A stretch of DNA of 64,000 nt from Christiangramia flava JLT2011 (GTDB taxonomy: Bacteria > Bacteroidota > Bacteroidia > Flavobacteriales > Flavobacteriaceae), in contig NZ_CP016359.1 in the NCBI RefSeq assembly GCF_001951155.1, positions 1,822,001 through 1,886,000 on the forward strand. Reading direction: 5' to 3'. Made by a program: the position numbers and the translations under genes. Position 1 is the first letter of the stretch. Each line of letters begins with the position of its first letter. Below are positions 1-64,000 of this stretch, in pieces. Under the pieces are notes generated by a model. That model was not told where the DNA came from, did not search any database, and was given only the letters and a program-made list of their open reading frames with translations.

Positions 1-1576
1 TCAGTTTTTTAGCTTCATCTGAAGTAAATGGCATTCTCAGTTTAATGAACGTATCGGCAAGTCCCTGAACACCTAGTCCCACAGGACGGTGACGGAAATT
101 GGAATTTTCAGCTTCTTTTACCGGGTAGTAGTTGCGATCGATCACCTTATTCAGGTTGCGGGTCACCCTCTTGGTAATTTTAAACAATTCTTTGTGATCA
201 AATTCGCCGTTTTTAATGAACATCGGCAGCGCGATGGAAGCCAGGTTACAAACAGCCACTTCATCTTTGCTGGTATATTCTAAGATTTCCGTGCAAAGGT
301 TGGAAGAACGGATCACTCCCAGGTTCTTCTGGTTCGATTTCCTGTTCGCTGCATCTTTATACAGCATGTACGGAGTTCCGGTCTCAATTTGAGATTCTAA
401 TATTTTCTCCCACAGTTCGCGTGCTTTGATCGTTTTACGGCCTTTATTCTCAGTTTCGTATTTGGTATACAAGGCTTCAAATTCGTCTCCGTATGTATCG
501 TACAGTCCAGGGCATTCGTGCGGGCACATCAGCGTCCATTTTCCATCTTCCTGCACACGTTTCATAAAAAGATCAGACATCCACATCGCGTAGAACAGGT
601 CACGGGCACGCATTTCCTCTTTTCCGTGGTTCTTCTTCAGATCCAGGAAATCAAAAATATCAGCATGCCAGGGTTCCATATAAATGGCAAAGGAACCTTT
701 TCTTTTTCCGCCTCCCTGGTCTACATAACGCGCGGTGTCATTGAAAACACGAAGCATTGGAACGATTCCGTTAGAGGTGCCGTTGGTTCCGGAGATATAA
801 GAACCGGTAGCCCTCACATTGTGAATAGATAATCCTATTCCTCCAGCCGATTGTGAGATCTTCGCGGTTTGCTTCAACGTATCGTAAATACCATCGATAC
901 TATCATCCTGCATCGTTAATAAGAAACAGGAAGACATTTGCGGTTTTGGAGTTCCGGCGTTAAAAAGTGTTGGGGTAGCGTGTGTAAAATATTTTTTAGA
1001 CATCAGCTCGTAGGTCTCTACGGCCGCATCAAGATCATCAGGGTGAATACCAATAGAAACCCGCATAAGCATGTGTTGCGGTCTTTCAGCAATTTCACCA
1101 TTGATCTTCAGTAAATAAGAGCGCTCTAAAGTTTTAAAACCGAAATAATCGTAGCCAAAATCGCGGTTGTAGATGATCGTAGAATCCAGTTTTTCCCGAT
1201 TATCCATGATCACTTTATATACTTCATCTGAAATAAGCGGAGCTTTTTCTTCAGTACGCGGATTTACATACTCATACAGATCGGTCATCACTTCAGAAAA
1301 AGTCTTCTTCGTATTTTTATGCAGGTTGGAAACCGAAATCCTGGCAGCCAGTTTTGCATAATCCGGGTGGGATGTAGTCATGGTCGCGGCAATTTCCGCA
1401 GCCAGATTGTCGAGTTCACTGGTCGTTACATTATCGTACAATCCTTCGATCACTCTCATGGCGACCTTTACAGGATCTACCAGTTCGTTCAGGCCATAAC
1501 AGAGTTTTTTAACCCTGGCGGTGATCTTATCGAACATCACCGGTTCTTTTCGTCCGTCTCTTTTAACTACATACAT
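1..1576 (-). CDS. nrdA: Ribonucleoside-diphosphate reductase alpha subunit, class Ia (partial, C-terminus outside window)
   Basis: The large catalytic subunit reduces ribonucleoside diphosphates to deoxyribonucleotides in the cytoplasm, together with NrdB. The reading frame opens with ATG at 1576 ([12 protein letters not shown]) and runs off the window edge after about 525 codons. An N-terminal ATP-cone (VVKRDG, residues 3-8 onward) predicts dATP/ATP allosteric control. Catalytic residues are visible: C217 (SSCFLL) and C443 (AVCNLAS) correspond to the redox pair C225/C462 of the E. coli enzyme, and N426, C428 and E430 (NLCTE) to the thiyl-radical site. It lies 144 bp downstream of nrdB on the same strand, so the two are probably co-transcribed. 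The C-terminal swinging-arm cysteines are outside the window. Confidence 0.95.
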
Positions 1577-1720
1577 GCGCTACAAATTTTGTTAGTCTGG
1601 GCTGCGGAAGGGACAAAACGATCCCACCCGAAACTTTCGGTTAATTGAAAAATTTAAAAAAATGAATTGTTGAAAAGTCCAACTTGCGCCGCGTTGGGGG
1701 GCACGACGCAGTTGCGCTTT

Positions 1721-2698
1721 TTAAAAATCGGCGTCGAAACTGATGTTATCCGATTCTTTGTCTTTGTTCATGACTCCCGCTTTCTGGTATTCGCTCACGC
1801 GTTTTTCGAAGAAGTTGGTCTTCCCCTGCAGGTTGATCATATCCATAAAATCAAACGGATTCGACACATTGTATTCTTTTTCGCATTCCAGTTCCACTAA
1901 AAGTCGATCGGTTAAGAATTCCAGATACTGCGTCATCAGTTTCGCGTTCATCCCGATAAGGCTAACAGGTAGCGATTCGGTAATGAACTCGCGCTCTATA
2001 TTTAGGGCATCCACGATGATCTCGCGGATCTTTTCTTTTGAGACTTTGTTGAGAAGGTGGTTGTTATGAAGGTGAACCGCAAAATCGCAGTGCATTCCTT
2101 CATCGCGGGAAATCAATTCATTGGAGAAAGTAAGACCCGGCATCAATCCTCGTTTTTTCAACCAGAAGATCGAGCAGAAGGCTCCTGAAAAGAAAATCCC
2201 CTCGACGGCAGCAAATGCGATCAGTCTTTCTGCAAAAGAATCAGACTCGATCCACTTCAGTGCCCAGTCGGCTTTTTTCTTAATTGCCGGAAACACTTCG
2301 ATCGCCTTGAATAATTTATCTTTTTCCTTGTCGTCTTTCACATAGGTGTCGATAAGCAGGGAATAGGTTTCAGAATGGATATTTTCCATCATGATCTGAA
2401 AACCATAAAAGAACTTGGCTTCTGAATACTGGACTTCGTTCACAAAATTTTCAGCCAGGTTTTCATTGACAATCCCGTCTGAAGCGGCAAAAAATGCCAG
2501 GATGTGTTTGATGAAATAGCGCTCGTCTGCATTCAATTTGTTGTTCCAGTCGTTCAGGTCCTGGTGTAGATCGATCTCTTCAGCAGTCCAGAAACAGGCC
2601 TCCATTTTCTTGTACCAGTCCCAAATATCATGGTGTTTGATCGGGAAGATCACAAACCGGTCTTTATTTTCCTGCAAAATGGGTTCCTGCTGCGCCAT
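1721..2698 (-). CDS. nrdB: Ribonucleoside-diphosphate reductase beta subunit, class Ia
   Basis: This 325-residue small subunit carries the di-iron tyrosyl-radical cofactor that starts ribonucleotide reduction in NrdA. All expected metal ligands are seen: D74 (ASDG), E105 and H108 (ENIH), E166 (VEG), E200 and H203 (DEGMH). The radical tyrosine is Y112, seven residues after E105 as in canonical class Ia enzymes, so this is not a Tyr-less Ic type. The C-terminus FDADF matches the tail that docks on the alpha subunit. The order nrdB then nrdA is seen in other Bacteroidota. No clear regulatory palindrome was found upstream. Confidence 0.96.
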
Positions 2699-2993
2699 TG
2701 GTCTTAGTGTTTTCGGTTATGGTTAATTGAAAAGTATTTAACAAATATTTAAAAATGAGACAGATAATGAAAGAAATCAGCCCAAACGTTTTCAACAAAG
2801 TTTTCAACACGGGAAATGATGCAGAAGAATTACTTAACTGAATAGATTCAATTTAAATAGCTGAAAATTAGTCGATTATAATATGTTAATAATTTTATGA
2901 ACGAAAAGCTCCGGGGGTGAATTTTAAATTATTAAGCGTGAATGGGAAGAGTGAAAATCTGACAAAATAAATGTTAAATTTTAGAGATTTGGT

Positions 2994-3028
2994 AAAAAAG
3001 TAAGCCGGTCGTTCTCACCGGCTTACTT
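2994..3028 (-). terminator. Intrinsic terminator with perfect 12-bp stem
   Basis: The arms 2998-3009 and 3017-3028 (AAGTAAGCCGGT and its exact complement) enclose a 7-nt loop. On the minus strand the stem runs straight into a T-tract at 2994-2999. It would end the candidate small RNA or transcripts from the DUF3109 gene. Confidence 0.85.
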
Positions 3029-3181
3029 CGAAAACAGAATTACCTAATTTTCTGGTTGGTTCACCTATAAAAAAATTAATATGAAACAGGTAAAACTGTT
3101 TACCTTTGTTAGGGTAATCTTTCAGTAAAATAATCGGGGGAGTCGAGACCGGGGAATTTATGTGATCTCTAAATGAGAGTT
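2994..3181 (-). ncRNA. Candidate structured small RNA
   Basis: No convincing open reading frame lies between 2699 and 3242. On the minus strand a TATATTTA element (3185-3192) resembles the Bacteroidota -7 box, and about 190 nt later there is a strong intrinsic terminator. In between, 3109-3118 and 3039-3047 can pair (ATTACC, a bulged C, then TAA, with TTAGGTAAT). They enclose a smaller hairpin (3089-3094 with 3099-3104, alternatively 3085-3089 with 3096-3100). The size is similar to 6S RNA, and a Flavobacteria-specific 6S family exists in Rfam, but I cannot assign a family by eye. An alternative is a long 3' untranslated region of the DUF3109 gene. Confidence 0.4.
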
Positions 3182-3242
3182 TTGTAAATATACTTATAAG
3201 ATTCTGTAATTCAGCCTATTGAAAAGTTATAAAAGCGTTAAA

Positions 3243-3812
3243 TTACTTTCTGATAGCCTTTGCGGTTTCCTCCAGCTCCCGGTACCAGTCTGCTCCGAAT
3301 TTTCTAATGAGTCCTTCCTTGACAAACTGATAGATCGGTACCTGTAGTTCTTTTCCTAAGCTGCAGGCATCATCACAGATCTGCCAGCGATGATAGTTCA
3401 CTGCCGAGAACGCGGTATATTCATCCACACGTACAGGGTATAAATGACAGGAAACCGGTTTTTTCCAGTCTATTTCTCCAGCATTATACGCCTCCTCAAT
3501 ACCGCAAAGTGCAGTCCCTTTTTCATCAAAAATGACGTAGGCGCAGTCTGCTCCATCAATGAGCGGAGTCTCGAGTTCGCCGTTTTCAGTTTGAATATAG
3601 GTGCCTTGTTTTTCAATGGCCTCAATTCCTTCCTTCCGAAGAAATGGTTTCACTTTCGAGTAGATCTTTTCGAGGATAGGAACTTCTTCGGGTTCCACCG
3701 GCGCGCCGGCTTCCCCGTCTATGCAGCAGGCGCCTTTGCAGGCCGAGAGGTTGCACACGAAGTCATTTTTAATGATCTCTTCTGAAACTAAAGTTTTGCC
3801 TAATTGAAACAT
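3243..3812 (-). CDS. DUF3109 family cysteine-rich protein
   Basis: This 189-residue cytoplasmic protein is rich in cysteines: C20, C25, C29 and C30 (CNLSACKGACC), then DCAYV, LCGIEE, SCHLYP and CDDAC. Such a set suggests a bound zinc or iron-sulfur centre, as in the related YkgJ-type families. The biochemical role is unknown. A perfect -7 element TATCTTTG (3817-3824 on the minus strand) ends 4 nt before the ATG, so the mRNA may be leaderless. It is divergent from the MarC operon. Confidence 0.85.
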   Translation of the reverse strand: MFQLGKTLVSEEIIKNDFVCNLSACKGACCIDGEAGAPVEPEEVPILEKIYSKVKPFLRKEGIEAIEKQGTYIQTENGELETPLIDGADCAYVIFDEKGTALCGIEEAYNAGEIDWKKPVSCHLYPVRVDEYTAFSAVNYHRWQICDDACSLGKELQVPIYQFVKEGLIRKFGADWYRELEETAKAIRK

Positions 3813-3903
3813 GCTGCAAAGATAATTTTCTCTTAAAAATGAAGGCCTGAAAATTCACATAAATTTAACCCGGAAAGGTATTTAGAAATCTGAAAGCTTG
3901 AAG

Positions 3904-3911
3904 TACTTTTG
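3904..3911 (+). promoter_or_regulatory. -7 promoter element for the marC operon
   Basis: TACTTTTG matches the Bacteroidota TAnnTTTG consensus perfectly and lies 25 nt before the ATG of the MarC gene. The upstream -33 region (TTTA near 3880) is only a weak match. Confidence 0.5.
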
Positions 3912-3936
3912 CGGCCAATTTTAAAAGAGGTGGGTT

Positions 3937-4518
3937 ATGTTTAACGTACTTGATTTCAGAGAGATATTTACGGCTGGAATGGTTCTTTTTGCGGTGATTG
4001 ATATCGTGGGGAGTATCCCGATCATCATCGACCTGAGAAAAAAAACGGGTCATATTCAGAGTGAAAAAGCCTCGATCGTGGCGGGGATCATCATGATCGT
4101 TTTCCTGTTTTTGGGAAAAGAGATCCTGAACCTTATTGGGATTGATGTAAATTCTTTTGCCGTGGCGGGTTCTTTTATTTTATTTTTCCTGGCGCTGGAA
4201 ATGATCCTTGGCATCAGCCTTTATAAAGACGATGCGCCGGAGACGGCATCCATAGTGCCTTTGGCTTTTCCTTTGATTGCCGGGGCGGGTACCATGACCT
4301 CGCTGGTTTCCCTTCAGGCTGAATATGAAACGGTAAATATTATTGTAGCTATCGTTTTCAATATTATATTTGTATATCTGGTCCTGAAATCTTCTTCAAA
4401 GATTGAGAAGATTCTGGGTTCCCAGGGAATCAATGTAGTGCGAAAGGTATTTGGGGTGATCCTTCTGGCGATAGCCGTTAAACTTTTCGCGGCGAATATT
4501 CAGAGTTTATTTTCATGA
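3937..4518 (+). CDS. MarC family integral membrane protein
   Basis: This 193-residue protein has about six hydrophobic segments and the family pattern near the start (VDIVGSIPI-like, AVIDIVGSIPIII at residues 19-31) and in the middle (PLAFPLIAGAGTMTS). MarC/YhgN proteins sit in the inner membrane. Their transport substrate is not firmly known, and the old link to antibiotic resistance has been withdrawn. It overlaps the next gene by 4 bp (ATGA), so the two are translationally coupled. Confidence 0.9.
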   Translation: MFNVLDFREIFTAGMVLFAVIDIVGSIPIIIDLRKKTGHIQSEKASIVAGIIMIVFLFLGKEILNLIGIDVNSFAVAGSFILFFLALEMILGISLYKDDAPETASIVPLAFPLIAGAGTMTSLVSLQAEYETVNIIVAIVFNIIFVYLVLKSSSKIEKILGSQGINVVRKVFGVILLAIAVKLFAANIQSLFS

Positions 4519-4712
4519 AGTACATTATTTTCACAATCATTTTTCTTGCGGTTGTATTTATAGGTATCAGCATTAGCGTATTAGATATTCAGGCTCCTTT
4601 TGAGGGAGATAGCGGGAACGGCCTTATCGTGATCCTTGCCAGCTTTTGTGTAATTTGCCTGATGGGAATTTTGCTGATCTCCAGGAGCATTTCCAAAAAA
4701 GCCAATTCTTAG
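4515..4712 (+). CDS. Small two-helix membrane protein
   Basis: This 65-residue protein has hydrophobic segments at about residues 4-23 and 36-55 with a polar linker (EGDSGNG) and a basic tail (RSISKKANS). It starts within the marC stop codon and its stop directly abuts the next ATG, so it is part of a three-gene operon. No family is recognised. Confidence 0.75.
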   Translation: MKYIIFTIIFLAVVFIGISISVLDIQAPFEGDSGNGLIVILASFCVICLMGILLISRSISKKANS

Positions 4713-5321
4713 ATGCAGTACGATGTGATGATCATTGGTGGCGGAGTGGCAGGAATTTCCTGTGCACTGGTGCTTGGTTCGGGACTGCAAAAGAGTTTCG
4801 GTGAGGGCAAACGTGTGGGAATTGTCATGCACCAGAAGGCTTCTCATCTGCAATCAGCAAAACTCTATAATGCCTTCGGAATAATCCCCGGAAAGAGTGG
4901 TGCTGAAATCCTTTTGGAGGCCAAAGACCATCTTCGCGAGCAATATCCCGGGGTGGATATTCTGGAAAAGGAAAAAGTCAAGTCGGTTACTGAAGCTGGT
5001 TCCGGGTTCAAAGTACAGACCAATAAGGCCGATTATGAGGCGAAAATGGTCGTAATCGCTACCGGTTACAATTCTCCCAACCGAATTTCCGGACTGGAGG
5101 ATTACGTGATCCCGCATACCAGAGCCAAGCTCGAAAAAAACCGAATTGAACTGAAGAACCAGGACCATCTTGTTAAAGAGGGTTTGTATGTTGCCGGGAC
5201 GCTTGCCGGGTGGAGAAGCCAGTTTTCCATCGCAGCAGGAAGTGGCGCAGCGGTGGCTACAGATATTCTAACGGTTTGGAATGGTGGTGAGCACACCAAG
5301 GTTCACGATAAGCTATACTAG
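4713..5321 (+). CDS. FAD-dependent pyridine nucleotide-disulfide-type oxidoreductase, short form
   Basis: This 202-residue flavoprotein has an N-terminal Rossmann motif (IIGGGVAG, residues 7-14), a second FAD motif (VVIATGY) and a late glycine-rich FAD-contact segment (LYVAGTLAGW). It resembles thioredoxin reductase but is about 100 residues shorter. The inserted NAD(P)H domain and the CxxC redox pair are both missing. It may therefore accept electrons in another way, or act as a subunit. Its partner is unknown. It ends the marC operon and overlaps the convergent small gene by 4 bp. Confidence 0.8.
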   Translation: MQYDVMIIGGGVAGISCALVLGSGLQKSFGEGKRVGIVMHQKASHLQSAKLYNAFGIIPGKSGAEILLEAKDHLREQYPGVDILEKEKVKSVTEAGSGFKVQTNKADYEAKMVVIATGYNSPNRISGLEDYVIPHTRAKLEKNRIELKNQDHLVKEGLYVAGTLAGWRSQFSIAAGSGAAVATDILTVWNGGEHTKVHDKLY

Positions 5322-5614
5322 AAGAGGTACATTGCCAAAAATGGCAGGGTCGCCACGCTGAAAATCAGGAAACTTTGCTGAAGGTTTCTAAAGAGCAGCG
5401 CACGCTTGAGTTTCTGGGTAAATTCCCGGTCTTCATTCTCGCGAATTTGTTTCTTTAATAGTTTCCGGGAAACATTGGAAGAGGTAACTAGAATGTCTTT
5501 CTGAAGAAAGAGTAAACTGCTATTATCGAGCAGGCGAAAACTTACCGCAATGATGAAAAACATCAGGGGTAGAAAAGGCAGTAAGGCAGTTAGATTTAAG
5601 GCTAAAAAATTCAC
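5318..5614 (-). CDS. Small membrane protein downstream of the CtpA-type protease
   Basis: This 98-residue protein starts with GTG, 12 nt after the stop of the S41 protease. It has hydrophobic segments at about residues 3-27 and 78-98, separated by a charged, probably helical stretch (KKQIRENEDREFTQKLKR). It is probably the third gene of the dCMP deaminase-protease operon. No family is recognised, and the gene could be lineage-specific. Confidence 0.6.
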   Translation of the reverse strand: MNFLALNLTALLPFLPLMFFIIAVSFRLLDNSSLLFLQKDILVTSSNVSRKLLKKQIRENEDREFTQKLKRALLFRNLQQSFLIFSVATLPFLAMYLF

Positions 5615-5626
5615 ACCATGTCCAAA

Positions 5627-7225
5627 TTAGGACTTTTGCTCGGACAATTCGATAACTTTATCGATTATTCGGTCATCGGTATTTAAATATCGTTCAAATG
5701 CATTAGTTCCGAAAAGCTGGTGGATCATTTCGGCTTTCAGATATTTCTTTAAGAGGGGTTCATGCTGTTTTTGACTTAAGTTTATTCGTACATCCCCCAT
5801 TCTTTTCAGGTAAGTAGAAAAATCTTTCAGCATTTCATTGCTAACCTCCACCTTATTTTCAAATTCTTCCAGAGACATGTCATTGTAGCGAGACCTGTCT
5901 TTTTCCAGAATATCGAAAACGAATCGGCTCATATAGCCCCCGCGCAGCAGGAAGATCAGTTTTTCCTTTTCAGCGTCGGTATTTTTGGGTACGAAAATAT
6001 CGGGAATGATACCTCCGCCACCGTAAACCACTTTTCCGCCAGGCGTGGTATATCGCAGTGAATCATTTACATGAATGCTGTCCTGGCTGTTCAGTTCTCC
6101 GTTCTTGTAGCGGCGCATGTAATCTTTAAAATATGCGTCATTGCCATTATCGTAAGGCTTCTGAATGGAACGCCCCGTAGGCGTATAATATCGGGCAATG
6201 GTAAGCCGAACGGCGCTTCCATCCCCAAGTCCCATTTCGCGCTGTACAAGGCCTTTCCCGTAGCTGCGGCGACCAACGATCGTTCCCACGTCATTGTCTT
6301 GAAGCGCTCCGGCCACTACCTCACTCGCGGAAGCAGAATTTTCATTGATCAGCACGTATACTTTTCCGTTTTCAAACTCTCCTTCACGCTCGGCGAAAGT
6401 CTTTTCTATGGAGCCGCTTTTATTTTTAGTAAATAGGATGAGCTTATCATCAGAAATAAATTCGTCAGCAATATTAATGGCTTCGGAAAGGTAACCTCCG
6501 GGATTGTCTCTCAGGTCCAGGGCGATCTGTTTGGCACCCTGATTTTTCAGGTTTTTGATTGCTTTTTGAAATTCCGAAAAAGTGGTTTCTGCAAAGCGAT
6601 TGATTTTAATATATCCCAGGCTCGGGGTTAGCATATAAGATGCGTCTACACTTTTCAAAGGCACCTTCCCACGCTTTACCTTAAAAGTTAGCAAATCCTG
6701 AATGCCTTTTCTTAAGACCTTCAGCGTAACCCTGCTGTTTTCTTTTCCTTTTAACTGGTTGGTCAATGAATCATCGCTGATGTCTCTATTGAAAAGTTTC
6801 TCGCCATTGGCATACAAGATCCGGTCGCCTCCTTTAATGCCTATATTTTCACTGGGACCACCTTCCAGTGGCCGAATTACCACAATTGTGTCGTTCACTT
6901 TATAAAAGCTCACGCCAATTCCCACAAAATCGCCCTTCATGTTCTCGCTTACCGAGGCATATTCTTCCTTTGGGATATAAACCGAATGCGGGTCCAGGTT
7001 TTCCAATATCTTATTCACCGTGACATCCACAATGCTATCGGTGTTCACTTCATCTACATATTCATAATCTATGTAATCGATGAGCCGGTTCAGCTTCTGT
7101 TTTTTGGGATTGGAAGAGAAAAGTTGGTCAGAAACACCATAATTGAGGTGTGCTCCCAGTAAGATACCCAGGGCACAGGCAATGCTCAATAGCAGGGGCG
7201 TGTATATTTTCTGATACTTTTTCAA
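5627..7225 (-). CDS. S41 family C-terminal processing peptidase (CtpA type)
   Basis: This 532-residue periplasmic serine protease has an N-terminal signal anchor (residues 9-26). A PDZ domain at about 95-185 contains the GGPSENIGIKGGD ligand-binding segment. The S41 core carries the LRDNPGG motif (238-244), the serine motif SASASE (297-302) and the lysine of SYGKG (K324), which form the Ser-Lys dyad region. Family members trim the C-termini of envelope proteins. It overlaps the upstream deaminase gene by 4 bp, so the two are co-translated. That pairing has no obvious functional explanation. Confidence 0.92.
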   Translation of the reverse strand: MKKYQKIYTPLLLSIACALGILLGAHLNYGVSDQLFSSNPKKQKLNRLIDYIDYEYVDEVNTDSIVDVTVNKILENLDPHSVYIPKEEYASVSENMKGDFVGIGVSFYKVNDTIVVIRPLEGGPSENIGIKGGDRILYANGEKLFNRDISDDSLTNQLKGKENSRVTLKVLRKGIQDLLTFKVKRGKVPLKSVDASYMLTPSLGYIKINRFAETTFSEFQKAIKNLKNQGAKQIALDLRDNPGGYLSEAINIADEFISDDKLILFTKNKSGSIEKTFAEREGEFENGKVYVLINENSASASEVVAGALQDNDVGTIVGRRSYGKGLVQREMGLGDGSAVRLTIARYYTPTGRSIQKPYDNGNDAYFKDYMRRYKNGELNSQDSIHVNDSLRYTTPGGKVVYGGGGIIPDIFVPKNTDAEKEKLIFLLRGGYMSRFVFDILEKDRSRYNDMSLEEFENKVEVSNEMLKDFSTYLKRMGDVRINLSQKQHEPLLKKYLKAEMIHQLFGTNAFERYLNTDDRIIDKVIELSEQKS

Positions 7226-7653
7226 TCTTCCAGCTCTGATATTTGTTCCAGTTCAACGCCAGCTTTTTCTAAAAATTGCAATCCGGAATTGTCTTTATAG
7301 TCAATTTGATACACCAGGCGTTTAATTCCTGATTGGTGGATGAGCTTGCTACATTCCTTACAGGGAGACATGGTAATGTACAAAGTGGCATCCTTGCAGC
7401 TTTGCGTAGATTCCGCTACCTTCAGGATCGCATTTGCTTCGGCGTGAAGAACGTACCATTTAGTATATCCTTCTTCATCCTCACAAAAATTTTCAAAACC
7501 GGTTGGAGTTCCGTTATAACCGTCAGAAATGATCATTCTGTCTTTTACAATCAGTGCGCCAACCTGTTTTCTTTTACAGTGGGAGAGCTTGCTCCACTCC
7601 TTGGCAATACGAAGATAAGCCTTATCGTATTTCAGCTGTTTTTCCCTTTTCAT
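7222..7653 (-). CDS. Deoxycytidylate (dCMP) deaminase family protein
   Basis: This 143-residue zinc enzyme converts dCMP to dUMP for thymidylate synthesis. The zinc-site motifs are complete: H70 and E72 (HAEANAI), and C98 and C101 (PCKEC). The N-terminal segment RKQVGALIVKD is typical of the ComEB/dCMP deaminase group. It is the first gene of an operon with the CtpA-type protease and shares a 4-bp overlap with it. Confidence 0.92.
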   Translation of the reverse strand: MKREKQLKYDKAYLRIAKEWSKLSHCKRKQVGALIVKDRMIISDGYNGTPTGFENFCEDEEGYTKWYVLHAEANAILKVAESTQSCKDATLYITMSPCKECSKLIHQSGIKRLVYQIDYKDNSGLQFLEKAGVELEQISELED

Positions 7654-7732
7654 TTAATTCAGGCAAATTCCGATAACAATTCTCTGCAAATTAAATGATT
7701 ATCTGGAAATGTAAAGTTTTATTGGTCAAAAT

Positions 7733-8320
7733 CTAAAGCGCCAGGTAATTTTCTTTCAGAATTGGCAGCACGATCCCAATCACAATGGAGCTTACTACCA
7801 GGATCCAGTCTCTTTTGGAAATATTCAGAATATTCTGAAGGATAAAGGCCAGGATCAATACCGAAAGGACCACGATAAGCTGCGCGAGTTCGATGCCCAG
7901 GGCAAATTCCAGCAGTGGTGCCAGTTTACTATCTGAAGAAGCCGCGATCATTTTGAAGTAGGAAGAGAATCCCAGGCCGTGAATTAGCCCAAAGAAAACC
8001 GTTGTGAAATAGAGCAGGTTGATATTCTGGTTTTTCAGTTTCTTTCCGGCGGTAAATATATCGTAGAGTGCAGTAACGATGATCGTAACCGGAATCAGAA
8101 ATTCTACATAAGCGGTGTCTACTTTTACAATTCCGTAGGTGGAAAGAAAAAGCGCCAGTGTGTGTCCCAGTGTGAAAAGCGAGACGAGGCCTAAAACCTG
8201 CTTCCAGCTGCTAAAACTGTATGAAGCCACCAGGGCAACAAGAAAAAGAATGTGATCGTATGCGTTCCAGTCCAGAACGTGTTCCAGACCGAGTTGAAGG
8301 TAAAGCCAGAATTGAGACAT
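7733..8320 (-). CDS. HupE/UreJ-like membrane protein
   Basis: This 195-residue protein has about six or seven transmembrane segments. It carries the family histidine motifs: DHILFL near residue 22, TLGHTLAL near 50 and GLIHGLGFSSYF near 112. HupE/UreJ proteins are proposed nickel transporters or metal permeases. No urease or hydrogenase gene is present in the window, so the substrate is open. It appears monocistronic. Confidence 0.8.
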   Translation of the reverse strand: MSQFWLYLQLGLEHVLDWNAYDHILFLVALVASYSFSSWKQVLGLVSLFTLGHTLALFLSTYGIVKVDTAYVEFLIPVTIIVTALYDIFTAGKKLKNQNINLLYFTTVFFGLIHGLGFSSYFKMIAASSDSKLAPLLEFALGIELAQLIVVLSVLILAFILQNILNISKRDWILVVSSIVIGIVLPILKENYLAL

Positions 8321-8393
8321 ATAGGGTTTTTTCTCAAAGAAACCCGAAAGTACGATTTATTGGTTTAAAAGCAAAGAAAATGGGGTGTGTGAC

Positions 8394-8418
8394 AAAAAAA
8401 GGCCCTCGTATGAGGGCC
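8394..8418 (-). terminator. Intrinsic terminator for the small lipoprotein gene
   Basis: The 7-bp GC-rich stem (8401-8407 with 8412-8418, loop GTAT) is followed on the minus strand by seven T residues (8394-8400). It lies just downstream of the stop codon at 8442. Confidence 0.9.
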
Positions 8419-8441
8419 CTGTGAAATAGTCTTGAATAAGC

Positions 8442-8675
8442 TTATTGTTCAACTGTTTCGGTAGCTACCGAATCTACAGCAGTGGTCAAACTATCAACAG
8501 TAGTCTCCATACTGTCTACAGTTTTTTCTTCCATCACCGGAGCTTCTTCCATCATTTCTGAGTTGATGCTGGTTTCTTCGCTAAGATCTTCAGCGCTTTC
8601 AGCTGAATTTTCGCGACATGAAACCATTGTGATCACTGCAAAAACCGGTAGTACACCAAGTAAAAATTTTTTCAT
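8442..8675 (-). CDS. Small acidic lipoprotein
   Basis: This 77-residue protein has a lipoprotein signal ending at C20 (TMVSC). The mature part is very acidic, with imperfect TVDS repeats (KTVDSMETTVDSLTTAVDS) and no aromatic residues, so it is probably disordered. The function is unknown. It has its own promoter region (TATATTCG near 8703) and a strong terminator, which supports a real, separately expressed gene. Confidence 0.8.
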   Translation of the reverse strand: MKKFLLGVLPVFAVITMVSCRENSAESAEDLSEETSINSEMMEEAPVMEEKTVDSMETTVDSLTTAVDSVATETVEQ

Positions 8676-8778
8676 TTGTCATTGATTTAAAAACCGTGCG
8701 AATATAGATGAAAAACCATTCGCTGATACAAATCTGAAAAATATTTTACGGTAGTTTAAAAGCCTTATTTTCAGTGAA

Positions 8779-9447
8779 TTACTGGTCGTCTAGTTGAATA
8801 GAATCAGTATTGGCTCCCAGTTTTTTCAGAATTTTTTCTACTTCTTCGGTCATTTCCGGTGGACCACACACATAGAAGCGCTTATCCAGGTCCGAAATTT
8901 CTTTTTTCAGGAAGTCTTCGTCGAGATACGCTTTGGTGTGACTGGTGTCTTCCTGGTCGGTAATCACGTAGGTTGTTTTCCCATTCATAATGCGGTCCAG
9001 CTCTTCTTTTAAGATGATATCTTTATCGGTTTTATTGGAAAAAATGAGTCGGTTGCCTTCAGTTTCACCCTTTTTTTCCAGTTCACGAAAAATAGCGAGG
9101 TAGGGAGTAATTCCTGCTCCACCGGCGATAAAATATCCCGGACCTTTATATTCAATGGCACCCCAGGTATCCCGAATGATCAACTCATCGCCCGCTTCCA
9201 GTTTGTCCAGTTGTTCGGTCACACCATCATGATCGGGATAGATCTTAATGGTAAATTGCAATTCGGGAGTTTCGTTCAGGCTGGTAAAGGTAAATGGGCG
9301 TTTTTCGTCTTTCCAGCCCTCTTTGTTGATGGAAACCTCGGTGGCGTGGCCCGGAGTAAATTCGTAACCGGAAGGTTTTTCCAGGTTGAACTGCTTGACG
9401 TCGTGGGTAATTTGGTTAATCGACTTGATTTTTACAGTATGGCTCAT
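8779..9447 (-). CDS. NAD(P)H-dependent FAD-binding oxidoreductase (ferredoxin reductase family)
   Basis: This 222-residue single-chain reductase has an N-terminal flavin-binding beta-barrel with the RPFT motif (residues 50-53). The NAD(P)-binding half shows GGAGITPY near 109 and YVCGPPEM near 192. No 2Fe-2S ferredoxin domain is attached, so it would pass electrons to a separate acceptor such as a flavodoxin or ferredoxin. It appears monocistronic. Confidence 0.88.
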   Translation of the reverse strand: MSHTVKIKSINQITHDVKQFNLEKPSGYEFTPGHATEVSINKEGWKDEKRPFTFTSLNETPELQFTIKIYPDHDGVTEQLDKLEAGDELIIRDTWGAIEYKGPGYFIAGGAGITPYLAIFRELEKKGETEGNRLIFSNKTDKDIILKEELDRIMNGKTTYVITDQEDTSHTKAYLDEDFLKKEISDLDKRFYVCGPPEMTEEVEKILKKLGANTDSIQLDDQ

Positions 9448-9548
9448 AGTTTTTCTTTTGAAGGTAACTAAATCAACTGAAATGGTTTAGCTTAAGAAGT
9501 TGAATTATAATTATTTAACCTTCCTTAAAGAAAATCTTTAGAAGTATT

Positions 9549-10988
9549 TCAAATCGTCGAAGCCTTCTTGCCAAAAACCTTTTTTAAAGCCGATCTGGCG
9601 GCATAATAGCCGCACATTCCATGAACCCCGCCGCCCGGTGGAGTAGCAGCCGAACAGATGAAAATTTTCTTATTGGGCGTGCTGTAGGGGTCCAGTTTAA
9701 TGGCTGGCCGGAAGAAAAATTGTTTCAGATCGGCCACTCCACCGGTGATTGCTCCGCCTAGATAGTTGGAGTTATCATCCTCAAACTCTTTGCAATTAGT
9801 GCTTTTCCGAGCTAGGATAAGGTCTTTAAAGCCTGGAGCAAAACGTTCGATCTGGTTTTCGATAGCGGCTGTTTGATCGAGCCTTGAACCCTGTGGAACA
9901 TGGCAATAAGCATAACCGGTATGCGAAGCCCTGGGGGCACGCGAGCGGTCTATTTCACTTTGCTGGCAGAGGATAAGAAACGGTTCATCCGCGTGTTGAC
10001 CCTTCCACACGGAGGCTTCGCTACGGGCAATTTCAGCAAAAGTCCCACCTACATGAACAGTGCTGGCTTTTTCACAATTTGGGTCTTTCCAGGGAATTGA
10101 TCCGGAAAGCGCCCAATCCAGCTTGAAAATTCCTGGCCCATACCGGTAATTTTTCAGTTTCTTGGTATAGGAATTCGGAAGTTGATCCTGGGCAATTTTG
10201 ATCAACTGGGCAGGACTGGTATCGAAAAGATAACAGGAAGCTTCGGGTAGCTGACCAAAATTTTCGACTCTGAAGGAAGTCTGGATCTCTCCGCCTAGCT
10301 TTAAAAAATAGTTTTTGAGGGCCACGGCTAAATTTTCGGTCCCTCCCTTAATCACCGGCCATGTTGCGAGATGGCCCTGGATGACGAACATCATTCCTAC
10401 AGCCGCCGTTAATCTTTTGGATAGCGGAAGTATGCTGTGTCCAGCACAACCGGCAAAAAGAGCCTTTGCCCGGTTGGTCACCAGGTTTTTCTGAACAAAA
10501 TTTTCAGCTGATTGCAAACCTTTGATACCGAAATTAGCCAATAAAAAGGGATTTTTCGGAAATTGCAATGGTGCCATCCCAGCGCGGAGCAGCTTTTCAC
10601 CGTGTTCTACGAAATAGCTGAAGGAGTTCTTCCAGTTTTCATTATCTAGTCCCAATTCCGCAGAGGTCTTCTCAATCGACTGATAGAGCATGGCTGCCGG
10701 TTCGTTTTCCAGAGGATGGGCCACAGAAATTTCCGGGTGTATCCATTCGAGACCGAAATCGGTAAGCGGTAAGGTTTTGAAATACGGCGAAAGATAACCG
10801 GCAGGATGAACCGCCGAGCAATGATCATGGATGAAACCTGGAAGCGTGTACGAACCTGAACGCATTCCGCCGCCAATAGTTTCCTGTGCTTCCAGGATCA
10901 AAACCTGAAGACCCTGTCGACTCATTTCAATACCGGCTGCCAGACCGTTTGGACCAGAGCCAATTATAACCGCATCATATTTTCGCAT
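9549..10988 (-). CDS. Phytoene desaturase-like FAD-dependent oxidoreductase
   Basis: This 479-residue flavoprotein has the N-terminal dinucleotide-binding motif IIGSGPNGLAAG (residues 8-19) followed by EAQETIGGGMRSG. The C-terminal FAD motif is ATPPGGGVHGMCGYYAA. This matches the CrtI/carotene isomerase/PYROXD2 superfamily. No other carotenoid genes are nearby, so a desaturase role is not shown. The closest group by pattern is the PYROXD2-like set of NAD(P)/FAD oxidoreductases. Confidence 0.85.
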   Translation of the reverse strand: MRKYDAVIIGSGPNGLAAGIEMSRQGLQVLILEAQETIGGGMRSGSYTLPGFIHDHCSAVHPAGYLSPYFKTLPLTDFGLEWIHPEISVAHPLENEPAAMLYQSIEKTSAELGLDNENWKNSFSYFVEHGEKLLRAGMAPLQFPKNPFLLANFGIKGLQSAENFVQKNLVTNRAKALFAGCAGHSILPLSKRLTAAVGMMFVIQGHLATWPVIKGGTENLAVALKNYFLKLGGEIQTSFRVENFGQLPEASCYLFDTSPAQLIKIAQDQLPNSYTKKLKNYRYGPGIFKLDWALSGSIPWKDPNCEKASTVHVGGTFAEIARSEASVWKGQHADEPFLILCQQSEIDRSRAPRASHTGYAYCHVPQGSRLDQTAAIENQIERFAPGFKDLILARKSTNCKEFEDDNSNYLGGAITGGVADLKQFFFRPAIKLDPYSTPNKKIFICSAATPPGGGVHGMCGYYAARSALKKVFGKKASTI

Positions 10989-11171
10989 GGGAGGAAACTA
11001 CTCTATTTGCTAAAAATAAGGACTCCATTTGACAATTTTGCAGGAAATTTTAACAGGTGTTTGATCCGCCTATGCATTACATCTAATATTCTTCGCCTTC
11101 AACGATTTGATTTCTTAATAAGGCTATAAAATGCTAAATTATAGTCAGTTATAACCTTAAAACTTTAGCGT

Positions 11172-11315
11172 ATGGAACTTTTTACCGATTTCTTGCACAA
11201 CTACAAACATTCTTTAGAAGGAGTTCATCCGGTTGTTAAAATCATGGCGACCATTACCTTGGCATTTATTTTAGTCGCGGTGGTAAGTGCGGTCATCAAT
11301 GTTTTAGCCTCGTAA
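11172..11315 (+). CDS. Small single-span membrane protein (47 aa)
   Basis: This short frame opens at ATG 11172 and encodes a polar N-terminus (MELFTDFLHNYKHSLEG) and one hydrophobic helix (about residues 23-45, ending VLAS). It sits alone in a 550-bp space with an inverted repeat (11351-11360 with 11373-11381) downstream that could act as a weak terminator. The composition fits a real bacterial small membrane protein. No family is recognised. Confidence 0.55.
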   Translation: MELFTDFLHNYKHSLEGVHPVVKIMATITLAFILVAVVSAVINVLAS

Positions 11316-11448
11316 TACCTTCTGAAGCAAGAACGCCTATAACTTCACGAAATCTCTGTTCCGATTTATGGAAACAGAGATGAGGCCTATTGCCTTTCTC
11401 TCACTGCAGCCTATTAAACGGTCTAAATTAGGACCTCAGATATTTCCA

Positions 11449-11539
11449 TTGTAAATTTTTTGTAAAGTATGCTTGACATTCAATCTTTAAATTTATATTT
11501 GTAAAATAAACTTTACAATTAATCAAATTTTATTTACAA
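11449..11539 (+). promoter_or_regulatory. Promoter with five TTGTAAA operator heptamers
   Basis: A -33 TTG (11473-11475) and a perfect -7 TATATTTG (11494-11501) are 18 nt apart. Five exact copies of TTGTAAA or its complement surround them. They lie at 11449-11455, 11460-11466 and 11499-11505 in the forward sense, and at 11512-11518 and 11533-11539 in reverse. The copies at 11499 and 11512 form a perfect inverted repeat with a 6-nt spacer that overlaps the -7 element. This arrangement suggests autorepression by the HTH protein encoded second in the operon. Confidence 0.7.
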
Positions 11540-11937
11540 TGACTTACATCACTTTACAGAAGAAGCGTACCAAAAAGCTCGCGATGTGGACGGGTTTATG
11601 GGTATTCAGCTTAACCCTGGCAATATTTGGGTCAGAATTTTTATGGAACGATAATAAGGTTCTAACGATCATTTTCATTTTAATAAACCTGGGTGTAGGA
11701 ATTATGATGATCCGGGCGAACATCCAGTATGTGAAATCTCTGGACGAATTACAGAGGCTTATTGCGTTACAGGCAATGGGAATTGCCCTTGGCGTCGCAG
11801 TAGTTGGCGGAATTACCTATTCGGCGCTTGATGTGACGAACGTGATTGGATTTGATGCTGAGATCAGTCACCTGGTTTTACTCGTGGGAATATCCTATTT
11901 AATCTCTATTGTTCGATCACACTTCCAGTTCAAATGA
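11539..11937 (+). CDS. Four-helix membrane protein paired with an HTH regulator
   Basis: This 132-residue protein has hydrophobic segments at about residues 16-32, 40-58, 75-95 and 105-125. A conserved-looking cytoplasmic segment (SLDELQRLIALQAMG) lies before helix 3. It overlaps the regulator gene by 4 bp (ATGA). Two-gene cassettes of a small membrane protein and a YozG-like HTH protein are common in many bacteria, and their function is poorly known. Confidence 0.8.
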   Translation: MTYITLQKKRTKKLAMWTGLWVFSLTLAIFGSEFLWNDNKVLTIIFILINLGVGIMMIRANIQYVKSLDELQRLIALQAMGIALGVAVVGGITYSALDVTNVIGFDAEISHLVLLVGISYLISIVRSHFQFK

Positions 11938-12128
11938 AAAACCGACTCAAAGTACTCCGTGCAGAAAAGGATATGACCCAGGCAGAACTGGCAGAAAAAG
12001 CCGGTGTTTCCCGCCAAACCATCAATGCTATTGAAAAAGGCAAGTTTGATCCCAGTTTGCCTCTGGCCTTTCGGTTCTCGCAATTATTCAAATTGCAAAT
12101 CGAAGAGATCTTTCAGTTTGAGGAATAA
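11934..12128 (+). CDS. Small XRE/YozG-like helix-turn-helix regulator
   Basis: This 64-residue protein is a bare HTH domain. The pattern MTQAELAEKAGVSRQTINAIEKGK (residues 14-37) is the helix-turn-helix, with the recognition helix at SRQTINAIE. No sensor domain is attached. It probably binds the TTGTAAA repeats upstream of its own operon, though that link is inferred from position. Confidence 0.92.
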   Translation: MKNRLKVLRAEKDMTQAELAEKAGVSRQTINAIEKGKFDPSLPLAFRFSQLFKLQIEEIFQFEE

Positions 12129-12138
12129 AATTTGTTAA

Positions 12139-12152
12139 CTAAAACGATTTAG
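12139..12152 (+). promoter_or_regulatory. CG-centred palindrome upstream of the GH106-like gene
   Basis: CTAAAACGATTTAG has 7-bp half sites that match at six of seven positions around a central CG. LacI-family operators have this form. It lies 26 bp before the start codon of the glycosidase. No LacI-type gene is in the window, so the assignment is weak. Confidence 0.25.
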
Positions 12153-12178
12153 CGTAGATTTAAGAAAGTTTAACACGA

Positions 12179-15007
12179 ATGGATAGAAAAGATTTTCTCC
12201 AATTATCAGCACTTTCTTCATTAGGCATATCATTTTTTAGTTATACCAATTCCTATTCAAAAATTTTTCCGAGTGAATCTGATATTAGCGTGGATCATTT
12301 TAAAAAATTCCAGGACCCTGAAAATAAATTTAGGCCATTTGTAAGATGGTGGTGGAATGGGGATAAACTGCGTAAGGAAGAATTGCTTCGGGAATTGGAT
12401 GTTCTTCAGGCCGCTGGTATTGGAGGAGTAGAGATTAACCCTATTAAATTTCCCGAGCGAACAAATGACCTTGGCATTTCTTCTTTAGAATGGCTGGGAG
12501 ACGAATGGCTGGAAATGTTAGAATTTACTGTAAATGAGGCCAAAAAACGTGGACTAATTTGTGATATGATCGTGGGTTCAGGCTGGCCGTTTGGAGGAGA
12601 ATTTTTAAAAAAAGAAGAGCAAATTCAGCTAATGGCATTGGGAACTCGTAGCCTGCAAGCCAATACAGATTATTCCATACCAGTGACTGATATTCTAGAT
12701 GAAGTAAGTCCGAAGATCTATTCTCCCCACTCCAACAGTTTTAAGGAACTACATATGGTAAAGCTTGCTCCACAAAACCTAAATACTACCAATTTTGCAA
12801 TAGATATTCAACCAGATGCAGAGGGGATGATCAGGATCCAGGCTCAGAAAACCCCCAAAGAGCTTTATTATCTGGTGAAAATCACCGGTTATATGGCGGT
12901 GATCAATGGTGCGCCAGGAGCAAATGGTCCGGTCCTGAATCACTTCAATGAGTCTGCAATACAGAACTATTTTGAAAGAATGTCTAAAAGACTCACTGAA
13001 AAGCTCGGCAATTTTGGCAATTATTTCCGGGCGTTTTTTACAGATAGTATTGAACTTGAAGGGGCTAATTGGAATGAAGATTTTCCAGAAGTTTTTAAGG
13101 AACGTTTCGGTTATGACCTCGAAAAATACCTGCCGTTTTTGCTCTTTAAGATCGGGCATATGGGAAATCCCGTGCAAGAGGATTATGGAGCGAAATTTTC
13201 AGATGAATTTCAGGAGAAGATTAACAGGGTTCGCTATGATTTTGAAACCCTAAAAAATGATCTTTTCCGTGAGCGATTCATAGAACCTTTTACAAACTGG
13301 TGTCATCTTCACGGGGTACAGTCAAGGATGCAGGCCTACGGAAGGGAATGTCATCCCCTGGAAAGCAGTATGCATATTGATATTCCTGAAAATGAAACCT
13401 GGATGGGAAATAGCGCAGGGGCGGTATTTTCCGATGAAAATTACCGGGAGGGTCGTGCCTATACGATGATCAATAAATTTGTTTCCAGTGGTGCCCGGTT
13501 TGCTGGTAAAAAACTGGTGAGTTGCGAAGAGATTACCAATACAAATCGTGTTTTTACTACAACGCTGGAAGAGATTAAGATTGCTGGAGATCAGAGTATT
13601 TTGTCTGGTGTCACTCATTCTATATTGCATGGATTCAATTACAGTCCGCCTGAAGCACCATTTCCAGGCTGGATTCGATATGGTACATTTTTGAATGAGC
13701 GCAATACCTGGTGGCCCTATTTCAGAAAATGGGCAGATTATAAAGCAAGGTTATATGCTATTTTCCAGAATACGGAACTCCATTCAGATATCGCAATTTT
13801 GCATCCCATAGCAGATCTTTGGAAAATACATGGGCCCATGCGCGATCCTTTTCCGGAAATGGCGTATCCTTCCTATCAGCATCAGGTTTGGGAAGCCATT
13901 CAACAGTGCGGAAATTCGGCAGATTATATCAGCGAAAAAATCATTCAACAATCACAGATCCAACCGAAGCAAATTGTCTACAACGAAAGAAAGTATCGCG
14001 TGCTAATGTTGTTGGATGTGGTAAGTATGCTGCCAGAAACCGCCCGGAAAATTGCTGAATTTCAAAGACAGGGAGGGAAAATTATTTTCGTGGGTCAAAA
14101 ACCAACTCAAACGGCAATGCTTCAACAGGCTGAAGAAAATAGGAAGATTGCGGAAATTTTTGAAGCTTTCCCAGATGATTCTAAAACCGGGATAGTAGAT
14201 AGACCTCAAAAAGATTTTATTAGCTGGTATCAAAATATTCAGAAGCGTTTCGGAATCGATCCAGGTATTCAGATCTCAAAACCAAATAAATTTTTGAGTC
14301 ACATTAGGTATGGTTCTGACGCAGCCGACTATTATTTTTTTGTCAATTATAATCAGTCTGAATCACAGGAAACAGATCTTATATTCCATAGTTCCCGAAA
14401 GGTTGCTGAAGTTTGGGACCCCGAAACCGGAGAGAAGTTCCGTATAAAATTGGCTGCAAACGGTTCTTATTTGCTGAAACTCGGCCCGGCTGAATCAAAA
14501 CTAATAGTACTTCGGGATCAATGGACAACCGAAGAATTTGTGTCAGAAATGGGAATTTTAACCGAAATGGAAAAGATTAATGGCCCATGGAAAATCAAAT
14601 TGCATAAAGTGGATGGAAATTTGCAAAATCGGGAATGGCCACTTTTGAAAGATTTAAAGGAAACGGATGATCTTCAAAATTTTTCGGGTACTCTATTGTA
14701 TCAAACCAATTTTGATTTTGGCGCAGATGCTGGTCAATATTTCTTGGATCTAGGTAAAGTTTACGGAATTTCAGAAGTTATCCTGAATGGAAACAAATTG
14801 GGGAGTGTCTGGTACGGCAAACATCAATATCGTTTAGGGAAGGCCTTGAGAATAGGCAGTAATCAACTACAGGTTCAAATTACAACAACTTTGGGAAATT
14901 ATATGAAATCATTAAAAGATAACCCGGTTGCCCAGGGATGGACCTCTTACCAGAAATTGCAATCTTCCGGAATGATTGGACCGGTAAGGATTTATACCGT
15001 CTCTTAA
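12179..15007 (+). CDS. Glycoside hydrolase, GH106-like (alpha-L-rhamnosidase type)
   Basis: This 942-residue enzyme has an N-terminal export signal that resembles a Tat signal but with RK in place of RR (MDRKDFLQLSALSSLG). The diagnostic start of the catalytic module is present: RPFVRWWWNGD (residues 52-62) and ELDVLQAAGIGGVEINP (72-88). The C-terminal part (LYQTNFDF, LDLGKVYGISEVILNG) is a galactose-binding-like beta-sandwich. GH106 enzymes remove alpha-L-rhamnose from plant or algal polysaccharides. No SusC/SusD pair, sulfatase or other rhamnogalacturonan enzyme flanks it, so it is an orphan. Exact substrate specificity cannot be read from the sequence. Confidence 0.8.
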   Translation: MDRKDFLQLSALSSLGISFFSYTNSYSKIFPSESDISVDHFKKFQDPENKFRPFVRWWWNGDKLRKEELLRELDVLQAAGIGGVEINPIKFPERTNDLGISSLEWLGDEWLEMLEFTVNEAKKRGLICDMIVGSGWPFGGEFLKKEEQIQLMALGTRSLQANTDYSIPVTDILDEVSPKIYSPHSNSFKELHMVKLAPQNLNTTNFAIDIQPDAEGMIRIQAQKTPKELYYLVKITGYMAVINGAPGANGPVLNHFNESAIQNYFERMSKRLTEKLGNFGNYFRAFFTDSIELEGANWNEDFPEVFKERFGYDLEKYLPFLLFKIGHMGNPVQEDYGAKFSDEFQEKINRVRYDFETLKNDLFRERFIEPFTNWCHLHGVQSRMQAYGRECHPLESSMHIDIPENETWMGNSAGAVFSDENYREGRAYTMINKFVSSGARFAGKKLVSCEEITNTNRVFTTTLEEIKIAGDQSILSGVTHSILHGFNYSPPEAPFPGWIRYGTFLNERNTWWPYFRKWADYKARLYAIFQNTELHSDIAILHPIADLWKIHGPMRDPFPEMAYPSYQHQVWEAIQQCGNSADYISEKIIQQSQIQPKQIVYNERKYRVLMLLDVVSMLPETARKIAEFQRQGGKIIFVGQKPTQTAMLQQAEENRKIAEIFEAFPDDSKTGIVDRPQKDFISWYQNIQKRFGIDPGIQISKPNKFLSHIRYGSDAADYYFFVNYNQSESQETDLIFHSSRKVAEVWDPETGEKFRIKLAANGSYLLKLGPAESKLIVLRDQWTTEEFVSEMGILTEMEKINGPWKIKLHKVDGNLQNREWPLLKDLKETDDLQNFSGTLLYQTNFDFGADAGQYFLDLGKVYGISEVILNGNKLGSVWYGKHQYRLGKALRIGSNQLQVQITTTLGNYMKSLKDNPVAQGWTSYQKLQSSGMIGPVRIYTVS

Positions 15008-15014
15008 ATTATGA

Positions 15015-15050
15015 AATAGAAAAGCCGTATTTTCATGCGGCTTTTCTATT
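15015..15050. terminator. Bidirectional intrinsic terminator
   Basis: The arms 15015-15027 and 15038-15050 form a perfect 13-bp stem (AATAGAAAAGCCG and its complement) with a 10-nt loop. The A- and T-rich outer ends suit termination from both convergent genes. Confidence 0.85.
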
Positions 15051-15066
15051 CCTCTTGAGGCTTGAT

Positions 15067-16482
15067 TTATAAAAGTGTAGAAGGACAAACGTAATCAGAT
15101 ACCGGTAATCCTGCTTCTTTGATAGCTTTAAATCCATCGATCACATCGCTGAAATTATCCCATCCTCGTTGCTGTAATATGGAAGCGGCGATCATGCTTC
15201 GGTAGCCCCCCGCACAATGCAGGACGAAAAATTCATTTTTTGCGAACTGGTCTAAATGCTGATTGATCTGGTTTAAAGGAACATTTATGGCATCGAGCAG
15301 GTGTTCTGAATCGTATTCGCTCTTTTTACGAACATCTATGACTTTGATTTTTTGTTCGGAAAGCAGCTTTTTAAGTTCTTCAGCCGTGATGCGATTGATC
15401 TTTTCAGTTGCAAGTCCAGCTCTCTTCCAGCTTCCAAGGCCGTTTTTCAGGTATCCGCGGGTATTGTCATATCCTACCCGGGATAGGCGGGTGATCGCTT
15501 CTTCTTCACGACCAATTTCAGTAACCAGTAAGATGGGTGTTTCCAGGTCAGGGATCAGTTCTCCAACCCAAGGAGCAAAATTGCCATCCAGCCCGATATT
15601 GATACTGCCGGGAATATGTCCTTCCGCAAAATTTTCGGCATCACGGGTATCCAGGACCAGTGCTTCCAGCTCTCCGGCTGCAACCTCGAATTCCGCAGGT
15701 TTTAACGGAGTCGCAGCCTGTTTCATGATCTCATCAAAGCTTTCGTAACCCCCAATGTTCATTAACACGTTTTGAGGGAAATAACCCGGCGGCGTGGTAA
15801 GTCCGGTAAGCAATTCCTGGATAAACTCTTCCCTGGTCATATCGGCACGAAGGGCGTAATTGGTCTTTTTCTGATTGCCCAGAGTATCGGTGGTTTCCTT
15901 GCTCATCTTCTTTCCGCAGGCTGAACCCGCGCCGTGATTGGGATACACGATCAGATCATCTCTTAGAGGCATGATCTTATTGCGCAGGGAATCGTAGAGA
16001 TGACCGGCCAGTTTTTCTTCGGTTAGATCGGCCACCACATGTTGGGCGAGGTCCGGACGGCCAACATCTCCAATGAACAGCGTGTCGCCGGTGATGATGC
16101 CGTGTTCTTTCATATTATCGTCTACCAGCAGGTAGGTGGTGCTTTCCATGGTATGCCCGGGGGTATGGATCGCTTTAACCTTGTAGTTCCCAATGGCAAA
16201 AAGCTGTCCATCTTCTGCAATGATAGCCTCATAATTGGGTTTGGCACCGGGACCAAAAACGATCTGTGCCCCGGTTTTTTTCTGAAGATCGAGATGACCG
16301 CTCACAAAATCGGCATGAAAATGCGTTTCAAAAACGTATTTGATCTTTGCATTGTCTTTTTTTGCACGATCGATGTATGGCTGAACTTCTCTCAGCGGGT
16401 CAAAAATTGCAGCTTCTCCATTGCTTTCTATATAATAAGCGGCATGGGCGAGGCATCCGGTATATATCTGTTCTATTTTCAT
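15067..16482 (-). CDS. MBL-fold hydrolase with two rhodanese domains (persulfide dioxygenase-like)
   Basis: This 471-residue protein has an ETHE1-like metallo-beta-lactamase domain (THFHADF near residue 54, HTPGHTM near 111, GDTLFIGDVGRPDL near 137, YPNHGAGSACG near 190). Two rhodanese domains follow. Only the second keeps the persulfide cysteine (LHCAGGYRS, near 434). The first has VTEIGREEE and is inactive-looking. Such fusions oxidise glutathione or other persulfides and relay sulfane sulfur. It lies downstream of the cbb3 assembly genes on the same strand with a 77-bp gap and no clear terminator between. Confidence 0.88.
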   Translation of the reverse strand: MKIEQIYTGCLAHAAYYIESNGEAAIFDPLREVQPYIDRAKKDNAKIKYVFETHFHADFVSGHLDLQKKTGAQIVFGPGAKPNYEAIIAEDGQLFAIGNYKVKAIHTPGHTMESTTYLLVDDNMKEHGIITGDTLFIGDVGRPDLAQHVVADLTEEKLAGHLYDSLRNKIMPLRDDLIVYPNHGAGSACGKKMSKETTDTLGNQKKTNYALRADMTREEFIQELLTGLTTPPGYFPQNVLMNIGGYESFDEIMKQAATPLKPAEFEVAAGELEALVLDTRDAENFAEGHIPGSINIGLDGNFAPWVGELIPDLETPILLVTEIGREEEAITRLSRVGYDNTRGYLKNGLGSWKRAGLATEKINRITAEELKKLLSEQKIKVIDVRKKSEYDSEHLLDAINVPLNQINQHLDQFAKNEFFVLHCAGGYRSMIAASILQQRGWDNFSDVIDGFKAIKEAGLPVSDYVCPSTLL

Positions 16483-16559
16483 GTTGTTGAATTTTAGATT
16501 GTTATACTATAAATTTAATTCGGGTTTTGAGTTTCTGAAGCTACTTCTGTTACACAGCA

Positions 16560-17267
16560 TCAATGACAATTGATGGCTGCTCCAACCTGTTGAACGGCCA
16601 CATTTTCGCCAGGTGACAAAAACGGAATTTCCAGTCCCAGTCCCCGAATGATAAACCAGCACGCCACCGCAAAAGTCATAATAGGAATCAGTCGTACCAG
16701 GCGTTTTCGAAGGTTTTGATTCAGGATCGTTCCGAGCCATATCGCTGTGGTCATCAACGGGATGGTTCCTATTCCGAAGAGCATCATATACAGTGAGCTT
16801 TCCAGTAAACTGGCGGTAGCGATCGCTCCGAATACTGCCATATAAACCAGTCCGCAGGGCAGCAGTCCATTCAGAACTCCCACCAGAAAAAAGGTTTCCG
16901 GCTTTTTCTTTTTCAGTTCCTGGCCCAACTTGTTCCTGATGTTTCCTGCTAGTGACCAGAGTTTTCCGTTAAACTGCATCCTGTCTGGATTCAGTTTTGG
17001 GATGAGCACAAAAACGAGCATGATAACGCCTACTGCGATCGATAACTCCTGCTGAACTCCGAAAAGGGCAAAGCCGCTTCCCAGCAATCCAACCAATAAT
17101 CCAAGACTGGCATAGCTCAGTAGTCTGCCAAGGTGGTAGAGCCCGGTTTGCAGTAATTTTTTTGCGGGATGTTTTCGGTCCAGCGGAAGGAGGAAGGCAA
17201 TGGGCCCGCACATTCCCACGCAATGAAGACTACCGAATATTCCCAATATGACAGCAGAAAGTAACAT
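16560..17267 (-). CDS. TauE/SafE-like membrane protein of the cbb3 assembly cluster
   Basis: This 235-residue protein has about six transmembrane segments. It shows the motifs SLHCVGMCGPIAF (residues 13-25) and NGLLPCGLVYMA (near 133). The paired Cys motifs resemble the DsbD/CcdA-like transporters that work in cytochrome c or copper handling. Its start codon overlaps the CcoH stop by one base. Proteins of this type occupy the same position in other Bacteroidota cbb3 clusters, which suggests a role in oxidase maturation. Confidence 0.82.
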   Translation of the reverse strand: MLLSAVILGIFGSLHCVGMCGPIAFLLPLDRKHPAKKLLQTGLYHLGRLLSYASLGLLVGLLGSGFALFGVQQELSIAVGVIMLVFVLIPKLNPDRMQFNGKLWSLAGNIRNKLGQELKKKKPETFFLVGVLNGLLPCGLVYMAVFGAIATASLLESSLYMMLFGIGTIPLMTTAIWLGTILNQNLRKRLVRLIPIMTFAVACWFIIRGLGLEIPFLSPGENVAVQQVGAAINCH

Positions 17268-17722
17268 CAGTACACCAGTTCTTTTTTATAGAGGAATTCT
17301 TTGCCTTCATAATTCCAGAAAACGATGAGGTTCCATCTTCCCGGCTGAAGCAGCTTTGCGGGAATCACAATTTCAGCATTTTCAGGTTGCCTGAGCTGGT
17401 AGTTGAAATCCAATTGCTTGTTCGAAGGCCTATACAGGCTAATCCTGCCCTCGATCTTTTCCGGGTCCATTCCCGAAGGAAAATGAAACTTCAGTCCCTC
17501 CCGTTTTTTTTCAAGGATCGCGGGGCTTGGAAGGCGCTGCAGGTTCTGTTCTGCATCAATGTCGTTCTGGTAGTGCAATTCTGCCGCATAATAATCTTCG
17601 GTAACCAGGTCGTGCTCATATTTTGCACTGGTAAGCATCGTGGTTACGAGAAAGAGTATGAAAGAAACGAACAAAATCATCCCGATCGCCAGTCCTGTTC
17701 CCCAGTTGAATTTCGTTTTCAT
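17267..17722 (-). CDS. ccoH: FixH/CcoH-like cbb3 oxidase assembly protein
   Basis: This 151-residue protein has one N-terminal transmembrane helix (residues 10-32) and a soluble periplasmic beta-rich domain. It shows the family segment EDYYAAELHYQNDID (near residue 42). CcoH/FixH stabilises the assembling cbb3 oxidase in the inner membrane. It lies 5 bp after ccoG and overlaps the TauE-like gene. Confidence 0.88.
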   Translation of the reverse strand: MKTKFNWGTGLAIGMILFVSFILFLVTTMLTSAKYEHDLVTEDYYAAELHYQNDIDAEQNLQRLPSPAILEKKREGLKFHFPSGMDPEKIEGRISLYRPSNKQLDFNYQLRQPENAEIVIPAKLLQPGRWNLIVFWNYEGKEFLYKKELVY

Positions 17723-17727
17723 GAGTT

Positions 17728-19140
17728 TTATTTATAAGTTCTCGGCCCCATAAAAGTGACCGAAGTGGTTTCAATTAGATGATCGTTGCTGTACACGCCG
17801 ATCTCCAGTTTTTCTTTTTCTTTTGCAAGGCTCTTCCGGCTGATGTTCACAAAAAGAGTTCCCTCGCTGAAACTGTTCGATGCTACGCTAATAAACTGGT
17901 TCCCGATCGTTTCAATTTCTCCGGAATGTGATAAAAGGCGGAACTGGAGGTCTTCATAGTCGAGGCTGGTCTTGTTGATCAGTTTATAAGTGTAAACGTT
18001 GCTGATAATCCCGTTTTCCCGATGCTGATAAAGCTGTCCCGGCAGCCGAAGTACATTGGCTTCAATATCACTTCGGAGAAAAAGCAAACCTGAAAGCACG
18101 CCTATCAAAATGAGCAATACTGCGGAATAAGCCTTTAACCTGGCGGTAAATCGAAACGGCTCCTTTTTCCGAATATTGGCTTCGCTGGCATAACGAATCA
18201 GGCCTTTGGGCAGATCAACCGCCTCCATCATCGTATTGCAGGCGTCGATACAGGCGGTGCAGTTCACGCATTCCAGCTGCGTCCCGTTCCGGATGTCGAT
18301 TCCGGTAGGGCAAACCTGCACGCATTGCAGGCAGTCAATGCAATCACCTTTACCGGTCGCGGCGCGGTTTTCATTCTTCTTAAATTTGGCCCGACCTTTT
18401 TCCTTTTCCCCTCGCTGGTAATCGTACGCCACTACGATAGAGCGTTCATCCAGCAGCACACCCTGCAACCTACCGTAAGGGCAGGCGATCACGCAAACCT
18501 GTTCGCGAAACCAGGCAAAAACAAAATAAAAAACGGCGGTAAAAATAAGCAGGGAGAGCAGGGTGCTCAGGTGAGCGGATGGACCTTCAAAAACATACAG
18601 CAACAAGCGGTCGCTACCAATGAGGTACGCCAGGAAAATATTGGCAATCAAAAAGGAAATGAAGAAAAAGATGCTCCATTTCATCAGTTTTTTTCGCAGC
18701 TTTTCAGCGTTCCATTTTTGTTTGTCCAGTTTGATCTGTTTGCCGCGGTCTCCTTCGATCCAGTATTCAATTCTTCGGAAAACCATTTCCATGAAAATGG
18801 TCTGGGGGCAGATCCATCCGCAGAAAATTCTTCCGAAGGCGACCGTAAAGAGAATGATGAACACCACACCGATGATCATAATGAGCACAAAAATGTAAAA
18901 ATCCTGCGGCCAGAAGGTGAACCCGAAAATACTGAAGCGCCGCTCCAGTACATTAAACATCAGGAACTGGTTTCCGTTAATTTTGATAAAGGGAGAAGCG
19001 ACCAGAAATGCCAGCAAGAGGTAACTAACGTACTGGCGGTAGCGATACAACCGGCCAGCGGGTTTTCTTGGATACACCCACGAGCGTTTGCCCTGTTGGT
19101 CTACGGTTGCGATACTGTCTCTGAACTTCTCCCTTTCCAC
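17728..19140 (-). CDS. ccoG: Cytochrome c oxidase accessory protein CcoG
   Basis: This 470-residue membrane iron-sulfur protein has several N-terminal helices and a polyferredoxin-type CxxxCP segment (GWICPQT, near 112). Two classical 4Fe-4S motifs follow: C267, C270, C273, C277 and C291, C294, C297, C301. The C-terminal half is periplasmic and beta-rich. CcoG reduces Cu(II) to Cu(I) for insertion into the binuclear centre in species where it has been tested. It follows ccoP by 12 bp. Confidence 0.95.
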   Translation of the reverse strand: MEREKFRDSIATVDQQGKRSWVYPRKPAGRLYRYRQYVSYLLLAFLVASPFIKINGNQFLMFNVLERRFSIFGFTFWPQDFYIFVLIMIIGVVFIILFTVAFGRIFCGWICPQTIFMEMVFRRIEYWIEGDRGKQIKLDKQKWNAEKLRKKLMKWSIFFFISFLIANIFLAYLIGSDRLLLYVFEGPSAHLSTLLSLLIFTAVFYFVFAWFREQVCVIACPYGRLQGVLLDERSIVVAYDYQRGEKEKGRAKFKKNENRAATGKGDCIDCLQCVQVCPTGIDIRNGTQLECVNCTACIDACNTMMEAVDLPKGLIRYASEANIRKKEPFRFTARLKAYSAVLLILIGVLSGLLFLRSDIEANVLRLPGQLYQHRENGIISNVYTYKLINKTSLDYEDLQFRLLSHSGEIETIGNQFISVASNSFSEGTLFVNISRKSLAKEKEKLEIGVYSNDHLIETTSVTFMGPRTYK

Positions 19141-19152
19141 ACCAAATAATTC

Positions 19153-20109
19153 TTATTCTTCGCTTGTATTTTCCATGATGATTTCGATGTCATCACCTTG
19201 ATTTTTGACGCTCACTTCATCTACCGGAGCATTAGGGTCTATCCAGAGTTCACCCTGTGGTTCTTTAGGTTCTGCCGGCTGGGTGCCGTGAAGGCTGAGC
19301 ACATAACTTGCCACCTGCGCAATTTCATCAGGTTTCAGATCGGTTTTCCAGGAAATCATTCCTTTTCCGGGTCTTCCACCTTCGGAGATGGTATGGAACA
19401 CATTTTTGATTCCACCACCCAGGATCCAGTAATCATCGGTAAGGTTGGGGCCAATTCCGCCCCCGGCATCTACTTTATGACAGGCTACGCAATTAGCGGT
19501 AAAAATGGCCTGCCCTGCTTTGACGTCGTCTTCCCCGGTAAGCAATTCCACCGTATTTTCGTCAACCAGCCCTTTGGCGGTCTTTTTATAAGCTTCGATC
19601 GCTTCCTGAGCCTGGGTAATTTCCTGCACATATTCCTCTTTTTGGGTATCTCCTCCCAGGAGGTGGTAATTTACCAGGTAAATGAAGGCGAAGATCATAC
19701 TCGCGTAAAAACCATAGAGCCACCATGGCGGTAAACTGTTATCCAGTTCCCTGATGCCGTCATAATTATGATCCAGGATGATCTCATCTTCCTTTTCAAT
19801 CGGTTTTTTGTCCAGCAAGCGCTCATAAGTTTGACTGATCCAGGCAAATCTGGCAGCACGCTTTTCAGCAGTATGGTTGAGGTAGCGTTGCTGTGCTTCT
19901 GGTGATAAGGACCTGAAAAGTATTTTTTCCAGCGATGCTACGGAAGCTTCGATGGCGATGGCAAGTACAAGGATCACGGCCAGGATCAGCCATAGCACAG
20001 GATATTTTTCGAAAGCCCACTGGTCTCCCGTATCCAGTGTGATCTCTGTTAGGATGATCGCCAGGACCACCAAGCCGGTAATTCTTAGAAAGCTGAATAG
20101 TCTTTTCAT
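19153..20109 (-). CDS. ccoP: cbb3-type cytochrome c oxidase subunit III, mono-heme
   Basis: This 318-residue subunit has two or three N-terminal membrane helices, including the CcoP signature DNSLPPWWLYGF (near residue 123). One cytochrome c domain carries CVACH (C207, C210, H211), with the distal ligand probably the Met of GKGMISW. Proteobacterial CcoP carries two hemes, and this protein has only one. The acidic tail continues past the heme domain. It overlaps ccoQ by 4 bp. Confidence 0.94.
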   Translation of the reverse strand: MKRLFSFLRITGLVVLAIILTEITLDTGDQWAFEKYPVLWLILAVILVLAIAIEASVASLEKILFRSLSPEAQQRYLNHTAEKRAARFAWISQTYERLLDKKPIEKEDEIILDHNYDGIRELDNSLPPWWLYGFYASMIFAFIYLVNYHLLGGDTQKEEYVQEITQAQEAIEAYKKTAKGLVDENTVELLTGEDDVKAGQAIFTANCVACHKVDAGGGIGPNLTDDYWILGGGIKNVFHTISEGGRPGKGMISWKTDLKPDEIAQVASYVLSLHGTQPAEPKEPQGELWIDPNAPVDEVSVKNQGDDIEIIMENTSEE

Positions 20110-20315
20110 GATCCTTGTTTTAGAGAACTTAGGTTAGTATGAGCCTTTTCGGTTTCAAGGGGGATATTGCTCATTTCAGAGATGTATTCCTTTCTGGCCG
20201 TTATCACCCACCAGAACAGCGCGGCAAAGAATAGGAAGAAAATGAGCAGCGAAATGATGGGATAGATCGCTACCCCGTCTATATTTTCCAAAGGTCCTTT
20301 TACATATTTCAACAT
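20106..20315 (-). CDS. ccoQ: CcoQ/FixQ-like small cbb3 oxidase subunit
   Basis: This 69-residue protein has a single transmembrane helix (about residues 17-39, ending FFAALFWWVI) and a short polar tail. Its size and its position between ccoNO and ccoP fit CcoQ, which stabilises the complex. It overlaps ccoP by 4 bp and follows ccoNO by 11 bp. Confidence 0.85.
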   Translation of the reverse strand: MLKYVKGPLENIDGVAIYPIISLLIFFLFFAALFWWVITARKEYISEMSNIPLETEKAHTNLSSLKQGS

Positions 20316-20326
20316 GATTGGCAGTT

Positions 20327-22525
20327 TTAGTTGGTTGTACTTGAAAGTTCTTCGTCACCGGTTTTGATATCGGTTCCCAGGCGTTGCAGGTAAGCGATAA
20401 GTGCTACGATCTCGCGGTTGCGCATGTCGATGAAATCTTCCCCATTCTCGGCAGCAGCCTGCTTGCTGGCTTCATAAGAAGCAGCAAAATCAGGATCTGT
20501 ATACAGATTCTGCTCGATCTGGGTGCCCTGTTCCTGCATCCATTGCTGGGCGCGGGCGATCTCTTCTTCGGAATATGGCACGCCCAGTGTTTGCATCGCA
20601 CGCATTTTTTCTTCTGTTTTGGATTTGTCCAGTTCGTTATTGATAAGCCATTGATAGCTCGGCATGATCGAACCGGAGGAGGTACTTTGAGGATCGTACA
20701 GGTGATTCAGGTGCCAGTTATCAGAATATTTCTGGCCCACGCGATGTAGGTCTGGCCCGGTGCGCTTGCTACCCCATAAGAACGGATGATCATATACATA
20801 TTCGCCGGCTTTTGAATATTCACCATAGCGTTCCACTTCACTTCGGAATGGCCTGATCATCTGGGAATGGCAGGAAACACAACCTTCCCTGATGTACAGG
20901 TCCCTGCCTTCCAGTTCCAGTGGTGTATAAGGCTTGACGCTGGAAATTACCGGGACGTATTCATCTACCATCAGCGAGGGAATGATCTGAACCATTCCAC
21001 CAATCAGAATAGCGATCGTGGCGTAAATGGTCAATTTTACCGGCCTTCTTTCCAGCCAGCTATGCCAGGCTTCCCCCGCAGTACGTTTGTGGGTTACTTT
21101 TGCCAGCGGCATGGCTTCAGCCAGCTCATCTTCCACGGTGCTGCCCTGTTTGACGGTTTTTACAATATTATAGAGCATTACAAAGGCTCCCAAAATGTAT
21201 AGACTGCCCCCGATGGCCCGCATCCAGTACATCGGGATGATCTGGGTAACGGTTTCCAGGAAATTTCCGTAGGTAAGTGTCCCGTCTGGATTGAACTGTT
21301 TCCACATAGAAGCCTGGACAAACCCGGCTACATACATCGGTAAGGCATAGAGAATGATGCCCAGCGTACCGATCCAGAAATGGGTGTTGGCAAGTTTTAC
21401 CGACCATAATTGGGTTTTGAACAATTTCGGAACCAGCCAGTAAACCATTCCGAAGGTGAGAAAGCCATTCCAGGCGAGTGCGCCCACATGAACGTGCGCG
21501 ATGATCCAGTCACTGAAATGAGCGATCGCATTGACGTTTTTCAGGGAAAGCATGGGGCCTTCAAAAGTGGCCATTCCGTAACCAGTAATAGCGACCACCA
21601 TGAACTTGAGTACCGGGTCCACGCGAACCTTGTCCCAGGCCCCGCGTAAGGTCAGTAAACCATTGATCATTCCTCCCCAGGATGGGAACAACAACATCAC
21701 CGAAAATGCGACACCAAGATTTTGTGCCCAGTCTGGTAAAGCGGTATAAAGCAAGTGGTGAGGCCCGGCCCAGATATAAATAAAAATGAGCGACCAGAAA
21801 TGCACGATAGACAGGCGATAAGAGTAAACCGGCCTGTTGGCAGCTTTCGGAACAAAGTAATACATCAAGCCCAGGAAAGGCGTGGTAAGAAAAAATGCCA
21901 CGGCATTATGACCATACCACCATTGCACCAGTGCGTCCTGCACCCCGGCATATACCGAATAGCTTTTGAGTGCGCTTACAGGAAGTTCAATATTGTTGAA
22001 AATATGCAGCACGGCTACGGTTACAAATGTCGCCAGGTAAAACCAGATGGCTACATAAAGATGCCGCTGTCTTCTGCGAAGCATGGTCCCAATGAGGTTG
22101 ATCCCGAAAGAGACCCAGATCACTGCAATGGCGATATCAAAAGGCCATTCCAGTTCAGCGTATTCTTTTGACGTGGTATAACCCAGCGGCAATGTGATGG
22201 CCGCTCCCACAATAATGAGCTGCCAGCCCCAGAAATTGATATTGCTCAGTGCATCGCTGAACATCCTCGCCTTCAGTAACCGCTGGGTAGAATAATAAAC
22301 GCCCGCAAAGATCGCATTCCCTACAAATGCAAAAATTACCGCGTTGGTATGCAGCGGGCGAAGCCTTCCGAAGCTCAGCCAGGAAATGCCTTCAGTGAGA
22401 TTGGGGAAAAGAAACATAAAAGCGAGCAGTAGCCCTACGCTCATCCCGATGATCCCCCAGAACATCGTGGCGATGATAAATTTCTTTACGATCTTGTTAT
22501 CGTAATAAAATTGCTGTACTTCCAT
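20327..22525 (-). CDS. ccoNO: cbb3-type cytochrome c oxidase subunits I and II fused (CcoNO)
   Basis: This 732-residue protein joins the 12-helix catalytic subunit CcoN (about residues 1-480) to the membrane-anchored mono-heme cytochrome CcoO (about 500-732). The CcoO half shows [12 protein letters not shown] at about residue 546, the signature of that subunit. The CcoN half keeps the histidine-rich heme and copper region ([39 protein letters not shown]). The enzyme is a high-affinity terminal oxidase for low oxygen. The fusion is a known variant in Bacteroidota. The start is preceded by ccoS with 2 bp between. Confidence 0.95.
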
Positions 22526-22527
22526 AA

Positions 22528-22731
22528 TTAATTTGATTTCACTTTATTGACTGTAGATTGTTGATGGGTTTCCTTCTCTTGATCCACGAGCTCATCTTCA
22601 AACAACATGCGTACAGAAGGGGTGTAAACATCGTCGTATTGCCCGTTTTTGACCGATATGATAAAAGCCGCGAAAAAGACCAGTGCTACTATGACACTTA
22701 TCGCCAGTAAGAGGTAAATGATATTCATCAT
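22528..22731 (-). CDS. ccoS: cbb3-type oxidase assembly protein CcoS
   Basis: This 67-residue protein has one N-terminal helix (residues 4-26) followed by the family motif [19 protein letters not shown]. CcoS is needed for cofactor insertion into CcoN. It is the first gene downstream of the palindrome-bearing promoter at 22748-22790. Tandem ATG codons at 22731 and 22728 are both possible starts. Confidence 0.92.
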
Positions 22732-22747
22732 CGGTATTTTGTGGTGG

Positions 22748-22790
22748 TAAAAGTATTGGCCGCCTGGCTGGTAAAAAATGACATTGGTCA
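22748..22790 (-). promoter_or_regulatory. CRP/FNR-type activated promoter of ccoS-ccoNOQP
   Basis: The perfect palindrome TGACATTGGTCA (22779-22790) is followed on the minus strand by 23 nt and then TACTTTTA (22755-22748), one base off the TAnnTTTG -7 consensus. The palindrome centre would lie near -41, the class II activator position. The predicted leader is about 13 nt. It fits entirely in the 70-bp gap after ccoI. Confidence 0.8.
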
Positions 22791-22801
22791 GCTTTCGGGT
22801 T

Positions 22802-25186
22802 TTATACCGATTTTATTTTCCGGGAAATCAGGTTGCTCAGGAACGTGGTAAAAACGACCACGCTAATGGAACTCAATGGCATCAGGATTGCTGCTACCAC
22901 TGGCATTAGGTTGCCACTTATGGCAAATCCCAGCCCTACGAGGTTATAGGCCAGTGAAAGCAGGAAACTCCACTGGATGATCGAGATTCCTCCCTGTGAA
23001 ATTTTCAGAAAACGGCCAAGTTGCTGGTAAGATCTGGCGTCCATGATCCCGTCGCATGCCGGGGAAAACACGTTAATGTCTTCTGAAATCGCGATACCCA
23101 CATCGCTGGCGGCAAGAGCTCCCGCGTCGTTGAGTCCGTCGCCTACCATCATCACTTTTTTACCCTGTTGTTGCAGGCGTTTGACGAATTCCAGTTTTTC
23201 GCCGGGTTTCTGGTTGAAGTGCATCTGGACGTTCTTCGGAAGCATTTCTTTCAGGCGTCGTTCCTCACCCTGGTTATCTCCGGAAAGCAGGATCACTTCA
23301 TAGTTTTTAGATAACTGCTGAAAAAGTGCCGCTGTTCCCTCGCGGTACAGGTTCTGAAAAGTAAAATATCCCTTATATTCCTCATTATTGCTGATGTGGA
23401 CCTGTGTTTTCTGAAAGTTTTCGGTGCTTGACGGCTGGCCAAGCAGGCTGGTAGAACCAATCTTCATATGATTGTTACCCTGCCTGCTTAAAATTCCCTT
23501 TCCGGGGATCTCTTCAAAATCCTCCAGTACTTTGATATGGTGCCGCTTAAGCAAGGCGTACAACGACCGGCTCAGCGGGTGGTTAGACGCCCGGAGGCTG
23601 GAGCTGAGCAGTTCCAGTTCTTCCTCACTCAGGGTTATACCTTCATAGGAGATCTGTTTTTTCCCAGTCGCGGTAATCGTTCCGGTCTTGTCAAAAATTA
23701 TGGTATCGATCCCAGCCATTTTTTCTATGATCGAAGCATTTTTAAGGTAGAGTCGGTTTTTTCCGAAGATGCGAAGCAGATTGCCAAGCGTAAAAGGTGC
23801 GGCCAGGGCAATCGCGCAAGGACAGGCGATGATGAGCACAGCCGTGATTACATTTAAGGCCTGAGCAGAATCGTAAAAAAGCCAGAAAATTCCTGATAAT
23901 ATCGCTATACTGATGACGCTTAGAGTGAACCGCCGACTGATCTGGTCAGTAAGGGTTTTAAAGCTTTTTTCAGTTTTTTTCGTAAAACTTTCATGGCTCC
24001 ATAACTGTGTAAGATAGCTTTGTTTTACTTCTTTGGTTGCCTCGATCTCAATGAGCCCACCCTGCTGCCTGCCGCCTGCGAACAAGTGATCACCTTTTTT
24101 GCGGGATACCGGTTCGGCCTCGCCAGTGACAAAACTGTAATCGATAAGGGCTTCTTCGCTTAAAAGTAAACCATCCATGGGGATGAGTTCGGCGTTGCGA
24201 ATGACAATGCGGTCACCTTTTCGGATCTGGTACACCTGCACCTGCTCTTCTTCAAAACACCCATTTTCGCTACGAAGGCGTGTCACGGCAATGGGAAAAT
24301 ACGATTTGTAATCTCTTTCAAAAGACAGAAACCGATAAGTTTTCTGCTGAAAGAACTTGCCTAGCAGGAGGAAAAAAACGAGTCCGCTTAAACTATCAAA
24401 GAAACCGCTTCCCAAATTCAGAAGAATATCGGTTGAACTTCTTACAAAAAGTACGATGATTCCCAGAGCGATCGGGATATCGATATTGAGCATTTTGGAG
24501 CGGAGCCCTTTGTAGGCCGAGGAAAAATAGTCGCTGGCCGCGTAGAAAACGACCGGAAGTGAGAAAAAGAACATGAGCCACCGAAAGACCGGTTTAAACT
24601 GCTCCAGCCAAAATTCCCGCAGCTCGAAATATTCCGGAAAAGAAAGGAACATGATATTGCCGAACGCGAACCCGGCAACGCCCAACCGGTAAATGAGCTG
24701 GCGATCCACCTTTTCTTTCTTTTTCTCGAAATCGTCCAGGGAGATGTTGGGTTCATATCCCAGGCGTGTGAGCAAAATTACCACTTCGCGCAGGGAAACC
24801 GACTGGTTCCTGAAACTTAACCTGATGGTTTTCCTGGGAAAATCTACCTGTGAACTCTTAATACCGGGCTCTAGTTTTTTCAGGTTTTCCAGAATCCAGA
24901 TGCACGAGCTGCAGTGCATGGAAGGGATCAAAAATGAAACGATGCTGAGGTCCCCGTCCTGGAATTCCAGGAATTTGGCGGCTATTTCAGCATCATCCAG
25001 GAAAGCGAATCGGTTTTTGTTAGTTTTCGGAGAGATCCCGGGAGCCTGTTCCAGCTCATAATAGTAAGAAAGATCATTGGTTTCCAGGATTTCGAAGACC
25101 GTTTTGCAACCGTTGCAGCAAAAATTCTTGTCTTTATAATATAGGTGTTCTTCCTGGCATTCTTCTCCGCAGTGGTAGCAATTCAT
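22802..25186 (-). CDS. ccoI: Copper-translocating P1B-type ATPase for cbb3 oxidase maturation (CcoI)
   Basis: This 794-residue P-type ATPase starts with a Cys-rich metal-binding element (C3, C6, C10, C23, C24, C27). An HMA-like domain with MHCSSC (C92, C95) follows. The membrane metal site is C455-P-C457 and the phosphorylation site is D499 (DKTGT). The Cys-rich extension is typical of CcoI/FixI, which exports copper for the oxidase. It is divergent from yceI and has its own palindrome-bearing promoter. Confidence 0.93.
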   Translation of the reverse strand: MNCYHCGEECQEEHLYYKDKNFCCNGCKTVFEILETNDLSYYYELEQAPGISPKTNKNRFAFLDDAEIAAKFLEFQDGDLSIVSFLIPSMHCSSCIWILENLKKLEPGIKSSQVDFPRKTIRLSFRNQSVSLREVVILLTRLGYEPNISLDDFEKKKEKVDRQLIYRLGVAGFAFGNIMFLSFPEYFELREFWLEQFKPVFRWLMFFFSLPVVFYAASDYFSSAYKGLRSKMLNIDIPIALGIIVLFVRSSTDILLNLGSGFFDSLSGLVFFLLLGKFFQQKTYRFLSFERDYKSYFPIAVTRLRSENGCFEEEQVQVYQIRKGDRIVIRNAELIPMDGLLLSEEALIDYSFVTGEAEPVSRKKGDHLFAGGRQQGGLIEIEATKEVKQSYLTQLWSHESFTKKTEKSFKTLTDQISRRFTLSVISIAILSGIFWLFYDSAQALNVITAVLIIACPCAIALAAPFTLGNLLRIFGKNRLYLKNASIIEKMAGIDTIIFDKTGTITATGKKQISYEGITLSEEELELLSSSLRASNHPLSRSLYALLKRHHIKVLEDFEEIPGKGILSRQGNNHMKIGSTSLLGQPSSTENFQKTQVHISNNEEYKGYFTFQNLYREGTAALFQQLSKNYEVILLSGDNQGEERRLKEMLPKNVQMHFNQKPGEKLEFVKRLQQQGKKVMMVGDGLNDAGALAASDVGIAISEDINVFSPACDGIMDARSYQQLGRFLKISQGGISIIQWSFLLSLAYNLVGLGFAISGNLMPVVAAILMPLSSISVVVFTTFLSNLISRKIKSV

Positions 25187-25211
25187 TTATACACATTTTT
25201 GGAACAGTTTT

Positions 25212-25254
25212 CAAAAATGCGCTCTTTAATCTTTCGGAAAAATGACCATTGTCA
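25212..25254 (-). promoter_or_regulatory. CRP/FNR-type activated promoter of ccoI
   Basis: TGACCATTGTCA (25243-25254) extends to a 14-bp perfect palindrome with flanking A and T. On the minus strand 23 nt separate it from CATTTTTG (25219-25212), one mismatch from the -7 consensus. The predicted leader to ATG 25186 is about 22 nt. Confidence 0.8.
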
Positions 25255-25324
25255 TCTTTTTCAAAATAGCTGGAAACTATTGTAAACACTAGATTTTCAG
25301 AAAAAAGTAAAATGTTTCAAAAGC

Positions 25325-25367
25325 TGATTTTCGTCATAATTTAAGAACCACTCCTGGCCCAATTTTG
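25325..25367 (+). promoter_or_regulatory. CRP/FNR-type activated promoter of yceI
   Basis: TGATTTTCGTCA (25325-25336) is followed after exactly 23 nt by CAATTTTG (25360-25367). Transcription would begin near 25371, so an in-frame ATG at 25370 cannot be the start and the ATG at 25391 is preferred. Confidence 0.78.
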
Positions 25368-25390
25368 TAATGATTTTAAAAGCAATTATT

Positions 25391-25978
25391 ATGAAATTCA
25401 ATGGCACCATGAAATTCCTTAGTCTTAGCCTTCTTGGGCTGGTTTGGAACTTCAACCTTCAGGCACAAACCTACCAGTTAAATAAAAATGCGACCAGCGT
25501 TTTGGTAGAAGGAACCTCCAACATCCACGACTGGCATATCGAAGCCGAAAGCTGTTCTGGTACGATCACGCTGGAGACTGATGAGGGTAAGATCGATGAT
25601 ATCGAAAAACTCCAGTTTAGCGTGGAAGCCGAAAGCCTGAAAAGCGGGAAAAGCGGCATGGATAAGAATACGTATAAGGCGCTAAATACCGGCGATCATA
25701 AGAACATTGTTTTCCGGATGGAAAAAGTGAATTCCATGAAAGAGACTGCGGCAGGAACTTACCTGGTGAAAGCTTCCGGTAAACTGGAAATAGCCGGTGT
25801 GAAGCGGGATACCGAACTGCAGTTCACCCTGAAAACCGCCAGCGACCGTGTGGAGCTGCAAGGCAGTAAAGACATCGATATGACCGCTTATCAAATAGAG
25901 CCACCATCAGCCATGTTCGGCACCATTACGACTGGCAAGATGGTCACCGTTAAATTCAAAACCATATTTAGAAAATAA
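25391..25978 (+). CDS. YceI family periplasmic lipocalin-like protein
   Basis: This 195-residue secreted protein has a signal peptide ending near NLQAQ. A YceI beta-barrel follows (TSVLVEGTSNIHDW, KSGKSGMDKNTYKAL, GKLEIAGVKRDTELQFTL). YceI proteins bind isoprenoid-like lipids in the periplasm. The start at 25391 is chosen from the promoter position. ATG 25409 is a further in-frame option. It is followed 25 bp later by the porin gene, forming an operon under the TGA-N6-TCA promoter. Confidence 0.9.
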   Translation: MKFNGTMKFLSLSLLGLVWNFNLQAQTYQLNKNATSVLVEGTSNIHDWHIEAESCSGTITLETDEGKIDDIEKLQFSVEAESLKSGKSGMDKNTYKALNTGDHKNIVFRMEKVNSMKETAAGTYLVKASGKLEIAGVKRDTELQFTLKTASDRVELQGSKDIDMTAYQIEPPSAMFGTITTGKMVTVKFKTIFRK

Positions 25979-26003
25979 AACTTCAACCTTTAAATCAATA
26001 GTC

Positions 26004-27275
26004 ATGAAAACTTCTATCAAATTATTCAGTGCGATCCTGCTAAGTTTAGCTACGATACCTTTAACTGCGCAGACGCAGAGAGACCTGGACAACTACCGGC
26101 AACCAGACCAGCGCGGAGTCAACGATTTTGAAGCGGTGAAAGATTCCACCACTTCTTATGACGGCGTTCACGTGCGAATTGGAGGAGCTTCCACGCTGCA
26201 GTTCCAGGCTTTGGATCACGAAAATTCCGGTGCCGAGGGCACACCGGTATTACAGGAAATTGGTGATAACTTTAACCTTGCAACTGCCAACCTGGATCTC
26301 GATGTAGTGCTTTACGACGGGGTTCGCATGCACCTGAGAACTTACTTGTCTTCTCAGCACCATACAGAAACCTATGTAAAAGGCGGTTATATCCAGATTG
26401 ATAAGCTGAATTTCATTAGCCAGGGTTTTGCAGAAGATCTGATGAACCACGTTCGGGTGAAAATTGGTCACATGGAAAATAACTATGGTGATGCCCACTT
26501 TCGAAGAACAGATAACGCCATGTCTTTGCACAACCCGTTCATTGGGAACTACCTGATGGATAGTTTTACTACTGAAGTTGGCGCCGAAGTGTACTATTTC
26601 AGCAACGGATGGATCGGGATGTTAGGACTTACCAATGGTAAACTGAACCAGGCCGTAACCAGACCGGAAACCACCAGCCCGTCTTTCCTTGCCAAATTTG
26701 GATATGACGATTATATCAGCGATGATTTCAGGTTCCGTCTAACCGGATCCATTTACCACACCAACCAAACCGGTAGCGCTTACCTGTATAGCGGTGACCG
26801 CGCAGGTTCCAGATATTACAATGTTTTTACCGATGTGGATGGTGCCGGAGACGGTTTCCGAGCCGGTAGGATCAATCCTGATCTTAAAAACGAAATGACC
26901 TCTGTAATGATCAACCCGTTCTTCAAGGTTGGCGGACTCGAATTCTTCGGAATCTATGAAAACGCCAAAGGAAAACGTTCTACGGAAACCGATAGCCGTA
27001 CCTGGAACCAGTATTCAGGAGAATTGATCTACCGTTTTGGAGAAACTGAAGATTTCTACCTCGGCACCCGTTACAACGTGGTAGACGGTACGCTCGTGAG
27101 CGGGGAAGATGTGAGCGTGAACCGCTTCCAGCTTGGAGCCGGATGGTTCATGACCAAAAACATCCTGATGAAAGCCGAATATGTGAACCAGAAATACAAT
27201 GATTATCCCGTAACAGATATTCATAACGACGGAAAGTTCAATGGATTTATGGTTGAAGCAGCCATTGCTTTCTAA
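26004..27275 (+). CDS. Outer-membrane beta-barrel porin-like protein
   Basis: This 423-residue protein has a signal peptide ending near LTAQ and a beta-barrel pattern of alternating aromatic and polar residues. The C-terminal residue is phenylalanine (EAAIAF), as expected for outer-membrane barrels. Segments such as RVKIGHMENNYGDAHFRRTDN resemble phosphate-selective or general porins of the Bacteroidota. The substrate is unknown. It lies 25 bp after yceI and before a terminator. Confidence 0.8.
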   Translation: MKTSIKLFSAILLSLATIPLTAQTQRDLDNYRQPDQRGVNDFEAVKDSTTSYDGVHVRIGGASTLQFQALDHENSGAEGTPVLQEIGDNFNLATANLDLDVVLYDGVRMHLRTYLSSQHHTETYVKGGYIQIDKLNFISQGFAEDLMNHVRVKIGHMENNYGDAHFRRTDNAMSLHNPFIGNYLMDSFTTEVGAEVYYFSNGWIGMLGLTNGKLNQAVTRPETTSPSFLAKFGYDDYISDDFRFRLTGSIYHTNQTGSAYLYSGDRAGSRYYNVFTDVDGAGDGFRAGRINPDLKNEMTSVMINPFFKVGGLEFFGIYENAKGKRSTETDSRTWNQYSGELIYRFGETEDFYLGTRYNVVDGTLVSGEDVSVNRFQLGAGWFMTKNILMKAEYVNQKYNDYPVTDIHNDGKFNGFMVEAAIAF

Positions 27276-27289
27276 AATCGAAGGTTGGG

Positions 27290-27320
27290 AAGGCCTGTTC
27301 GTAAAGGGCAGGCCTTTCTT
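27290..27320 (+). terminator. Intrinsic terminator after the porin gene
   Basis: Stem arms AAGGCCTG (27290-27297) and CAGGCCTT (27309-27316) are followed by TCTT and further T-rich sequence. It ends the yceI-porin transcript and lies before the true start of the next gene. Confidence 0.75.
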
Positions 27321-27356
27321 CTTTCAATAATTTCACACACACCAAAACCTGAAGTC

Positions 27357-27926
27357 ATGAAAAAGCTGCTGCCCATTTTCGCTATTTTCATCCATATGCT
27401 CCTCCTTGCCCAGACCGAAGTGGAATCCACCGCTCTTCGGTTACTGCCTCAAAGCAAACTGATGATCACCGGCAGTACCAATGTGAACACATTTCATTGC
27501 GTTTTTGACACCGAAAAGATCAGCGGCCAGCGGGAAATCCTGTATACGGTAAAAGATCAGTGCATTTTGCTGGACGACCTGGATATTCGCCTGAGGGCTG
27601 CCGCTTTTGACTGCGGAAACCGGCGTATGAACGAGGATTTTTGTGACCTGCTGCAGTCTGATCGCTTTCCAGAGATACGCATCAGTATCCTTAAAATTCA
27701 GCCAATTTCTGAACAATATTGCAGAGCTTTTGTAAAGATCTGCCTGGCGGGTGAACAGCAACAATACGATTTGCCGGTGCTGATCAGCGATTCTCATTAT
27801 CAGGGGAAACTTCGGCTGAACATTAGAGATTTTGGCCTGGAGCCGCCTAAAAAAGCGCTGGGCCTGATCGAGGTAGACGAGGAGATCGAGATCAGTTTTG
27901 ACCTTCAGGTTGATCATTCCATATAA
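27357..27926 (+). CDS. YceI-like secreted protein, divergent
   Basis: This 189-residue protein has a signal peptide (MKKLLPIFAIFIHMLLLAQ). Its weakly YceI-like pattern includes KLMITGSTNVNTFHC near the start and GKLRLNIRDFGLEPPKKALG near the end. It has more cysteines than the YceI protein at 25391, perhaps forming disulfides. An in-frame upstream start at 27285 is rejected because it overlaps the terminator stem. The two YceI-type proteins flank the porin. Confidence 0.75.
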   Translation: MKKLLPIFAIFIHMLLLAQTEVESTALRLLPQSKLMITGSTNVNTFHCVFDTEKISGQREILYTVKDQCILLDDLDIRLRAAAFDCGNRRMNEDFCDLLQSDRFPEIRISILKIQPISEQYCRAFVKICLAGEQQQYDLPVLISDSHYQGKLRLNIRDFGLEPPKKALGLIEVDEEIEISFDLQVDHSI

Positions 27927-27980
27927 CTACCGGAAAATTTTCAAAATTCTCTGAGCGGTAGTACCTTATAAACTAAAAAC

Positions 27981-29258
27981 ATGAAAGAACTAAAAATGGT
28001 AACAGCTCCTGAAGCGGTTTCGGGAGTACAGTCGGGCCAGCGCGTATTCTTCCAGGGTGCCGCCATGACGCCCAATGCGTTAATAGATGCGCTTTGCGAG
28101 AGATACCAGGAACTGGAGAACGTGGAACTCATCCAGATCCATACTGAAGGAAATGCGCTGTATACGCAGGAACCTTATAACGCTTCCTTTAAAACGAACA
28201 GCTGTTTTGTGGGCGGTAATGTTCGCAAGGCCGTCAACTCCAATTTCGGTGCTTATATTCCCATATTCCTGAGTGAGATCCATGTGCTTTTCCGAAGAAA
28301 TATCCTTCCGCTGGATTATGCGTTCATACAGGTGTCGCCGCCAGATAAACACGGGTATTGCTCGCTTGGAGTTTCCGTGGATATTACGCTTCCGGCAATC
28401 CAGAATGCGAAAAAAGTGATCGCACAGGTAAATCCACAGGTGCCGAGAACGCATGGTGACGGGATCATCCACATCAGCCAAATCGATGCGGCGGTGCAGA
28501 TAGATCATCCTATCCATATTCATAACCTGTCGGAACCTACAGAGGTCGAGAAGAAGATCGGCTGGCATGTAGCCGGGCTGATCGAAGACGGTGCCACGCT
28601 GCAAATGGGCATTGGCGGAATCCCGAACGTCGTCCTGAGCAATCTTACCAATCATAAGAGGCTTGGGATTCATACGGAAATGTTTTCTGATGGGGTTCTT
28701 CCGCTCATAGAAAAAGGCGTGATCACCGGCGAGGAAAAACAGGTGAAAACCGGGAAACTGGTGACCTGTTTTGCAGTGGGATCGTCCAAATTGTACGATT
28801 TTATAGATGATAACCCGCTGGTGCATTTCAAGGAAGCGGCCTATACCAATGATACGGCGATCATCCGCAAGAACCCGAAAGTGACCGCGATCAATTCAGC
28901 GATAGAAATTGACCTTACCGGGCAGGTTTGTGCCGATACGATTGGGAAAATGCAGTTTTCAGGTGTGGGCGGCCAGATGGATTTTATTCGCGGTGCTGCG
29001 CTTTCAGATGGCGGAAAACCTATTATCGCCATGCCTGCGCTCACCAATAAAGGCGTTTCCAAGATCGTTCCGTACCTCAAGGAAGGAGCCGGTGTGACCA
29101 CTACCAGGGCCCACGTGCATTACGTCGCGACCGAGTATGGCGTGGTGGATCTCTTCGGAAAAAACCTGAAACAGCGGGCAGAAGCACTTATTTCGATTGC
29201 CCACCCAGATTTCCGCGAGCAGCTTTCCAGGCAGGCCTATGAGCGATTAAATGCCTGA
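27981..29258 (+). CDS. Acetyl-CoA hydrolase/CoA-transferase family protein
   Basis: This 425-residue enzyme belongs to the 4-hydroxybutyrate/acetate CoA-transferase type (Cat1/Cat2-like). It shows the catalytic glutamate in GIHTEMFSDG (E233), the segment GIGGIPNVV before it and the C-terminal YVATEYGVVDLFGK. It moves CoA between acyl groups, or hydrolyses acetyl-CoA, in fermentative or acetate metabolism. The acyl substrate is not clear. The gap upstream holds no TGA-N6-TCA promoter, so control may be separate. Confidence 0.9.
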   Translation: MKELKMVTAPEAVSGVQSGQRVFFQGAAMTPNALIDALCERYQELENVELIQIHTEGNALYTQEPYNASFKTNSCFVGGNVRKAVNSNFGAYIPIFLSEIHVLFRRNILPLDYAFIQVSPPDKHGYCSLGVSVDITLPAIQNAKKVIAQVNPQVPRTHGDGIIHISQIDAAVQIDHPIHIHNLSEPTEVEKKIGWHVAGLIEDGATLQMGIGGIPNVVLSNLTNHKRLGIHTEMFSDGVLPLIEKGVITGEEKQVKTGKLVTCFAVGSSKLYDFIDDNPLVHFKEAAYTNDTAIIRKNPKVTAINSAIEIDLTGQVCADTIGKMQFSGVGGQMDFIRGAALSDGGKPIIAMPALTNKGVSKIVPYLKEGAGVTTTRAHVHYVATEYGVVDLFGKNLKQRAEALISIAHPDFREQLSRQAYERLNA

Positions 29259-29272
29259 AATCCAGCTAAAAC

Positions 29273-29315
29273 TGATGTCGGTCATATTTTCTGAGACAGC
29301 CTCAAACTAATTTTA
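29273..29315 (+). promoter_or_regulatory. CRP/FNR-type activated promoter of the small membrane gene at 29341
   Basis: TGATGTCGGTCA (29273-29284) is followed after exactly 23 nt by TAATTTTA (29308-29315). The site keeps TGA and TCA but has T in place of C at the inner left position. The leader would be about 22 nt. Confidence 0.7.
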
Positions 29316-29340
29316 TGCGATAATCATAAAACGGGAAATC

Positions 29341-29625
29341 ATGACAATCTATCAAAGACAATTAACTGAATTTAGCAGGGATTTTCAGGCGGGAGCCACA
29401 ACCGGGATCATTCTTTCGAGTGGTTTGGGTTCCATTGCCGCCATGCTGGTGCTTATGAACGGTCACGAATTCTACCACATGATCCAACTCGGGCTCATCG
29501 TAGTGGTAGCCATGTGGTACAATGCGGCGGTATTATCACAGTTGTCGCCAAAATTTGTCTTCAATTCGTTAATTCTCAGCCTGGGCGTTAGTAGTATTTT
29601 TATCCTGCTGAACCTGCTCAGCTGA
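29341..29625 (+). CDS. Three-helix membrane protein in the microaerobic regulon
   Basis: This 94-residue protein has hydrophobic segments at about residues 18-38, 46-63 and 72-93, with a polar N-terminus (MTIYQRQLTEFSRDF). No family is recognised. Its promoter has the same site and spacing as ccoS and hemN, and a terminator follows, so it is a stand-alone transcription unit. A role in low-oxygen growth is inferred only from regulation. Confidence 0.75.
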   Translation: MTIYQRQLTEFSRDFQAGATTGIILSSGLGSIAAMLVLMNGHEFYHMIQLGLIVVVAMWYNAAVLSQLSPKFVFNSLILSLGVSSIFILLNLLS

Positions 29626-29649
29626 ACCAGATAAACCAACCAGAGATCG

Positions 29650-29691
29650 AAATCCTTCGGCAGGAGCAGCAGCTTCGCCGGAGGATTTTTT
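29650..29691 (+). terminator. Intrinsic terminator
   Basis: Arms 29650-29661 and 29677-29688 pair over 12 positions with a single G-T wobble, and T residues run from 29686 to 29691. It ends the 29341 transcript. Confidence 0.85.
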
Positions 29692-29773
29692 GTTTTCAGT
29701 ATAAAAAGCAGGAAAATGCACAACCGCTGAAGGAGCGATCAGTTTCCGAAGTATTCAGTAAAAAATTTGGAAA

Positions 29774-30562
29774 TTACCGTGGGTTGTGGAAGACAAAAAT
29801 GGGCAGATGCAGGTCAATATTGGCCGTAATGCCGTGTTTATAATGTAAGAAACGGTCACAAATACTCAGGTTTTTCCCAATGATGAAGATCAGGTCATAA
29901 TCCTGCTGGATCTCGCCGAACCATTCCTCGCTGAAATCACCCTGGTTTTCTTCCACCAAGCTGGTTTCAGTTTGCTGCGGATTGCTAATGAGCACCAGGC
30001 TGCGCTGGTTTTCCTTTAATTTCAAGACCGTGAAATCACTGCGGTGCAGAAAACTGTTCTGGGAAATGATAGTAGGAATTTCTTCTTCCTGTTGCACCGA
30101 ATAATCTATGGGTAGCAGGACTTTTTCAGGAAAACGATAGGTACAATTGGCGGGTATGGCCAAAATATTACACCGGATTTTTCGAACAACCTCATAAGCA
30201 TGGTCGCCCAAAATGGGATGGTGGTGCACTTTATGGCTAATTGCGCCAATGAAGATCAGGTCGATCTTCTTTTCCGTAAGCGCTTTGCGAACCGCGCTGA
30301 TAAGGTTTTCCGAAGAAAGGATGGTGTTGAAATGATGTCTGGGACTGGTGCTGTAAGCCTTCAGTTCGGCGGCACTTTGTTCCAGTTTATGAAGGATCTC
30401 GATGAGTTTCCGGTCAAGGTTCTTCAGCGAGGAACGCTTAAAATCGAAATCCTGGATATTGAGAAAATAGAAATTCGCTTCAGTATCCTGGAGGAAGTCT
30501 ACCGCATAACGGGCCGCGTTGGACGAAACTTCCGAGAAATCGGTTAAAATAAGTACGTTCAT
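29774..30562 (-). CDS. Universal stress protein, tandem UspA domains
   Basis: This 262-residue cytoplasmic protein has a clear first Usp domain (MNVLILTDFSEVSSNAARYAVDFL, residues 1-24, and IDLIFIGAISHK, near 100). The second domain is more degenerate (KVLLPIDYSV). The glycine-rich ATP-binding GxxG pattern is only partly kept. Its promoter carries the TGA-N6-TCA element, as does that of the other Usp gene at 33401. Confidence 0.85.
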   Translation of the reverse strand: MNVLILTDFSEVSSNAARYAVDFLQDTEANFYFLNIQDFDFKRSSLKNLDRKLIEILHKLEQSAAELKAYSTSPRHHFNTILSSENLISAVRKALTEKKIDLIFIGAISHKVHHHPILGDHAYEVVRKIRCNILAIPANCTYRFPEKVLLPIDYSVQQEEEIPTIISQNSFLHRSDFTVLKLKENQRSLVLISNPQQTETSLVEENQGDFSEEWFGEIQQDYDLIFIIGKNLSICDRFLHYKHGITANIDLHLPIFVFHNPR

Positions 30563-30581
30563 TCGTTCATTCTTGTCTGAA

Positions 30582-30624
30582 CGAAATTACGCGAATAGGC
30601 AGGCCTTAAAAATGACCAAAATCA
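30582..30624 (-). promoter_or_regulatory. CRP/FNR-type activated promoter of the Usp gene at 29774-30562
   Basis: TGATTTTGGTCA (read on the minus strand, 30624-30613) is followed after exactly 23 nt by TAATTTCG (30589-30582), one mismatch from the -7 consensus. The leader would be about 16 nt. Confidence 0.75.
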
Positions 30625-30646
30625 GTTCTTGCGAATTTTGGATTTT

Positions 30647-31690
30647 TTAGCTGATCTTTTTCAGGGCGTCGGCATTCACAATCTTGATGTTCCTTCCTTC
30701 GATCTCGATAAGCCCTTCTTTTTTAAAATCTGACAGCGTCCTAATGAGGCTTTCCGGGGCCATTCCTGCAACACCGGCGAGATCTGCGCGGGAAATCCGG
30801 ATGCTTTTCAGCGGATGTTTTTCAATGCGCTCCGCAAACAGGAGAATGGTATTGGCCGTTTTCTTCCGAACAGATCCGTAGGCCATATCCATCAACTGCT
30901 GTTTGAGTTCGGAGAGGTTCTTGTTGAGCACTTCGATGAGCTGAAGCGTGATTCTGGGGTTTTGAGAAAGGATGCGGTGAAATTCTTCGCGGGAAACGGC
31001 ATACAATTGCGTCTCCTCCATCGCAGTAGCATAATCTTCGTAGGCGCTCTGACTATTCTTTACCGGGTTGCCGAAAAAATCATCGGTCTTATACAGTTCG
31101 GTGATGAGCTCCTTGCCCTGGTTGTCCATTCGATGTGCCTTTACCACGCCTTTTTTGACAAGGTAGAAGTAATTGGACTGTTTGCCTTTTTCGTAGACTG
31201 CTTCTCCTTTTTTATAATCGAGCAATGCCTGGTCCCGGAAGGTTTCCCGAAGGTCATCGAGATCGTTCAGCGAAGAACCCGGTTCTGCCTTTTCCGTACG
31301 CTGATCAAAAGATCGCAAAATGGCCACTTTCGCCAGCCTGCTTTCAATGGCGCTCAGCAGATCTTCCTCTTCAAATGGCTTGGTAAGGTAATCGTCTGCC
31401 CCGAGGTCCATCCCTTTGCGAATGTCTTTATGCTCGGTCTTTGCTGAGAGAAAAATGAAAGGGATATTGGCTGTTTTCGGGTTCTGGCTTAATGCTTCCA
31501 GCACGCCGTAGCCATCGGTTTCCGGCATCATGATGTCACAGATGATCAGGTCTGGCAGCACTTCAACCGCCCTGGAAATGCCAAGTTTCCCGTTGGAGGC
31601 AGTGGTCACTTCATAATCTGAAAGTTCCAGTAATTCTGCGGTGTTTTCACGAACCGTGACGTCGTCTTCTATAAGTAGGAGGTGTTTCAT
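30647..31690 (-). CDS. Response regulator fused to a CRP/FNR-type regulator
   Basis: This 347-residue protein joins an N-terminal receiver domain (phospho-acceptor D52 in ICDIMMPE, K of TKPFEEED) to a cyclic-nucleotide-binding-like barrel (about 145-265) and a C-terminal CRP-type winged helix. The recognition helix reads MAPESLIRTL. It keeps the Glu and Arg that in CRP and FNR contact the TGA half-site. The only cysteine, C51, is in the receiver, so an FNR-like iron-sulfur switch is excluded. It starts 1 bp after the PAS kinase gene. It is the only CRP-family gene in the window and lies in the middle of the seven TGA-N6-TCA promoters. Confidence 0.92.
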   Translation of the reverse strand: MKHLLLIEDDVTVRENTAELLELSDYEVTTASNGKLGISRAVEVLPDLIICDIMMPETDGYGVLEALSQNPKTANIPFIFLSAKTEHKDIRKGMDLGADDYLTKPFEEEDLLSAIESRLAKVAILRSFDQRTEKAEPGSSLNDLDDLRETFRDQALLDYKKGEAVYEKGKQSNYFYLVKKGVVKAHRMDNQGKELITELYKTDDFFGNPVKNSQSAYEDYATAMEETQLYAVSREEFHRILSQNPRITLQLIEVLNKNLSELKQQLMDMAYGSVRKKTANTILLFAERIEKHPLKSIRISRADLAGVAGMAPESLIRTLSDFKKEGLIEIEGRNIKIVNADALKKIS

Positions 31691-31691
31691 C

Positions 31692-32942
31692 TTAAACTTT
31701 TTTTACCGGTAATTCTACCCGGAAGGTCGTTCCCTTATGTTCAATACTCTTAAAACTGATGCTTCCGCCGAGATTTTCCAGGTGCGCCTTGGCAATGTTC
31801 AGCCCAATCCCGGTTCCCTGGTCAAGCAGGGCGTTCTCTGCCCGAAAATAGCGTTCAAAAATGTGTTTTTGATCTTTCTGCGGAATTCCTCTTCCCTGGT
31901 CTTCCACTTCAAAAAGGATGCGGTCACCCTGTACGTTCACCCGAAATTCGATCGTGGTATTTTCCGGGGAATATTTTACGGCATTGCTCAACAGGTTGGA
32001 AAGAATCAGCTCGACGATCTTCTCGTCCTGGTAGAGCAACAGGTCCTGCTGCTCCTTTGGATAAAGCAGTTCCTGGCCGTCTTTGAGCGTGATATTGGCG
32101 TTGTACACCACTTCATTGATCAGTCTTTTCAGGCTGAATTCGATGAATTTATACTGGCCTTTCCCGCTATCCAGTCGTTCGATGGAAAGAAAATCGTTCA
32201 GGATATTGTTCAGGTAATGCACTTTGTTCCTGATGGTCAGCAGGTGTTTCTCCCTTTTTTCCTGTTGTTCTTCTTTTTGATATTTCCCGATAAGCGTAGC
32301 AGAACTCAGGATGCCGCTAAGCGGAGTCTTGAATTCATGCGATACCAGCGAAAGAAATTTGGTTTTGAGATCACTGAGTTCCTTTTCCTTCTGAAGGGCG
32401 TCCTTGATCTTTCGTTCCGCTTCCATCCGGCGTTTGACTTCGCTTTCCAGGTCCAGATTGGCAGTTTTCAGCTTCTCCACGCTTTCACTGAGCTCTGAAG
32501 TCCGGATCCTGATCTTCTCTTCCAGCTGGGTATTGAGTTCCTTGATTTGCCGCTGCGTTTCCAGCCTGATGCTGATATCGATCACCAGCGACATCACGAA
32601 TTTCTCGCCCTCTATTTCAAAAGGGTTCAGTCCTGCTTCCACCGGGAACAGCGAACCGTCTTTTTTTACGCCGTACAATTCCCGGCCGTGGCCCATTTGC
32701 CGTTTCTCACTGTTCTCAATAAAATGATCTACGTGGCGATGGTGGGAATGGTGGTATTTCTTAGGTACCAGCACGTCGAGATCCTTGCCCAGCAATTCGG
32801 TTTTTTCATAGCCGAACATCTTTGCTGCCGCGGTGTTGGTGGCCACTACCTTTTGACTGGAATTGACCACGATGATCCCTTCAGAAGCCGCTTCGAACAG
32901 GATGTTGAAAATGTCTTTGTTCTGCTGGAGACTTTCGTTCAA
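31692..32942 (-). CDS. PAS-domain sensor histidine kinase
   Basis: This 416-residue cytoplasmic kinase has an N-terminal PAS domain (about residues 8-125), a coiled coil (130-195), the phospho-acceptor H202 (SLVSHEFKTPLSG) and a HATPase domain (EDQGRGIPQKD, DQGTGIGLNIAKAHLE). There are no transmembrane segments, so it senses an internal signal. The PAS segment is rich in His (YHHSHHRHVDH) and could bind heme or metal, though this is unproven. The start is TTG at 32942, since no in-frame ATG precedes the PAS domain. It partners the receiver-CRP protein 1 bp downstream. Confidence 0.9.
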   Translation of the reverse strand: MNESLQQNKDIFNILFEAASEGIIVVNSSQKVVATNTAAAKMFGYEKTELLGKDLDVLVPKKYHHSHHRHVDHFIENSEKRQMGHGRELYGVKKDGSLFPVEAGLNPFEIEGEKFVMSLVIDISIRLETQRQIKELNTQLEEKIRIRTSELSESVEKLKTANLDLESEVKRRMEAERKIKDALQKEKELSDLKTKFLSLVSHEFKTPLSGILSSATLIGKYQKEEQQEKREKHLLTIRNKVHYLNNILNDFLSIERLDSGKGQYKFIEFSLKRLINEVVYNANITLKDGQELLYPKEQQDLLLYQDEKIVELILSNLLSNAVKYSPENTTIEFRVNVQGDRILFEVEDQGRGIPQKDQKHIFERYFRAENALLDQGTGIGLNIAKAHLENLGGSISFKSIEHKGTTFRVELPVKKV

Positions 32943-33042
32943 GTTTTCTGATTTTTGATTGTTACGCCCTTTTCGGAAAGGCGAATTAAAGTTAAAAACA
33001 TTTTCAGAAATTTTCGAAAGTCAGCTAAAAAACCTTCCGAAT

Positions 33043-33258
33043 TCAAGGTGAGGGATGATCTTCGTAAAAATCATCGAAAGTTTTACTGCCGGTATAGGGT
33101 TCCCGGAGCACGCGATAGACGGCGATTAGTAAACAGGCCTGGCCCGATAGCATGGTGAAAAATGCCAGCGGAAAGGCGCCTCCAAAATACGCGAGGATCG
33201 TTAGCGCGACCAGCAACGCACTGGAAACAGCCAGCCAGAATGTGCCTCCAAATTTCAT
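33043..33258 (-). CDS. Small two-helix membrane protein
   Basis: This 71-residue protein has hydrophobic segments at about residues 6-28 and 31-49, and an acidic C-terminus (KTFDDFYEDHPSP). No family is recognised. It is divergent from the Usp gene at 33401. The palindrome between them has the required 23-nt spacing only in the Usp direction. Confidence 0.65.
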   Translation of the reverse strand: MKFGGTFWLAVSSALLVALTILAYFGGAFPLAFFTMLSGQACLLIAVYRVLREPYTGSKTFDDFYEDHPSP

Positions 33259-33339
33259 TTTTTCCTTTCAAGGTACGCATAAATTCCATGAAGCTGTTTT
33301 AAGGAAATTCTAAAACTCCTGGCTGAAAATGGGGTTTAC

Positions 33340-33382
33340 TGACACCCGTCATATTTTACCACGAGCTATTCGGGTAATTTTA
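33340..33382 (+). promoter_or_regulatory. CRP/FNR-type activated promoter of the Usp-thioredoxin-like operon
   Basis: TGACACCCGTCA (33340-33351), with a perfect TGAC/GTCA core, is followed after exactly 23 nt by TAATTTTA (33375-33382). Transcription would begin near 33386, which rules out an upstream in-frame ATG at 33329 as the gene start. Confidence 0.8.
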
Positions 33383-33400
33383 GGTATAAAACTTTCAACC

Positions 33401-34240
33401 ATGAAAAGAATACTTGTACCCGTCGATTTTTCTGATTATTCAGAATATGCATTACAGGTGGCTGCCGAGATCGCGCACCTCGAAAATGCTGAAATTGTGG
33501 TAGTTCATATGCTCGGGCTCTCCGATGCGGTTTTCACCAAATCTGAAACCGAAGAAGTCTTTGATGTGCTTCATTACATGGAACTTACACATAAGAAATT
33601 TGAAAGCTTCCTGAAAAAGGAGTATCTGGAAGGCATTGAAGTGCACGTGACCGTGCGCAATTACCGAAAATTCCACGAACTGAACGAGGTGGCAGCCGAG
33701 TGGCAGGCAGACCTTATTGTCATGGGCTCACACGGACTTTCCGGGATAGGTGATGTGTTCGTAGGCTCTAATACCGAAAAGGTGATCCGCAGTTCCGAAG
33801 TTCCGGTGCTGGTAGTCAAAAAAAGAGAAAAAGATTTCCAGATTCGCCAGGCAGTTTTCGTGACCGATTTCAACGAGGAATCTGTTCAGCCTTATAAAGA
33901 CATTCGCCGCTTCCTGAAATTGTTTGGCTGCGAACCCAGGCTGTTGCATGTGAATTTGCCGGAGAAATTTTCCAGTACCTCAGAGATCCTGGCCAAATCT
34001 TCGCGTTTCATTCAAAATGCTGAAGTAGACAATCCGGAGATATTTGATATGGTGGATCTCATTAGCGATTACACCCTGGAGAGCGGTATCTTCAATTATA
34101 CTGCTGAACGGGATGTGGACCTTTTGATCGTTCCCACTCACGGTCGTAAAGGGCTGGCTCATTTCTTCTACGGAAGCGCGGGAGAAAGCATTGCCAATCA
34201 TTCCACAGTTCCGGTGATGACCATGAAAATTCCGAATTAA
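33401..34240 (+). CDS. Universal stress protein, tandem UspA domains
   Basis: This 279-residue protein has two Usp domains. The first begins MKRILVPVDFSDYSEYALQVAAEIA and has the ATP-binding pattern GSHGLSGIGDVFVGSNTEKVIRSS split over residues 108-131. The second ends with VPTHGRKGLAHFFYGSAGESI. Both domains keep G-rich nucleotide-binding loops, unlike the protein at 29774. The start at 33401 follows from the promoter position. It lies 12 bp before the thioredoxin-like gene. Confidence 0.92.
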   Translation: MKRILVPVDFSDYSEYALQVAAEIAHLENAEIVVVHMLGLSDAVFTKSETEEVFDVLHYMELTHKKFESFLKKEYLEGIEVHVTVRNYRKFHELNEVAAEWQADLIVMGSHGLSGIGDVFVGSNTEKVIRSSEVPVLVVKKREKDFQIRQAVFVTDFNEESVQPYKDIRRFLKLFGCEPRLLHVNLPEKFSSTSEILAKSSRFIQNAEVDNPEIFDMVDLISDYTLESGIFNYTAERDVDLLIVPTHGRKGLAHFFYGSAGESIANHSTVPVMTMKIPN

Positions 34241-34252
34241 AAAACTTAAATT

Positions 34253-34867
34253 ATGAAGGCCTTGCTGGAAAAAAGCCTGCAAAAGGCAATAAATTACAGA
34301 GAATACCGGCAGCTGGTGGAGCGACTTATTCTTACCACCAGCACCACCGGTGAATGGACCCAAAACCGGGTAAATGCGACCCGCCTGAATTATACCAGGA
34401 TGAAACGCATGGAACACCTGGTAGACATAACACCTGAAAAAAAGAGTATTTTTCAGGAAGTGGAAGACCGGCAATACTGGTTACTCTTCGCAGAATCCTT
34501 TTGTGATGACGCGGCGCAAACCCTGCCGGTACTCAAAAAGCTCGCTGGGCTTTCTGAAAATATTGAGCTGAAGATCCTGATCATGAATGAAAACCGGGAT
34601 TTGATGAAGCGTTTAGGGAAGGATCAAAAAACCATTCTCCAGCTGCTGATCACCGATGAAGCCCTGAACGTCCTCGCCCAATGGGGGCCAAGGTCCAGAA
34701 TGGCTACGCAAATGGTGAATGAGTACCAAAAGCTGCATGGTAGGGTAGACAACGAGATTAAAAAGCAGCTGCAGGTATTTTATAATCAGGATCTGGGAAA
34801 ACAGATCATCGCTGAAATTGCAGCAATCGAGGTACAGATCGAGGGAGAAATGGCCCTTCACCATTAA
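34253..34867 (+). CDS. Thioredoxin-fold protein with a single active-site cysteine
   Basis: This 204-residue protein resembles a Bacteroidota thioredoxin-like family in which the usual active site is WCGDAAQ. Here it reads ESFCDDAAQTLPVLKKLAG (near residue 81), with a single cysteine and no resolving one. A monothiol redox or thiol-transfer role is possible. It is co-transcribed with the Usp gene and its end overlaps convergent hemN by 4 bp. The family assignment is moderately sure, the function is not. Confidence 0.65.
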   Translation: MKALLEKSLQKAINYREYRQLVERLILTTSTTGEWTQNRVNATRLNYTRMKRMEHLVDITPEKKSIFQEVEDRQYWLLFAESFCDDAAQTLPVLKKLAGLSENIELKILIMNENRDLMKRLGKDQKTILQLLITDEALNVLAQWGPRSRMATQMVNEYQKLHGRVDNEIKKQLQVFYNQDLGKQIIAEIAAIEVQIEGEMALHH

Positions 34868-36228
34868 ACGGTCATTGAAAAAAGCCGTTGTTCGGGTCGG
34901 TTTCTTTTCAGTCTCAAGTCAAAGGCCATGGCGATGTTTCTTACAAAGCCACGGCCTTTTTCTGTGACCTGGATTTTCCGGTCGCTCAGAAAGATCAATC
35001 CGTCGCTTTCCATTTCCGAAAGGCTGTCTAAAATAGCCTGCTCTTCTTCCGCCGAAATTCGGGTATTTTCCAGGTTGGTTTCCAGGTCACACATCAGTTC
35101 CAGGATGTGTTTTCTCAGGCTCTGGTCTTCCTCATTCAGGATATGTCCGCGAAAAACTGGCAAAATTCCCTGGTTCACCAGTGCTTCATATTCTTCCACC
35201 CCTTTGACGTTCTGCCCAAACGCATACCAGCTGTCTCCAATAGCCGAAACGCCCAGCCCCACCATGAGCTGCGTCTTGGAAGAGGTGTAGCCCATAAAAT
35301 TGCGGTGCAGTGTCTTGGAATTCATGGCTTTTGAAAGACTATCAGATTTCAGTGCAAAATGATCCATCCCGATTTCCAGGTATTCATTTGCCAGCAGCAT
35401 TTTTTTCCCGGTTTCATACTGTCGCTTTTTTTCTTCGGCGGAAGGCAGGTCGGTTTCTTTGAATCCACGCTGGCCATTGCCTTTCAGCCAGGGAGTGTGC
35501 GCATAACTGTAAAAAGCAATGCGGTCTGGCCGAAGCTGAATGGTTTGCTCAATGGTCTTTTCAATATGTTCGGTCTTCTGAAAAGGCAGTCCAAAAATCA
35601 GGTCATGCCCTACGGAAATAAAACCAGCCTCCCGCGCCTGAAGGGTCGCTTTCTGCACATTTTCAAAAGGCTGAATACGGTGAATGGCCTGCTGAACGGT
35701 CGCGTTGTAATCCTGGACGCCGTAGCTCACCCTGCTAAAACCCAAACTGGCAAGCGTTTCCAGGTGTGCCATCGTGGTATTGTTAGGATGCCCTTCAAAA
35801 CTAAGTTCCATCCGGCGACCTCGCCTGGCGTTACTAAAAATGCCATCAATAAGTCGCTGGAGATTTTCAGGGGAAAAGAAAGTAGGTGTTCCGCCGCCTA
35901 AATGCAGTTCGCTGATCACCGGTCTTTTGCCGAAAATATCCAAATAAAGTTTCCATTCTTTCAGCAGGCTTTGCAGGTAAGGAACTTCAACCGAGTGTTG
36001 CCGGGTGATCCTTTTGTTGCAGCCGCAGAAAGTACACAGGCTCTCGCAAAACGGCAGATGTATGTAAAGACTGATGCCCTCACTTTCATTGCTTTCGCGG
36101 AAGCTTTTCCGCAGAGAAGCGGTATAGGCTTTTAAGGAAAATGTTTGGTCGTTCCAGTACGGTACGGTTGGATAACTGGTATATCGTGGGCCGGGAACGT
36201 TGTATTTGGAAATCAGGTTTTGGTTCAT
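34864..36228 (-). CDS. hemN: Oxygen-independent coproporphyrinogen III oxidase
   Basis: This 454-residue radical SAM enzyme converts coproporphyrinogen III to protoporphyrinogen IX without oxygen. The cluster motif is C61xxxC65xxC68 followed by G-C70 (FCESLCTFCGC), typical of true HemN rather than HemW. The segment GPRYTSYPTVPYW at the N-terminus also fits HemN. Its promoter carries the same palindrome as the cbb3 genes, so heme supply and oxidase are co-regulated. Confidence 0.94.
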   Translation of the reverse strand: MNQNLISKYNVPGPRYTSYPTVPYWNDQTFSLKAYTASLRKSFRESNESEGISLYIHLPFCESLCTFCGCNKRITRQHSVEVPYLQSLLKEWKLYLDIFGKRPVISELHLGGGTPTFFSPENLQRLIDGIFSNARRGRRMELSFEGHPNNTTMAHLETLASLGFSRVSYGVQDYNATVQQAIHRIQPFENVQKATLQAREAGFISVGHDLIFGLPFQKTEHIEKTIEQTIQLRPDRIAFYSYAHTPWLKGNGQRGFKETDLPSAEEKKRQYETGKKMLLANEYLEIGMDHFALKSDSLSKAMNSKTLHRNFMGYTSSKTQLMVGLGVSAIGDSWYAFGQNVKGVEEYEALVNQGILPVFRGHILNEEDQSLRKHILELMCDLETNLENTRISAEEEQAILDSLSEMESDGLIFLSDRKIQVTEKGRGFVRNIAMAFDLRLKRNRPEQRLFSMTV

Positions 36229-36244
36229 GACAGAAAGATTTCAG

Positions 36245-36287
36245 CAAAAGTACCGGAAGGCCAAAAGCCGAAATATGAGCAATGTCA
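36245..36287 (-). promoter_or_regulatory. CRP/FNR-type activated promoter of hemN
   Basis: TGACATTGCTCA (minus strand 36287-36276) is followed after exactly 23 nt by a perfect -7 element TACTTTTG (36252-36245). The leader would be about 13 nt. This is the best -7 match of the seven related promoters. Confidence 0.82.
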
Positions 36288-36300
36288 TTTTTCGGCTTTT
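36263..36300. terminator. Terminator-like stem whose loop holds the hemN activator site
   Basis: The arms 36263-36273 (AAAAGCCGAAA) and 36290-36300 form a perfect 11-bp stem with a 16-nt loop. On the minus strand the stem ends in TTTT, so it can end the vWA gene transcript. The loop includes the whole palindrome at 36276-36287 used by hemN. Confidence 0.65.
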
Positions 36301-36321
36301 TCAGGATATTCTGTGCCGCAT

Positions 36322-37782
36322 CTACAGGCTATTGCTTTTTTGAACCAGTTCCTGAAGCTGCGCCTTATAGCCATGTTCATCGTGTAACTGTGCAGCCTGC
36401 AGCCATTGCAGGACCTTTTCGTAACTGGTGTCGCCTTTAAATTCAGAATCTCTCAGCAACATCCCGAAAGAAGCCACACCTGCGCTGAATTTCATAAAAC
36501 CGGAAGACTGGGAAAAAGGCGTAAGCTCGTCAAAAACCTGTAAGGATATCGGCAGGCTCGAATCGCTGTCTGGCAGTTTGTACCTGCAGTCTACGGTGAT
36601 GGCGGGCAAAGCATAATCGGCATTTACGGCCGGGATGATCTCGTACAGCGCGGTAATATTCTGGTTAATACCAATTTCGCCGGCATCTTTTTCATCGTCT
36701 TCAAAATCTTCCGTATTCAGCACGCGATTTTCGTAGCCTATGAGTCGGTACGCCTGAACTACCTTTGGGCTGAACTCCACCTGGATCTTGACATCCTTGG
36801 CAGCTGTGTAGAACTTCTTGAAATCATATAGGAACACTTTCCGCATTTGTTCAACATTGTCTATATACTCGTAGGTTCCGTTTCCTTTGTTGGCGATCTG
36901 TTCGAGCATCCCGTCCTGAAGATTTCCGCGGCCAACGCCCAAAACCGTAATAAATACGCCCGATTCTCTTTTTTGCTCGATCAATTCGGTGAGTTCCTCC
37001 TGCGAGGAAGCCCCTACGTTGAAATCACCATCGGTTCCTATAACGATCCGGTTATTGCCATGTTCTATAAAATTGGCTTCCGCGATCTCGTAAGCGGTCG
37101 TGATCCCGGCGGCTCCGGCTGTGGAACCTCCGGCACCGAGTTTGCTGATCGCTGCCTTGATCGTGCTCTTTTCGCTCCCCGGTGTGGACGGAAGCAATAC
37201 GCCCGATTCTCCCGCATAGGTAACGATGGCGATTCGATCGTCGTCACTCAATTCATCAGTCAGTGTTTTAAAACCGTTCTTCAGCATTTCGAGTTTGTCT
37301 TCACTACCCATGGATCCTGAGACATCGATAAGAAATACAAAATTGGACGGCCCTAATTCCTCCCGCGGAATATCCTTTCCTTTTACGCCAATTCTTAGCA
37401 GGCGATGACCTTCACTCCAGGGGCTGCTACTAATTTCTCCGTTCAAACTGATCGCTTCACCAGGTTGCTGAGGATAATCCAGCTCGAAATAATTGATCAG
37501 CTCTTCTGTTCTGACGGCGTCTTTTACGGGTAGCTGGTTATCCTGCTGAAGAAACCGGCGCACATTGGCGTAGGAACCTCCATCAGCATCGATCGAAAAG
37601 GTGGAAATGGCGTTTTCTGAAGTTTCGATAAAGGGATTTTCTTCTATTTCGTTGTACTGGTCACCGGAGCCTTCAAAATATAATCCATCAGTATTATTAA
37701 AATAGGCATCTCCGGTACCGCCTTTTTCACAGGAGGCAAGAATGAGCAGGAACATGGGTAGCAGTCTGGAAAGAGTTTTCAT
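36322..37782 (-). CDS. von Willebrand factor type A domain lipoprotein (YfbK-like)
   Basis: This 486-residue protein has a lipoprotein signal with C18 (LILASCEK). An N-terminal domain typical of this family (TFSIDADGGSYANVRRFL, about 61-78) comes before a vWA domain with the MIDAS motif D153-x-S155-x-S157 (DVSGSMGS). A C-terminal DUF3520-like region follows. It is anchored in the envelope and probably binds a protein partner through a metal-dependent site. Partner and process are unknown. Confidence 0.9.
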   Translation of the reverse strand: MKTLSRLLPMFLLILASCEKGGTGDAYFNNTDGLYFEGSGDQYNEIEENPFIETSENAISTFSIDADGGSYANVRRFLQQDNQLPVKDAVRTEELINYFELDYPQQPGEAISLNGEISSSPWSEGHRLLRIGVKGKDIPREELGPSNFVFLIDVSGSMGSEDKLEMLKNGFKTLTDELSDDDRIAIVTYAGESGVLLPSTPGSEKSTIKAAISKLGAGGSTAGAAGITTAYEIAEANFIEHGNNRIVIGTDGDFNVGASSQEELTELIEQKRESGVFITVLGVGRGNLQDGMLEQIANKGNGTYEYIDNVEQMRKVFLYDFKKFYTAAKDVKIQVEFSPKVVQAYRLIGYENRVLNTEDFEDDEKDAGEIGINQNITALYEIIPAVNADYALPAITVDCRYKLPDSDSSLPISLQVFDELTPFSQSSGFMKFSAGVASFGMLLRDSEFKGDTSYEKVLQWLQAAQLHDEHGYKAQLQELVQKSNSL

Positions 37783-37874
37783 ATTCTGAAGATTAGACGT
37801 TTTTAGGATAGATGCGGAAATTTCTTTTCGGTTGCGTCTAAAATTGCCGAAGTTATTGATAGTCCCGAATTTTA

Positions 37875-37949
37875 TTTAAAATGATTCTAAATAATTTGCT
37901 TAATCTCCACAGCCTCGCTATCTTCGTTTTAGTTTAGAATTAATCTAAA
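37875..37949. promoter_or_regulatory. Two TTTAGA-N5-TCTAAA palindromes
   Basis: A perfect copy lies at 37933-37949 (TTTAGA, ATTAA, TCTAAA) and a copy with one mismatch at 37875-37891 (TTTAAA, ATGAT, TCTAAA). Both are in the divergent space between the vWA gene and the DUF6686 gene, the perfect copy ending 16 bp before ATG 37966. The shape suits a dimeric repressor. Fur- or DtxR-type metal regulators are candidates, but I cannot name the protein. Confidence 0.5.
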
Positions 37950-37965
37950 TAATAAATTCTGAAGT

Positions 37966-38307
37966 ATGTGCGAGGTAAAAAAGATCAGCGAGACCCGCAA
38001 CGGCCAACTGTTCCATTTACAAAAAAACGGACTTTTCTGGATGAATTTCAGGAATATCTGTTACGAATTCAGCTATTCTGAAATGGAAGTTTTCAGGAGT
38101 TTTGTGCAGGATCTGGACATCTACGATTCCTGCTGTCCCAATCCCGGATGTTCCTGTAAATTCGCCATTATTCCCACCTCACAGCCCAACCTGTTACTAA
38201 AATTGGAAAAAGATGATCTGGCCGAATTAAAGCGTTTAGTGCTTTGCGAAAATCAGCCGGTTTACCTCGGTTTTCAGGATATCAATTACCAATTGAGCTG
38301 GAACTGA
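37966..38307 (+). CDS. DUF6686 family small cytoplasmic protein
   Basis: This 113-residue protein has the segment GQLFHLQKNGLFWMNFRNICYEFS and a central Cys cluster DSCCPNPGCSCKF (near residue 51). It matches a Bacteroidota-only domain of unknown function. The close cysteines suggest metal binding. It is convergent with the MbnPH operon, 15 bp apart, and has two palindromes in its promoter region. Confidence 0.75.
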   Translation: MCEVKKISETRNGQLFHLQKNGLFWMNFRNICYEFSYSEMEVFRSFVQDLDIYDSCCPNPGCSCKFAIIPTSQPNLLLKLEKDDLAELKRLVLCENQPVYLGFQDINYQLSWN

Positions 38308-38322
38308 TCTTCGCAAAGATTC

Positions 38323-39327
38323 CTAAAGCAAATAATTCAGCGACAGGCTCAGCCTGTTTTTTGCCACGACCTGCCCGTTGTTCAGATTCTGGGCCAGGGG
38401 TTTGATATAGCTGGCACCGATGTTCCATTTTCCATAGCTGAACTCTGCTCCCAGTTTTCCAAATACAGCCGAGCCTCTGGTATGCTGAACAGGCTGCCCG
38501 AACGAACGGTTTTTCCCAAATATTTCCTGCGCGACTCCCGAATACAGCACCAGGTTCACCGGCAGTACTTTTTTCAGGTCTATCCAGGAAAAATTCCGGT
38601 AAAAGAGCAGGCTCGTATTGAGCTGATTTCCGAAGCGATAGCCCTGCTGGTTTTCCTGTTTCAGGATATAATTGGCCTGCAATTTTCCGCCCCAGTCCCG
38701 GTAATTAAGCTGATAGGAACCCGCGAGGATGAAATCCCAGCTACCGGTGCCAAGCTGAAAACCAGGATTCACACTGCCTTCATTATTAGCGCGTTGGTAG
38801 CTACCCAGAGGCAGCTTAATTCCACCGCCAAACCGAAGTTCCTGACGGAAATCTGTTTGCTCAGCGTCCAGATATTCCTGCTGGTATTCCCTGAAGACTT
38901 TATAAAATCCCAGGATACTGAAATCCCCAATCCCGGAAATTTGCTGGGACGTGGCATTGGCGAATTGCCGATGATGGAAATGATAGGGCAGGATGGCACT
39001 TACTGAAATTCGGTCACTAACAGGATAGTTTGCCCATAGCTGAAGTGTGTTGAAATATTCCTCGATCCAGGCTGAATTTTCATAAATGCCATCCCGCGAT
39101 CGATACTCCTGCCCGAGATATCGCAAACCTATGAAGCTGCCACCGCTCAGGCTGCTAAAACCCATGCTGCCACCGGTAGACGCGCAGCCGCAGGCATCAC
39201 AAAAATATGTTTCGTTCCCTCGCGGTTCATCTATCGCCAGGCTGTCTTTGGAAATTCGGGCGCTCATTTTAAGGCTGGAAATGAGCAGGAACAGGTACAA
39301 ACTAATATTCAGAAAATCGTTCATCAT
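38323..39327 (-). CDS. Outer-membrane beta-barrel protein of the MbnPH operon
   Basis: This 334-residue protein has a signal peptide. Its mature N-terminus carries the Cys motif CDACGCAS (near residue 43), and long alternating beta-strand patterns extend to SLSLNYLL at the end. The size and pattern fit a 12- to 16-strand barrel or channel. Position and the Cys motif suggest movement or binding of a metal, most likely copper, in the same pathway as MbnP/MbnH. Its start overlaps mbnH by 26 bp. Tandem ATG codons at 39327 and 39324 are possible starts. Confidence 0.7.
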   Translation of the reverse strand: MMNDFLNISLYLFLLISSLKMSARISKDSLAIDEPRGNETYFCDACGCASTGGSMGFSSLSGGSFIGLRYLGQEYRSRDGIYENSAWIEEYFNTLQLWANYPVSDRISVSAILPYHFHHRQFANATSQQISGIGDFSILGFYKVFREYQQEYLDAEQTDFRQELRFGGGIKLPLGSYQRANNEGSVNPGFQLGTGSWDFILAGSYQLNYRDWGGKLQANYILKQENQQGYRFGNQLNTSLLFYRNFSWIDLKKVLPVNLVLYSGVAQEIFGKNRSFGQPVQHTRGSAVFGKLGAEFSYGKWNIGASYIKPLAQNLNNGQVVAKNRLSLSLNYLL

Positions 39328-40342
39328 TTAAAAATATGGTATCGGTTAATGTTTGGAGAAAAGCAATAATGGCCGTTTTTTCAGTTTCCTTCATGGGGAT
39401 TCCCAACTGGCCGTTTTGTCGCAATTTCTCATCTAAAGTTGGCGAATCAACCACGCCGTGATCGTAAAAATCCAGGACTGCTTCCAGGCTTCCGAAACGG
39501 CCATCGTGCATATAGGGCGCAGTGACGCCCACATTGCGCAGACTGGGGACCTTAAATTTGTAATTATCGGCCGCCTTCCCGCTTACTTCTGCCCGTCCCA
39601 GGTCATTGATTTTAGGGTTTACCGGCAATCCGTTATTGCGGAAGGCCTGGTCAGTAAACAGGTCGGTTTGATGGCAGCTACTGCATTTCTGCTGAAAAAG
39701 CTGCATGCCTTTTAATTCAGTCTGGCTGAAGCTTTCCCCATTTTCACCGCGAATGAACTGGTCATAGCGCGAATTCGCGGAAACCATCATGAGCATGAAC
39801 TTGGAAAGCGCTTTTAGAAAGTTTTCATGAGTGATCGCTCCCTCTTCAAAAGCTTCTGAAAAGAGTTTAGGATATTCGGAATCAGCCCGGAGCTTTTCCA
39901 GTACATTCGTCATGGTTTCGCCCATTTCAGCCTCATTGGTAATAGGAATGATTGGAAAAAGATCCAGGTGTGCAGTGGCTCCGTCCCAGGCAAATTCCTT
40001 TAAAAATGCCATGTTCTGGATGGCCGGCGCGTTGCGAATGCCTTCCCGGTCCTCGATCCCGTGGCTGAACTGGTGGCCGTGGTGCGTGAAAGCGAAGCGC
40101 TGTTCATGGCAAAAACCACAGGAGATCACGCCATTTGCCGAAAGTTTACCATCATAAAACAGTTTTTTACCCAGTTCAAAACCTCTTTTGGTAGGAGAAT
40201 TGGCCGAAAGATCGTACTGGATTTCCGGAAAATTTTCAGGTATGGAAACCTGTATTTCTTCATCAAGCGGGATGTACACCGCGTCTTTGGAGCAGGCCGT
40301 AAAAATAGCCAGCAGCCAAACCAGATATATCTTGTTCATCAT
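39302..40342 (-). CDS. mbnH: MbnH-like di-heme cytochrome c peroxidase family enzyme
   Basis: This 346-residue periplasmic lipoprotein (C17 in IFTACSK) has two heme-binding motifs: C75xxC78-H79 (CGFCH) and C220xxC223-H224 (CSSCH). The rest of the MauG/CcpA family pattern is present (LGKKLFYDGKLS, MGETMTNVL, VPSLRNVGVTAPYMHDGRF). MbnH enzymes oxidise a tryptophan of MbnP to kynurenine to form a copper site. The ATG at 40342 is chosen because an upstream in-frame start at 40417 would run through a stable hairpin and into mbnP. It follows mbnP directly. Confidence 0.88.
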   Translation of the reverse strand: MMNKIYLVWLLAIFTACSKDAVYIPLDEEIQVSIPENFPEIQYDLSANSPTKRGFELGKKLFYDGKLSANGVISCGFCHEQRFAFTHHGHQFSHGIEDREGIRNAPAIQNMAFLKEFAWDGATAHLDLFPIIPITNEAEMGETMTNVLEKLRADSEYPKLFSEAFEEGAITHENFLKALSKFMLMMVSANSRYDQFIRGENGESFSQTELKGMQLFQQKCSSCHQTDLFTDQAFRNNGLPVNPKINDLGRAEVSGKAADNYKFKVPSLRNVGVTAPYMHDGRFGSLEAVLDFYDHGVVDSPTLDEKLRQNGQLGIPMKETEKTAIIAFLQTLTDTIFLNDERFSEY

Positions 40343-40356
40343 ACATTCTTTATAAA

Positions 40357-40378
40357 CCGGGAACCCGAAGGCTCCCGG
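40357..40378 (-). other. UUCG-capped hairpin between mbnP and mbnH
   Basis: On the minus-strand RNA, CCGGGAGCC, loop UUCG and GGUUCCCGG form a 9-bp stem with one G-U pair. It fills the 43-nt gap between the two genes and is followed by UUUAUAAAG. It may be an mRNA stability or processing element or a leaky terminator that lowers mbnH relative to mbnP. Confidence 0.7.
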
Positions 40379-40385
40379 CGATGAA

Positions 40386-41183
40386 TTAATGGGTGCCGCT
40401 GGCACCGTTATGAACATGATCTACGCGGAACATCCCGGTAAGATTTTCAGCGATCTGGGGGCTTTTGTTTTCATCGACCATGATGACCGATTTCTCTTCC
40501 AGACTTAACTGGTACTGCCCATTCAGAATTTTAGAGGCGTCTACAGCAAGGTGGATCACCGGTTTCAGCTCGCTGCTCACCAACGCGCTGGAAGGCAATG
40601 CCAAGCTGAGTGCACGGTAGTTGTCCAGGCTGCTGCCGTGGCTTCCCATATGGACCTTGAAGTTCTGAGCTTCAGCAGTAGTGGCGGTTGTAAAACTTCC
40701 TTCGTAGTTCAGAAATTTATAGCCGGCCTGCCAGGCCCACATCATTTCATTCGCTTCCGCCAGGCTGAGAAAATCTCCCTGGCCTTCCGCACCCTGCAGG
40801 TATTTTTCCTGGTCTACACCAATTCCAAAACTGATACTGGCATATTCACCTGCCGGTACCTCCTTCAAAACCACCTCGGTATGGCCGGTTTCCTTGTTGA
40901 TTATGAAATAGGAATCGTTTTTAGGATAAGTAAAAACCGTTCCTGAAGCGGTGGTTAATTTGAAATTACTGACGATGTAATTGAGTCGGCTGATCTTCAG
41001 TTGTTCCTGATTGATGCTTTCATAGCCGGAGGTGTTCAGCAGCAGATCGTTGCCGTTGAAACCATTATCGAATTCGATGACCAGGTCATTATGGCCACTA
41101 AGCTGTTCTTCAGAATCTGTGGAACAGGAAATACTGCTGATGGTAAGAATGGCCATCAGGCTGTTCAGAATATATTTTTTCAT
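40386..41183 (-). CDS. mbnP: MbnP family copper-binding lipoprotein
   Basis: This 265-residue periplasmic lipoprotein (C20 in SSISCSTD) has the MbnP pattern: ISRLNYIVSNFKL near residue 64, MMWAWQAGYKFLNYEG at 147-162 and FKVHMGSHGSS near 175. W149 and W151 are candidates for the tryptophan that MbnH converts to kynurenine. H178 and H182 are candidate copper ligands. The tail HVHNGASGTH is His-rich. No methanobactin precursor was seen nearby, so this is one of the stand-alone MbnPH pairs. Confidence 0.88.
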   Translation of the reverse strand: MKKYILNSLMAILTISSISCSTDSEEQLSGHNDLVIEFDNGFNGNDLLLNTSGYESINQEQLKISRLNYIVSNFKLTTASGTVFTYPKNDSYFIINKETGHTEVVLKEVPAGEYASISFGIGVDQEKYLQGAEGQGDFLSLAEANEMMWAWQAGYKFLNYEGSFTTATTAEAQNFKVHMGSHGSSLDNYRALSLALPSSALVSSELKPVIHLAVDASKILNGQYQLSLEEKSVIMVDENKSPQIAENLTGMFRVDHVHNGASGTH

Positions 41184-41221
41184 GATAATTATTTAAAATT
41201 TAGACATAGGTATGGCTGTTC

Positions 41222-41237
41222 GGGAAGTGTGCTTCCC
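41222..41237 (-). other. Hairpin upstream of mbnP
   Basis: GGGAAG (41222-41227) and CTTCCC (41232-41237) form a perfect 6-bp stem with a 4-nt loop in the 65-nt gap before mbnP. No T-tract follows, so it is more likely an RNA stability element than a terminator. Confidence 0.45.
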
Positions 41238-41248
41238 AAAAAGCAGGC

Positions 41249-41632
41249 TTAAATAATTACCTGAAACTGCGGTGGCCTGAGAGGCTTTTCAGCAAAAAGG
41301 AACGTGTAGGAACAGCGACAGCAAACCGGAATGCGCGTAATCTCGCCGGAAGCTACAAATTCAGCAACCAGCCCGTATGGACGAGCTTCGTGGTAGAGGA
41401 GCGTGGATGCATAGCGTTCCTGTAGTTTGCCCTTTTTATCATCCTGTTCCCGTTCTGCCTCTTCCGCAAGACTGCGCATCAGGTAGCATTTCCCGTTGCA
41501 TTCCAGCTCGGGGCGATCCCTGTTCACACACACTTCGGTTACGATATACTCGTAGTGGAAAAGGTAGTCGAAAACCGGTAAAAGAGGCCTGAAAAGCACG
41601 ATCAGGATCACCAGTGACCCTGTAATTCTCAT
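41249..41632 (-). CDS. Small membrane protein with CNGxCYLM motif, copy 2
   Basis: This 127-residue protein has one N-terminal hydrophobic helix (residues 4-24) and then the block HYEYIVTEVC, RDRPELECNGKCYLMRSLAEEAE (residues 26-60). The exact block recurs in the protein at 42112. Two further cysteines (VCCRCSY) lie near residue 104. The motif C-N-G-K-C looks like a periplasmic Cu(I) or other soft-metal site. It starts 3 bp after the lipoprotein gene. No named family is recognised. Confidence 0.75.
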   Translation of the reverse strand: MRITGSLVILIVLFRPLLPVFDYLFHYEYIVTEVCVNRDRPELECNGKCYLMRSLAEEAEREQDDKKGKLQERYASTLLYHEARPYGLVAEFVASGEITRIPVCCRCSYTFLFAEKPLRPPQFQVII

Positions 41633-41635
41633 GGT

Positions 41636-42073
41636 TTATCGCACTAATTCCTGGGCATTGATCAGGCTGGCCGAAATCTCGTCTTCCATACGCCGAACTT
41701 TTTTGAGTTCTGCCTGCAGGGCATCTATTTCCTGCTGGATTTCCTGGTTGCTCATTTTCTTAACCGAAGGTTTCTTTTTCACGAATTCGTCACTGAAACT
41801 GTGCATCCAGCCCATCATCAGGCTGTCTGATCTTTCCAGCTGTTTTTCAGCTTCCAAATAGATGCGCGGATTCGCACTGGTATCGGCAATTTTCTGAAGT
41901 TGTTGTTCCAGCCCGGGAAGATCTCCCATTTTCGGCATTACTTCATCGTGAACTTCCAGTACCTGCTGAAAGAGTTTTTCGTATTCGGCATATTTTTCAG
42001 AAGTATCTTCCGCGCAGGAAAATACCAGTAAGGTCATGCTTGCCAGCAGGACTTTTCTCAAATTTAAAATCAT
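41636..42073 (-). CDS. Coiled-coil lipoprotein of the MbnPH operon
   Basis: This 145-residue lipoprotein (C20 in LLVFSCAED) is almost wholly helical, with heptad-like stretches (EKLFQQVLEVHDEVMPKM and NQEIQQEIDALQAELKK) and a Met-rich middle (SDSLMMGWMHSF). ATG 42073 is chosen over an upstream TTG at 42082. It sits between the two CNGxC genes. The function is unknown, and the methionines could bind metal but this is speculation. Confidence 0.7.
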   Translation of the reverse strand: MILNLRKVLLASMTLLVFSCAEDTSEKYAEYEKLFQQVLEVHDEVMPKMGDLPGLEQQLQKIADTSANPRIYLEAEKQLERSDSLMMGWMHSFSDEFVKKKPSVKKMSNQEIQQEIDALQAELKKVRRMEDEISASLINAQELVR

Positions 42074-42111
42074 AGGATACAATTGTAGTTAGTAAAAAAT
42101 GCAGTGGGCGG

Positions 42112-42477
42112 CTAACTACAGGGCGGGTGAAATATGGTACCCGTAAGCAGGTATGTGTAGAGCGGGTCTTCCGCAGAAAAGTTGTGCTGCAGTTCTTCAC
42201 TGATGGCAGTCATCCTGCTTTCTGGTAAACTTTGCAAAAACAGCAGCGGAATTTCCACTTTTTTGGCAGATTGTTCCTTTTTATCCTGGGATTCCTTTTC
42301 GGCGGCTTCTGCCAGCGACTTCATAAGGTAACACTGCCCGTTACATTTCAGCTCCGGCCGGTCCTTGTTCTCGCAAAGCTCGGTCGCGATATACTCGTAA
42401 TTCAGGAAATAGGTTGCTACCGGCATAGCGGGCCGTAGCACGATCAGAATTGCAAATAAAGGCAACAACTGTTTCAC
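42112..42477 (-). CDS. Small membrane protein with CNGxCYLM motif, copy 1
   Basis: This 121-residue protein starts with GTG at 42477. Its N-terminal helix aligns with the start of the paralogue at 41249, and a perfect -7 element TATATTTG (42489-42482 on the minus strand) ends 4 nt before it. The shared block reads NYEYIATELC, KDRPELKCNGQCYLMKSLAEAAE. The C-terminal half differs between the copies. It is the first gene of the six-gene operon ending at 38323. Confidence 0.75.
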   Translation of the reverse strand: MKQLLPLFAILIVLRPAMPVATYFLNYEYIATELCENKDRPELKCNGQCYLMKSLAEAAEKESQDKKEQSAKKVEIPLLFLQSLPESRMTAISEELQHNFSAEDPLYTYLLTGTIFHPPCS

Positions 42478-42481
42478 GCTG

Positions 42482-42489
42482 CAAATATA
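42482..42489 (-). promoter_or_regulatory. -7 promoter element of the MbnPH operon
   Basis: TATATTTG on the minus strand matches the consensus perfectly and ends 4 nt before the GTG start. The -33 region lacks a clear TTG, so an activator may be needed. The mRNA would have almost no leader. Confidence 0.55.
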
Positions 42490-42656
42490 CAACCTCCCGT
42501 TCCATTTTGGGGCAGTACTCCGCAAATTTTTTAGCTGATTTTCCTACTCGTTTTAACTGAATCCAGGCATGTTAGAATATCCCTAAAGTTTTGAAAAAGC
42601 CGGGTTTACTACGAAAATTTTGGCTATTTTATGCTTTGAATTTAAAACTGGTTTTT

Positions 42657-42743
42657 ATGAGGATTATAGGAGGCGTGGTGATCCTGGTGGTAGTCTTGGG
42701 CATCCTGATCTATTACCGTTGGTTCATGAAGAAAAATCAATAA
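42657..42743 (+). CDS. 28-residue membrane miniprotein
   Basis: ATG 42657 opens a frame for MRIIGGVVILVVVLGILIYY followed by RWFMKKNQ. This is one hydrophobic helix with a basic tail, a normal inner-membrane miniprotein layout. The stop is 4 bp before a strong terminator, which supports a separate transcript. Function and family are unknown. Confidence 0.55.
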   Translation: MRIIGGVVILVVVLGILIYYRWFMKKNQ

Positions 42744-42747
42744 ATAC

Positions 42748-42772
42748 AAAAACCGGGATTTCCCCGGTTTTT
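42748..42772. terminator. Bidirectional intrinsic terminator
   Basis: AAAAACCGGG (42748-42757) and CCCGGTTTTT (42763-42772) form a perfect 10-bp stem with a 5-nt loop. The A and T tracts serve both the miniprotein gene and the convergent GH2 gene. Confidence 0.9.
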
Positions 42773-42796
42773 TGTTTGCTGAATATTTCAGTTATG

Positions 42797-45238
42797 CTAT
42801 TCTGCTTTGATACTGATGGTCTCGGTGCCCAGGTTGGCACTTTTCACACGTAATTTCAGTGTGCCTTTTTCAAAATCAGAACCCAGGATGATGACGGCTT
42901 TTCCGTAGAATAAATTCACCGTATCGTTCTGAAACGCTTCAAACGACTGCGGATTTCCATTTCCAGCGCCTGCCAGATGGCCTTCACCCGTGACCTCGAT
43001 CTGCAAAACATCATTGGCCAGGGGAGCGGGATTTCCTTTTTTATCGAATGCTTCCACCAGCACATAAGACAGGTCTTTCCCGTTTGCTTGGATGATCTTT
43101 CGATCTGCAGTTAAGCTGAAATTGGTTGCTTTTCCGGCTGTTTTCAGTATTTTTTCGCCAATTTGCTTACCGTCTTTGTAAGCTACGGCCTTTACTTCTC
43201 CGGGTTCATAGACCACGTCGTTCCACATGAGTCGGAAACGTTCAGTAGAAACCGTTGATTCGGGTTTTTTGCATTGTTTCCCGTACGATTTTCCGTTTAC
43301 GAAAAGTTCAGCGCAATCGCCGTTGGTATATACAAAAACTGGAGTTTTCTCGCCTTCCCGGCCTTCCCAGTTCCAGTGCGGCAAAATATGGATTGTCTGC
43401 TCTTCTGGCTTCCAGTAACTTTTATATAAATAGTACCGGTCTTTCGGAATTCCCACCAGATCCACAATCCCGAAATAGGAACTCCTGGAAGCGGCTTCCG
43501 CATCAAAGCCCAGCTCTTCGACTTCTTTATTGGTGTAGGGCGTTGGTTCGCCGAGATAATCAAAACCAGTCCAGACGAATTCGCCAGCTACATACGGTTC
43601 CTGCTGCTGCCACATGAAATCATCATCTGAGATTTCGGCCCATTCCGGGGCATTGAGATCATACGAACTGACCTGAAGCGATTTGGTAAAATCAGTCTTT
43701 TTCTCTGGCAGCGGAAATTCATAAAAGCCGCGCGTGCTTACTGTGGAAGCCGATTCACTGATGACCACAGCTTTATTCGGTTGCAGTTTTCTGGCAATTC
43801 GATAGCGCCTTCCGTAATTCCAGCTGTGCACATCATACAGGTCAAAATGTCTTAATTCTGCGCTTCGCAACTGGTCATTCACCAAAGTGGTGGGGCGGGT
43901 AGGATCATATTTGTTCACATAGTTCAGCATGGTGTGAAGCCTTCGGAAGCCATTATTGATATTCCACTGCACATCACCGATCTCGTTGCCCACGCTCCAC
44001 ATGAAAACCGAAGGGTGGTTGCGATCGCGGCGAATAAAATTCCGAATATTTCGATGCGCAAAATCCTCAAAATCGGTGGTGTCTACGATATCAGCCTTGG
44101 CATCATATTTATCAAATATCTCGTCAAAAAAGAGGATTCCCATCTTATCGCAGAGCTCCAGCAATTCTGGCGCGGCAACATTATGGCTGTTACGGATGGC
44201 ATTCACGCCCAGCGACTGCATGATCTCCAGCTGCCTTTCCGCCGCACGGGGATAAAATGCAGCTCCTAAGGGACCCTGACCGTGGTGGAGATTCACGCCT
44301 TTCAGCTGTACCCGGCGGCCGTTCAGATGAAAACCATCGTTGGCTGTGAATTCAATGTTTCGAATCCCAAAACTGGTCTTTTTTTCGTCCCGAAGTTGCC
44401 CGTTTACATAAACCTGGCTGAGCGTGCTATAGAGATTGGGAGCGTCGAGATCCCAAAGCTGAGGTTTCAGAACTTTCGCGCTGGTTTCAAAATAAGCAGC
44501 TTCACCGGCTGCAAGAAACCTGGTCATTTTTTCTGCGGAAACCTGCTCGCCCGAAGGGTCTAAGATCACCTGTTTCAGGCGAACAGAATCGCCCATTTTG
44601 GAAGTATTCAGAATATGATTGCTGATGCGTACCGTGGCGGTATCAGCGTTGATAATGGGAGTGGTCACATAGGTTCCCCAAATATCTACATGAACAGGGT
44701 CTGTGACAAGCATGGTCACTTTGCGATAGAGGCCGCCACCCGGGTACCAGCGGCTGTCGTGCTCGCGGGTATCGGCATGAACCGCCAGCAGGTTTTCTTC
44801 GGAAAAATTCAGAAAGTCGGTAATGTCGAGGTAAAAGGAATTATATCCGTAATCCCATTTTCCGGCTAGTTTTCCGTTTATGTAAACTTCCGGAAAGGCC
44901 ATGACGCCATCAAAAACCAGGTAAATTCTCTTGTTTTTATAAGCTTCGTTAATTTCCAGTTTTTTTCGGTACCATCCTTCAGCTTTCCAGGGCAATTTGC
45001 CGGTGCTGCCATTTCCGTCCTTGATGAAATCTTCGGAAATAGCCCAGTCATGAGGAATTCGAACATCCTGCCAGGAACTGTCGTCAAATTCAGAGTCTAC
45101 GGCTTCGGGGTGTGGTCCTTTGGCAAATTTCCAGCCTTTCTGAAGTTCCCTGGATTCACGCTGCGCCGCTACCTGAAAATGATTCAGCAGAAGCGCGCAA
45201 AAAAGAAGTAAAAAGTATTGTTTATAGAGCTTGTTCAT
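42797..45238 (-). CDS. Glycoside hydrolase family 2, beta-galactosidase type
   Basis: This 813-residue secreted enzyme has a signal peptide ending near VAAQ. The GH2 order follows: sugar-binding beta-sandwich, immunoglobulin-like domain and TIM barrel. The acid/base is E419 (SVGNEIGD) and the nucleophile is probably E553 (GEFVWTG). A C-terminal Big-like beta domain follows. It lies 6 bp after the GH53 gene, so it would remove galactose from the oligosaccharides that enzyme releases. Confidence 0.9.
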   Translation of the reverse strand: MNKLYKQYFLLLFCALLLNHFQVAAQRESRELQKGWKFAKGPHPEAVDSEFDDSSWQDVRIPHDWAISEDFIKDGNGSTGKLPWKAEGWYRKKLEINEAYKNKRIYLVFDGVMAFPEVYINGKLAGKWDYGYNSFYLDITDFLNFSEENLLAVHADTREHDSRWYPGGGLYRKVTMLVTDPVHVDIWGTYVTTPIINADTATVRISNHILNTSKMGDSVRLKQVILDPSGEQVSAEKMTRFLAAGEAAYFETSAKVLKPQLWDLDAPNLYSTLSQVYVNGQLRDEKKTSFGIRNIEFTANDGFHLNGRRVQLKGVNLHHGQGPLGAAFYPRAAERQLEIMQSLGVNAIRNSHNVAAPELLELCDKMGILFFDEIFDKYDAKADIVDTTDFEDFAHRNIRNFIRRDRNHPSVFMWSVGNEIGDVQWNINNGFRRLHTMLNYVNKYDPTRPTTLVNDQLRSAELRHFDLYDVHSWNYGRRYRIARKLQPNKAVVISESASTVSTRGFYEFPLPEKKTDFTKSLQVSSYDLNAPEWAEISDDDFMWQQQEPYVAGEFVWTGFDYLGEPTPYTNKEVEELGFDAEAASRSSYFGIVDLVGIPKDRYYLYKSYWKPEEQTIHILPHWNWEGREGEKTPVFVYTNGDCAELFVNGKSYGKQCKKPESTVSTERFRLMWNDVVYEPGEVKAVAYKDGKQIGEKILKTAGKATNFSLTADRKIIQANGKDLSYVLVEAFDKKGNPAPLANDVLQIEVTGEGHLAGAGNGNPQSFEAFQNDTVNLFYGKAVIILGSDFEKGTLKLRVKSANLGTETISIKAE

Positions 45239-45244
45239 GGTTGT

Positions 45245-46447
45245 CTATTTTGAAGCATTGTAAAATTGCATTCCCAGAGTCGCCTTGTTCTGGTGGTCAA
45301 AAAGCGTGGCGTTATCCCAGTGAGAACCCTGAGCCCACTGCGTGCTGCAACTGGTAGAAACCCAGGCCGGTTCCCAGTAAACCAGGCCACTGCCACCGGC
45401 ATTCTCGATCACTTCCTGTAATTTATTCAGGTAATCCAGCTGGCCCTGTTGTGTCGCCGGGAAACCATCAACCAGCGCGTCTTCCCCGAGAATGTTGTTG
45501 GCCGAATCGGCATTTTCAAGAGTGAAAGGATAAGCGGTTTCCACGACCATCAGTTTTTTGTCGTAGGTACTGATCAGCGTTTGAAGCGCTGAGGAGACAT
45601 TCTCCAGGTTGTAGTCAGACCAGATGGGGTAGTAGGAAAGGCCGATCCAGTCGAAATTGGTCACGCCGTTTGCTGTCGCCTGCTCGAACCACCAGAGTCC
45701 GTTTTCTGGCTGCGCGATATGCAGCATGATTTCGATATTTGATTCGTTTTGTGAAGCAATATCTCTAACTGCCTGGATACCTTTATTGAGCAAATATGCG
45801 TTGCGGTCCCAGTCTATAGGCCACTCCAGTTCGCCCTGCTGCAGGATCATCCCATTGATCTCGTTTCCCACCTGCACGATATTAGGCAAAAGATCGGCCT
45901 CTTTTAATTTTTTGAGCGTCTGATAGGTGTAGTTGTAGAGTGAGTCTCCCAGAACCGGCGTATTGTCTTTCACTGCCGCCCAGGCTGCAGGGATTTCCTG
46001 TCTGGAAGGATCTGCCCAGGTATCAGAATAATGAAAGTCCAGCAAGACCTGCATGTTAGCCGCTTTAGCCCGACTAATACTTTTTTTAACATCCTGAAAA
46101 TTGGAATAACTGGTCCATTCTGGAGAATGCCAGAGGCGAACACGAACGAGGTTGGCACCGGCATCAGCAAAAATCTGGTAAGAATCTTCAGCTTGCGCAT
46201 CAGCGTTGTAATAGGTCGCGCCACAATCTTCCATTTCATTCACGTAAGAAAGATCGGCACCATAATAGAAGTTGGTTTCTTCTGGAGTTTCAGCAGGTGT
46301 TTCTTCCGGAGTTTCGCTAACCGGGGAATCGTCATTAGTCTCCGGAAGGTCTTCCGAAGTGGTTCCTGAAGAACAGGCCGAAAATAACAGGCAAAGCAGC
46401 CCGGTTTTCAGCATAGGGCCAATAAGATCTCTGAACATAGCCATCAT
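45245..46447 (-). CDS. Arabinogalactan endo-beta-1,4-galactanase, GH53
   Basis: This 400-residue lipoprotein (C25 in LLFSACSSG) has a Pro/Glu-rich linker (SETPEETPAETPEET) and a GH53 barrel starting GADLSYVNEMEDCGA. The acid/base is E196 (QVGNEINGM) and the nucleophile is probably E303 (VVETAYP). It cuts beta-1,4-galactan at the cell surface or in the periplasm. ATG codons at 46447, 46444 and 46438 are possible starts. It forms a two-gene unit with the GH2 gene, with no SusC/SusD transport pair nearby. Confidence 0.9.
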   Translation of the reverse strand: MMAMFRDLIGPMLKTGLLCLLFSACSSGTTSEDLPETNDDSPVSETPEETPAETPEETNFYYGADLSYVNEMEDCGATYYNADAQAEDSYQIFADAGANLVRVRLWHSPEWTSYSNFQDVKKSISRAKAANMQVLLDFHYSDTWADPSRQEIPAAWAAVKDNTPVLGDSLYNYTYQTLKKLKEADLLPNIVQVGNEINGMILQQGELEWPIDWDRNAYLLNKGIQAVRDIASQNESNIEIMLHIAQPENGLWWFEQATANGVTNFDWIGLSYYPIWSDYNLENVSSALQTLISTYDKKLMVVETAYPFTLENADSANNILGEDALVDGFPATQQGQLDYLNKLQEVIENAGGSGLVYWEPAWVSTSCSTQWAQGSHWDNATLFDHQNKATLGMQFYNASK

Positions 46448-46563
46448 TCGTTATAAATGTATAATGTACGTTTAATTTTGTAAAAATAACGAATTTTTTG
46501 TGATCTGGCCTGATCGGAGATTTCAGTTTTCTATAGTGGGATCATTTTGGAAAATAGCAAGGC

Positions 46564-47229
46564 TTATTCCTTTTTCCGGGTTTTGGATTTGATGAATTCG
46601 ATGATCATCGGGGTGATCGAAAGGATCACGATTCCCAGGATCACCAGTTCAAAATTGTTTTTTACGAAATCCAGGTTTCCGAAGAAATAGCCAACCAGTA
46701 CCAGCAGCAAAACCCAGGAGATCCTGCCAATTACATTATAGCGAATGAATTTTCCGAAGTGCATTTCCCCAATTCCGGCTACAAATGGCGCAAAGGTGCG
46801 AACTACCGGCACGTAGCGTGCAAGAATGATGGTTTTTGGGCCGTGTTTCGCATAGAAACTCCGTGTTTTATCAATGTGCTTTTCACTTACTAGGGTTCTT
46901 CCAAAAACTTTCCAGGCCAGTACTTTCAGTCCCACGGTCTTTCCGAGGTAATAATTCAGACTGTCGCCCAGGATGGCGGCCACAGCTAGACTGATGAGTA
47001 CAATATAAAGATTGAGTTCAGCCGTTTGCCCGGCATCGTTCACCACGCCCGCGCAAAATGTCCCGGCAGCAAATAACAGGGAATCTCCCGGTAAAAACGG
47101 CATGACGACCAGGCCGGTTTCGATGAAAATGAACGCGAAAAGAATGGCATAGATCCAGACGCCATAATCAATGATCATGGTGAAAAGATGACTATCCAGG
47201 TGGAGGAAAAAATCTAAAATACTGTTCAC
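46564..47229 (-). CDS. DedA family membrane protein
   Basis: This 221-residue protein has about five hydrophobic segments and the DedA/SNARE-associated motifs: ETGLVVMPFLPGDSLLF (near residue 37), GRTLVSEKHIDKTRSFYAKHGPKTIILARYVPVVRTFAPFVAGIGEM (split over 114-160). DedA proteins move lipid carriers across the inner membrane. The start codon is GTG. It follows the PAP2 phosphatase gene by 3 bp, a pairing that fits undecaprenyl phosphate recycling. Confidence 0.92.
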   Translation of the reverse strand: MNSILDFFLHLDSHLFTMIIDYGVWIYAILFAFIFIETGLVVMPFLPGDSLLFAAGTFCAGVVNDAGQTAELNLYIVLISLAVAAILGDSLNYYLGKTVGLKVLAWKVFGRTLVSEKHIDKTRSFYAKHGPKTIILARYVPVVRTFAPFVAGIGEMHFGKFIRYNVIGRISWVLLLVLVGYFFGNLDFVKNNFELVILGIVILSITPMIIEFIKSKTRKKE

Positions 47230-47232
47230 GTT

Positions 47233-47796
47233 TTAAAATTTATAGGTGAAACCCAGTAAAGCTGCGTGCTCATTGCTGGAAAAGGTCAATTCCATGTGTT
47301 CCCGTTCATACGGACTTGTGAAAATAAGCGAACTCCCGATCCCCACCACTGCCCCGGCCAGGATATCGTAACCGTCATGTTTCTGGGCATTAATGCGACT
47401 AAAAGCGGTAAAACCGGCCAGCGCATAAGCGGGAATGCTGTATTTGAAGCCGTAGCGTTCATGTATAAATGCGGCACTTTGAAAAGTGGTGGAAGTATGG
47501 CCGGAAGGGAAAGCGTTATCCCCGTTGTGATGCGGTCTGGGTTTATTGAGAGCCACTTTGAGTCCAAAAGTCACGACCTGATTCAGGATAAAACCTTTGG
47601 TGAACTGCCAGCTACCTTCCCGGTCTTTTAAGATGAGCGTGGTCGCCAGCGTGGAGGCAGGCACTGCAAATAAGAGCACGTCACCCGCGGTCTTGATACC
47701 GGGACTTTCCTGTTTGATGAATTGAGCGTGTCCCTGGAATGACAGGAACAGGCTGAAAATTAGTATAAAAATATAGTTTTTAAAATCGTTATTCAT
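47233..47796 (-). CDS. PAP2 family phosphatase
   Basis: This 187-residue protein has a signal sequence (ending GHAQ) and the three phosphatase motifs: LNKPRP, PSGHTSTT and SRINAQKHDGYDILAG. These carry the catalytic histidines. The start at ATG 47796 gives a normal signal peptide, while the longer GTG form does not. It would remove phosphate from lipid pyrophosphates or related molecules on the outer face of the inner membrane. Its partner in the operon is DedA. Confidence 0.88.
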   Translation of the reverse strand: MNNDFKNYIFILIFSLFLSFQGHAQFIKQESPGIKTAGDVLLFAVPASTLATTLILKDREGSWQFTKGFILNQVVTFGLKVALNKPRPHHNGDNAFPSGHTSTTFQSAAFIHERYGFKYSIPAYALAGFTAFSRINAQKHDGYDILAGAVVGIGSSLIFTSPYEREHMELTFSSNEHAALLGFTYKF

Positions 47797-47857
47797 ATTT
47801 CTAAAAACACTAAAAGAAGCCACGCGGCTCCTTTGAATTTAACAATTTAACGAGAAT

Positions 47858-48328
47858 TTAATCGTCTCCTTCCTGATGATATTCTTCTATTTGCTGGACG
47901 GTTTTTTGTTCCAGCAATTCCCCGGATTCCTTGTACAGTACTTCTATTTCCCGATTGTCCTGCTGCAACTCCAGTTCATAAAAAAATTCGTTAGGTTGTT
48001 CTATTCTGAAGATTTTACGGATCTGAGCTTCGGAGAAATCGCTTTTCACCGCTTCGGAAATCTTTTGCGGCAGCTGCTCCATTGGGATTGCAGCTTCAGT
48101 TTCGAGCCATTTTCCGTCGGTATTGAAATTCGCGGAAAACTCCTGTTGATTTTGCTCAAATTCCGCTTCCCATTCTTCTGAGTTTTCTTTTCCCCAGGTC
48201 ACTTTCTGTGCATCCGGAAACCTTTTGCTGAAAGCTTCCTGTACCTGGCTGTCTACTTCGGAATTTTTTCCGCAGGCGATCAGCAAGAACATCAGGAAAA
48301 AAACTCCAGCCTGTGTCCACTTTTTCAT
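47858..48328 (-). CDS. PepSY-like lipoprotein
   Basis: This 156-residue protein has a lipoprotein signal (C19 in LLIACGKN) and two PepSY-like repeats (FPDAQKVTWGKENSEEWEAEFEQNQ and LYKESGELLEQKT are the recognisable parts). Similar small secreted PepSY-like proteins lie beside two-component systems in many Bacteroidota. Its promoter carries a direct-repeat operator shared with the TolC-RND operon. Confidence 0.78.
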   Translation of the reverse strand: MKKWTQAGVFFLMFLLIACGKNSEVDSQVQEAFSKRFPDAQKVTWGKENSEEWEAEFEQNQQEFSANFNTDGKWLETEAAIPMEQLPQKISEAVKSDFSEAQIRKIFRIEQPNEFFYELELQQDNREIEVLYKESGELLEQKTVQQIEEYHQEGDD

Positions 48329-48346
48329 GTTAAAACATTTGAATAG

Positions 48347-48381
48347 GGAAACTACTGCTGAATTCTAAAGTTCTTTTAAAG
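48347..48381 (-). promoter_or_regulatory. Direct-repeat operator of the PepSY-like gene
   Basis: On the minus strand CTTTAAAA and CTTTAGAA repeat with an 11-bp period (48381-48363). Exactly 16 nt from the start of the second box lies a TAGTTTCC element (48354-48347), a poor -7 match. The layout equals that at 55700-55734. Confidence 0.6.
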
Positions 48382-48399
48382 TTGGCTATTAAAACTTTC

Positions 48400-49656
48400 T
48401 TAATTAAAAATGATCCTGAAAAAATGCCTGTTTTCGGCAAAATGATAGGTGACATTATATTGCAGGACTTCGCAGATTTTCTGAACGATCGCCAGGCCTA
48501 GTCCGCTACCGGGTTTGGAACGCTCGTTTTTTCGGTAAAAACGCCTGAAGATTCGCTCGGCATCTTCCAGCTCGGCATCGCCAGGATTACTGATCTCCAG
48601 CCTGTCATGGTCGATCGTTATTCTAATAGGTCCATCACCTTCGGTATGCTTGATGGCATTGCTGAGCAGATTTCCGATCAAAGACTGAATAAGCTCCGGA
48701 TCTGAAAAGAGGGTCAGGTTTTTTTTTTTTTCCAGTTCGATCTCAACAGGACTGATCTCCCGGAAGTTGATGACCATCTCCTCGAGCAAATCATTCAAAG
48801 AGATTTCCTGATAATCATTTTTCTGGCGTTGATCGAGCGTTGCCAGTAACACCAGTTTTTTATTGAGATTGGCCAGCCTGCGAATATGGCGCTGCAAATT
48901 GGAAAGTTCTTCGAATTGCTGGTCGCTAATCGCAGATTCGTTCAGGAAATTTTCCAGTTTGGCCTGCATGATCGCCAGTGCCGTTTGAAGTTCGTGCGAA
49001 ATATTTTCAGTAAACTCCTTCAGGTTGTTATAGTCGTAGATCACCCGCGAGGTAAGCGTCTCGATCTCGGTCTTTAATTCTGAAAATTCCACAATATTGC
49101 TGTCTACCAGTTCAACCGGGCGGGCCGCCTGCAGGGAAAAATGCTGCATGGCTTCCAGGTTTCGGAAAAAAGGTTTCCAGATCCTGCGATTCCAGGCCCT
49201 GCTGAAATAGAACTGGATCACGAATACCAGGGCGAGACTGATAAGAAAATATACCAGCGTGATCACCACGATCTCCTGGGTTTCTACGACCATGGATCGC
49301 ACGGTAATGCGGTAAATCTCCCCGTTGATGGTTCTAAAAGTGCTCAATTCGCGGAAAAGTTCCGTTTCATCCTGCGACGGATCATAGATGAGCGTGTCTT
49401 TTAAAATCTCAGGACGAAGACGCGGCGTTTTCACGATCTCAAAAACCGGCGGCAGTTCTATTAATTGCCCGTTTTCAGTCGCATAATGTTCCAGCCTGTA
49501 ACTTCGCGAGTACAGCTCTTCTTCCACTTCCTGTTCCATCAGTTTACTGATAAAGAAATAGAGCACCGGCGTGCTGAAAAGAATCAGCAGCACACTGATG
49601 AGGATAAAGGCCTTGGAGGTTTTTTGAAGGAGCGTTATGGATCTTTTGTTCTTCAA
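48400..49656 (-). CDS. OmpR-partner sensor histidine kinase
   Basis: This 418-residue kinase has two transmembrane helices (about 15-37 and 128-150) around a periplasmic loop of about 90 residues. The phospho-acceptor is H221 (ISHELQTALAIMQ), and the HATPase motifs are DAELEDAERIFRRFYRKNERSKPGSGLGLAIVQ (in parts). It lacks a clear HAMP domain. The start is TTG at 49656, 2 bp after the regulator stop. Confidence 0.9.
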   Translation of the reverse strand: MKNKRSITLLQKTSKAFILISVLLILFSTPVLYFFISKLMEQEVEEELYSRSYRLEHYATENGQLIELPPVFEIVKTPRLRPEILKDTLIYDPSQDETELFRELSTFRTINGEIYRITVRSMVVETQEIVVITLVYFLISLALVFVIQFYFSRAWNRRIWKPFFRNLEAMQHFSLQAARPVELVDSNIVEFSELKTEIETLTSRVIYDYNNLKEFTENISHELQTALAIMQAKLENFLNESAISDQQFEELSNLQRHIRRLANLNKKLVLLATLDQRQKNDYQEISLNDLLEEMVINFREISPVEIELEKKKNLTLFSDPELIQSLIGNLLSNAIKHTEGDGPIRITIDHDRLEISNPGDAELEDAERIFRRFYRKNERSKPGSGLGLAIVQKICEVLQYNVTYHFAENRHFFRIIFN

Positions 49657-49658
49657 TT

Positions 49659-50330
49659 TCAGGCAGATTTAAAGATATAACCCGAACCGTAGGCTGTCTG
49701 GATATAATGGGATGCCCTGCCGAGTTTCTTCCGAAGGTTGTTGATATGCACATAGATAAAATCAAAATTATCCAGCATATCGCTCTGGTCGCCCCAAAGG
49801 TGTTCGGCAATGATCTCTTTGGAAAGCACACGCCCTTCGTTGGTGATAAAGAAGACCAGAAGATCGTACTCTTTACGTGTTAATTCGATGGGCCGCTTCT
49901 CTACGAGCACTGTTTTAGACCTGGTTTGGATGGTGATTTCCTGAAATTGCAGTTCCTCGTTACCGCCGAATTTGCCCCGGCGAAGCACCGCTTTGATCCG
50001 GGAATTGAGTTCGGCCAGATGAAAAGGTTTGGTGATATAATCATCGGCTCCCAGGTCCAGACCTTCCAGCTTATTGTCCAGGGAATTGTTGGCAGAAATG
50101 ATGATGACACCTGCTTCGCTCCTGGATTTTTTCAATTGTTTCAGGACATCCAGCCCGGAACCATTCAGTAAATTGATGTCCAGCAACACCATATCATAAT
50201 CGTAAAGCGAGATGCGATAAAGCGCTTCTTCGTAATCTGAAGCTGTTTCGCAAACATGGGCATCTTTTTCCAGGAAGGTTTTGATGGAAGTTTGCAGGGC
50301 TTTTTCGTCTTCGGCAATCAGTATTTTCAT
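49659..50330 (-). CDS. OmpR-family response regulator
   Basis: This 223-residue regulator has a receiver domain (acceptor D51, LLDINLLNG; K of ITKPF) and a winged-helix DNA-binding domain (ELTRKEYDLLVFF, VLSKEIIAEHLWG, HINNLRKKLG). It lies 52 bp downstream of the RND pump gene on the same strand and may be co-transcribed with the pump. It is the best candidate to bind the CTTTAGAA direct repeats at both ends of this region. Confidence 0.92.
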   Translation of the reverse strand: MKILIAEDEKALQTSIKTFLEKDAHVCETASDYEEALYRISLYDYDMVLLDINLLNGSGLDVLKQLKKSRSEAGVIIISANNSLDNKLEGLDLGADDYITKPFHLAELNSRIKAVLRRGKFGGNEELQFQEITIQTRSKTVLVEKRPIELTRKEYDLLVFFITNEGRVLSKEIIAEHLWGDQSDMLDNFDFIYVHINNLRKKLGRASHYIQTAYGSGYIFKSA

Positions 50331-50382
50331 AATTCTTTCAGCAGCTTCAACAATGAATTTACAAGATAACAGAACTATTTGA

Positions 50383-53300
50383 TTATTCTTTGATCAGTTT
50401 TAATATGGTGGGGAGCACGATGAGCAGTAAGGGAAGCGCAAAGATCATCCCGCCTATCACGGCGATAGCCAGCGGCTGGTGCAATTGAGCCCCGGCACCA
50501 ATTCCCAGAGCGAGGGGAATTAAGGCCATAATGGCTGCAAAAGCGGTCATTAATTTGGGTCGCAAACGGGCAGCAATGGCATATTCGATCTTTTCCTTAT
50601 GGCTTTTTTCATTTTCAATTTCCAGGTACTGCCGGTAGGTAAAGATCGAGTTTTCGCCAATGATCCCTACGATCATGATGATTCCCATATAGCTACCCAC
50701 GTTTAGTGGCGTGCCGGTTAACAAAAGGCTCAACAGGCATCCCGCAACCCCTAAAATGGCAATTCCCACGATCACCACGGCAATTTTAATCCTTCGGAAG
50801 AGGAATAGAATGACGATGAACACGAGCAGGATCGCGAGGATCAGGATGAGTAGTAGTTCGCTGAAGGCCTGTTGCTGCTCTTTATAGGAGCCGCCATATT
50901 CTAGATGATATCCGGCTGGCATGCTAACATTTTTTGCCAGTTTCTGCTGAATTTCAGCCAGCGTGGAACCAAGATCGCGATGATCCAGCCTGGCGGTCAC
51001 CACGCCCATAGATTTCAGGTTTTCCCGGTTTACCTGGGCCACTCCTTTTTTCAGCTGGATGCTTGCCAGTTGCGGAAGCGGCAGCGTGGAGCCACCAGGG
51101 ATATTTACCTGGAAATTCTGAAGATCCTGAATAGAATTTTTATAGGTCTGCGGATACATCAGGCGAATATTGATGAGCTGCTCATTATCGATCATTGTGC
51201 TCACGATCGTACCGCCAATACGGGTTTGCAGTTGCAGCTGCAGATCGGCCGGGGAAATCCCGATTCTTGCCAGTACATCATTTTTCGGTTCTACGGAAAT
51301 TTCCGGGCCGGAGAGTATGATCCCGTCATTGACATCAGCCGTTCCTCTGATCTTTTCGATTTCTGAAGCTATCTTTTTTGAAAGTTCCTGCAAATGCGAA
51401 ATATCGTCCCCGAAGATCTTGACCTCGATTGGCTGAACCGAACTGATGAGATCACCCAGCATATCACCAATTACCTGCCCAAAATCTACCTGAAGTGCGG
51501 GTAGCTTGGCTTCGATCTTCTTCCGGATCTCGTCGGCCACTTCCATGGTGGCAATCTGGCGTTTATCCTTTAATTTGATGAGGTAGTCCCCGCTGTTGGG
51601 TTCGGTGATGAAAAATCCCATTTCGGTTCCAAGTCTTGCTGAATACGCTTCAACTTCCGGTTGTTCATTCAGGATTTGATTCACCTGGTCGAGCATCGCA
51701 GCAGTCTCTTCGAGGGTCGTGCCACCGGGACTTTGGTAATCCATTACAATACTGCCTTCATCCATTTCGGGTAAAAAACCGGAATTCAGCTTTGAAGGAA
51801 CAATGATCAGTACCGCTATACAGATTGCCGCAAAACCGATCCCGATCAACGGAAGATCCAATACTTTATGGATCCAGCGGGTTTTGGGTTCTTTTTTCCG
51901 CCGGATCTCTTTTCCGCGGGAAAAAACCACGGCGAGAATGGGAACGATGATCCACGAAACCAGAAAGGAAGCCGCCAGAGCGATGATCATGCTGTATGCC
52001 ATCACCTTGAAGTAAGCGCCCGCCACGCCAGTCATCAAAATAAAAGGCACGAAGATGAGCAAAGTGCTGAGCGACGATCCAACCATTGCAGGAAATAGAT
52101 GCGAAATGGCTTCGCGGGCGATCCAGCTGAGGGGTTTTTTGGGATGTTCTTCCCTTATTTTATGGATCTGTTCGATCACGATCACCACATCATCGATCAT
52201 GAGCCCAATTGCAGCGGCGATAGCTCCCAGGGTCATGATATTAAAGGTATAACCTACAGCATCCATGACCAGTAGCGTGAGTGCCAGGCTCAGCGGAATG
52301 CTGAACACAATGACCATGCTGGCAGAAAATGACCGCAGAAAAATAATGACCACCAGGATTGCCAGAACAAGCCCGATCCATAATACGTCTTTAATACTGC
52401 GAATGCTGGAATTCACGAAATTCGCCTGCTTGTAAAACGGCCTGATCCTTACATTTTTGGGAATAATGCTTCCAAGTTCCGCGACTTTCTTTTCAATATT
52501 ATTATTGACCTCGATGAGATTGGCATCGGGTTGTTTGATAATGGCCAAAAGCGGTACGTTTTTTCCGTTGGCCAGGACTTTTACGTATTCTTTCGCCTGG
52601 TTTACCTGTATTTCCGCGATATCCTTCAGCCTGATCGTCCTGCTCGTGCTGCTTTTCACCACGACATTTTCCAGGTCGGCCAGGTTCTCGATCGCGTTAT
52701 TGGTAAGGTTGAGATACATTCGGTCATAATCTGTGATATAACCGTTGGATTGCAGGATATTGGAATTATTCACGGCATCCTGTATGTCTTTTATCGAAAT
52801 CTGAAGATTCTGAAGCGCATAAGGCTTCAGGATGATCTCATATTCCTTGTCTTTCCCGCCGATGACGGCAATATCTGAAACCCCTTCAGTAGCCAGTAAA
52901 TAGGGTTTGATCTGGTATTTTGCAATCTTTTTAAGGTCTACCTGCGACAGGCTGCCATCACCTTCCACCGAGTATCCCATTACGGGAAGAATGGAAGGAT
53001 TCATTTTTTCTACGGAAAAACTGGTATTGGGAAGGATTTCTTCTTTCGACTGCTGAATGTAGGATTCTATCTGGCTACGAGCGGTATTGATGTCCATATC
53101 CCAATTCAGGAAAACTGAAATTTCACAGCTGCCACGCGAAGTAACGCTTCGAATATATTGCAAGCCTTCGGTACGCCTGATGATATTTTCCAATGGGATG
53201 GTCACCGTGGTCATCATCTTATCCACCGGTTGCTGGCCGGCATCAGCGATGACCTTGATTTTCGGGAATGTGATATTGGGGAACAAGCCGGTCTGCATTT

Positions 53301-53385
53301 TCTGGTAGGTGTAGCCTCCCGCCAAAAGAAGTAGTACCCCCAGTGCCAGCAACGGATATTTATATTTGGAGTGCAGGTTTTTCAT
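50383..53385 (-). CDS. RND efflux pump inner-membrane protein, HAE1 type
   Basis: This 1000-residue proton-driven transporter has 12 membrane helices. The proton-relay aspartate pair is visible in GLMIDDVVIVIEQ, and the porter-domain start in TGLFPNITFPKI. The pattern is closer to the drug/hydrophobe group than to the metal group seen at 57953. It overlaps the adaptor gene by 4 bp. Substrates cannot be read from the sequence. Confidence 0.92.
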   Translation of the reverse strand: MKNLHSKYKYPLLALGVLLLLAGGYTYQKMQTGLFPNITFPKIKVIADAGQQPVDKMMTTVTIPLENIIRRTEGLQYIRSVTSRGSCEISVFLNWDMDINTARSQIESYIQQSKEEILPNTSFSVEKMNPSILPVMGYSVEGDGSLSQVDLKKIAKYQIKPYLLATEGVSDIAVIGGKDKEYEIILKPYALQNLQISIKDIQDAVNNSNILQSNGYITDYDRMYLNLTNNAIENLADLENVVVKSSTSRTIRLKDIAEIQVNQAKEYVKVLANGKNVPLLAIIKQPDANLIEVNNNIEKKVAELGSIIPKNVRIRPFYKQANFVNSSIRSIKDVLWIGLVLAILVVIIFLRSFSASMVIVFSIPLSLALTLLVMDAVGYTFNIMTLGAIAAAIGLMIDDVVIVIEQIHKIREEHPKKPLSWIAREAISHLFPAMVGSSLSTLLIFVPFILMTGVAGAYFKVMAYSMIIALAASFLVSWIIVPILAVVFSRGKEIRRKKEPKTRWIHKVLDLPLIGIGFAAICIAVLIIVPSKLNSGFLPEMDEGSIVMDYQSPGGTTLEETAAMLDQVNQILNEQPEVEAYSARLGTEMGFFITEPNSGDYLIKLKDKRQIATMEVADEIRKKIEAKLPALQVDFGQVIGDMLGDLISSVQPIEVKIFGDDISHLQELSKKIASEIEKIRGTADVNDGIILSGPEISVEPKNDVLARIGISPADLQLQLQTRIGGTIVSTMIDNEQLINIRLMYPQTYKNSIQDLQNFQVNIPGGSTLPLPQLASIQLKKGVAQVNRENLKSMGVVTARLDHRDLGSTLAEIQQKLAKNVSMPAGYHLEYGGSYKEQQQAFSELLLILILAILLVFIVILFLFRRIKIAVVIVGIAILGVAGCLLSLLLTGTPLNVGSYMGIIMIVGIIGENSIFTYRQYLEIENEKSHKEKIEYAIAARLRPKLMTAFAAIMALIPLALGIGAGAQLHQPLAIAVIGGMIFALPLLLIVLPTILKLIKE

Positions 53386-54290
53386 GGTTTTTCTATACTG
53401 ATCCTGGTGGAATCCTGCATCTGGTAAGCCCCCTGGATAATCACACGGTCGTTGGCCTGCAGGCCGTTAGACTCGATGACCACCAAGCTGTCACTTTCCA
53501 TCCCGGGTTTAACATCCTGCCTGATGGCGAGGCTATCCTGAACTTTCATAACCCAGAATCGCGTCAGCAACTCGTTGGTTTGGATCGCTTTTTTGGGCAC
53601 ACTCAGCACATTAGTCACCGAGCTGATCACGAATTCCACCTGTACATTTAAATTTTCAGGTAATTCAGCATATGGTAACCGAATCAGGTACTGCTGCGCC
53701 TGGCCAATGCTGTCGGTACTTTGAAGCTTTCGGCTGATCCGGGCTTTGATTTGCCGGTTTTCGCTTAGCAGCACCCGGCAGGAATCGCCCGGCTGTATGC
53801 GATTGATGAATTCAAAAGGGACGCTTACTTTTACCACCAAGGTATTGGGTTGAGAAATCGATGCCAGCACATCACCTTCCGCGACATAATCGTTCACATT
53901 AACGGCCAGACTGGAAATGACGCCGTTAGTGTTGCTGGTAACCACAATAGGTTTGGCAAATTTCGCCAGGGAAGAATCGATTTTTGCGGCCTGCCCCAAT
54001 GCGTCCTGTTCCTTCGTTCGCAGGCTGGCAAAAGCCTGACCTTTTTGAATGGGATCCCCAATTTCAAAGGGCATCCACGAAATATAGCCGGTCACCCTGG
54101 ATCTTACCTGTTCTCGTTGCTGGAAACTGGTGACGCCGTTGAAAATGATTTTTTCCTGAAGGTCTTTTCGCTGTACCACGGCGGTTTTTACACGAATGGG
54201 TGCAATATTCTCTGCGGAAGTTTCGGCTGATTTTTTACAGGAAACAGCAAGAAATATTAGAAATATTGAAAATGCCAGGATCTTTTTCAT
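53382..54290 (-). CDS. RND efflux periplasmic adaptor protein
   Basis: This 302-residue membrane-fusion lipoprotein (C18 in LAVSCKKS) has the biotinyl-lipoyl halves (SRVTGYISWMPFEIGDPIQKGQAF and SNTNGVISSLAVNVNDYVAEGDVLASI). It is short, without a long coiled-coil hairpin, as is common for this group in Bacteroidota. It links the pump at 50383 to the TolC-like protein. It starts 3 bp after the TolC stop. Confidence 0.9.
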   Translation of the reverse strand: MKKILAFSIFLIFLAVSCKKSAETSAENIAPIRVKTAVVQRKDLQEKIIFNGVTSFQQREQVRSRVTGYISWMPFEIGDPIQKGQAFASLRTKEQDALGQAAKIDSSLAKFAKPIVVTSNTNGVISSLAVNVNDYVAEGDVLASISQPNTLVVKVSVPFEFINRIQPGDSCRVLLSENRQIKARISRKLQSTDSIGQAQQYLIRLPYAELPENLNVQVEFVISSVTNVLSVPKKAIQTNELLTRFWVMKVQDSLAIRQDVKPGMESDSLVVIESNGLQANDRVIIQGAYQMQDSTRISIEKP

Positions 54291-54293
54291 GAC

Positions 54294-55685
54294 TTACCAG
54301 TTTGTCGCGTTAAACTCATTTTGAAGCAACCAGAAATTGACCTGCATCTGAAGTTGAGTTTCCAGATCTACGCGGTAGTTTTCGATCATTTTAAGGTAAT
54401 CAATGACCGAAACCTGCCCCTGCAGCATCCTGATCTTGTAGATCTCCAGGATGTTTTCCTGTTTTTGCAATTGCCTGGATACCAGCTTCAATCCCTTCTG
54501 AATAGCGGCCAGTTGATTTCTCAAGCTTTCCAGCGTATTGTTTCGCTGAAGCTCCTGATTTTGCAGGCGAGTGCGGAGATTGTCAATCTTCAGTTGCTGC
54601 TGTTGCCTTTTGATGGACCGCTGCCCGCCATCGTAAATAGGAATGCTAAGCCGCAAACCGGCGCTAAATCCCAGGTTATGCTGAAGCTGATCGAGGTCTA
54701 CGGCATTCAGGCCAATATTGCCGTAAGCGGTAAGCTGGGGTTGGTATTTGTTTTCAAATACCTGCTGTTCCGCGATCAATTGCAGGCTGTCATTCGTGTA
54801 TTTTCGCTCGAAGAACAGGGAGTCTTTTCCTGCTATTGAGGAAGAAAACAGGTTTTTTATTGAATGGTTTTCAGGTAAACTGTCAGTAGGACGAAGGTGT
54901 TCCTGAAAATTCTGTTGGGAGGCAGAAAGGAACACCTCCAGTTCGGCAGAAAGGGGGATTTCGGGAGCCAGAAGTGTATCGTTCGATATTTTTTCCAGGC
55001 CAACGGCATTTTGAAGGCTGAGAAGGTTCGACTGGAAATTATTCTCTAATTGCTGCATTTCCAGATTCCGATTATCGATCTCCAGTTGCAGCAGCAGGTA
55101 GTCGCTTTGCAGTAAAATTCCTTTTTTTACCAGCAGTTCCACCACTTCCAGTCGGTTTTTTAGTCCTTCGATGAGGTCCTGCAGCAATTCTTTCCGCAGC
55201 TGCAGCTGGTAGACCTGTATATAGGCGGCGGTGACCTGTTTTTTCAGCTGGTGCCAAATTTCTTCCGAAGACAATTCTATAGCGCGGTTACTGATCTTGT
55301 TCTGGAACTGAAGATTCTGGATCTGAGAGCGATTGAAAATGTTTTTAGCGATGTTTAGCTGGGCGGAATACAGCGCGCCGTTACTCACCGGCTCGGCATA
55401 CCCGTAGGCGTTTGGCGAGGGCGTGGTGGTCACCTCCATAAAATTGCCATTGCTGTTAAAATATGGTGCTAGCATTACTTCCGAAGTAGCCGAGAACTGG
55501 AAATCATTTTCTGCCCGTATCAGTTCGGTTTGCAGTTCTCCTACCTGCACGAGGTTCTGATTTTGCAGTAAATCTGGATTGTTATTTTCCGCAGCGGCCA
55601 GGAAATAATTCAGCGAATTTTCCTGGGCCACGGCTATTTTGGCCATTAAAAAGCAGCATAAAATTATCCAGCGTAAGCGCAACAC
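54294..55685 (-). CDS. TolC family outer-membrane efflux protein
   Basis: This 463-residue protein has a signal peptide (ending AVAQ) and two OEP repeats with long helices. The second repeat begins near the SAGLRLSIPIYDGGQRSIKRQQ segment, which is typical of TolC. The start is GTG 55685, about 11 nt after the predicted transcription start. It is the first gene of the tripartite pump operon. Confidence 0.9.
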   Translation of the reverse strand: MLRLRWIILCCFLMAKIAVAQENSLNYFLAAAENNNPDLLQNQNLVQVGELQTELIRAENDFQFSATSEVMLAPYFNSNGNFMEVTTTPSPNAYGYAEPVSNGALYSAQLNIAKNIFNRSQIQNLQFQNKISNRAIELSSEEIWHQLKKQVTAAYIQVYQLQLRKELLQDLIEGLKNRLEVVELLVKKGILLQSDYLLLQLEIDNRNLEMQQLENNFQSNLLSLQNAVGLEKISNDTLLAPEIPLSAELEVFLSASQQNFQEHLRPTDSLPENHSIKNLFSSSIAGKDSLFFERKYTNDSLQLIAEQQVFENKYQPQLTAYGNIGLNAVDLDQLQHNLGFSAGLRLSIPIYDGGQRSIKRQQQQLKIDNLRTRLQNQELQRNNTLESLRNQLAAIQKGLKLVSRQLQKQENILEIYKIRMLQGQVSVIDYLKMIENYRVDLETQLQMQVNFWLLQNEFNATNW

Positions 55686-55699
55686 GATCTTATTTTGGT

Positions 55700-55734
55700 C
55701 AAAATTACAAGTGCTTTCTAAAGACTTTCTAAAG
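55700..55734 (-). promoter_or_regulatory. Direct-repeat operator and promoter of the TolC-RND operon
   Basis: Two identical 10-mers CTTTAGAAAG lie 11 bp apart (minus strand 55734-55725 and 55723-55714). Exactly 16 nt from the start of the second box is a perfect -7 element TAATTTTG (55707-55700). OmpR-family regulators bind such tandem repeats. Confidence 0.72.
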
Positions 55735-55790
55735 CGGCTTTTGGGTATTTCCGCAGAAAATCGGCAGAGTCTGGACTGATTCTATTAATT

Positions 55791-55846
55791 TTAAGCGAAT
55801 CTTAAGGAGAAATTTTCCGAAGGTTTCCTAATCTTGAACAATTTTG
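55791..55846 (+). promoter_or_regulatory. CusR-type operator and promoter of the regulator gene
   Basis: TTAAG repeats with 11-bp period (55791-55795 and 55802-55806) within the segment TTTAAGCGAATCTTAAGG. After exactly 32 nt comes CAATTTTG (55839-55846). The ATG lies 4 nt further on, so the mRNA would be almost leaderless. The same element with the same spacing occurs at 57876-57931. Confidence 0.75.
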
Positions 55847-55850
55847 AGGG

Positions 55851-56519
55851 ATGAAAATCCTAATCGTAGAAGACGAACCCGGTATTGCCAACTTTATCCG
55901 CCAGGGACTGGAGGAGGAAGGTTATATGGTGACAGTGGCTACTGAAGGCAAACCGGCACTGAAACTCCTGTTTGACGAAAAGTTTGACCTGGTCATCCTG
56001 GACTGGATGCTTCCAGACCTGAGCGGACCTGAAATTTGCCGGGAATTCCGCGAAAAAGACGCTGCAACACCCATTATTTTTCTAACCGCCAAAGATACCG
56101 TACAGGATACGATCGATGGGCTGCAGGCGGGCGCCAACGATTATATCAAGAAACCTTTCCATTTTGTAGAATTGCTGGAACGCATCAAGGTGCAATGGAG
56201 AAACCGTACTACTGAAACGGAAATTTTGCAGCTGGGGGATATCCAGATCGATCTTCAGAAATACGAGGTCACTAAAGCCGGAACTCCCGTGAACCTTACC
56301 CAGAAGGAGTTCCAGTTACTGGAGTTTCTCGTGCGCAACAAGGGCCGGGTTTCCGAACGCACCCAGATCATTCGCGAGGTTTGGGATATCCACTTTGAAT
56401 ACAATACGGGCGTGATCGATGTTTTTATGAATTCCCTTCGGAAAAAACTGGGCATTACCGATAAAGAATACATCCAGACCATTCGAGGTGTGGGTTACCT
56501 AGCACAGGATCCCTCATGA
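55851..56519 (+). CDS. OmpR-family response regulator, CusR-like
   Basis: This 222-residue regulator has a receiver domain (acceptor D51, ILDWMLPDLSG; K of YIKKPF) and a winged helix (NLTQKEFQLLEFL, VSERTQIIREVWD, FMNSLRKKLG). It begins the operon for a heavy-metal RND pump and overlaps its kinase gene by 4 bp. It probably activates the TTAAG direct-repeat promoters in front of itself and in front of the pump. Confidence 0.93.
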   Translation: MKILIVEDEPGIANFIRQGLEEEGYMVTVATEGKPALKLLFDEKFDLVILDWMLPDLSGPEICREFREKDAATPIIFLTAKDTVQDTIDGLQAGANDYIKKPFHFVELLERIKVQWRNRTTETEILQLGDIQIDLQKYEVTKAGTPVNLTQKEFQLLEFLVRNKGRVSERTQIIREVWDIHFEYNTGVIDVFMNSLRKKLGITDKEYIQTIRGVGYLAQDPS

Positions 56520-57898
56520 AACTGAATTTCAGAAATAGAATTGCACTGTATTATATCGTCGTGACCGCGGTGATCATCCTGGGAACTTTTATCTCGATCT
56601 ACCTGCTGGTTAGGAACACGATCTATGAAAGTATTGATGCTGACCTGCAGTTCGAGATACAGAAGCACAGCCAGGAAATTACGATTGCGAAGGACACTAT
56701 TTATTTTACCAATAAGGCTGAACTGGAAGAGCGCGAACACCTGGAAGTCCAGGTAAACCCGGTATTTATCCAGATCACCGATACGTTAGGACAGGTATTT
56801 GATAAATCACCAAACCTGAAGGAAGACATTCTTCAACTGGTGGCAACCGGGGAGAACTCCTATTTCAATTCAGAACTCAGCCATAAATCTGTCAGGCAGG
56901 CACAATTGCCTTTGACAAAAAATGGAAAAGTGAAAGGGTACATGATCGGGGCGCTTTCGATCAATTCGGCTTTGACACTCCTGTCCAAACTAAAGTATAC
57001 TTTACTGATCCTTTACCCGCTCATCCTCATTGTGCTGTTCCTGATTTCCCGCTACCTCGCCGGAAAGAACATTTCACCAATTGCCAATATCATCCACACC
57101 ACGAACAGGATCACCCGCAACAACCTGCACGAAAGAGTGCAGTTACCCGAAACCGAAGATGAACTCTATGCACTTTCTTCAGCGATAAATGAACTGCTGG
57201 GAAGGGTTCAGGCCGCGATGGACCGGGAAAAGGCATTTACGATGGATGCTTCCCATGAGCTGCGCACCCCGCTGACCAATTTAAGAGGGAACCTGGAAGT
57301 GCTTATAAGAAAGGAACGCGCCACCAGCGAATACGAGAAAACAGTGAACTATAGCCTGGACGTGATCGATTCCATGACTCACACCCTGGAGCAGCTACTC
57401 ATCCTGGCGAGAATGGATAAGGCGCACCTGGTGGAAAACGATGAGGGAATCCTCATAACAAGCGTCATCAATATTTGCCTGGCTCGCCAGAAATGGTTTA
57501 TCGAGCAGAAGAATATCCAGGTCAAACTGGAGTATGATGCCCTGGAACATTCGCTGATCCCAGAGTATTATTCCCAGCTTATTTTAGACAATATCCTTGG
57601 AAATGCCATTAAATATTCTGCGGAAGCCGGGCTCGTGGAAATCGCGGTTCAGGAAATAAACGGGCTCATTCATTGCGTCATCAAAGACCATGGAGTGGGC
57701 ATTGCCGAAGAAGATTTCGACCATCTGTACCAGAGTTTCTACCGAGCTAAAGATTCTTCCGGAGCTCCCGGGAACGGCCTGGGCCTTTCAATCGTGAAAA
57801 AAGCCGCGGAAGAAATTGGTGCCAGGCTGGAAATGAAGAGCATCAAAGGGAAAGGAACCGTGGTCACCATCATATTTAAGCCAATCTTAAGGGAGTAA
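56516..57898 (+). CDS. Sensor histidine kinase, CusS-like
   Basis: This 460-residue kinase has two transmembrane helices (about 10-32 and 158-180), a periplasmic sensor of about 125 residues, a HAMP-like linker, the acceptor H247 (DASHELRTPLTN) and HATPase motifs (DHGVGIAEED, GNGLGLSIVKK). Context predicts metal sensing, most likely copper or silver. The last seven codons of the gene contain the operator for the downstream pump. Confidence 0.92.
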   Translation: MKLNFRNRIALYYIVVTAVIILGTFISIYLLVRNTIYESIDADLQFEIQKHSQEITIAKDTIYFTNKAELEEREHLEVQVNPVFIQITDTLGQVFDKSPNLKEDILQLVATGENSYFNSELSHKSVRQAQLPLTKNGKVKGYMIGALSINSALTLLSKLKYTLLILYPLILIVLFLISRYLAGKNISPIANIIHTTNRITRNNLHERVQLPETEDELYALSSAINELLGRVQAAMDREKAFTMDASHELRTPLTNLRGNLEVLIRKERATSEYEKTVNYSLDVIDSMTHTLEQLLILARMDKAHLVENDEGILITSVINICLARQKWFIEQKNIQVKLEYDALEHSLIPEYYSQLILDNILGNAIKYSAEAGLVEIAVQEINGLIHCVIKDHGVGIAEEDFDHLYQSFYRAKDSSGAPGNGLGLSIVKKAAEEIGARLEMKSIKGKGTVVTIIFKPILRE

Positions 57899-57931
57899 AT
57901 TCCAGGAATAGGCTGGTACTCAATAATTTTG
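57876..57931 (+). promoter_or_regulatory. CusR-type operator inside the kinase gene and promoter of the pump
   Basis: The segment TTTAAGCCAATCTTAAGG (TTAAG at 57876-57880 and 57887-57891) differs by one base from that at 55790. After exactly 32 nt comes the perfect -7 element TAATTTTG (57924-57931), 21 nt before the pump ATG. The operator encodes the kinase C-terminus FKPILRE. Confidence 0.78.
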
Positions 57932-57952
57932 AAGGACTGTTAAACAGGACTT

Positions 57953-60900
57953 ATGCTTTCAAAAATTATCCGGTTCAGCCTTACGCACAAACTCATTATC
58001 CTGCTTTTTACGGTTTTCGTGATCGGTTTTGGACTGTTCGCATTAAGCAGAATTTCCATCGGGGCGGTTCCTGATATTACCAATAACCAGGTGCAGGTCC
58101 TCACTACTTCAGAAAATCTTTCCACTCAGGATATGGAGCAGTTCATCACCTATCCTGTGGAGCTGGAAATGGCCAATCTCCCGGGTGTGAAAGAAATCCG
58201 TTCGGTTTCAAAATTCGGACTTTCCGTGGTTACCATTGTTTTTGAAGATGATCTGGGAACCTATCTTCCGCGGCAGTTAATTGCTGAAAAGATCAGGGCT
58301 GCTTCAGAAAACATCCCGGAAGGTTTCGGGACACCCACGATGGGGCCAATTACCACGGGGCTTGGGGAGATTTACCAGTACACGCTTGATGTTAAAAAAG
58401 GTTATGAAGACGAATATTCTGCACAGGAATTGCGAACCATACAGGACTGGATCGTAAGAAGGCAACTTTCGGGAATTCCCGGGGTAGTGGAGATCAATGC
58501 CTGGGGCGGTTATAAAAAACAATACGAGGTTTCCATAGATTCCGGGAAACTCAACGCTATGAATGTCTCGATTGCTGAAGTCATGGCCGCACTTCAGAAA
58601 AACAACAGCATTGCCGGGGGCGGTTATATCGAAAAACTGAACCAGGCCTATTTCATTCGCGGCGAAGGTCGCGTTGCTTCGCTGGAGGATATTCGGAATA
58701 TCGTCGTGGGTCTTCGCGGAAATACGCCGGTTTATATTAAAGATATCGCGGAAGTTGGTTTTGGACATGCGCCCCGGTACGGTGCGATCACTTCTAACGG
58801 AAACGGTGAAACTGTACTAGGCCAGGTGATGATGCTGAAAGGAGCCAATTCCAATAAAGTGATCCAGGATGTGAAAAAGCGGGTGGCAGAAATTTCTCAA
58901 AACCTGCCGGAAGGAGTGGTGATCCGGCCATTTTTGGATCGCAGCGAGCTCATCGCCAAGACCACGCATACAATTGCTGAAAACCTCATCATAGGTTGCT
59001 TGATTGTTATTTTTGTGGTGGTCATTCTCCTGGGAAATTTTCGCTCCGGTTTGGTCGTGGCCTCGGTCATACCGCTGTGCCTGTTATTTGCCCTTTCGCT
59101 AATGTACCTTTTCGGGATTGATGCCAACCTGATGAGCCTTGGGGCGATCGATTTTGGGATTATTATTGACGGCGCCGTGATCATTGTAGAATATACCGCT
59201 TACCAGATCATCAGGAAAAAAAGGGAATTTTCAAGTCTGGATCGAAGAGAAATCCGGAACCTGAAAGACCAGGCTTCCTATGAAAGCGCGTCGAAAATGA
59301 TGAATTCGGCCATTTTTGGACAGCTTATCATCCTTATCGTGTTCATTCCAATATTGTCGCTAAGCGGCGTGGAAGGGAAAATGTTCCGTCCTATGGCGCT
59401 CACCTTCAGTTTTGCCCTGATCGGCGCCATGATCTTTTGCCTTACTTACGTGCCGGTGGTTTCTTCCCTTTTTCTGAAGGCCGATTCCAAAGGAGGCTAT
59501 AGTTTTTCTGAAAAGATCCTTGCCAGGCTGAATAAAGTATATGTCAGGACCATTCAGTGGGCGCTGGGCAAAAAGAAACTGGTTCTGGGAATTGCGGCTG
59601 GTTTGCTGGCCTTAACAGTTTTTATCTTTAGCAAAATGGGCGGAGAATTCATTCCGCAGCTGGATGAAGGCGATTTCGTGATCCAGCCGGTGCTGAAAAC
59701 AGGAACTTCCCTGAGTGAAACCATTGAAGTGACCACCCGGATTGAAAAAATACTACTGGAACAGTTTCCGGAAGTTGACCAGGTGGTAAGCCGCATTGGC
59801 GCTGCGGAAGTTCCTACAGATCCTATGTCTATGGAAGAAAGCGATGTGATCATTAGCCTGAAGCCAAAAAGTGAATGGACCTCTGCCGATACCAAAGATG
59901 AACTGGCTGAAAAATTCAAGGAGGCGCTTTCTATCATTCCTGGACTGGGAATTGAATTCACGCAGCCTATCGAAATGCGGTTCAATGAACTCATTACCGG
60001 TGTGCGGGCTGATATTGCAGTGAAGGTTTTTGGGGAAGATCTCGATATCCTGAACAACAAAGCCAACGAAATTCGAAAACTGATCTCCGATGTGCCCGGC
60101 GCTTCTGATATCACGGTGGAAAAGATCGTGGGGCTGCCGCAAATGGGTGTGAAGTACCGCCGCGATGCGATTGCGCGTTTCGGGTTGAATATCGAAGATG
60201 TGAACAAAGTGATCTCGATGGGATTTGCGGGATTTAGCGCCGGCAGTGTTTTCGAGGGTGAAAAGAAATTCGACCTGGTGGTACGCCTGGCCCAGGACCG
60301 CAGGAGCGATATTTCAGATCTTGAGAACCTGTATATAGACACGCCTTCCGGTGAAAAGGTTCCCTTGTCGCAACTGGCCGAGATCACCTATCAGAAGAGA
60401 GCTGCCAAGATTTCCCGGGATGATACGAAACGAAGGATCGTAGTGGGAATCAATGTTCGAAATCGTGACCTGGAATCGGTCGTGGAAGACATCCGCAGCC
60501 GGATCGATGAAAATATTCAGTTGCCTCCAGGTTATAATATCACCTATGGCGGGCAGTTCGAAAACCTGCAGAGCGCTTCCAGACGTCTCAAAATTGCCGT
60601 TCCCATTGCACTTATTTTGATTTTCATGCTGTTGTATTTTGCCTTTGGAACCATCCGGGACGCGGCGATGATCTATTCGGCCATACCACTGGCAGCGGTT
60701 GGTGGTGTGTTTTTACTCTGGCTGCGCGGAATGCCTTTCAGTATTTCGGCTGGAGTTGGATTTATTGCCTTGTTCGGAATTGCGGTCTTGAACGGGATCG
60801 TACTGATCGAACATTTCAAGGAATTGCAAAAAACCGGAATGAAAAATGACGACCAGCTCATCATCAAAGGAGCCAAAGATCGTTTACGAGCGGTAATCCT

Positions 60901-62296
60901 GACCGCTTCCGCAGCGGCGCTCGGTTTTCTACCCATGGCGGTAAGCAGCAGTGCCGGAGCCGAAGTTCAACGACCACTGGCGACCGTGGTCATTGGCGGG
61001 CTCATCACTTCCACGGTGCTCACACTGGTCGTGCTGCCCGTGATCTATTCGATTTTTAACAAGGAAAAGAAACAAAAAAAGGCTGGTGGAAACCTGAAGA
61101 TCAAACCGCTTTCTATGCTGCTCCTGTTATTGTTGCTTCCCACTTTCTCACAGGCGCAGGAAATTGGCAATCTTCAGCAGCTGTATGAGCTGGCCTTGCA
61201 AAATAACTTCGGAATCAAATCTTCGGAAGCCGGGTTGGAGTCTGGACAAGCGCTGATGAATGCCGCCTGGGAACTGGATAAAACAGAATTTTTTTACCAG
61301 TATGACCAGAATAACCTCGCCAACAATGAACCTCTGAAAGTGTTCGGCGTCATGCAGAATTTTGAATTTCCAACAGTCTATTTTTCGCGGAAAAAGCTCT
61401 ACCAGCAAAGTTCACAATTGCTGGAAGATAAACTGGAAATCGAAAAGTGGAAACTGAAGAAGGAACTCGCCAAAGCTTACCAGGAATATCTATACCAACA
61501 GCAAAAACTCACGGTGTATGAATCGCTGGATAGTTTGTATGCGCAATTTTCGAAGGCGGCAAGCAGAAAATTTGAACTCGGAGAAACCAACTACCTGGAA
61601 AAAATCACCGCTCGAGCCAAATACCAACTCATCAACACCCAGTTAAAGCAGATCAACCTGCAGATCAATTCTGTGAAATCCCAATTGCAGGCAATTGTCC
61701 AAACCGATGAGCTGCCAGAAATTGCCGTTTCAGATATGCAGAAAATAGATGTTTTATCGGGAGATTCTCCTTATACCGACTACTTCAGTCAACAGGTTGA
61801 ACTGGCAAATGCACGGCAAAATTTGCTGGCTCAGCAAACCTGGTTGCCAGACCTGAGCCTAGAATATTTTCAGGGGAGCAACGACCAGATCTCCGGGAAT
61901 TTACACGGTTACCAGGTAGGCCTTAAGATCCCTTTCCTTTTCAGTGGGCGAGCTGCACGGGTCAAAGCGGCGAAGCTGGAGACCGAAAGTGCCCGTTTTC
62001 AGAAAGAAAATAATTTAAAACTGCTGGCAGCGGAAGAACAAAGCTTGCTGGGAGAACTTCAAAAATTTCAGCAGGAACTGGATTATTACGAGTCAGAGGG
62101 CAGAAGCCTTTTTGAAGAATTGCTGAAAACGGCCAGGCGCTCCTACAAAGGAGGAGAGATCGATTTCTTTGAATATATCCAGAGCCTCGGCAATGCTTAC
62201 GAGATCCAGCTGAATTACCTCGAGAACCTCAACGCTTACAACCAGGCCGTGATCGAGTACCATTACCTAACAATTCCTTCAGAAAATGAGAAATAA
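57953..62296 (+). CDS. CusA/CzcA-type metal efflux RND pump fused to a TolC-like outer-membrane factor
   Basis: This 1447-residue protein joins two parts. Residues 1 to about 1040 are a heavy-metal RND pump, with the group motif DFGIIIDGAVIIVE in helix 4 and 12 membrane helices. Residues about 1065-1447 are a TolC-family outer-membrane factor. Between them is a signal-peptide-like segment (KPLSMLLLLLLLPTFSQAQE, about residues 1049-1068). Cleavage there could release the TolC part for export. Such fusions are known in Bacteroidota annotations. The substrate is probably Cu(I)/Ag(I), or Zn/Co/Cd. It overlaps the adaptor gene by 11 bp. Confidence 0.92.
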   Translation: MLSKIIRFSLTHKLIILLFTVFVIGFGLFALSRISIGAVPDITNNQVQVLTTSENLSTQDMEQFITYPVELEMANLPGVKEIRSVSKFGLSVVTIVFEDDLGTYLPRQLIAEKIRAASENIPEGFGTPTMGPITTGLGEIYQYTLDVKKGYEDEYSAQELRTIQDWIVRRQLSGIPGVVEINAWGGYKKQYEVSIDSGKLNAMNVSIAEVMAALQKNNSIAGGGYIEKLNQAYFIRGEGRVASLEDIRNIVVGLRGNTPVYIKDIAEVGFGHAPRYGAITSNGNGETVLGQVMMLKGANSNKVIQDVKKRVAEISQNLPEGVVIRPFLDRSELIAKTTHTIAENLIIGCLIVIFVVVILLGNFRSGLVVASVIPLCLLFALSLMYLFGIDANLMSLGAIDFGIIIDGAVIIVEYTAYQIIRKKREFSSLDRREIRNLKDQASYESASKMMNSAIFGQLIILIVFIPILSLSGVEGKMFRPMALTFSFALIGAMIFCLTYVPVVSSLFLKADSKGGYSFSEKILARLNKVYVRTIQWALGKKKLVLGIAAGLLALTVFIFSKMGGEFIPQLDEGDFVIQPVLKTGTSLSETIEVTTRIEKILLEQFPEVDQVVSRIGAAEVPTDPMSMEESDVIISLKPKSEWTSADTKDELAEKFKEALSIIPGLGIEFTQPIEMRFNELITGVRADIAVKVFGEDLDILNNKANEIRKLISDVPGASDITVEKIVGLPQMGVKYRRDAIARFGLNIEDVNKVISMGFAGFSAGSVFEGEKKFDLVVRLAQDRRSDISDLENLYIDTPSGEKVPLSQLAEITYQKRAAKISRDDTKRRIVVGINVRNRDLESVVEDIRSRIDENIQLPPGYNITYGGQFENLQSASRRLKIAVPIALILIFMLLYFAFGTIRDAAMIYSAIPLAAVGGVFLLWLRGMPFSISAGVGFIALFGIAVLNGIVLIEHFKELQKTGMKNDDQLIIKGAKDRLRAVILTASAAALGFLPMAVSSSAGAEVQRPLATVVIGGLITSTVLTLVVLPVIYSIFNKEKKQKKAGGNLKIKPLSMLLLLLLLPTFSQAQEIGNLQQLYELALQNNFGIKSSEAGLESGQALMNAAWELDKTEFFYQYDQNNLANNEPLKVFGVMQNFEFPTVYFSRKKLYQQSSQLLEDKLEIEKWKLKKELAKAYQEYLYQQQKLTVYESLDSLYAQFSKAASRKFELGETNYLEKITARAKYQLINTQLKQINLQINSVKSQLQAIVQTDELPEIAVSDMQKIDVLSGDSPYTDYFSQQVELANARQNLLAQQTWLPDLSLEYFQGSNDQISGNLHGYQVGLKIPFLFSGRAARVKAAKLETESARFQKENNLKLLAAEEQSLLGELQKFQQELDYYESEGRSLFEELLKTARRSYKGGEIDFFEYIQSLGNAYEIQLNYLENLNAYNQAVIEYHYLTIPSENEK

Positions 62297-63428
62297 GTTA
62301 TTCCAAATACTACCGTTTCTTGCCTTAAGTTTATGGTTTACCGGCTGCGGAAACGATTCAGAAAAAAATATCGAAGACGACCAGAAATCTTCTTCTGAAA
62401 TTCGGGTAAGCGCGCAACAGTTTCAACAGAACTCCATGGAGCTGGGAACGATCGAAAATCGGGAATTTCCGCAGTTTGTCAGAGCTACCGGCGTGATCGA
62501 TGTGCCACCTGAAAACAAAGCCATGATCACGACATTTGCCGAGGGTTACGTGAAGAACACGTATTTGCTGGAAGGAGACCAGGTCAAGAAAGGTCAGTTA
62601 CTGGTGAGCCTGGAAAATCCTAAATATGTGGAAATGCAGCAGGATTACCTGGAAACCAGGGAGCAGATGGACTATTTGGAATCTGAATACCAGCGACAGG
62701 AAACGCTCTATAATGAGCAAATTACTTCTGAAAAAAATTATTTAAGAGCAAAAAGCGAATATAATCGCAATAAGGCGCGTTATAACGCACTCCGGCAACA
62801 ATTGCAGATGCTTCATATCAATCCCGAAAATGTGGAAAAAGGGCAGTTCGTTTCAACGATCAATATTTACTCGCCCATCAGCGGGCAGGTTAGTGACGTG
62901 ATGATCAGTAAAGGGACGCATGTTTCAGAAGCGCAAAGCCTGATGCAGATCATTGATACCGATCACATCCACGTGGAGCTAAGCGTTTTTGAGAAAGATC
63001 TTGGCAGCCTGGAAAAGGGACAGCCTATACTGGTTACGCTTCCCGAAAATTCCCGTGATACCCTCACGGCTGAAGTACATCTTATCGGCGCGAGTATCGA
63101 TCCCGAAAAACGCACTGTAAGGGTTCACGGGCATTTTGAAGAGGACCTGGAAAAGCAGCTGGCGGTGGGCATGTATGTAGACGCGAGTATCATTACCAGC
63201 TCCAGGGAATTGCCCTCGCTGCCATCTGAAAGCATTACAGATCTGGACGGGCAGCAGTATGTGTTGCAACTGGATTCGGTTAGTTCGCAGGGAGATTATT
63301 ACCTTTCTCGTGAGAAAGTGAAAACTGGCCAAAATTTTAATAACTTTCAGGAGATTGAAAATGCGGAAAAATTCAAATCTGGAACGAAATTTCTAGTAAC
63401 AGGAGCCTATCAGTTACTGGAACAATAA
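62286..63428 (+). CDS. RND metal efflux periplasmic adaptor, CusB-like
   Basis: This 380-residue membrane-fusion lipoprotein (C21 in FTGCGND) has a coiled-coil hairpin (about residues 115-175, LETREQMDYLESEYQRQETLYNEQ in part) between lipoyl halves. It then has a beta-barrel and a membrane-proximal domain. It has no Met-rich N-terminal metal site like E. coli CusB. It completes the tripartite pump. Confidence 0.9.
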   Translation: MRNKLFQILPFLALSLWFTGCGNDSEKNIEDDQKSSSEIRVSAQQFQQNSMELGTIENREFPQFVRATGVIDVPPENKAMITTFAEGYVKNTYLLEGDQVKKGQLLVSLENPKYVEMQQDYLETREQMDYLESEYQRQETLYNEQITSEKNYLRAKSEYNRNKARYNALRQQLQMLHINPENVEKGQFVSTINIYSPISGQVSDVMISKGTHVSEAQSLMQIIDTDHIHVELSVFEKDLGSLEKGQPILVTLPENSRDTLTAEVHLIGASIDPEKRTVRVHGHFEEDLEKQLAVGMYVDASIITSSRELPSLPSESITDLDGQQYVLQLDSVSSQGDYYLSREKVKTGQNFNNFQEIENAEKFKSGTKFLVTGAYQLLEQ

Positions 63429-63439
63429 AAATTCACATT

Positions 63440-63877
63440 ATGAAAAAACTCATTTTTATAGGGCTATTGCTTCTGGGAAGTTTTACTTATGCCCAGGAAT
63501 GGAAAACCGATTTTGATACGGCTAAAAAAGAAGCAGCCAAAGAACACAAACCCATAATCCTGGTTTTCCAGGGGTCTGACTGGTGTGCGCCCTGCATCAA
63601 ACTCGACAAGCAGGTTTGGAGCACAGAAGAATTTCAGCAGTACGCGAAAGACCATTATGTGATGCTACAGGCTGATTTCCCGAAGAAAAAAGAGCACCAG
63701 CTGCCGGAAGCACAAATTGCAAAGAATGAAAAACTGGCCGAAAAATATAATCCTTACGGCTATTTTCCGTTTGTAGTGATACTAGATGAAAACGGGAAAG
63801 TTTTGGGAAACATGGGTTACGAAAAAAAATCTCCTAAACAGTACATCGCCGCGTTGAACGCCAACATAAAACAATAG
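63440..63877 (+). CDS. Secreted thioredoxin-like protein
   Basis: This 145-residue protein has a signal peptide (ending TYAQ) and a thioredoxin fold with the active site SDWCAPCIKLD (CAPC, near residues 48-51) and the cis-Pro region GYFPFVVILDENG. It belongs to the thioredoxin_7-like/DUF255-like group. It lies 11 bp after the adaptor gene and so may keep periplasmic thiols reduced under metal stress. Confidence 0.88.
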   Translation: MKKLIFIGLLLLGSFTYAQEWKTDFDTAKKEAAKEHKPIILVFQGSDWCAPCIKLDKQVWSTEEFQQYAKDHYVMLQADFPKKKEHQLPEAQIAKNEKLAEKYNPYGYFPFVVILDENGKVLGNMGYEKKSPKQYIAALNANIKQ

Positions 63878-63878
63878 T

Positions 63879-64000
63879 TTGAAAAAGTGCTTTTCCTTGC
63901 TGGTTCTTCTTATTGGCTTGCAATTGCAGGCCCAGGAAATCCATAAACGCACGCTGAAACTCATGGGCAGTCGGTTTGAAATTACCGTCACTGCTGAAAA
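63879..64000 (+). CDS. ApbE-like FAD:protein FMN transferase (partial, C-terminus outside window)
   Basis: A frame that opens with TTG at 63879, 1 bp after the thioredoxin stop, encodes a signal peptide (LLVLLIGLQLQAQ) and then KLMGSRFEITVTAE, which resembles the first strand of ApbE proteins. ApbE attaches FMN covalently to periplasmic flavoproteins. Only 40 codons are visible, so the assignment is tentative. Confidence 0.6.
   Translation, partial: MKKCFSLLVLLIGLQLQAQEIHKRTLKLMGSRFEITVTAE

Follow-up and report, generated by a model that had tools for sequence, protein, structure and literature searches.

The window, that is, the whole 64,000-nt stretch that was analyzed, contains a cluster with cbb3 oxidase, universal stress protein (Usp) and hemN genes, in which seven composite promoters were found. 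Each consists of a TGA-N6-TCA palindrome followed after 23 nt by an 8-mer resembling TAnnTTTG. The features are listed below by position.

20327..22525, minus strand: ccoNO, fused cbb3 oxidase subunits I/II (NCBIfam)
22528..22731, minus strand: ccoS, first gene of its operon (TIGR00847)
22748..22790, minus strand: composite promoter of ccoS-ccoNO-ccoQ-ccoP; TGACCAATGTCA, N23, TACTTTTA
22802..25186, minus strand: ccoI-type P-type ATPase (ccoI name from position and domain)
25212..25254, minus strand: composite promoter of ccoI; TGACAATGGTCA, N23, CATTTTTG
25325..25367, plus strand: composite promoter of yceI-porin-yceI2-acetyl-CoA hydrolase; TGATTTTCGTCA, N23, CAATTTTG
25394..25978, plus strand: yceI-domain gene, first of its operon (Pfam)
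29273..29315, plus strand: composite promoter of the small membrane gene; TGATGTCGGTCA, N23, TAATTTTA
29341..29625, plus strand: 94-aa membrane-like protein, no Pfam or NCBIfam match
29774..30562, minus strand: universal stress protein usp2 (Pfam)
30582..30624, minus strand: composite promoter of usp2; TGATTTTGGTCA, N23, TAATTTCG
30647..31690, minus strand: REC-CRP response regulator (Pfam), putative binder of the sites
31692..32942, minus strand: PAS histidine kinase with FixL/DosP-like heme PAS (Pfam and alignment), putative oxygen sensor
33340..33382, plus strand: composite promoter of usp1; TGACACCCGTCA, N23, TAATTTTA
33401..34240, plus strand: universal stress protein usp1 (Pfam)
34864..36228, minus strand: hemN, oxygen-independent coproporphyrinogen oxidase (TIGR00538, above cut-off)
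36245..36287, minus strand: composite promoter of hemN; TGACATTGCTCA, N23, TACTTTTG (exact)

The ccoS-ccoNO-ccoQ-ccoP and yceI-porin-yceI2-acetyl-CoA hydrolase operons were deduced from gene order. As claimed in the preliminary description of this DNA, palindromes are located at 22779, 25243, 25325, 29273, 30613, 33340 and 36276, and each is followed at the constant gap of 23 nt by an 8-mer matching TAnnTTTG with zero or one mismatch, with all seven pairs on the strand leading into a gene. The same description expected one TGA-N6-TCA per ~4 kb by chance, but the motif is commoner, with 36 sites in 64 kb, or one per 1.8 kb. Of the resulting 72 site orientations, seven showed the 8-mer at gap 23, namely the sites listed above and no others; each remaining gap in the range of 0-60 was found in 0-2 of the 72 (mean 0.47). 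The corresponding Poisson P was ~6e-7, or ~4e-5 when corrected for 61 gaps, in agreement with the claim that the spacing is not accidental. Twelve other palindrome cores gave only 0 or 1 occurrence at gap 23 in the window. The gap histogram, these twelve cores and the reversed-pattern controls given below thus ruled out chance as the origin of the pattern.

The distance from the 8-mer to the start codon was 16-26 nt in the window promoters, with yceI taken to start at 25394 and usp1 at 33401. Leaders would therefore be ~12-22 nt (13-22 nt in the preliminary description) if +1 is placed 5 nt after the 8-mer. In F. psychrophilum promoters, TAnnTTTG lies at -12 to -5 (PMC9723704). Together with the gap of 23 nt, this published position puts the operator centre at a predicted -41.5, the class II CRP/FNR position, close to the -41 proposed earlier; start sites in the present organism are predicted ones. 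The TAnnTTTG-like -7 8-mers (0-1 mismatch) are accompanied by a T-rich -33 region, both being features of Bacteroidota housekeeping promoters. T frequency across 117 sites of the genus was 87-99% at -33 to -31 and 75% at -30.

The genome search suggested in the preliminary description was performed with two patterns. The loose pattern, with one mismatch allowed anywhere, was poorly separated from its reversed control (46 vs 26 matches), and its exact form was found five times genome-wide, including one match (2392292) inside a gene. A refined pattern, TGAY-N5-TCAT-N22-YAnnTTTR, gave 11 exact matches vs 1 for the reversed control. As to whether the pattern is equally common inside genes, some looser matches were intragenic, while all 11 exact refined matches are intergenic and precede a gene start, as judged from ORF calls and chosen starts. 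The distance from these matches to the gene start was 14-26 nt for nine, and 59 nt and 105 nt for the other two. Five more exact sites are present outside the window in the same genome. A variable-gap scan of this genome found 8 of 20 matches at 23 nt, the other 12 being spread over 11 lengths with at most two each.

Conservation was analyzed at 21 genus-mate loci. A site was found near the start of 96 of 112 target genes vs 0 of 146 other genes, with genes cut by the ends of the fetched stretches left out of both counts. Gap 23 was found in 121 of 600 site orientations, compared with a mean of 5.4 for other gaps. The site was kept at all ccoS (18/18), small membrane (13/13), usp2 (20/20) and hemN (12/12) genes and at 12 of 13 yceI genes. 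The ccoI site was kept in 11 of 18; five of the other seven ccoI genes lie directly behind usp2 on the same strand, with the site at usp2. The usp1 site was near the gene in 10 of 18 and ~100-341 nt upstream in the other 8. The idea of an additional distal site in genus members was rejected, since gap 45 gave a count of 5 at these loci, no higher than the background of 5.4.

Next, we analyzed the REC-CRP protein. Its 347 residues contain a receiver, a cNMP-like domain and HTH_Crp_2, with PF00027 and PF13545 above cut-off. The cNMP-like domain and a Crp helix-turn-helix with Glu-x3-Arg place it in the CRP/FNR superfamily, and these recognition-helix residues presumably read TGA. The receiver is intact, and Asp52, Lys104, Glu313 and Arg317 are the same in all 32 rows, this protein's included. 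FNR-type N-terminal Cys cluster ligands are absent from REC-CRP; its single Cys (residue 51) is in the receiver, which makes it unlikely that the protein holds a metal cluster itself. As the CRP part has no Cys, sensing would come from elsewhere, most likely from the kinase. REC-CRP stays among the sites in genus-mate loci, which had been chosen by its presence, while the cluster rearranges. Auto-regulation of the REC-CRP/kinase pair was rejected, as a site near the start was found in 0 of 41 of their genes.

Seven proteins of this genome match PF13545, and Glu-x3-Arg occurs only in REC-CRP, a nor-linked protein (L035) and a weak match (L036). The nor-linked 201-aa CRP/FNR protein (G000:C1:493816-494421) is the likeliest other reader of the sites, alone or with REC-CRP: it has the same type of recognition helix (GLRVETVIR), and its gene is directly followed by a site with this geometry, which precedes a small membrane gene, RIC and NorB. 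A paralogue of the 94-aa membrane-like protein, with 52% identity, precedes RIC-NorB at G000:C1:494642. However, the nor-linked gene lies unlinked to the cluster in the window; REC-CRP is linked to it in genus-mate loci (chosen by REC-CRP). Moreover, the TWTTTT flank seen at the other sites is missing at the nor operon (TCATAAAATT). We consider a role of this protein at the seven sites rather unlikely, and REC-CRP (30647-31690) is most likely the activator in this genome.

The PAS domain of the adjacent kinase matched DosP (5e-18) and FixL (5e-17), with the ligand His and Arg aligned gap-free. His67 was present in 23 of 23 rows and Arg87 in 22 of 23 (own included). Thus, the kinase shows in the alignment the proximal His and distal Arg of FixL-type heme PAS domains, suggesting that it may bind heme and that oxygen may be its signal. 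The residues expected of a functional kinase are intact as well. Its score against the NCBIfam FixL equivalog was 102 bits, below the cut-off of 850. At distant REC-CRP loci, His was found in 63 of 73 PAS matches, seven of 80 loci without a qualifying upstream ORF having been dropped, and both His and Arg were found in 40 of 66 PAS kinases. These regulator genes, like the lineage difference of the regulator and the members outside the window, go beyond the preliminary description.

At 20 cco loci outside the genus, gap 23 was found in 45 of 368 site orientations (mean of other gaps, 3.7), and equal geometry was observed before 14 of 19 ccoS and 8 of 13 ccoI genes, mostly at loci of the FNR-like type. 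Of 35 genomes outside the genus, 20 encode an FNR-like stand-alone protein, 12 of them at no more than 6 kb from cco. In 9 of the 20 outside-genus cco loci, with one CRP match kept per locus and L174 and L178 (start before residue 120) not extracted, this protein has CxxC and two further conserved Cys; the cco-linked FNR-like proteins of G039 and G052 lack CxxC, and any Fe-S cluster in the cco-linked proteins is a putative one. Within the genus, no FNR-like protein was detected at this threshold (E below 1e-40), although the promoter code is the same. A CxxC-containing stand-alone protein encoded by G014 and G021 is distantly related (33-34% identity), and other stand-alone Glu-x3-Arg proteins are present in G002, G009, G014 and G021. 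Since the TGA-N6-TCA site also seems to be recognized by FNR-like proteins elsewhere, it is no guide to which protein reads it. A tree of 35 rows did not support REC-CRP as an FNR-like protein with a gained receiver: eleven REC-CRP rows and nine FNR-like ones fell into distinct clades, with two distant REC-CRP rows placed apart. Eleven rows carried an FNR label, of which L166 and L177 were not CxxC proteins.

Across 59 genomes, 477 refined sites were found vs 21 reversed-pattern controls. With regulator classes assigned by hand from search results, site density per Mb was 3.1 with REC-CRP only (23 genomes), 2.6 with FNR-like only (18), 5.6 with both (2) and 0.4 with neither (16); the difference by class (Mann-Whitney, 1e-8) is uncorrected for relatedness, and the genomes with neither, which have 0-5 sites each, are mostly small. 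The sites might have been inherited from an FNR-like regulator and be only partly used in the genus, with REC-CRP sensing NO, CO, redox or another PAS ligand. The equal geometry at the outside-genus ccoS and ccoI genes is consistent with this, and heme PAS domains can bind NO and CO. Genus-mate G001 also fits: no REC-CRP, kinase or FNR-like match was found in it at 1e-12, nor Glu-x3-Arg in its two PF13545 proteins, and it retains five exact sites, including those before hemN and two Usp genes; this may point to relics, another reader or an incomplete 20-contig assembly. However, the 22 genus members with REC-CRP have 4-32 sites per genome, whereas G022, without REC-CRP, kinase or FNR-like protein, has zero. 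Since unused sites should decay, these counts argue against disuse, and we regard this reading as quite improbable.

We propose that the seven sites are probably operators of a CRP/FNR-family activator, here REC-CRP under the control of the FixL-like kinase at low oxygen. Low oxygen would cause the heme PAS kinase (31692-32942) to phosphorylate REC-CRP, whose phosphorylated dimer would bind TGAY-N4-RTCAT. Centred at -41.5 beside the T-rich -33 region of Bacteroidota housekeeping promoters, the dimer would recruit RNA polymerase by class II activation. Predicted targets are genes for the cbb3 oxidase and for supplying it with copper, for oxygen-independent heme synthesis, for NO detoxification and for stress proteins of the Usp and Hsp20 types. 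Speaking against this proposal are G001 with its retained sites, the FNR-like proteins that seem to use this site elsewhere, the other stand-alone Glu-x3-Arg proteins of the genus, the lack of a site at the regulator pair itself and the incomplete retention of His and Arg in distant kinases. The class II CRP/FNR-type low-oxygen regulon claimed earlier is supported by spacing, conservation in relatives, extra genome-wide members and gene content. A regulator bound near -41.5 would touch the -33 region, and repression by CRP/FNR proteins does occur, so that repression would be hard to tell from activation by sequence. However, activation is what is classically associated with a degenerate -33 region and a site placed at exactly -41.5. 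In F. psychrophilum, cbb3 and heme synthesis genes are up under oxygen limitation (PMC9723704), and repression seems very improbable to us.

REC-CRP loci elsewhere in the phylum showed tandem palindromes 22 bp apart, and 193 of their sites, from 65 of the 80 loci, had gap 23, compared with ~13 for each other gap. We give about an even chance to a joint reading, in which the promoter code for low-oxygen control in Bacteroidota (TGA-N6-TCA at -41.5, -7 box 23 nt on) would be conserved and the oxygen sensor would be an exchangeable module: a stand-alone FNR-like protein in many Flavobacteriales, and a FixL-like kinase with a receiver-CRP protein in this genus and Salinimicrobium. On the same reading, the code in other lineages would often be doubled, another dimer being bound exactly 22 bp further upstream (-63.5) under either regulator type. 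Either Flavobacteriaceae would then have gone from two dimers to one in this switch, or the other lineages from one to two. The CxxC in a distant protein of two genus members and its absence from two cco-linked FNR-like proteins slightly lower the odds of this reading. Bacteroidota are abundant in sea, soil and gut, and their sensing of falling oxygen is little described in the literature searched; the portions available contained no study of the TGA-N6-TCA site or a receiver-CRP oxygen regulator in this phylum. The analysis provides an operator definition, a testable sensor-regulator pair and a target list, as well as a natural experiment in which operators stay constant while the regulator differs between lineages.

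Among known systems, the stand-alone CRP/FNR proteins HcpR, PgRsp and CrpPg of P. gingivalis share superfamily and phylum with REC-CRP, whereas the available text on them mentions neither a receiver domain nor a fixed promoter geometry (PMC12040651). FNR/ANR-type Fe-S regulators are alike in half-site core, class II position and low-oxygen targets, but differ from REC-CRP, whose CRP part is free of Cys. Compared with FixL-FixJ-FixK of rhizobia, the present system is in another phylum, with a different promoter type (TAnnTTTG) and site flank, and the kinase and REC-CRP are below the NCBIfam FixL and FixK cut-offs. No separate FixJ switches on fixK here; receiver and CRP-type DNA-binding domains are fused in one protein, and the FixJ-to-FixK transcription step is therefore missing. 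The two systems are nevertheless alike in combining a heme PAS kinase (predicted here), a response regulator and a CRP/FNR-type protein, in having oxidase and heme synthesis genes as targets (also predicted here), and in the TGA-N6-TCA core, which is shared with the FixK/FnrN consensus TTGANCNNGATCAANG (PMC4999443).

We searched the window for the composite site, a TGA-N6-TCA palindrome followed after 23 nt (the gap) by a TAnnTTTG-like 8-mer (the −7 box). As reported in the preliminary description, seven palindromes with their 8-mers were present (22779, 25243, 25325, 29273, 30613, 33340 and 36276). The palindrome itself occurs 36 times (72 site-orientations), more often than the roughly one per 4 kb assumed there. 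Among these 36, only the seven named sites had an 8-mer with 0–1 mismatch at gap 23, and no other gap from 0 to 60 exceeded 2 of 72; the Poisson P of the gap-23 excess was ~6e-7, or 4e-5 over 61 gaps. At the seven sites, the start codon lies 16–26 nt from the 8-mer.

Conservation was analyzed in 21 genus-mate loci, picked for holding REC-CRP, a response regulator encoded among the sites together with a PAS kinase. Genes missing from or cut by the fetched stretch were left uncounted.

Genes with a composite site ≤45 nt from the start, 21 genus-mate loci
ccoS: 18/18
ccoI: 11/18
yceI: 12/13
small membrane gene: 13/13
usp2: 20/20
usp1: 10/18
hemN: 12/12

Pooled, 96 of 112 target genes had such a site, compared with 0/146 for the control genes in these loci (ccoNO, ccoQ, ccoP, porin, yceI2, acetyl-CoA hydrolase, REC-CRP, kinase and orf33043). 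Widening the distance to 330 nt added 18/18 ccoNO (the ccoS site) and 1/20 kinase genes among the controls. As for the exceptions, ccoI directly follows usp2 in five of seven, and the usp1 site lies about 100–341 nt upstream.

Across the genome, the preliminary pattern with one mismatch allowed anywhere was not specific (46 matches vs 26 controls). The refined pattern, TGAY-N5-TCAT-N22-YAnnTTTR, gave 11 exact matches against 1 for the reversed control. Six of the 11 are in the window, where the usp2 site is off by one base in the 8-mer.

Matches elsewhere in the genome (exact refined pattern unless stated)
494583: before a small-membrane-gene paralogue with RIC and NorB
2419268: before a Usp gene
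3071369: before a TonB-like gene, 59 nt away
3362058/3362089: divergent pair, each before a gene that matched nothing in Pfam; the second site lies 105 nt before its gene
3070788: Hsp20, a one-mismatch match of the looser preliminary pattern

At 3362058–3362131 (contig C1), one palindrome is common to two divergent promoter-like elements, with a TAnnTTTG box 23 nt from it on either side. The 94-aa membrane-like family matched no Pfam entry; its two copies, the first in the window cluster (29341–29625) and the other before RIC and NorB (L038, 4643–4927), each have a composite site.

The regulator genes in the window, and a small gene next to them, are as follows.
30647..31690, minus strand: REC-CRP
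31692..32942, minus strand: PAS kinase
33043–33258: 71-aa small protein without a Pfam match, adjoining the kinase; also near ccoI in L170 and Salinimicrobium L113

In FixL and DosP, a His ligates the heme and an Arg lies on its distal side. The kinase PAS domain matched DosP (5e-18) and FixL (5e-17), and the alignment placed these residues at His67 and Arg87, which were found in 23/23 and 22/23 kinase rows, own included. Receiver Asp52 and Lys104 and helix Glu313 and Arg317 were present in all 32 REC-CRP rows, own included. REC-CRP is not rare: at E 1e-50 it was matched in 43/296 genomes of the phylum, counting its own. In 80 named loci from other Bacteroidota, the best 80 of 586, a kinase-like ORF lay directly upstream of REC-CRP in 73, with a PAS match in 66 of these and both His and Arg in 40 of the 66; gap 23 occurred 193 times vs about 13, in 65/80 loci. 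REC-CRP is probably the regulator that reads the sites, and we infer that oxygen is the sensed signal. In REC-CRP loci L115, L185, L188 and L194, Usp genes occur in runs, and several of these genes have a composite site each; a larger Usp regulon is suggested, for example in Arenibacter.

Counting against this assignment, G001 lacks REC-CRP, the kinase, CcoNO and any FNR-like (stand-alone CRP/FNR-type) protein, and keeps five sites, including those of hemN and two Usp genes (L125, L127, L129, L131 and L081). G022 lacks the same proteins and has zero sites, and G020, with no CcoNO match, keeps REC-CRP and four sites.

REC-CRP orthologues (E < 1e-100) were found in 22/24 genus members and in G030 and G034. 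FNR-like proteins (E < 1e-40 to one such protein) were found in 20/35 genomes outside the genus, and in 12 of these the gene lies no more than 6 kb from ccoNO; they were found in 0/24 genus members and not in G030. G024 and G034 have both types. Among the eleven proteins examined from these 20 genomes, nine carry CxxC plus two further conserved Cys, and those of G039 and G052 lack CxxC. Because genus members G014 and G021 have a more distant stand-alone protein with CxxC (33–34% identity to the cco-linked type), only for the cco-type protein is an exchange of regulator between lineages clear. These two proteins (L282 and L281) also carry Glu-x3-Arg. Outside the genus, the composite site preceded ccoS in 14/19 and ccoI in 8/13 cases, and 1/59 control genes, an acetyl-CoA hydrolase gene. 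The promoter code is the same despite different regulator types. Sites per Mb, a comparison confounded with genome size and kinship, were 3.1 with REC-CRP only (23 genomes), 2.6 with FNR-like only (18), 5.6 with both (2) and 0.4 with neither (16).

Tandem palindromes were analyzed in L181–L260. The 59 REC-CRP loci without Flavobacteriaceae in their title (some are untitled metagenome bins) held 53 pairs exactly 22 bp apart, where the mean for a spacing was 1.1, and an 8-mer at gap 45 occurred 99 times vs a background of 8.4; the 21 Flavobacteriaceae-type loci gave 2 such pairs and, at gap 45, 8 vs 4.9. Judged from sequence, this spacing would put a second dimer at −63.5. Six of 20 cco loci (L173, L175–L177, L179 and L180) had such a pair, each before ccoS, with the −7 box at gap 23 in 5/6. 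Since no full-length REC-CRP match was found in these six genomes, possession of a second site seems to follow lineage rather than regulator type.

The 117 genus sites with TCAT and an 8-mer at gap 23 (121 if the T is not required) gave the wider consensus C-TGA-Y-N4-R-TCAT-W-TTTT, with the T run at −33 to −30; the first T after TCA was chosen by the search, which imposed neither the T run nor the C in front (73%). Class II CRP/FNR sites are centred at −41.5. Since the TAnnTTTG element occupies −12 to −5 in Flavobacterium psychrophilum (PMC9723704), gap 23 would place the palindrome centre at −41.5. The palindrome spacing, genus-mate conservation and genome-wide matches confirm the proposed regulon of class II geometry.
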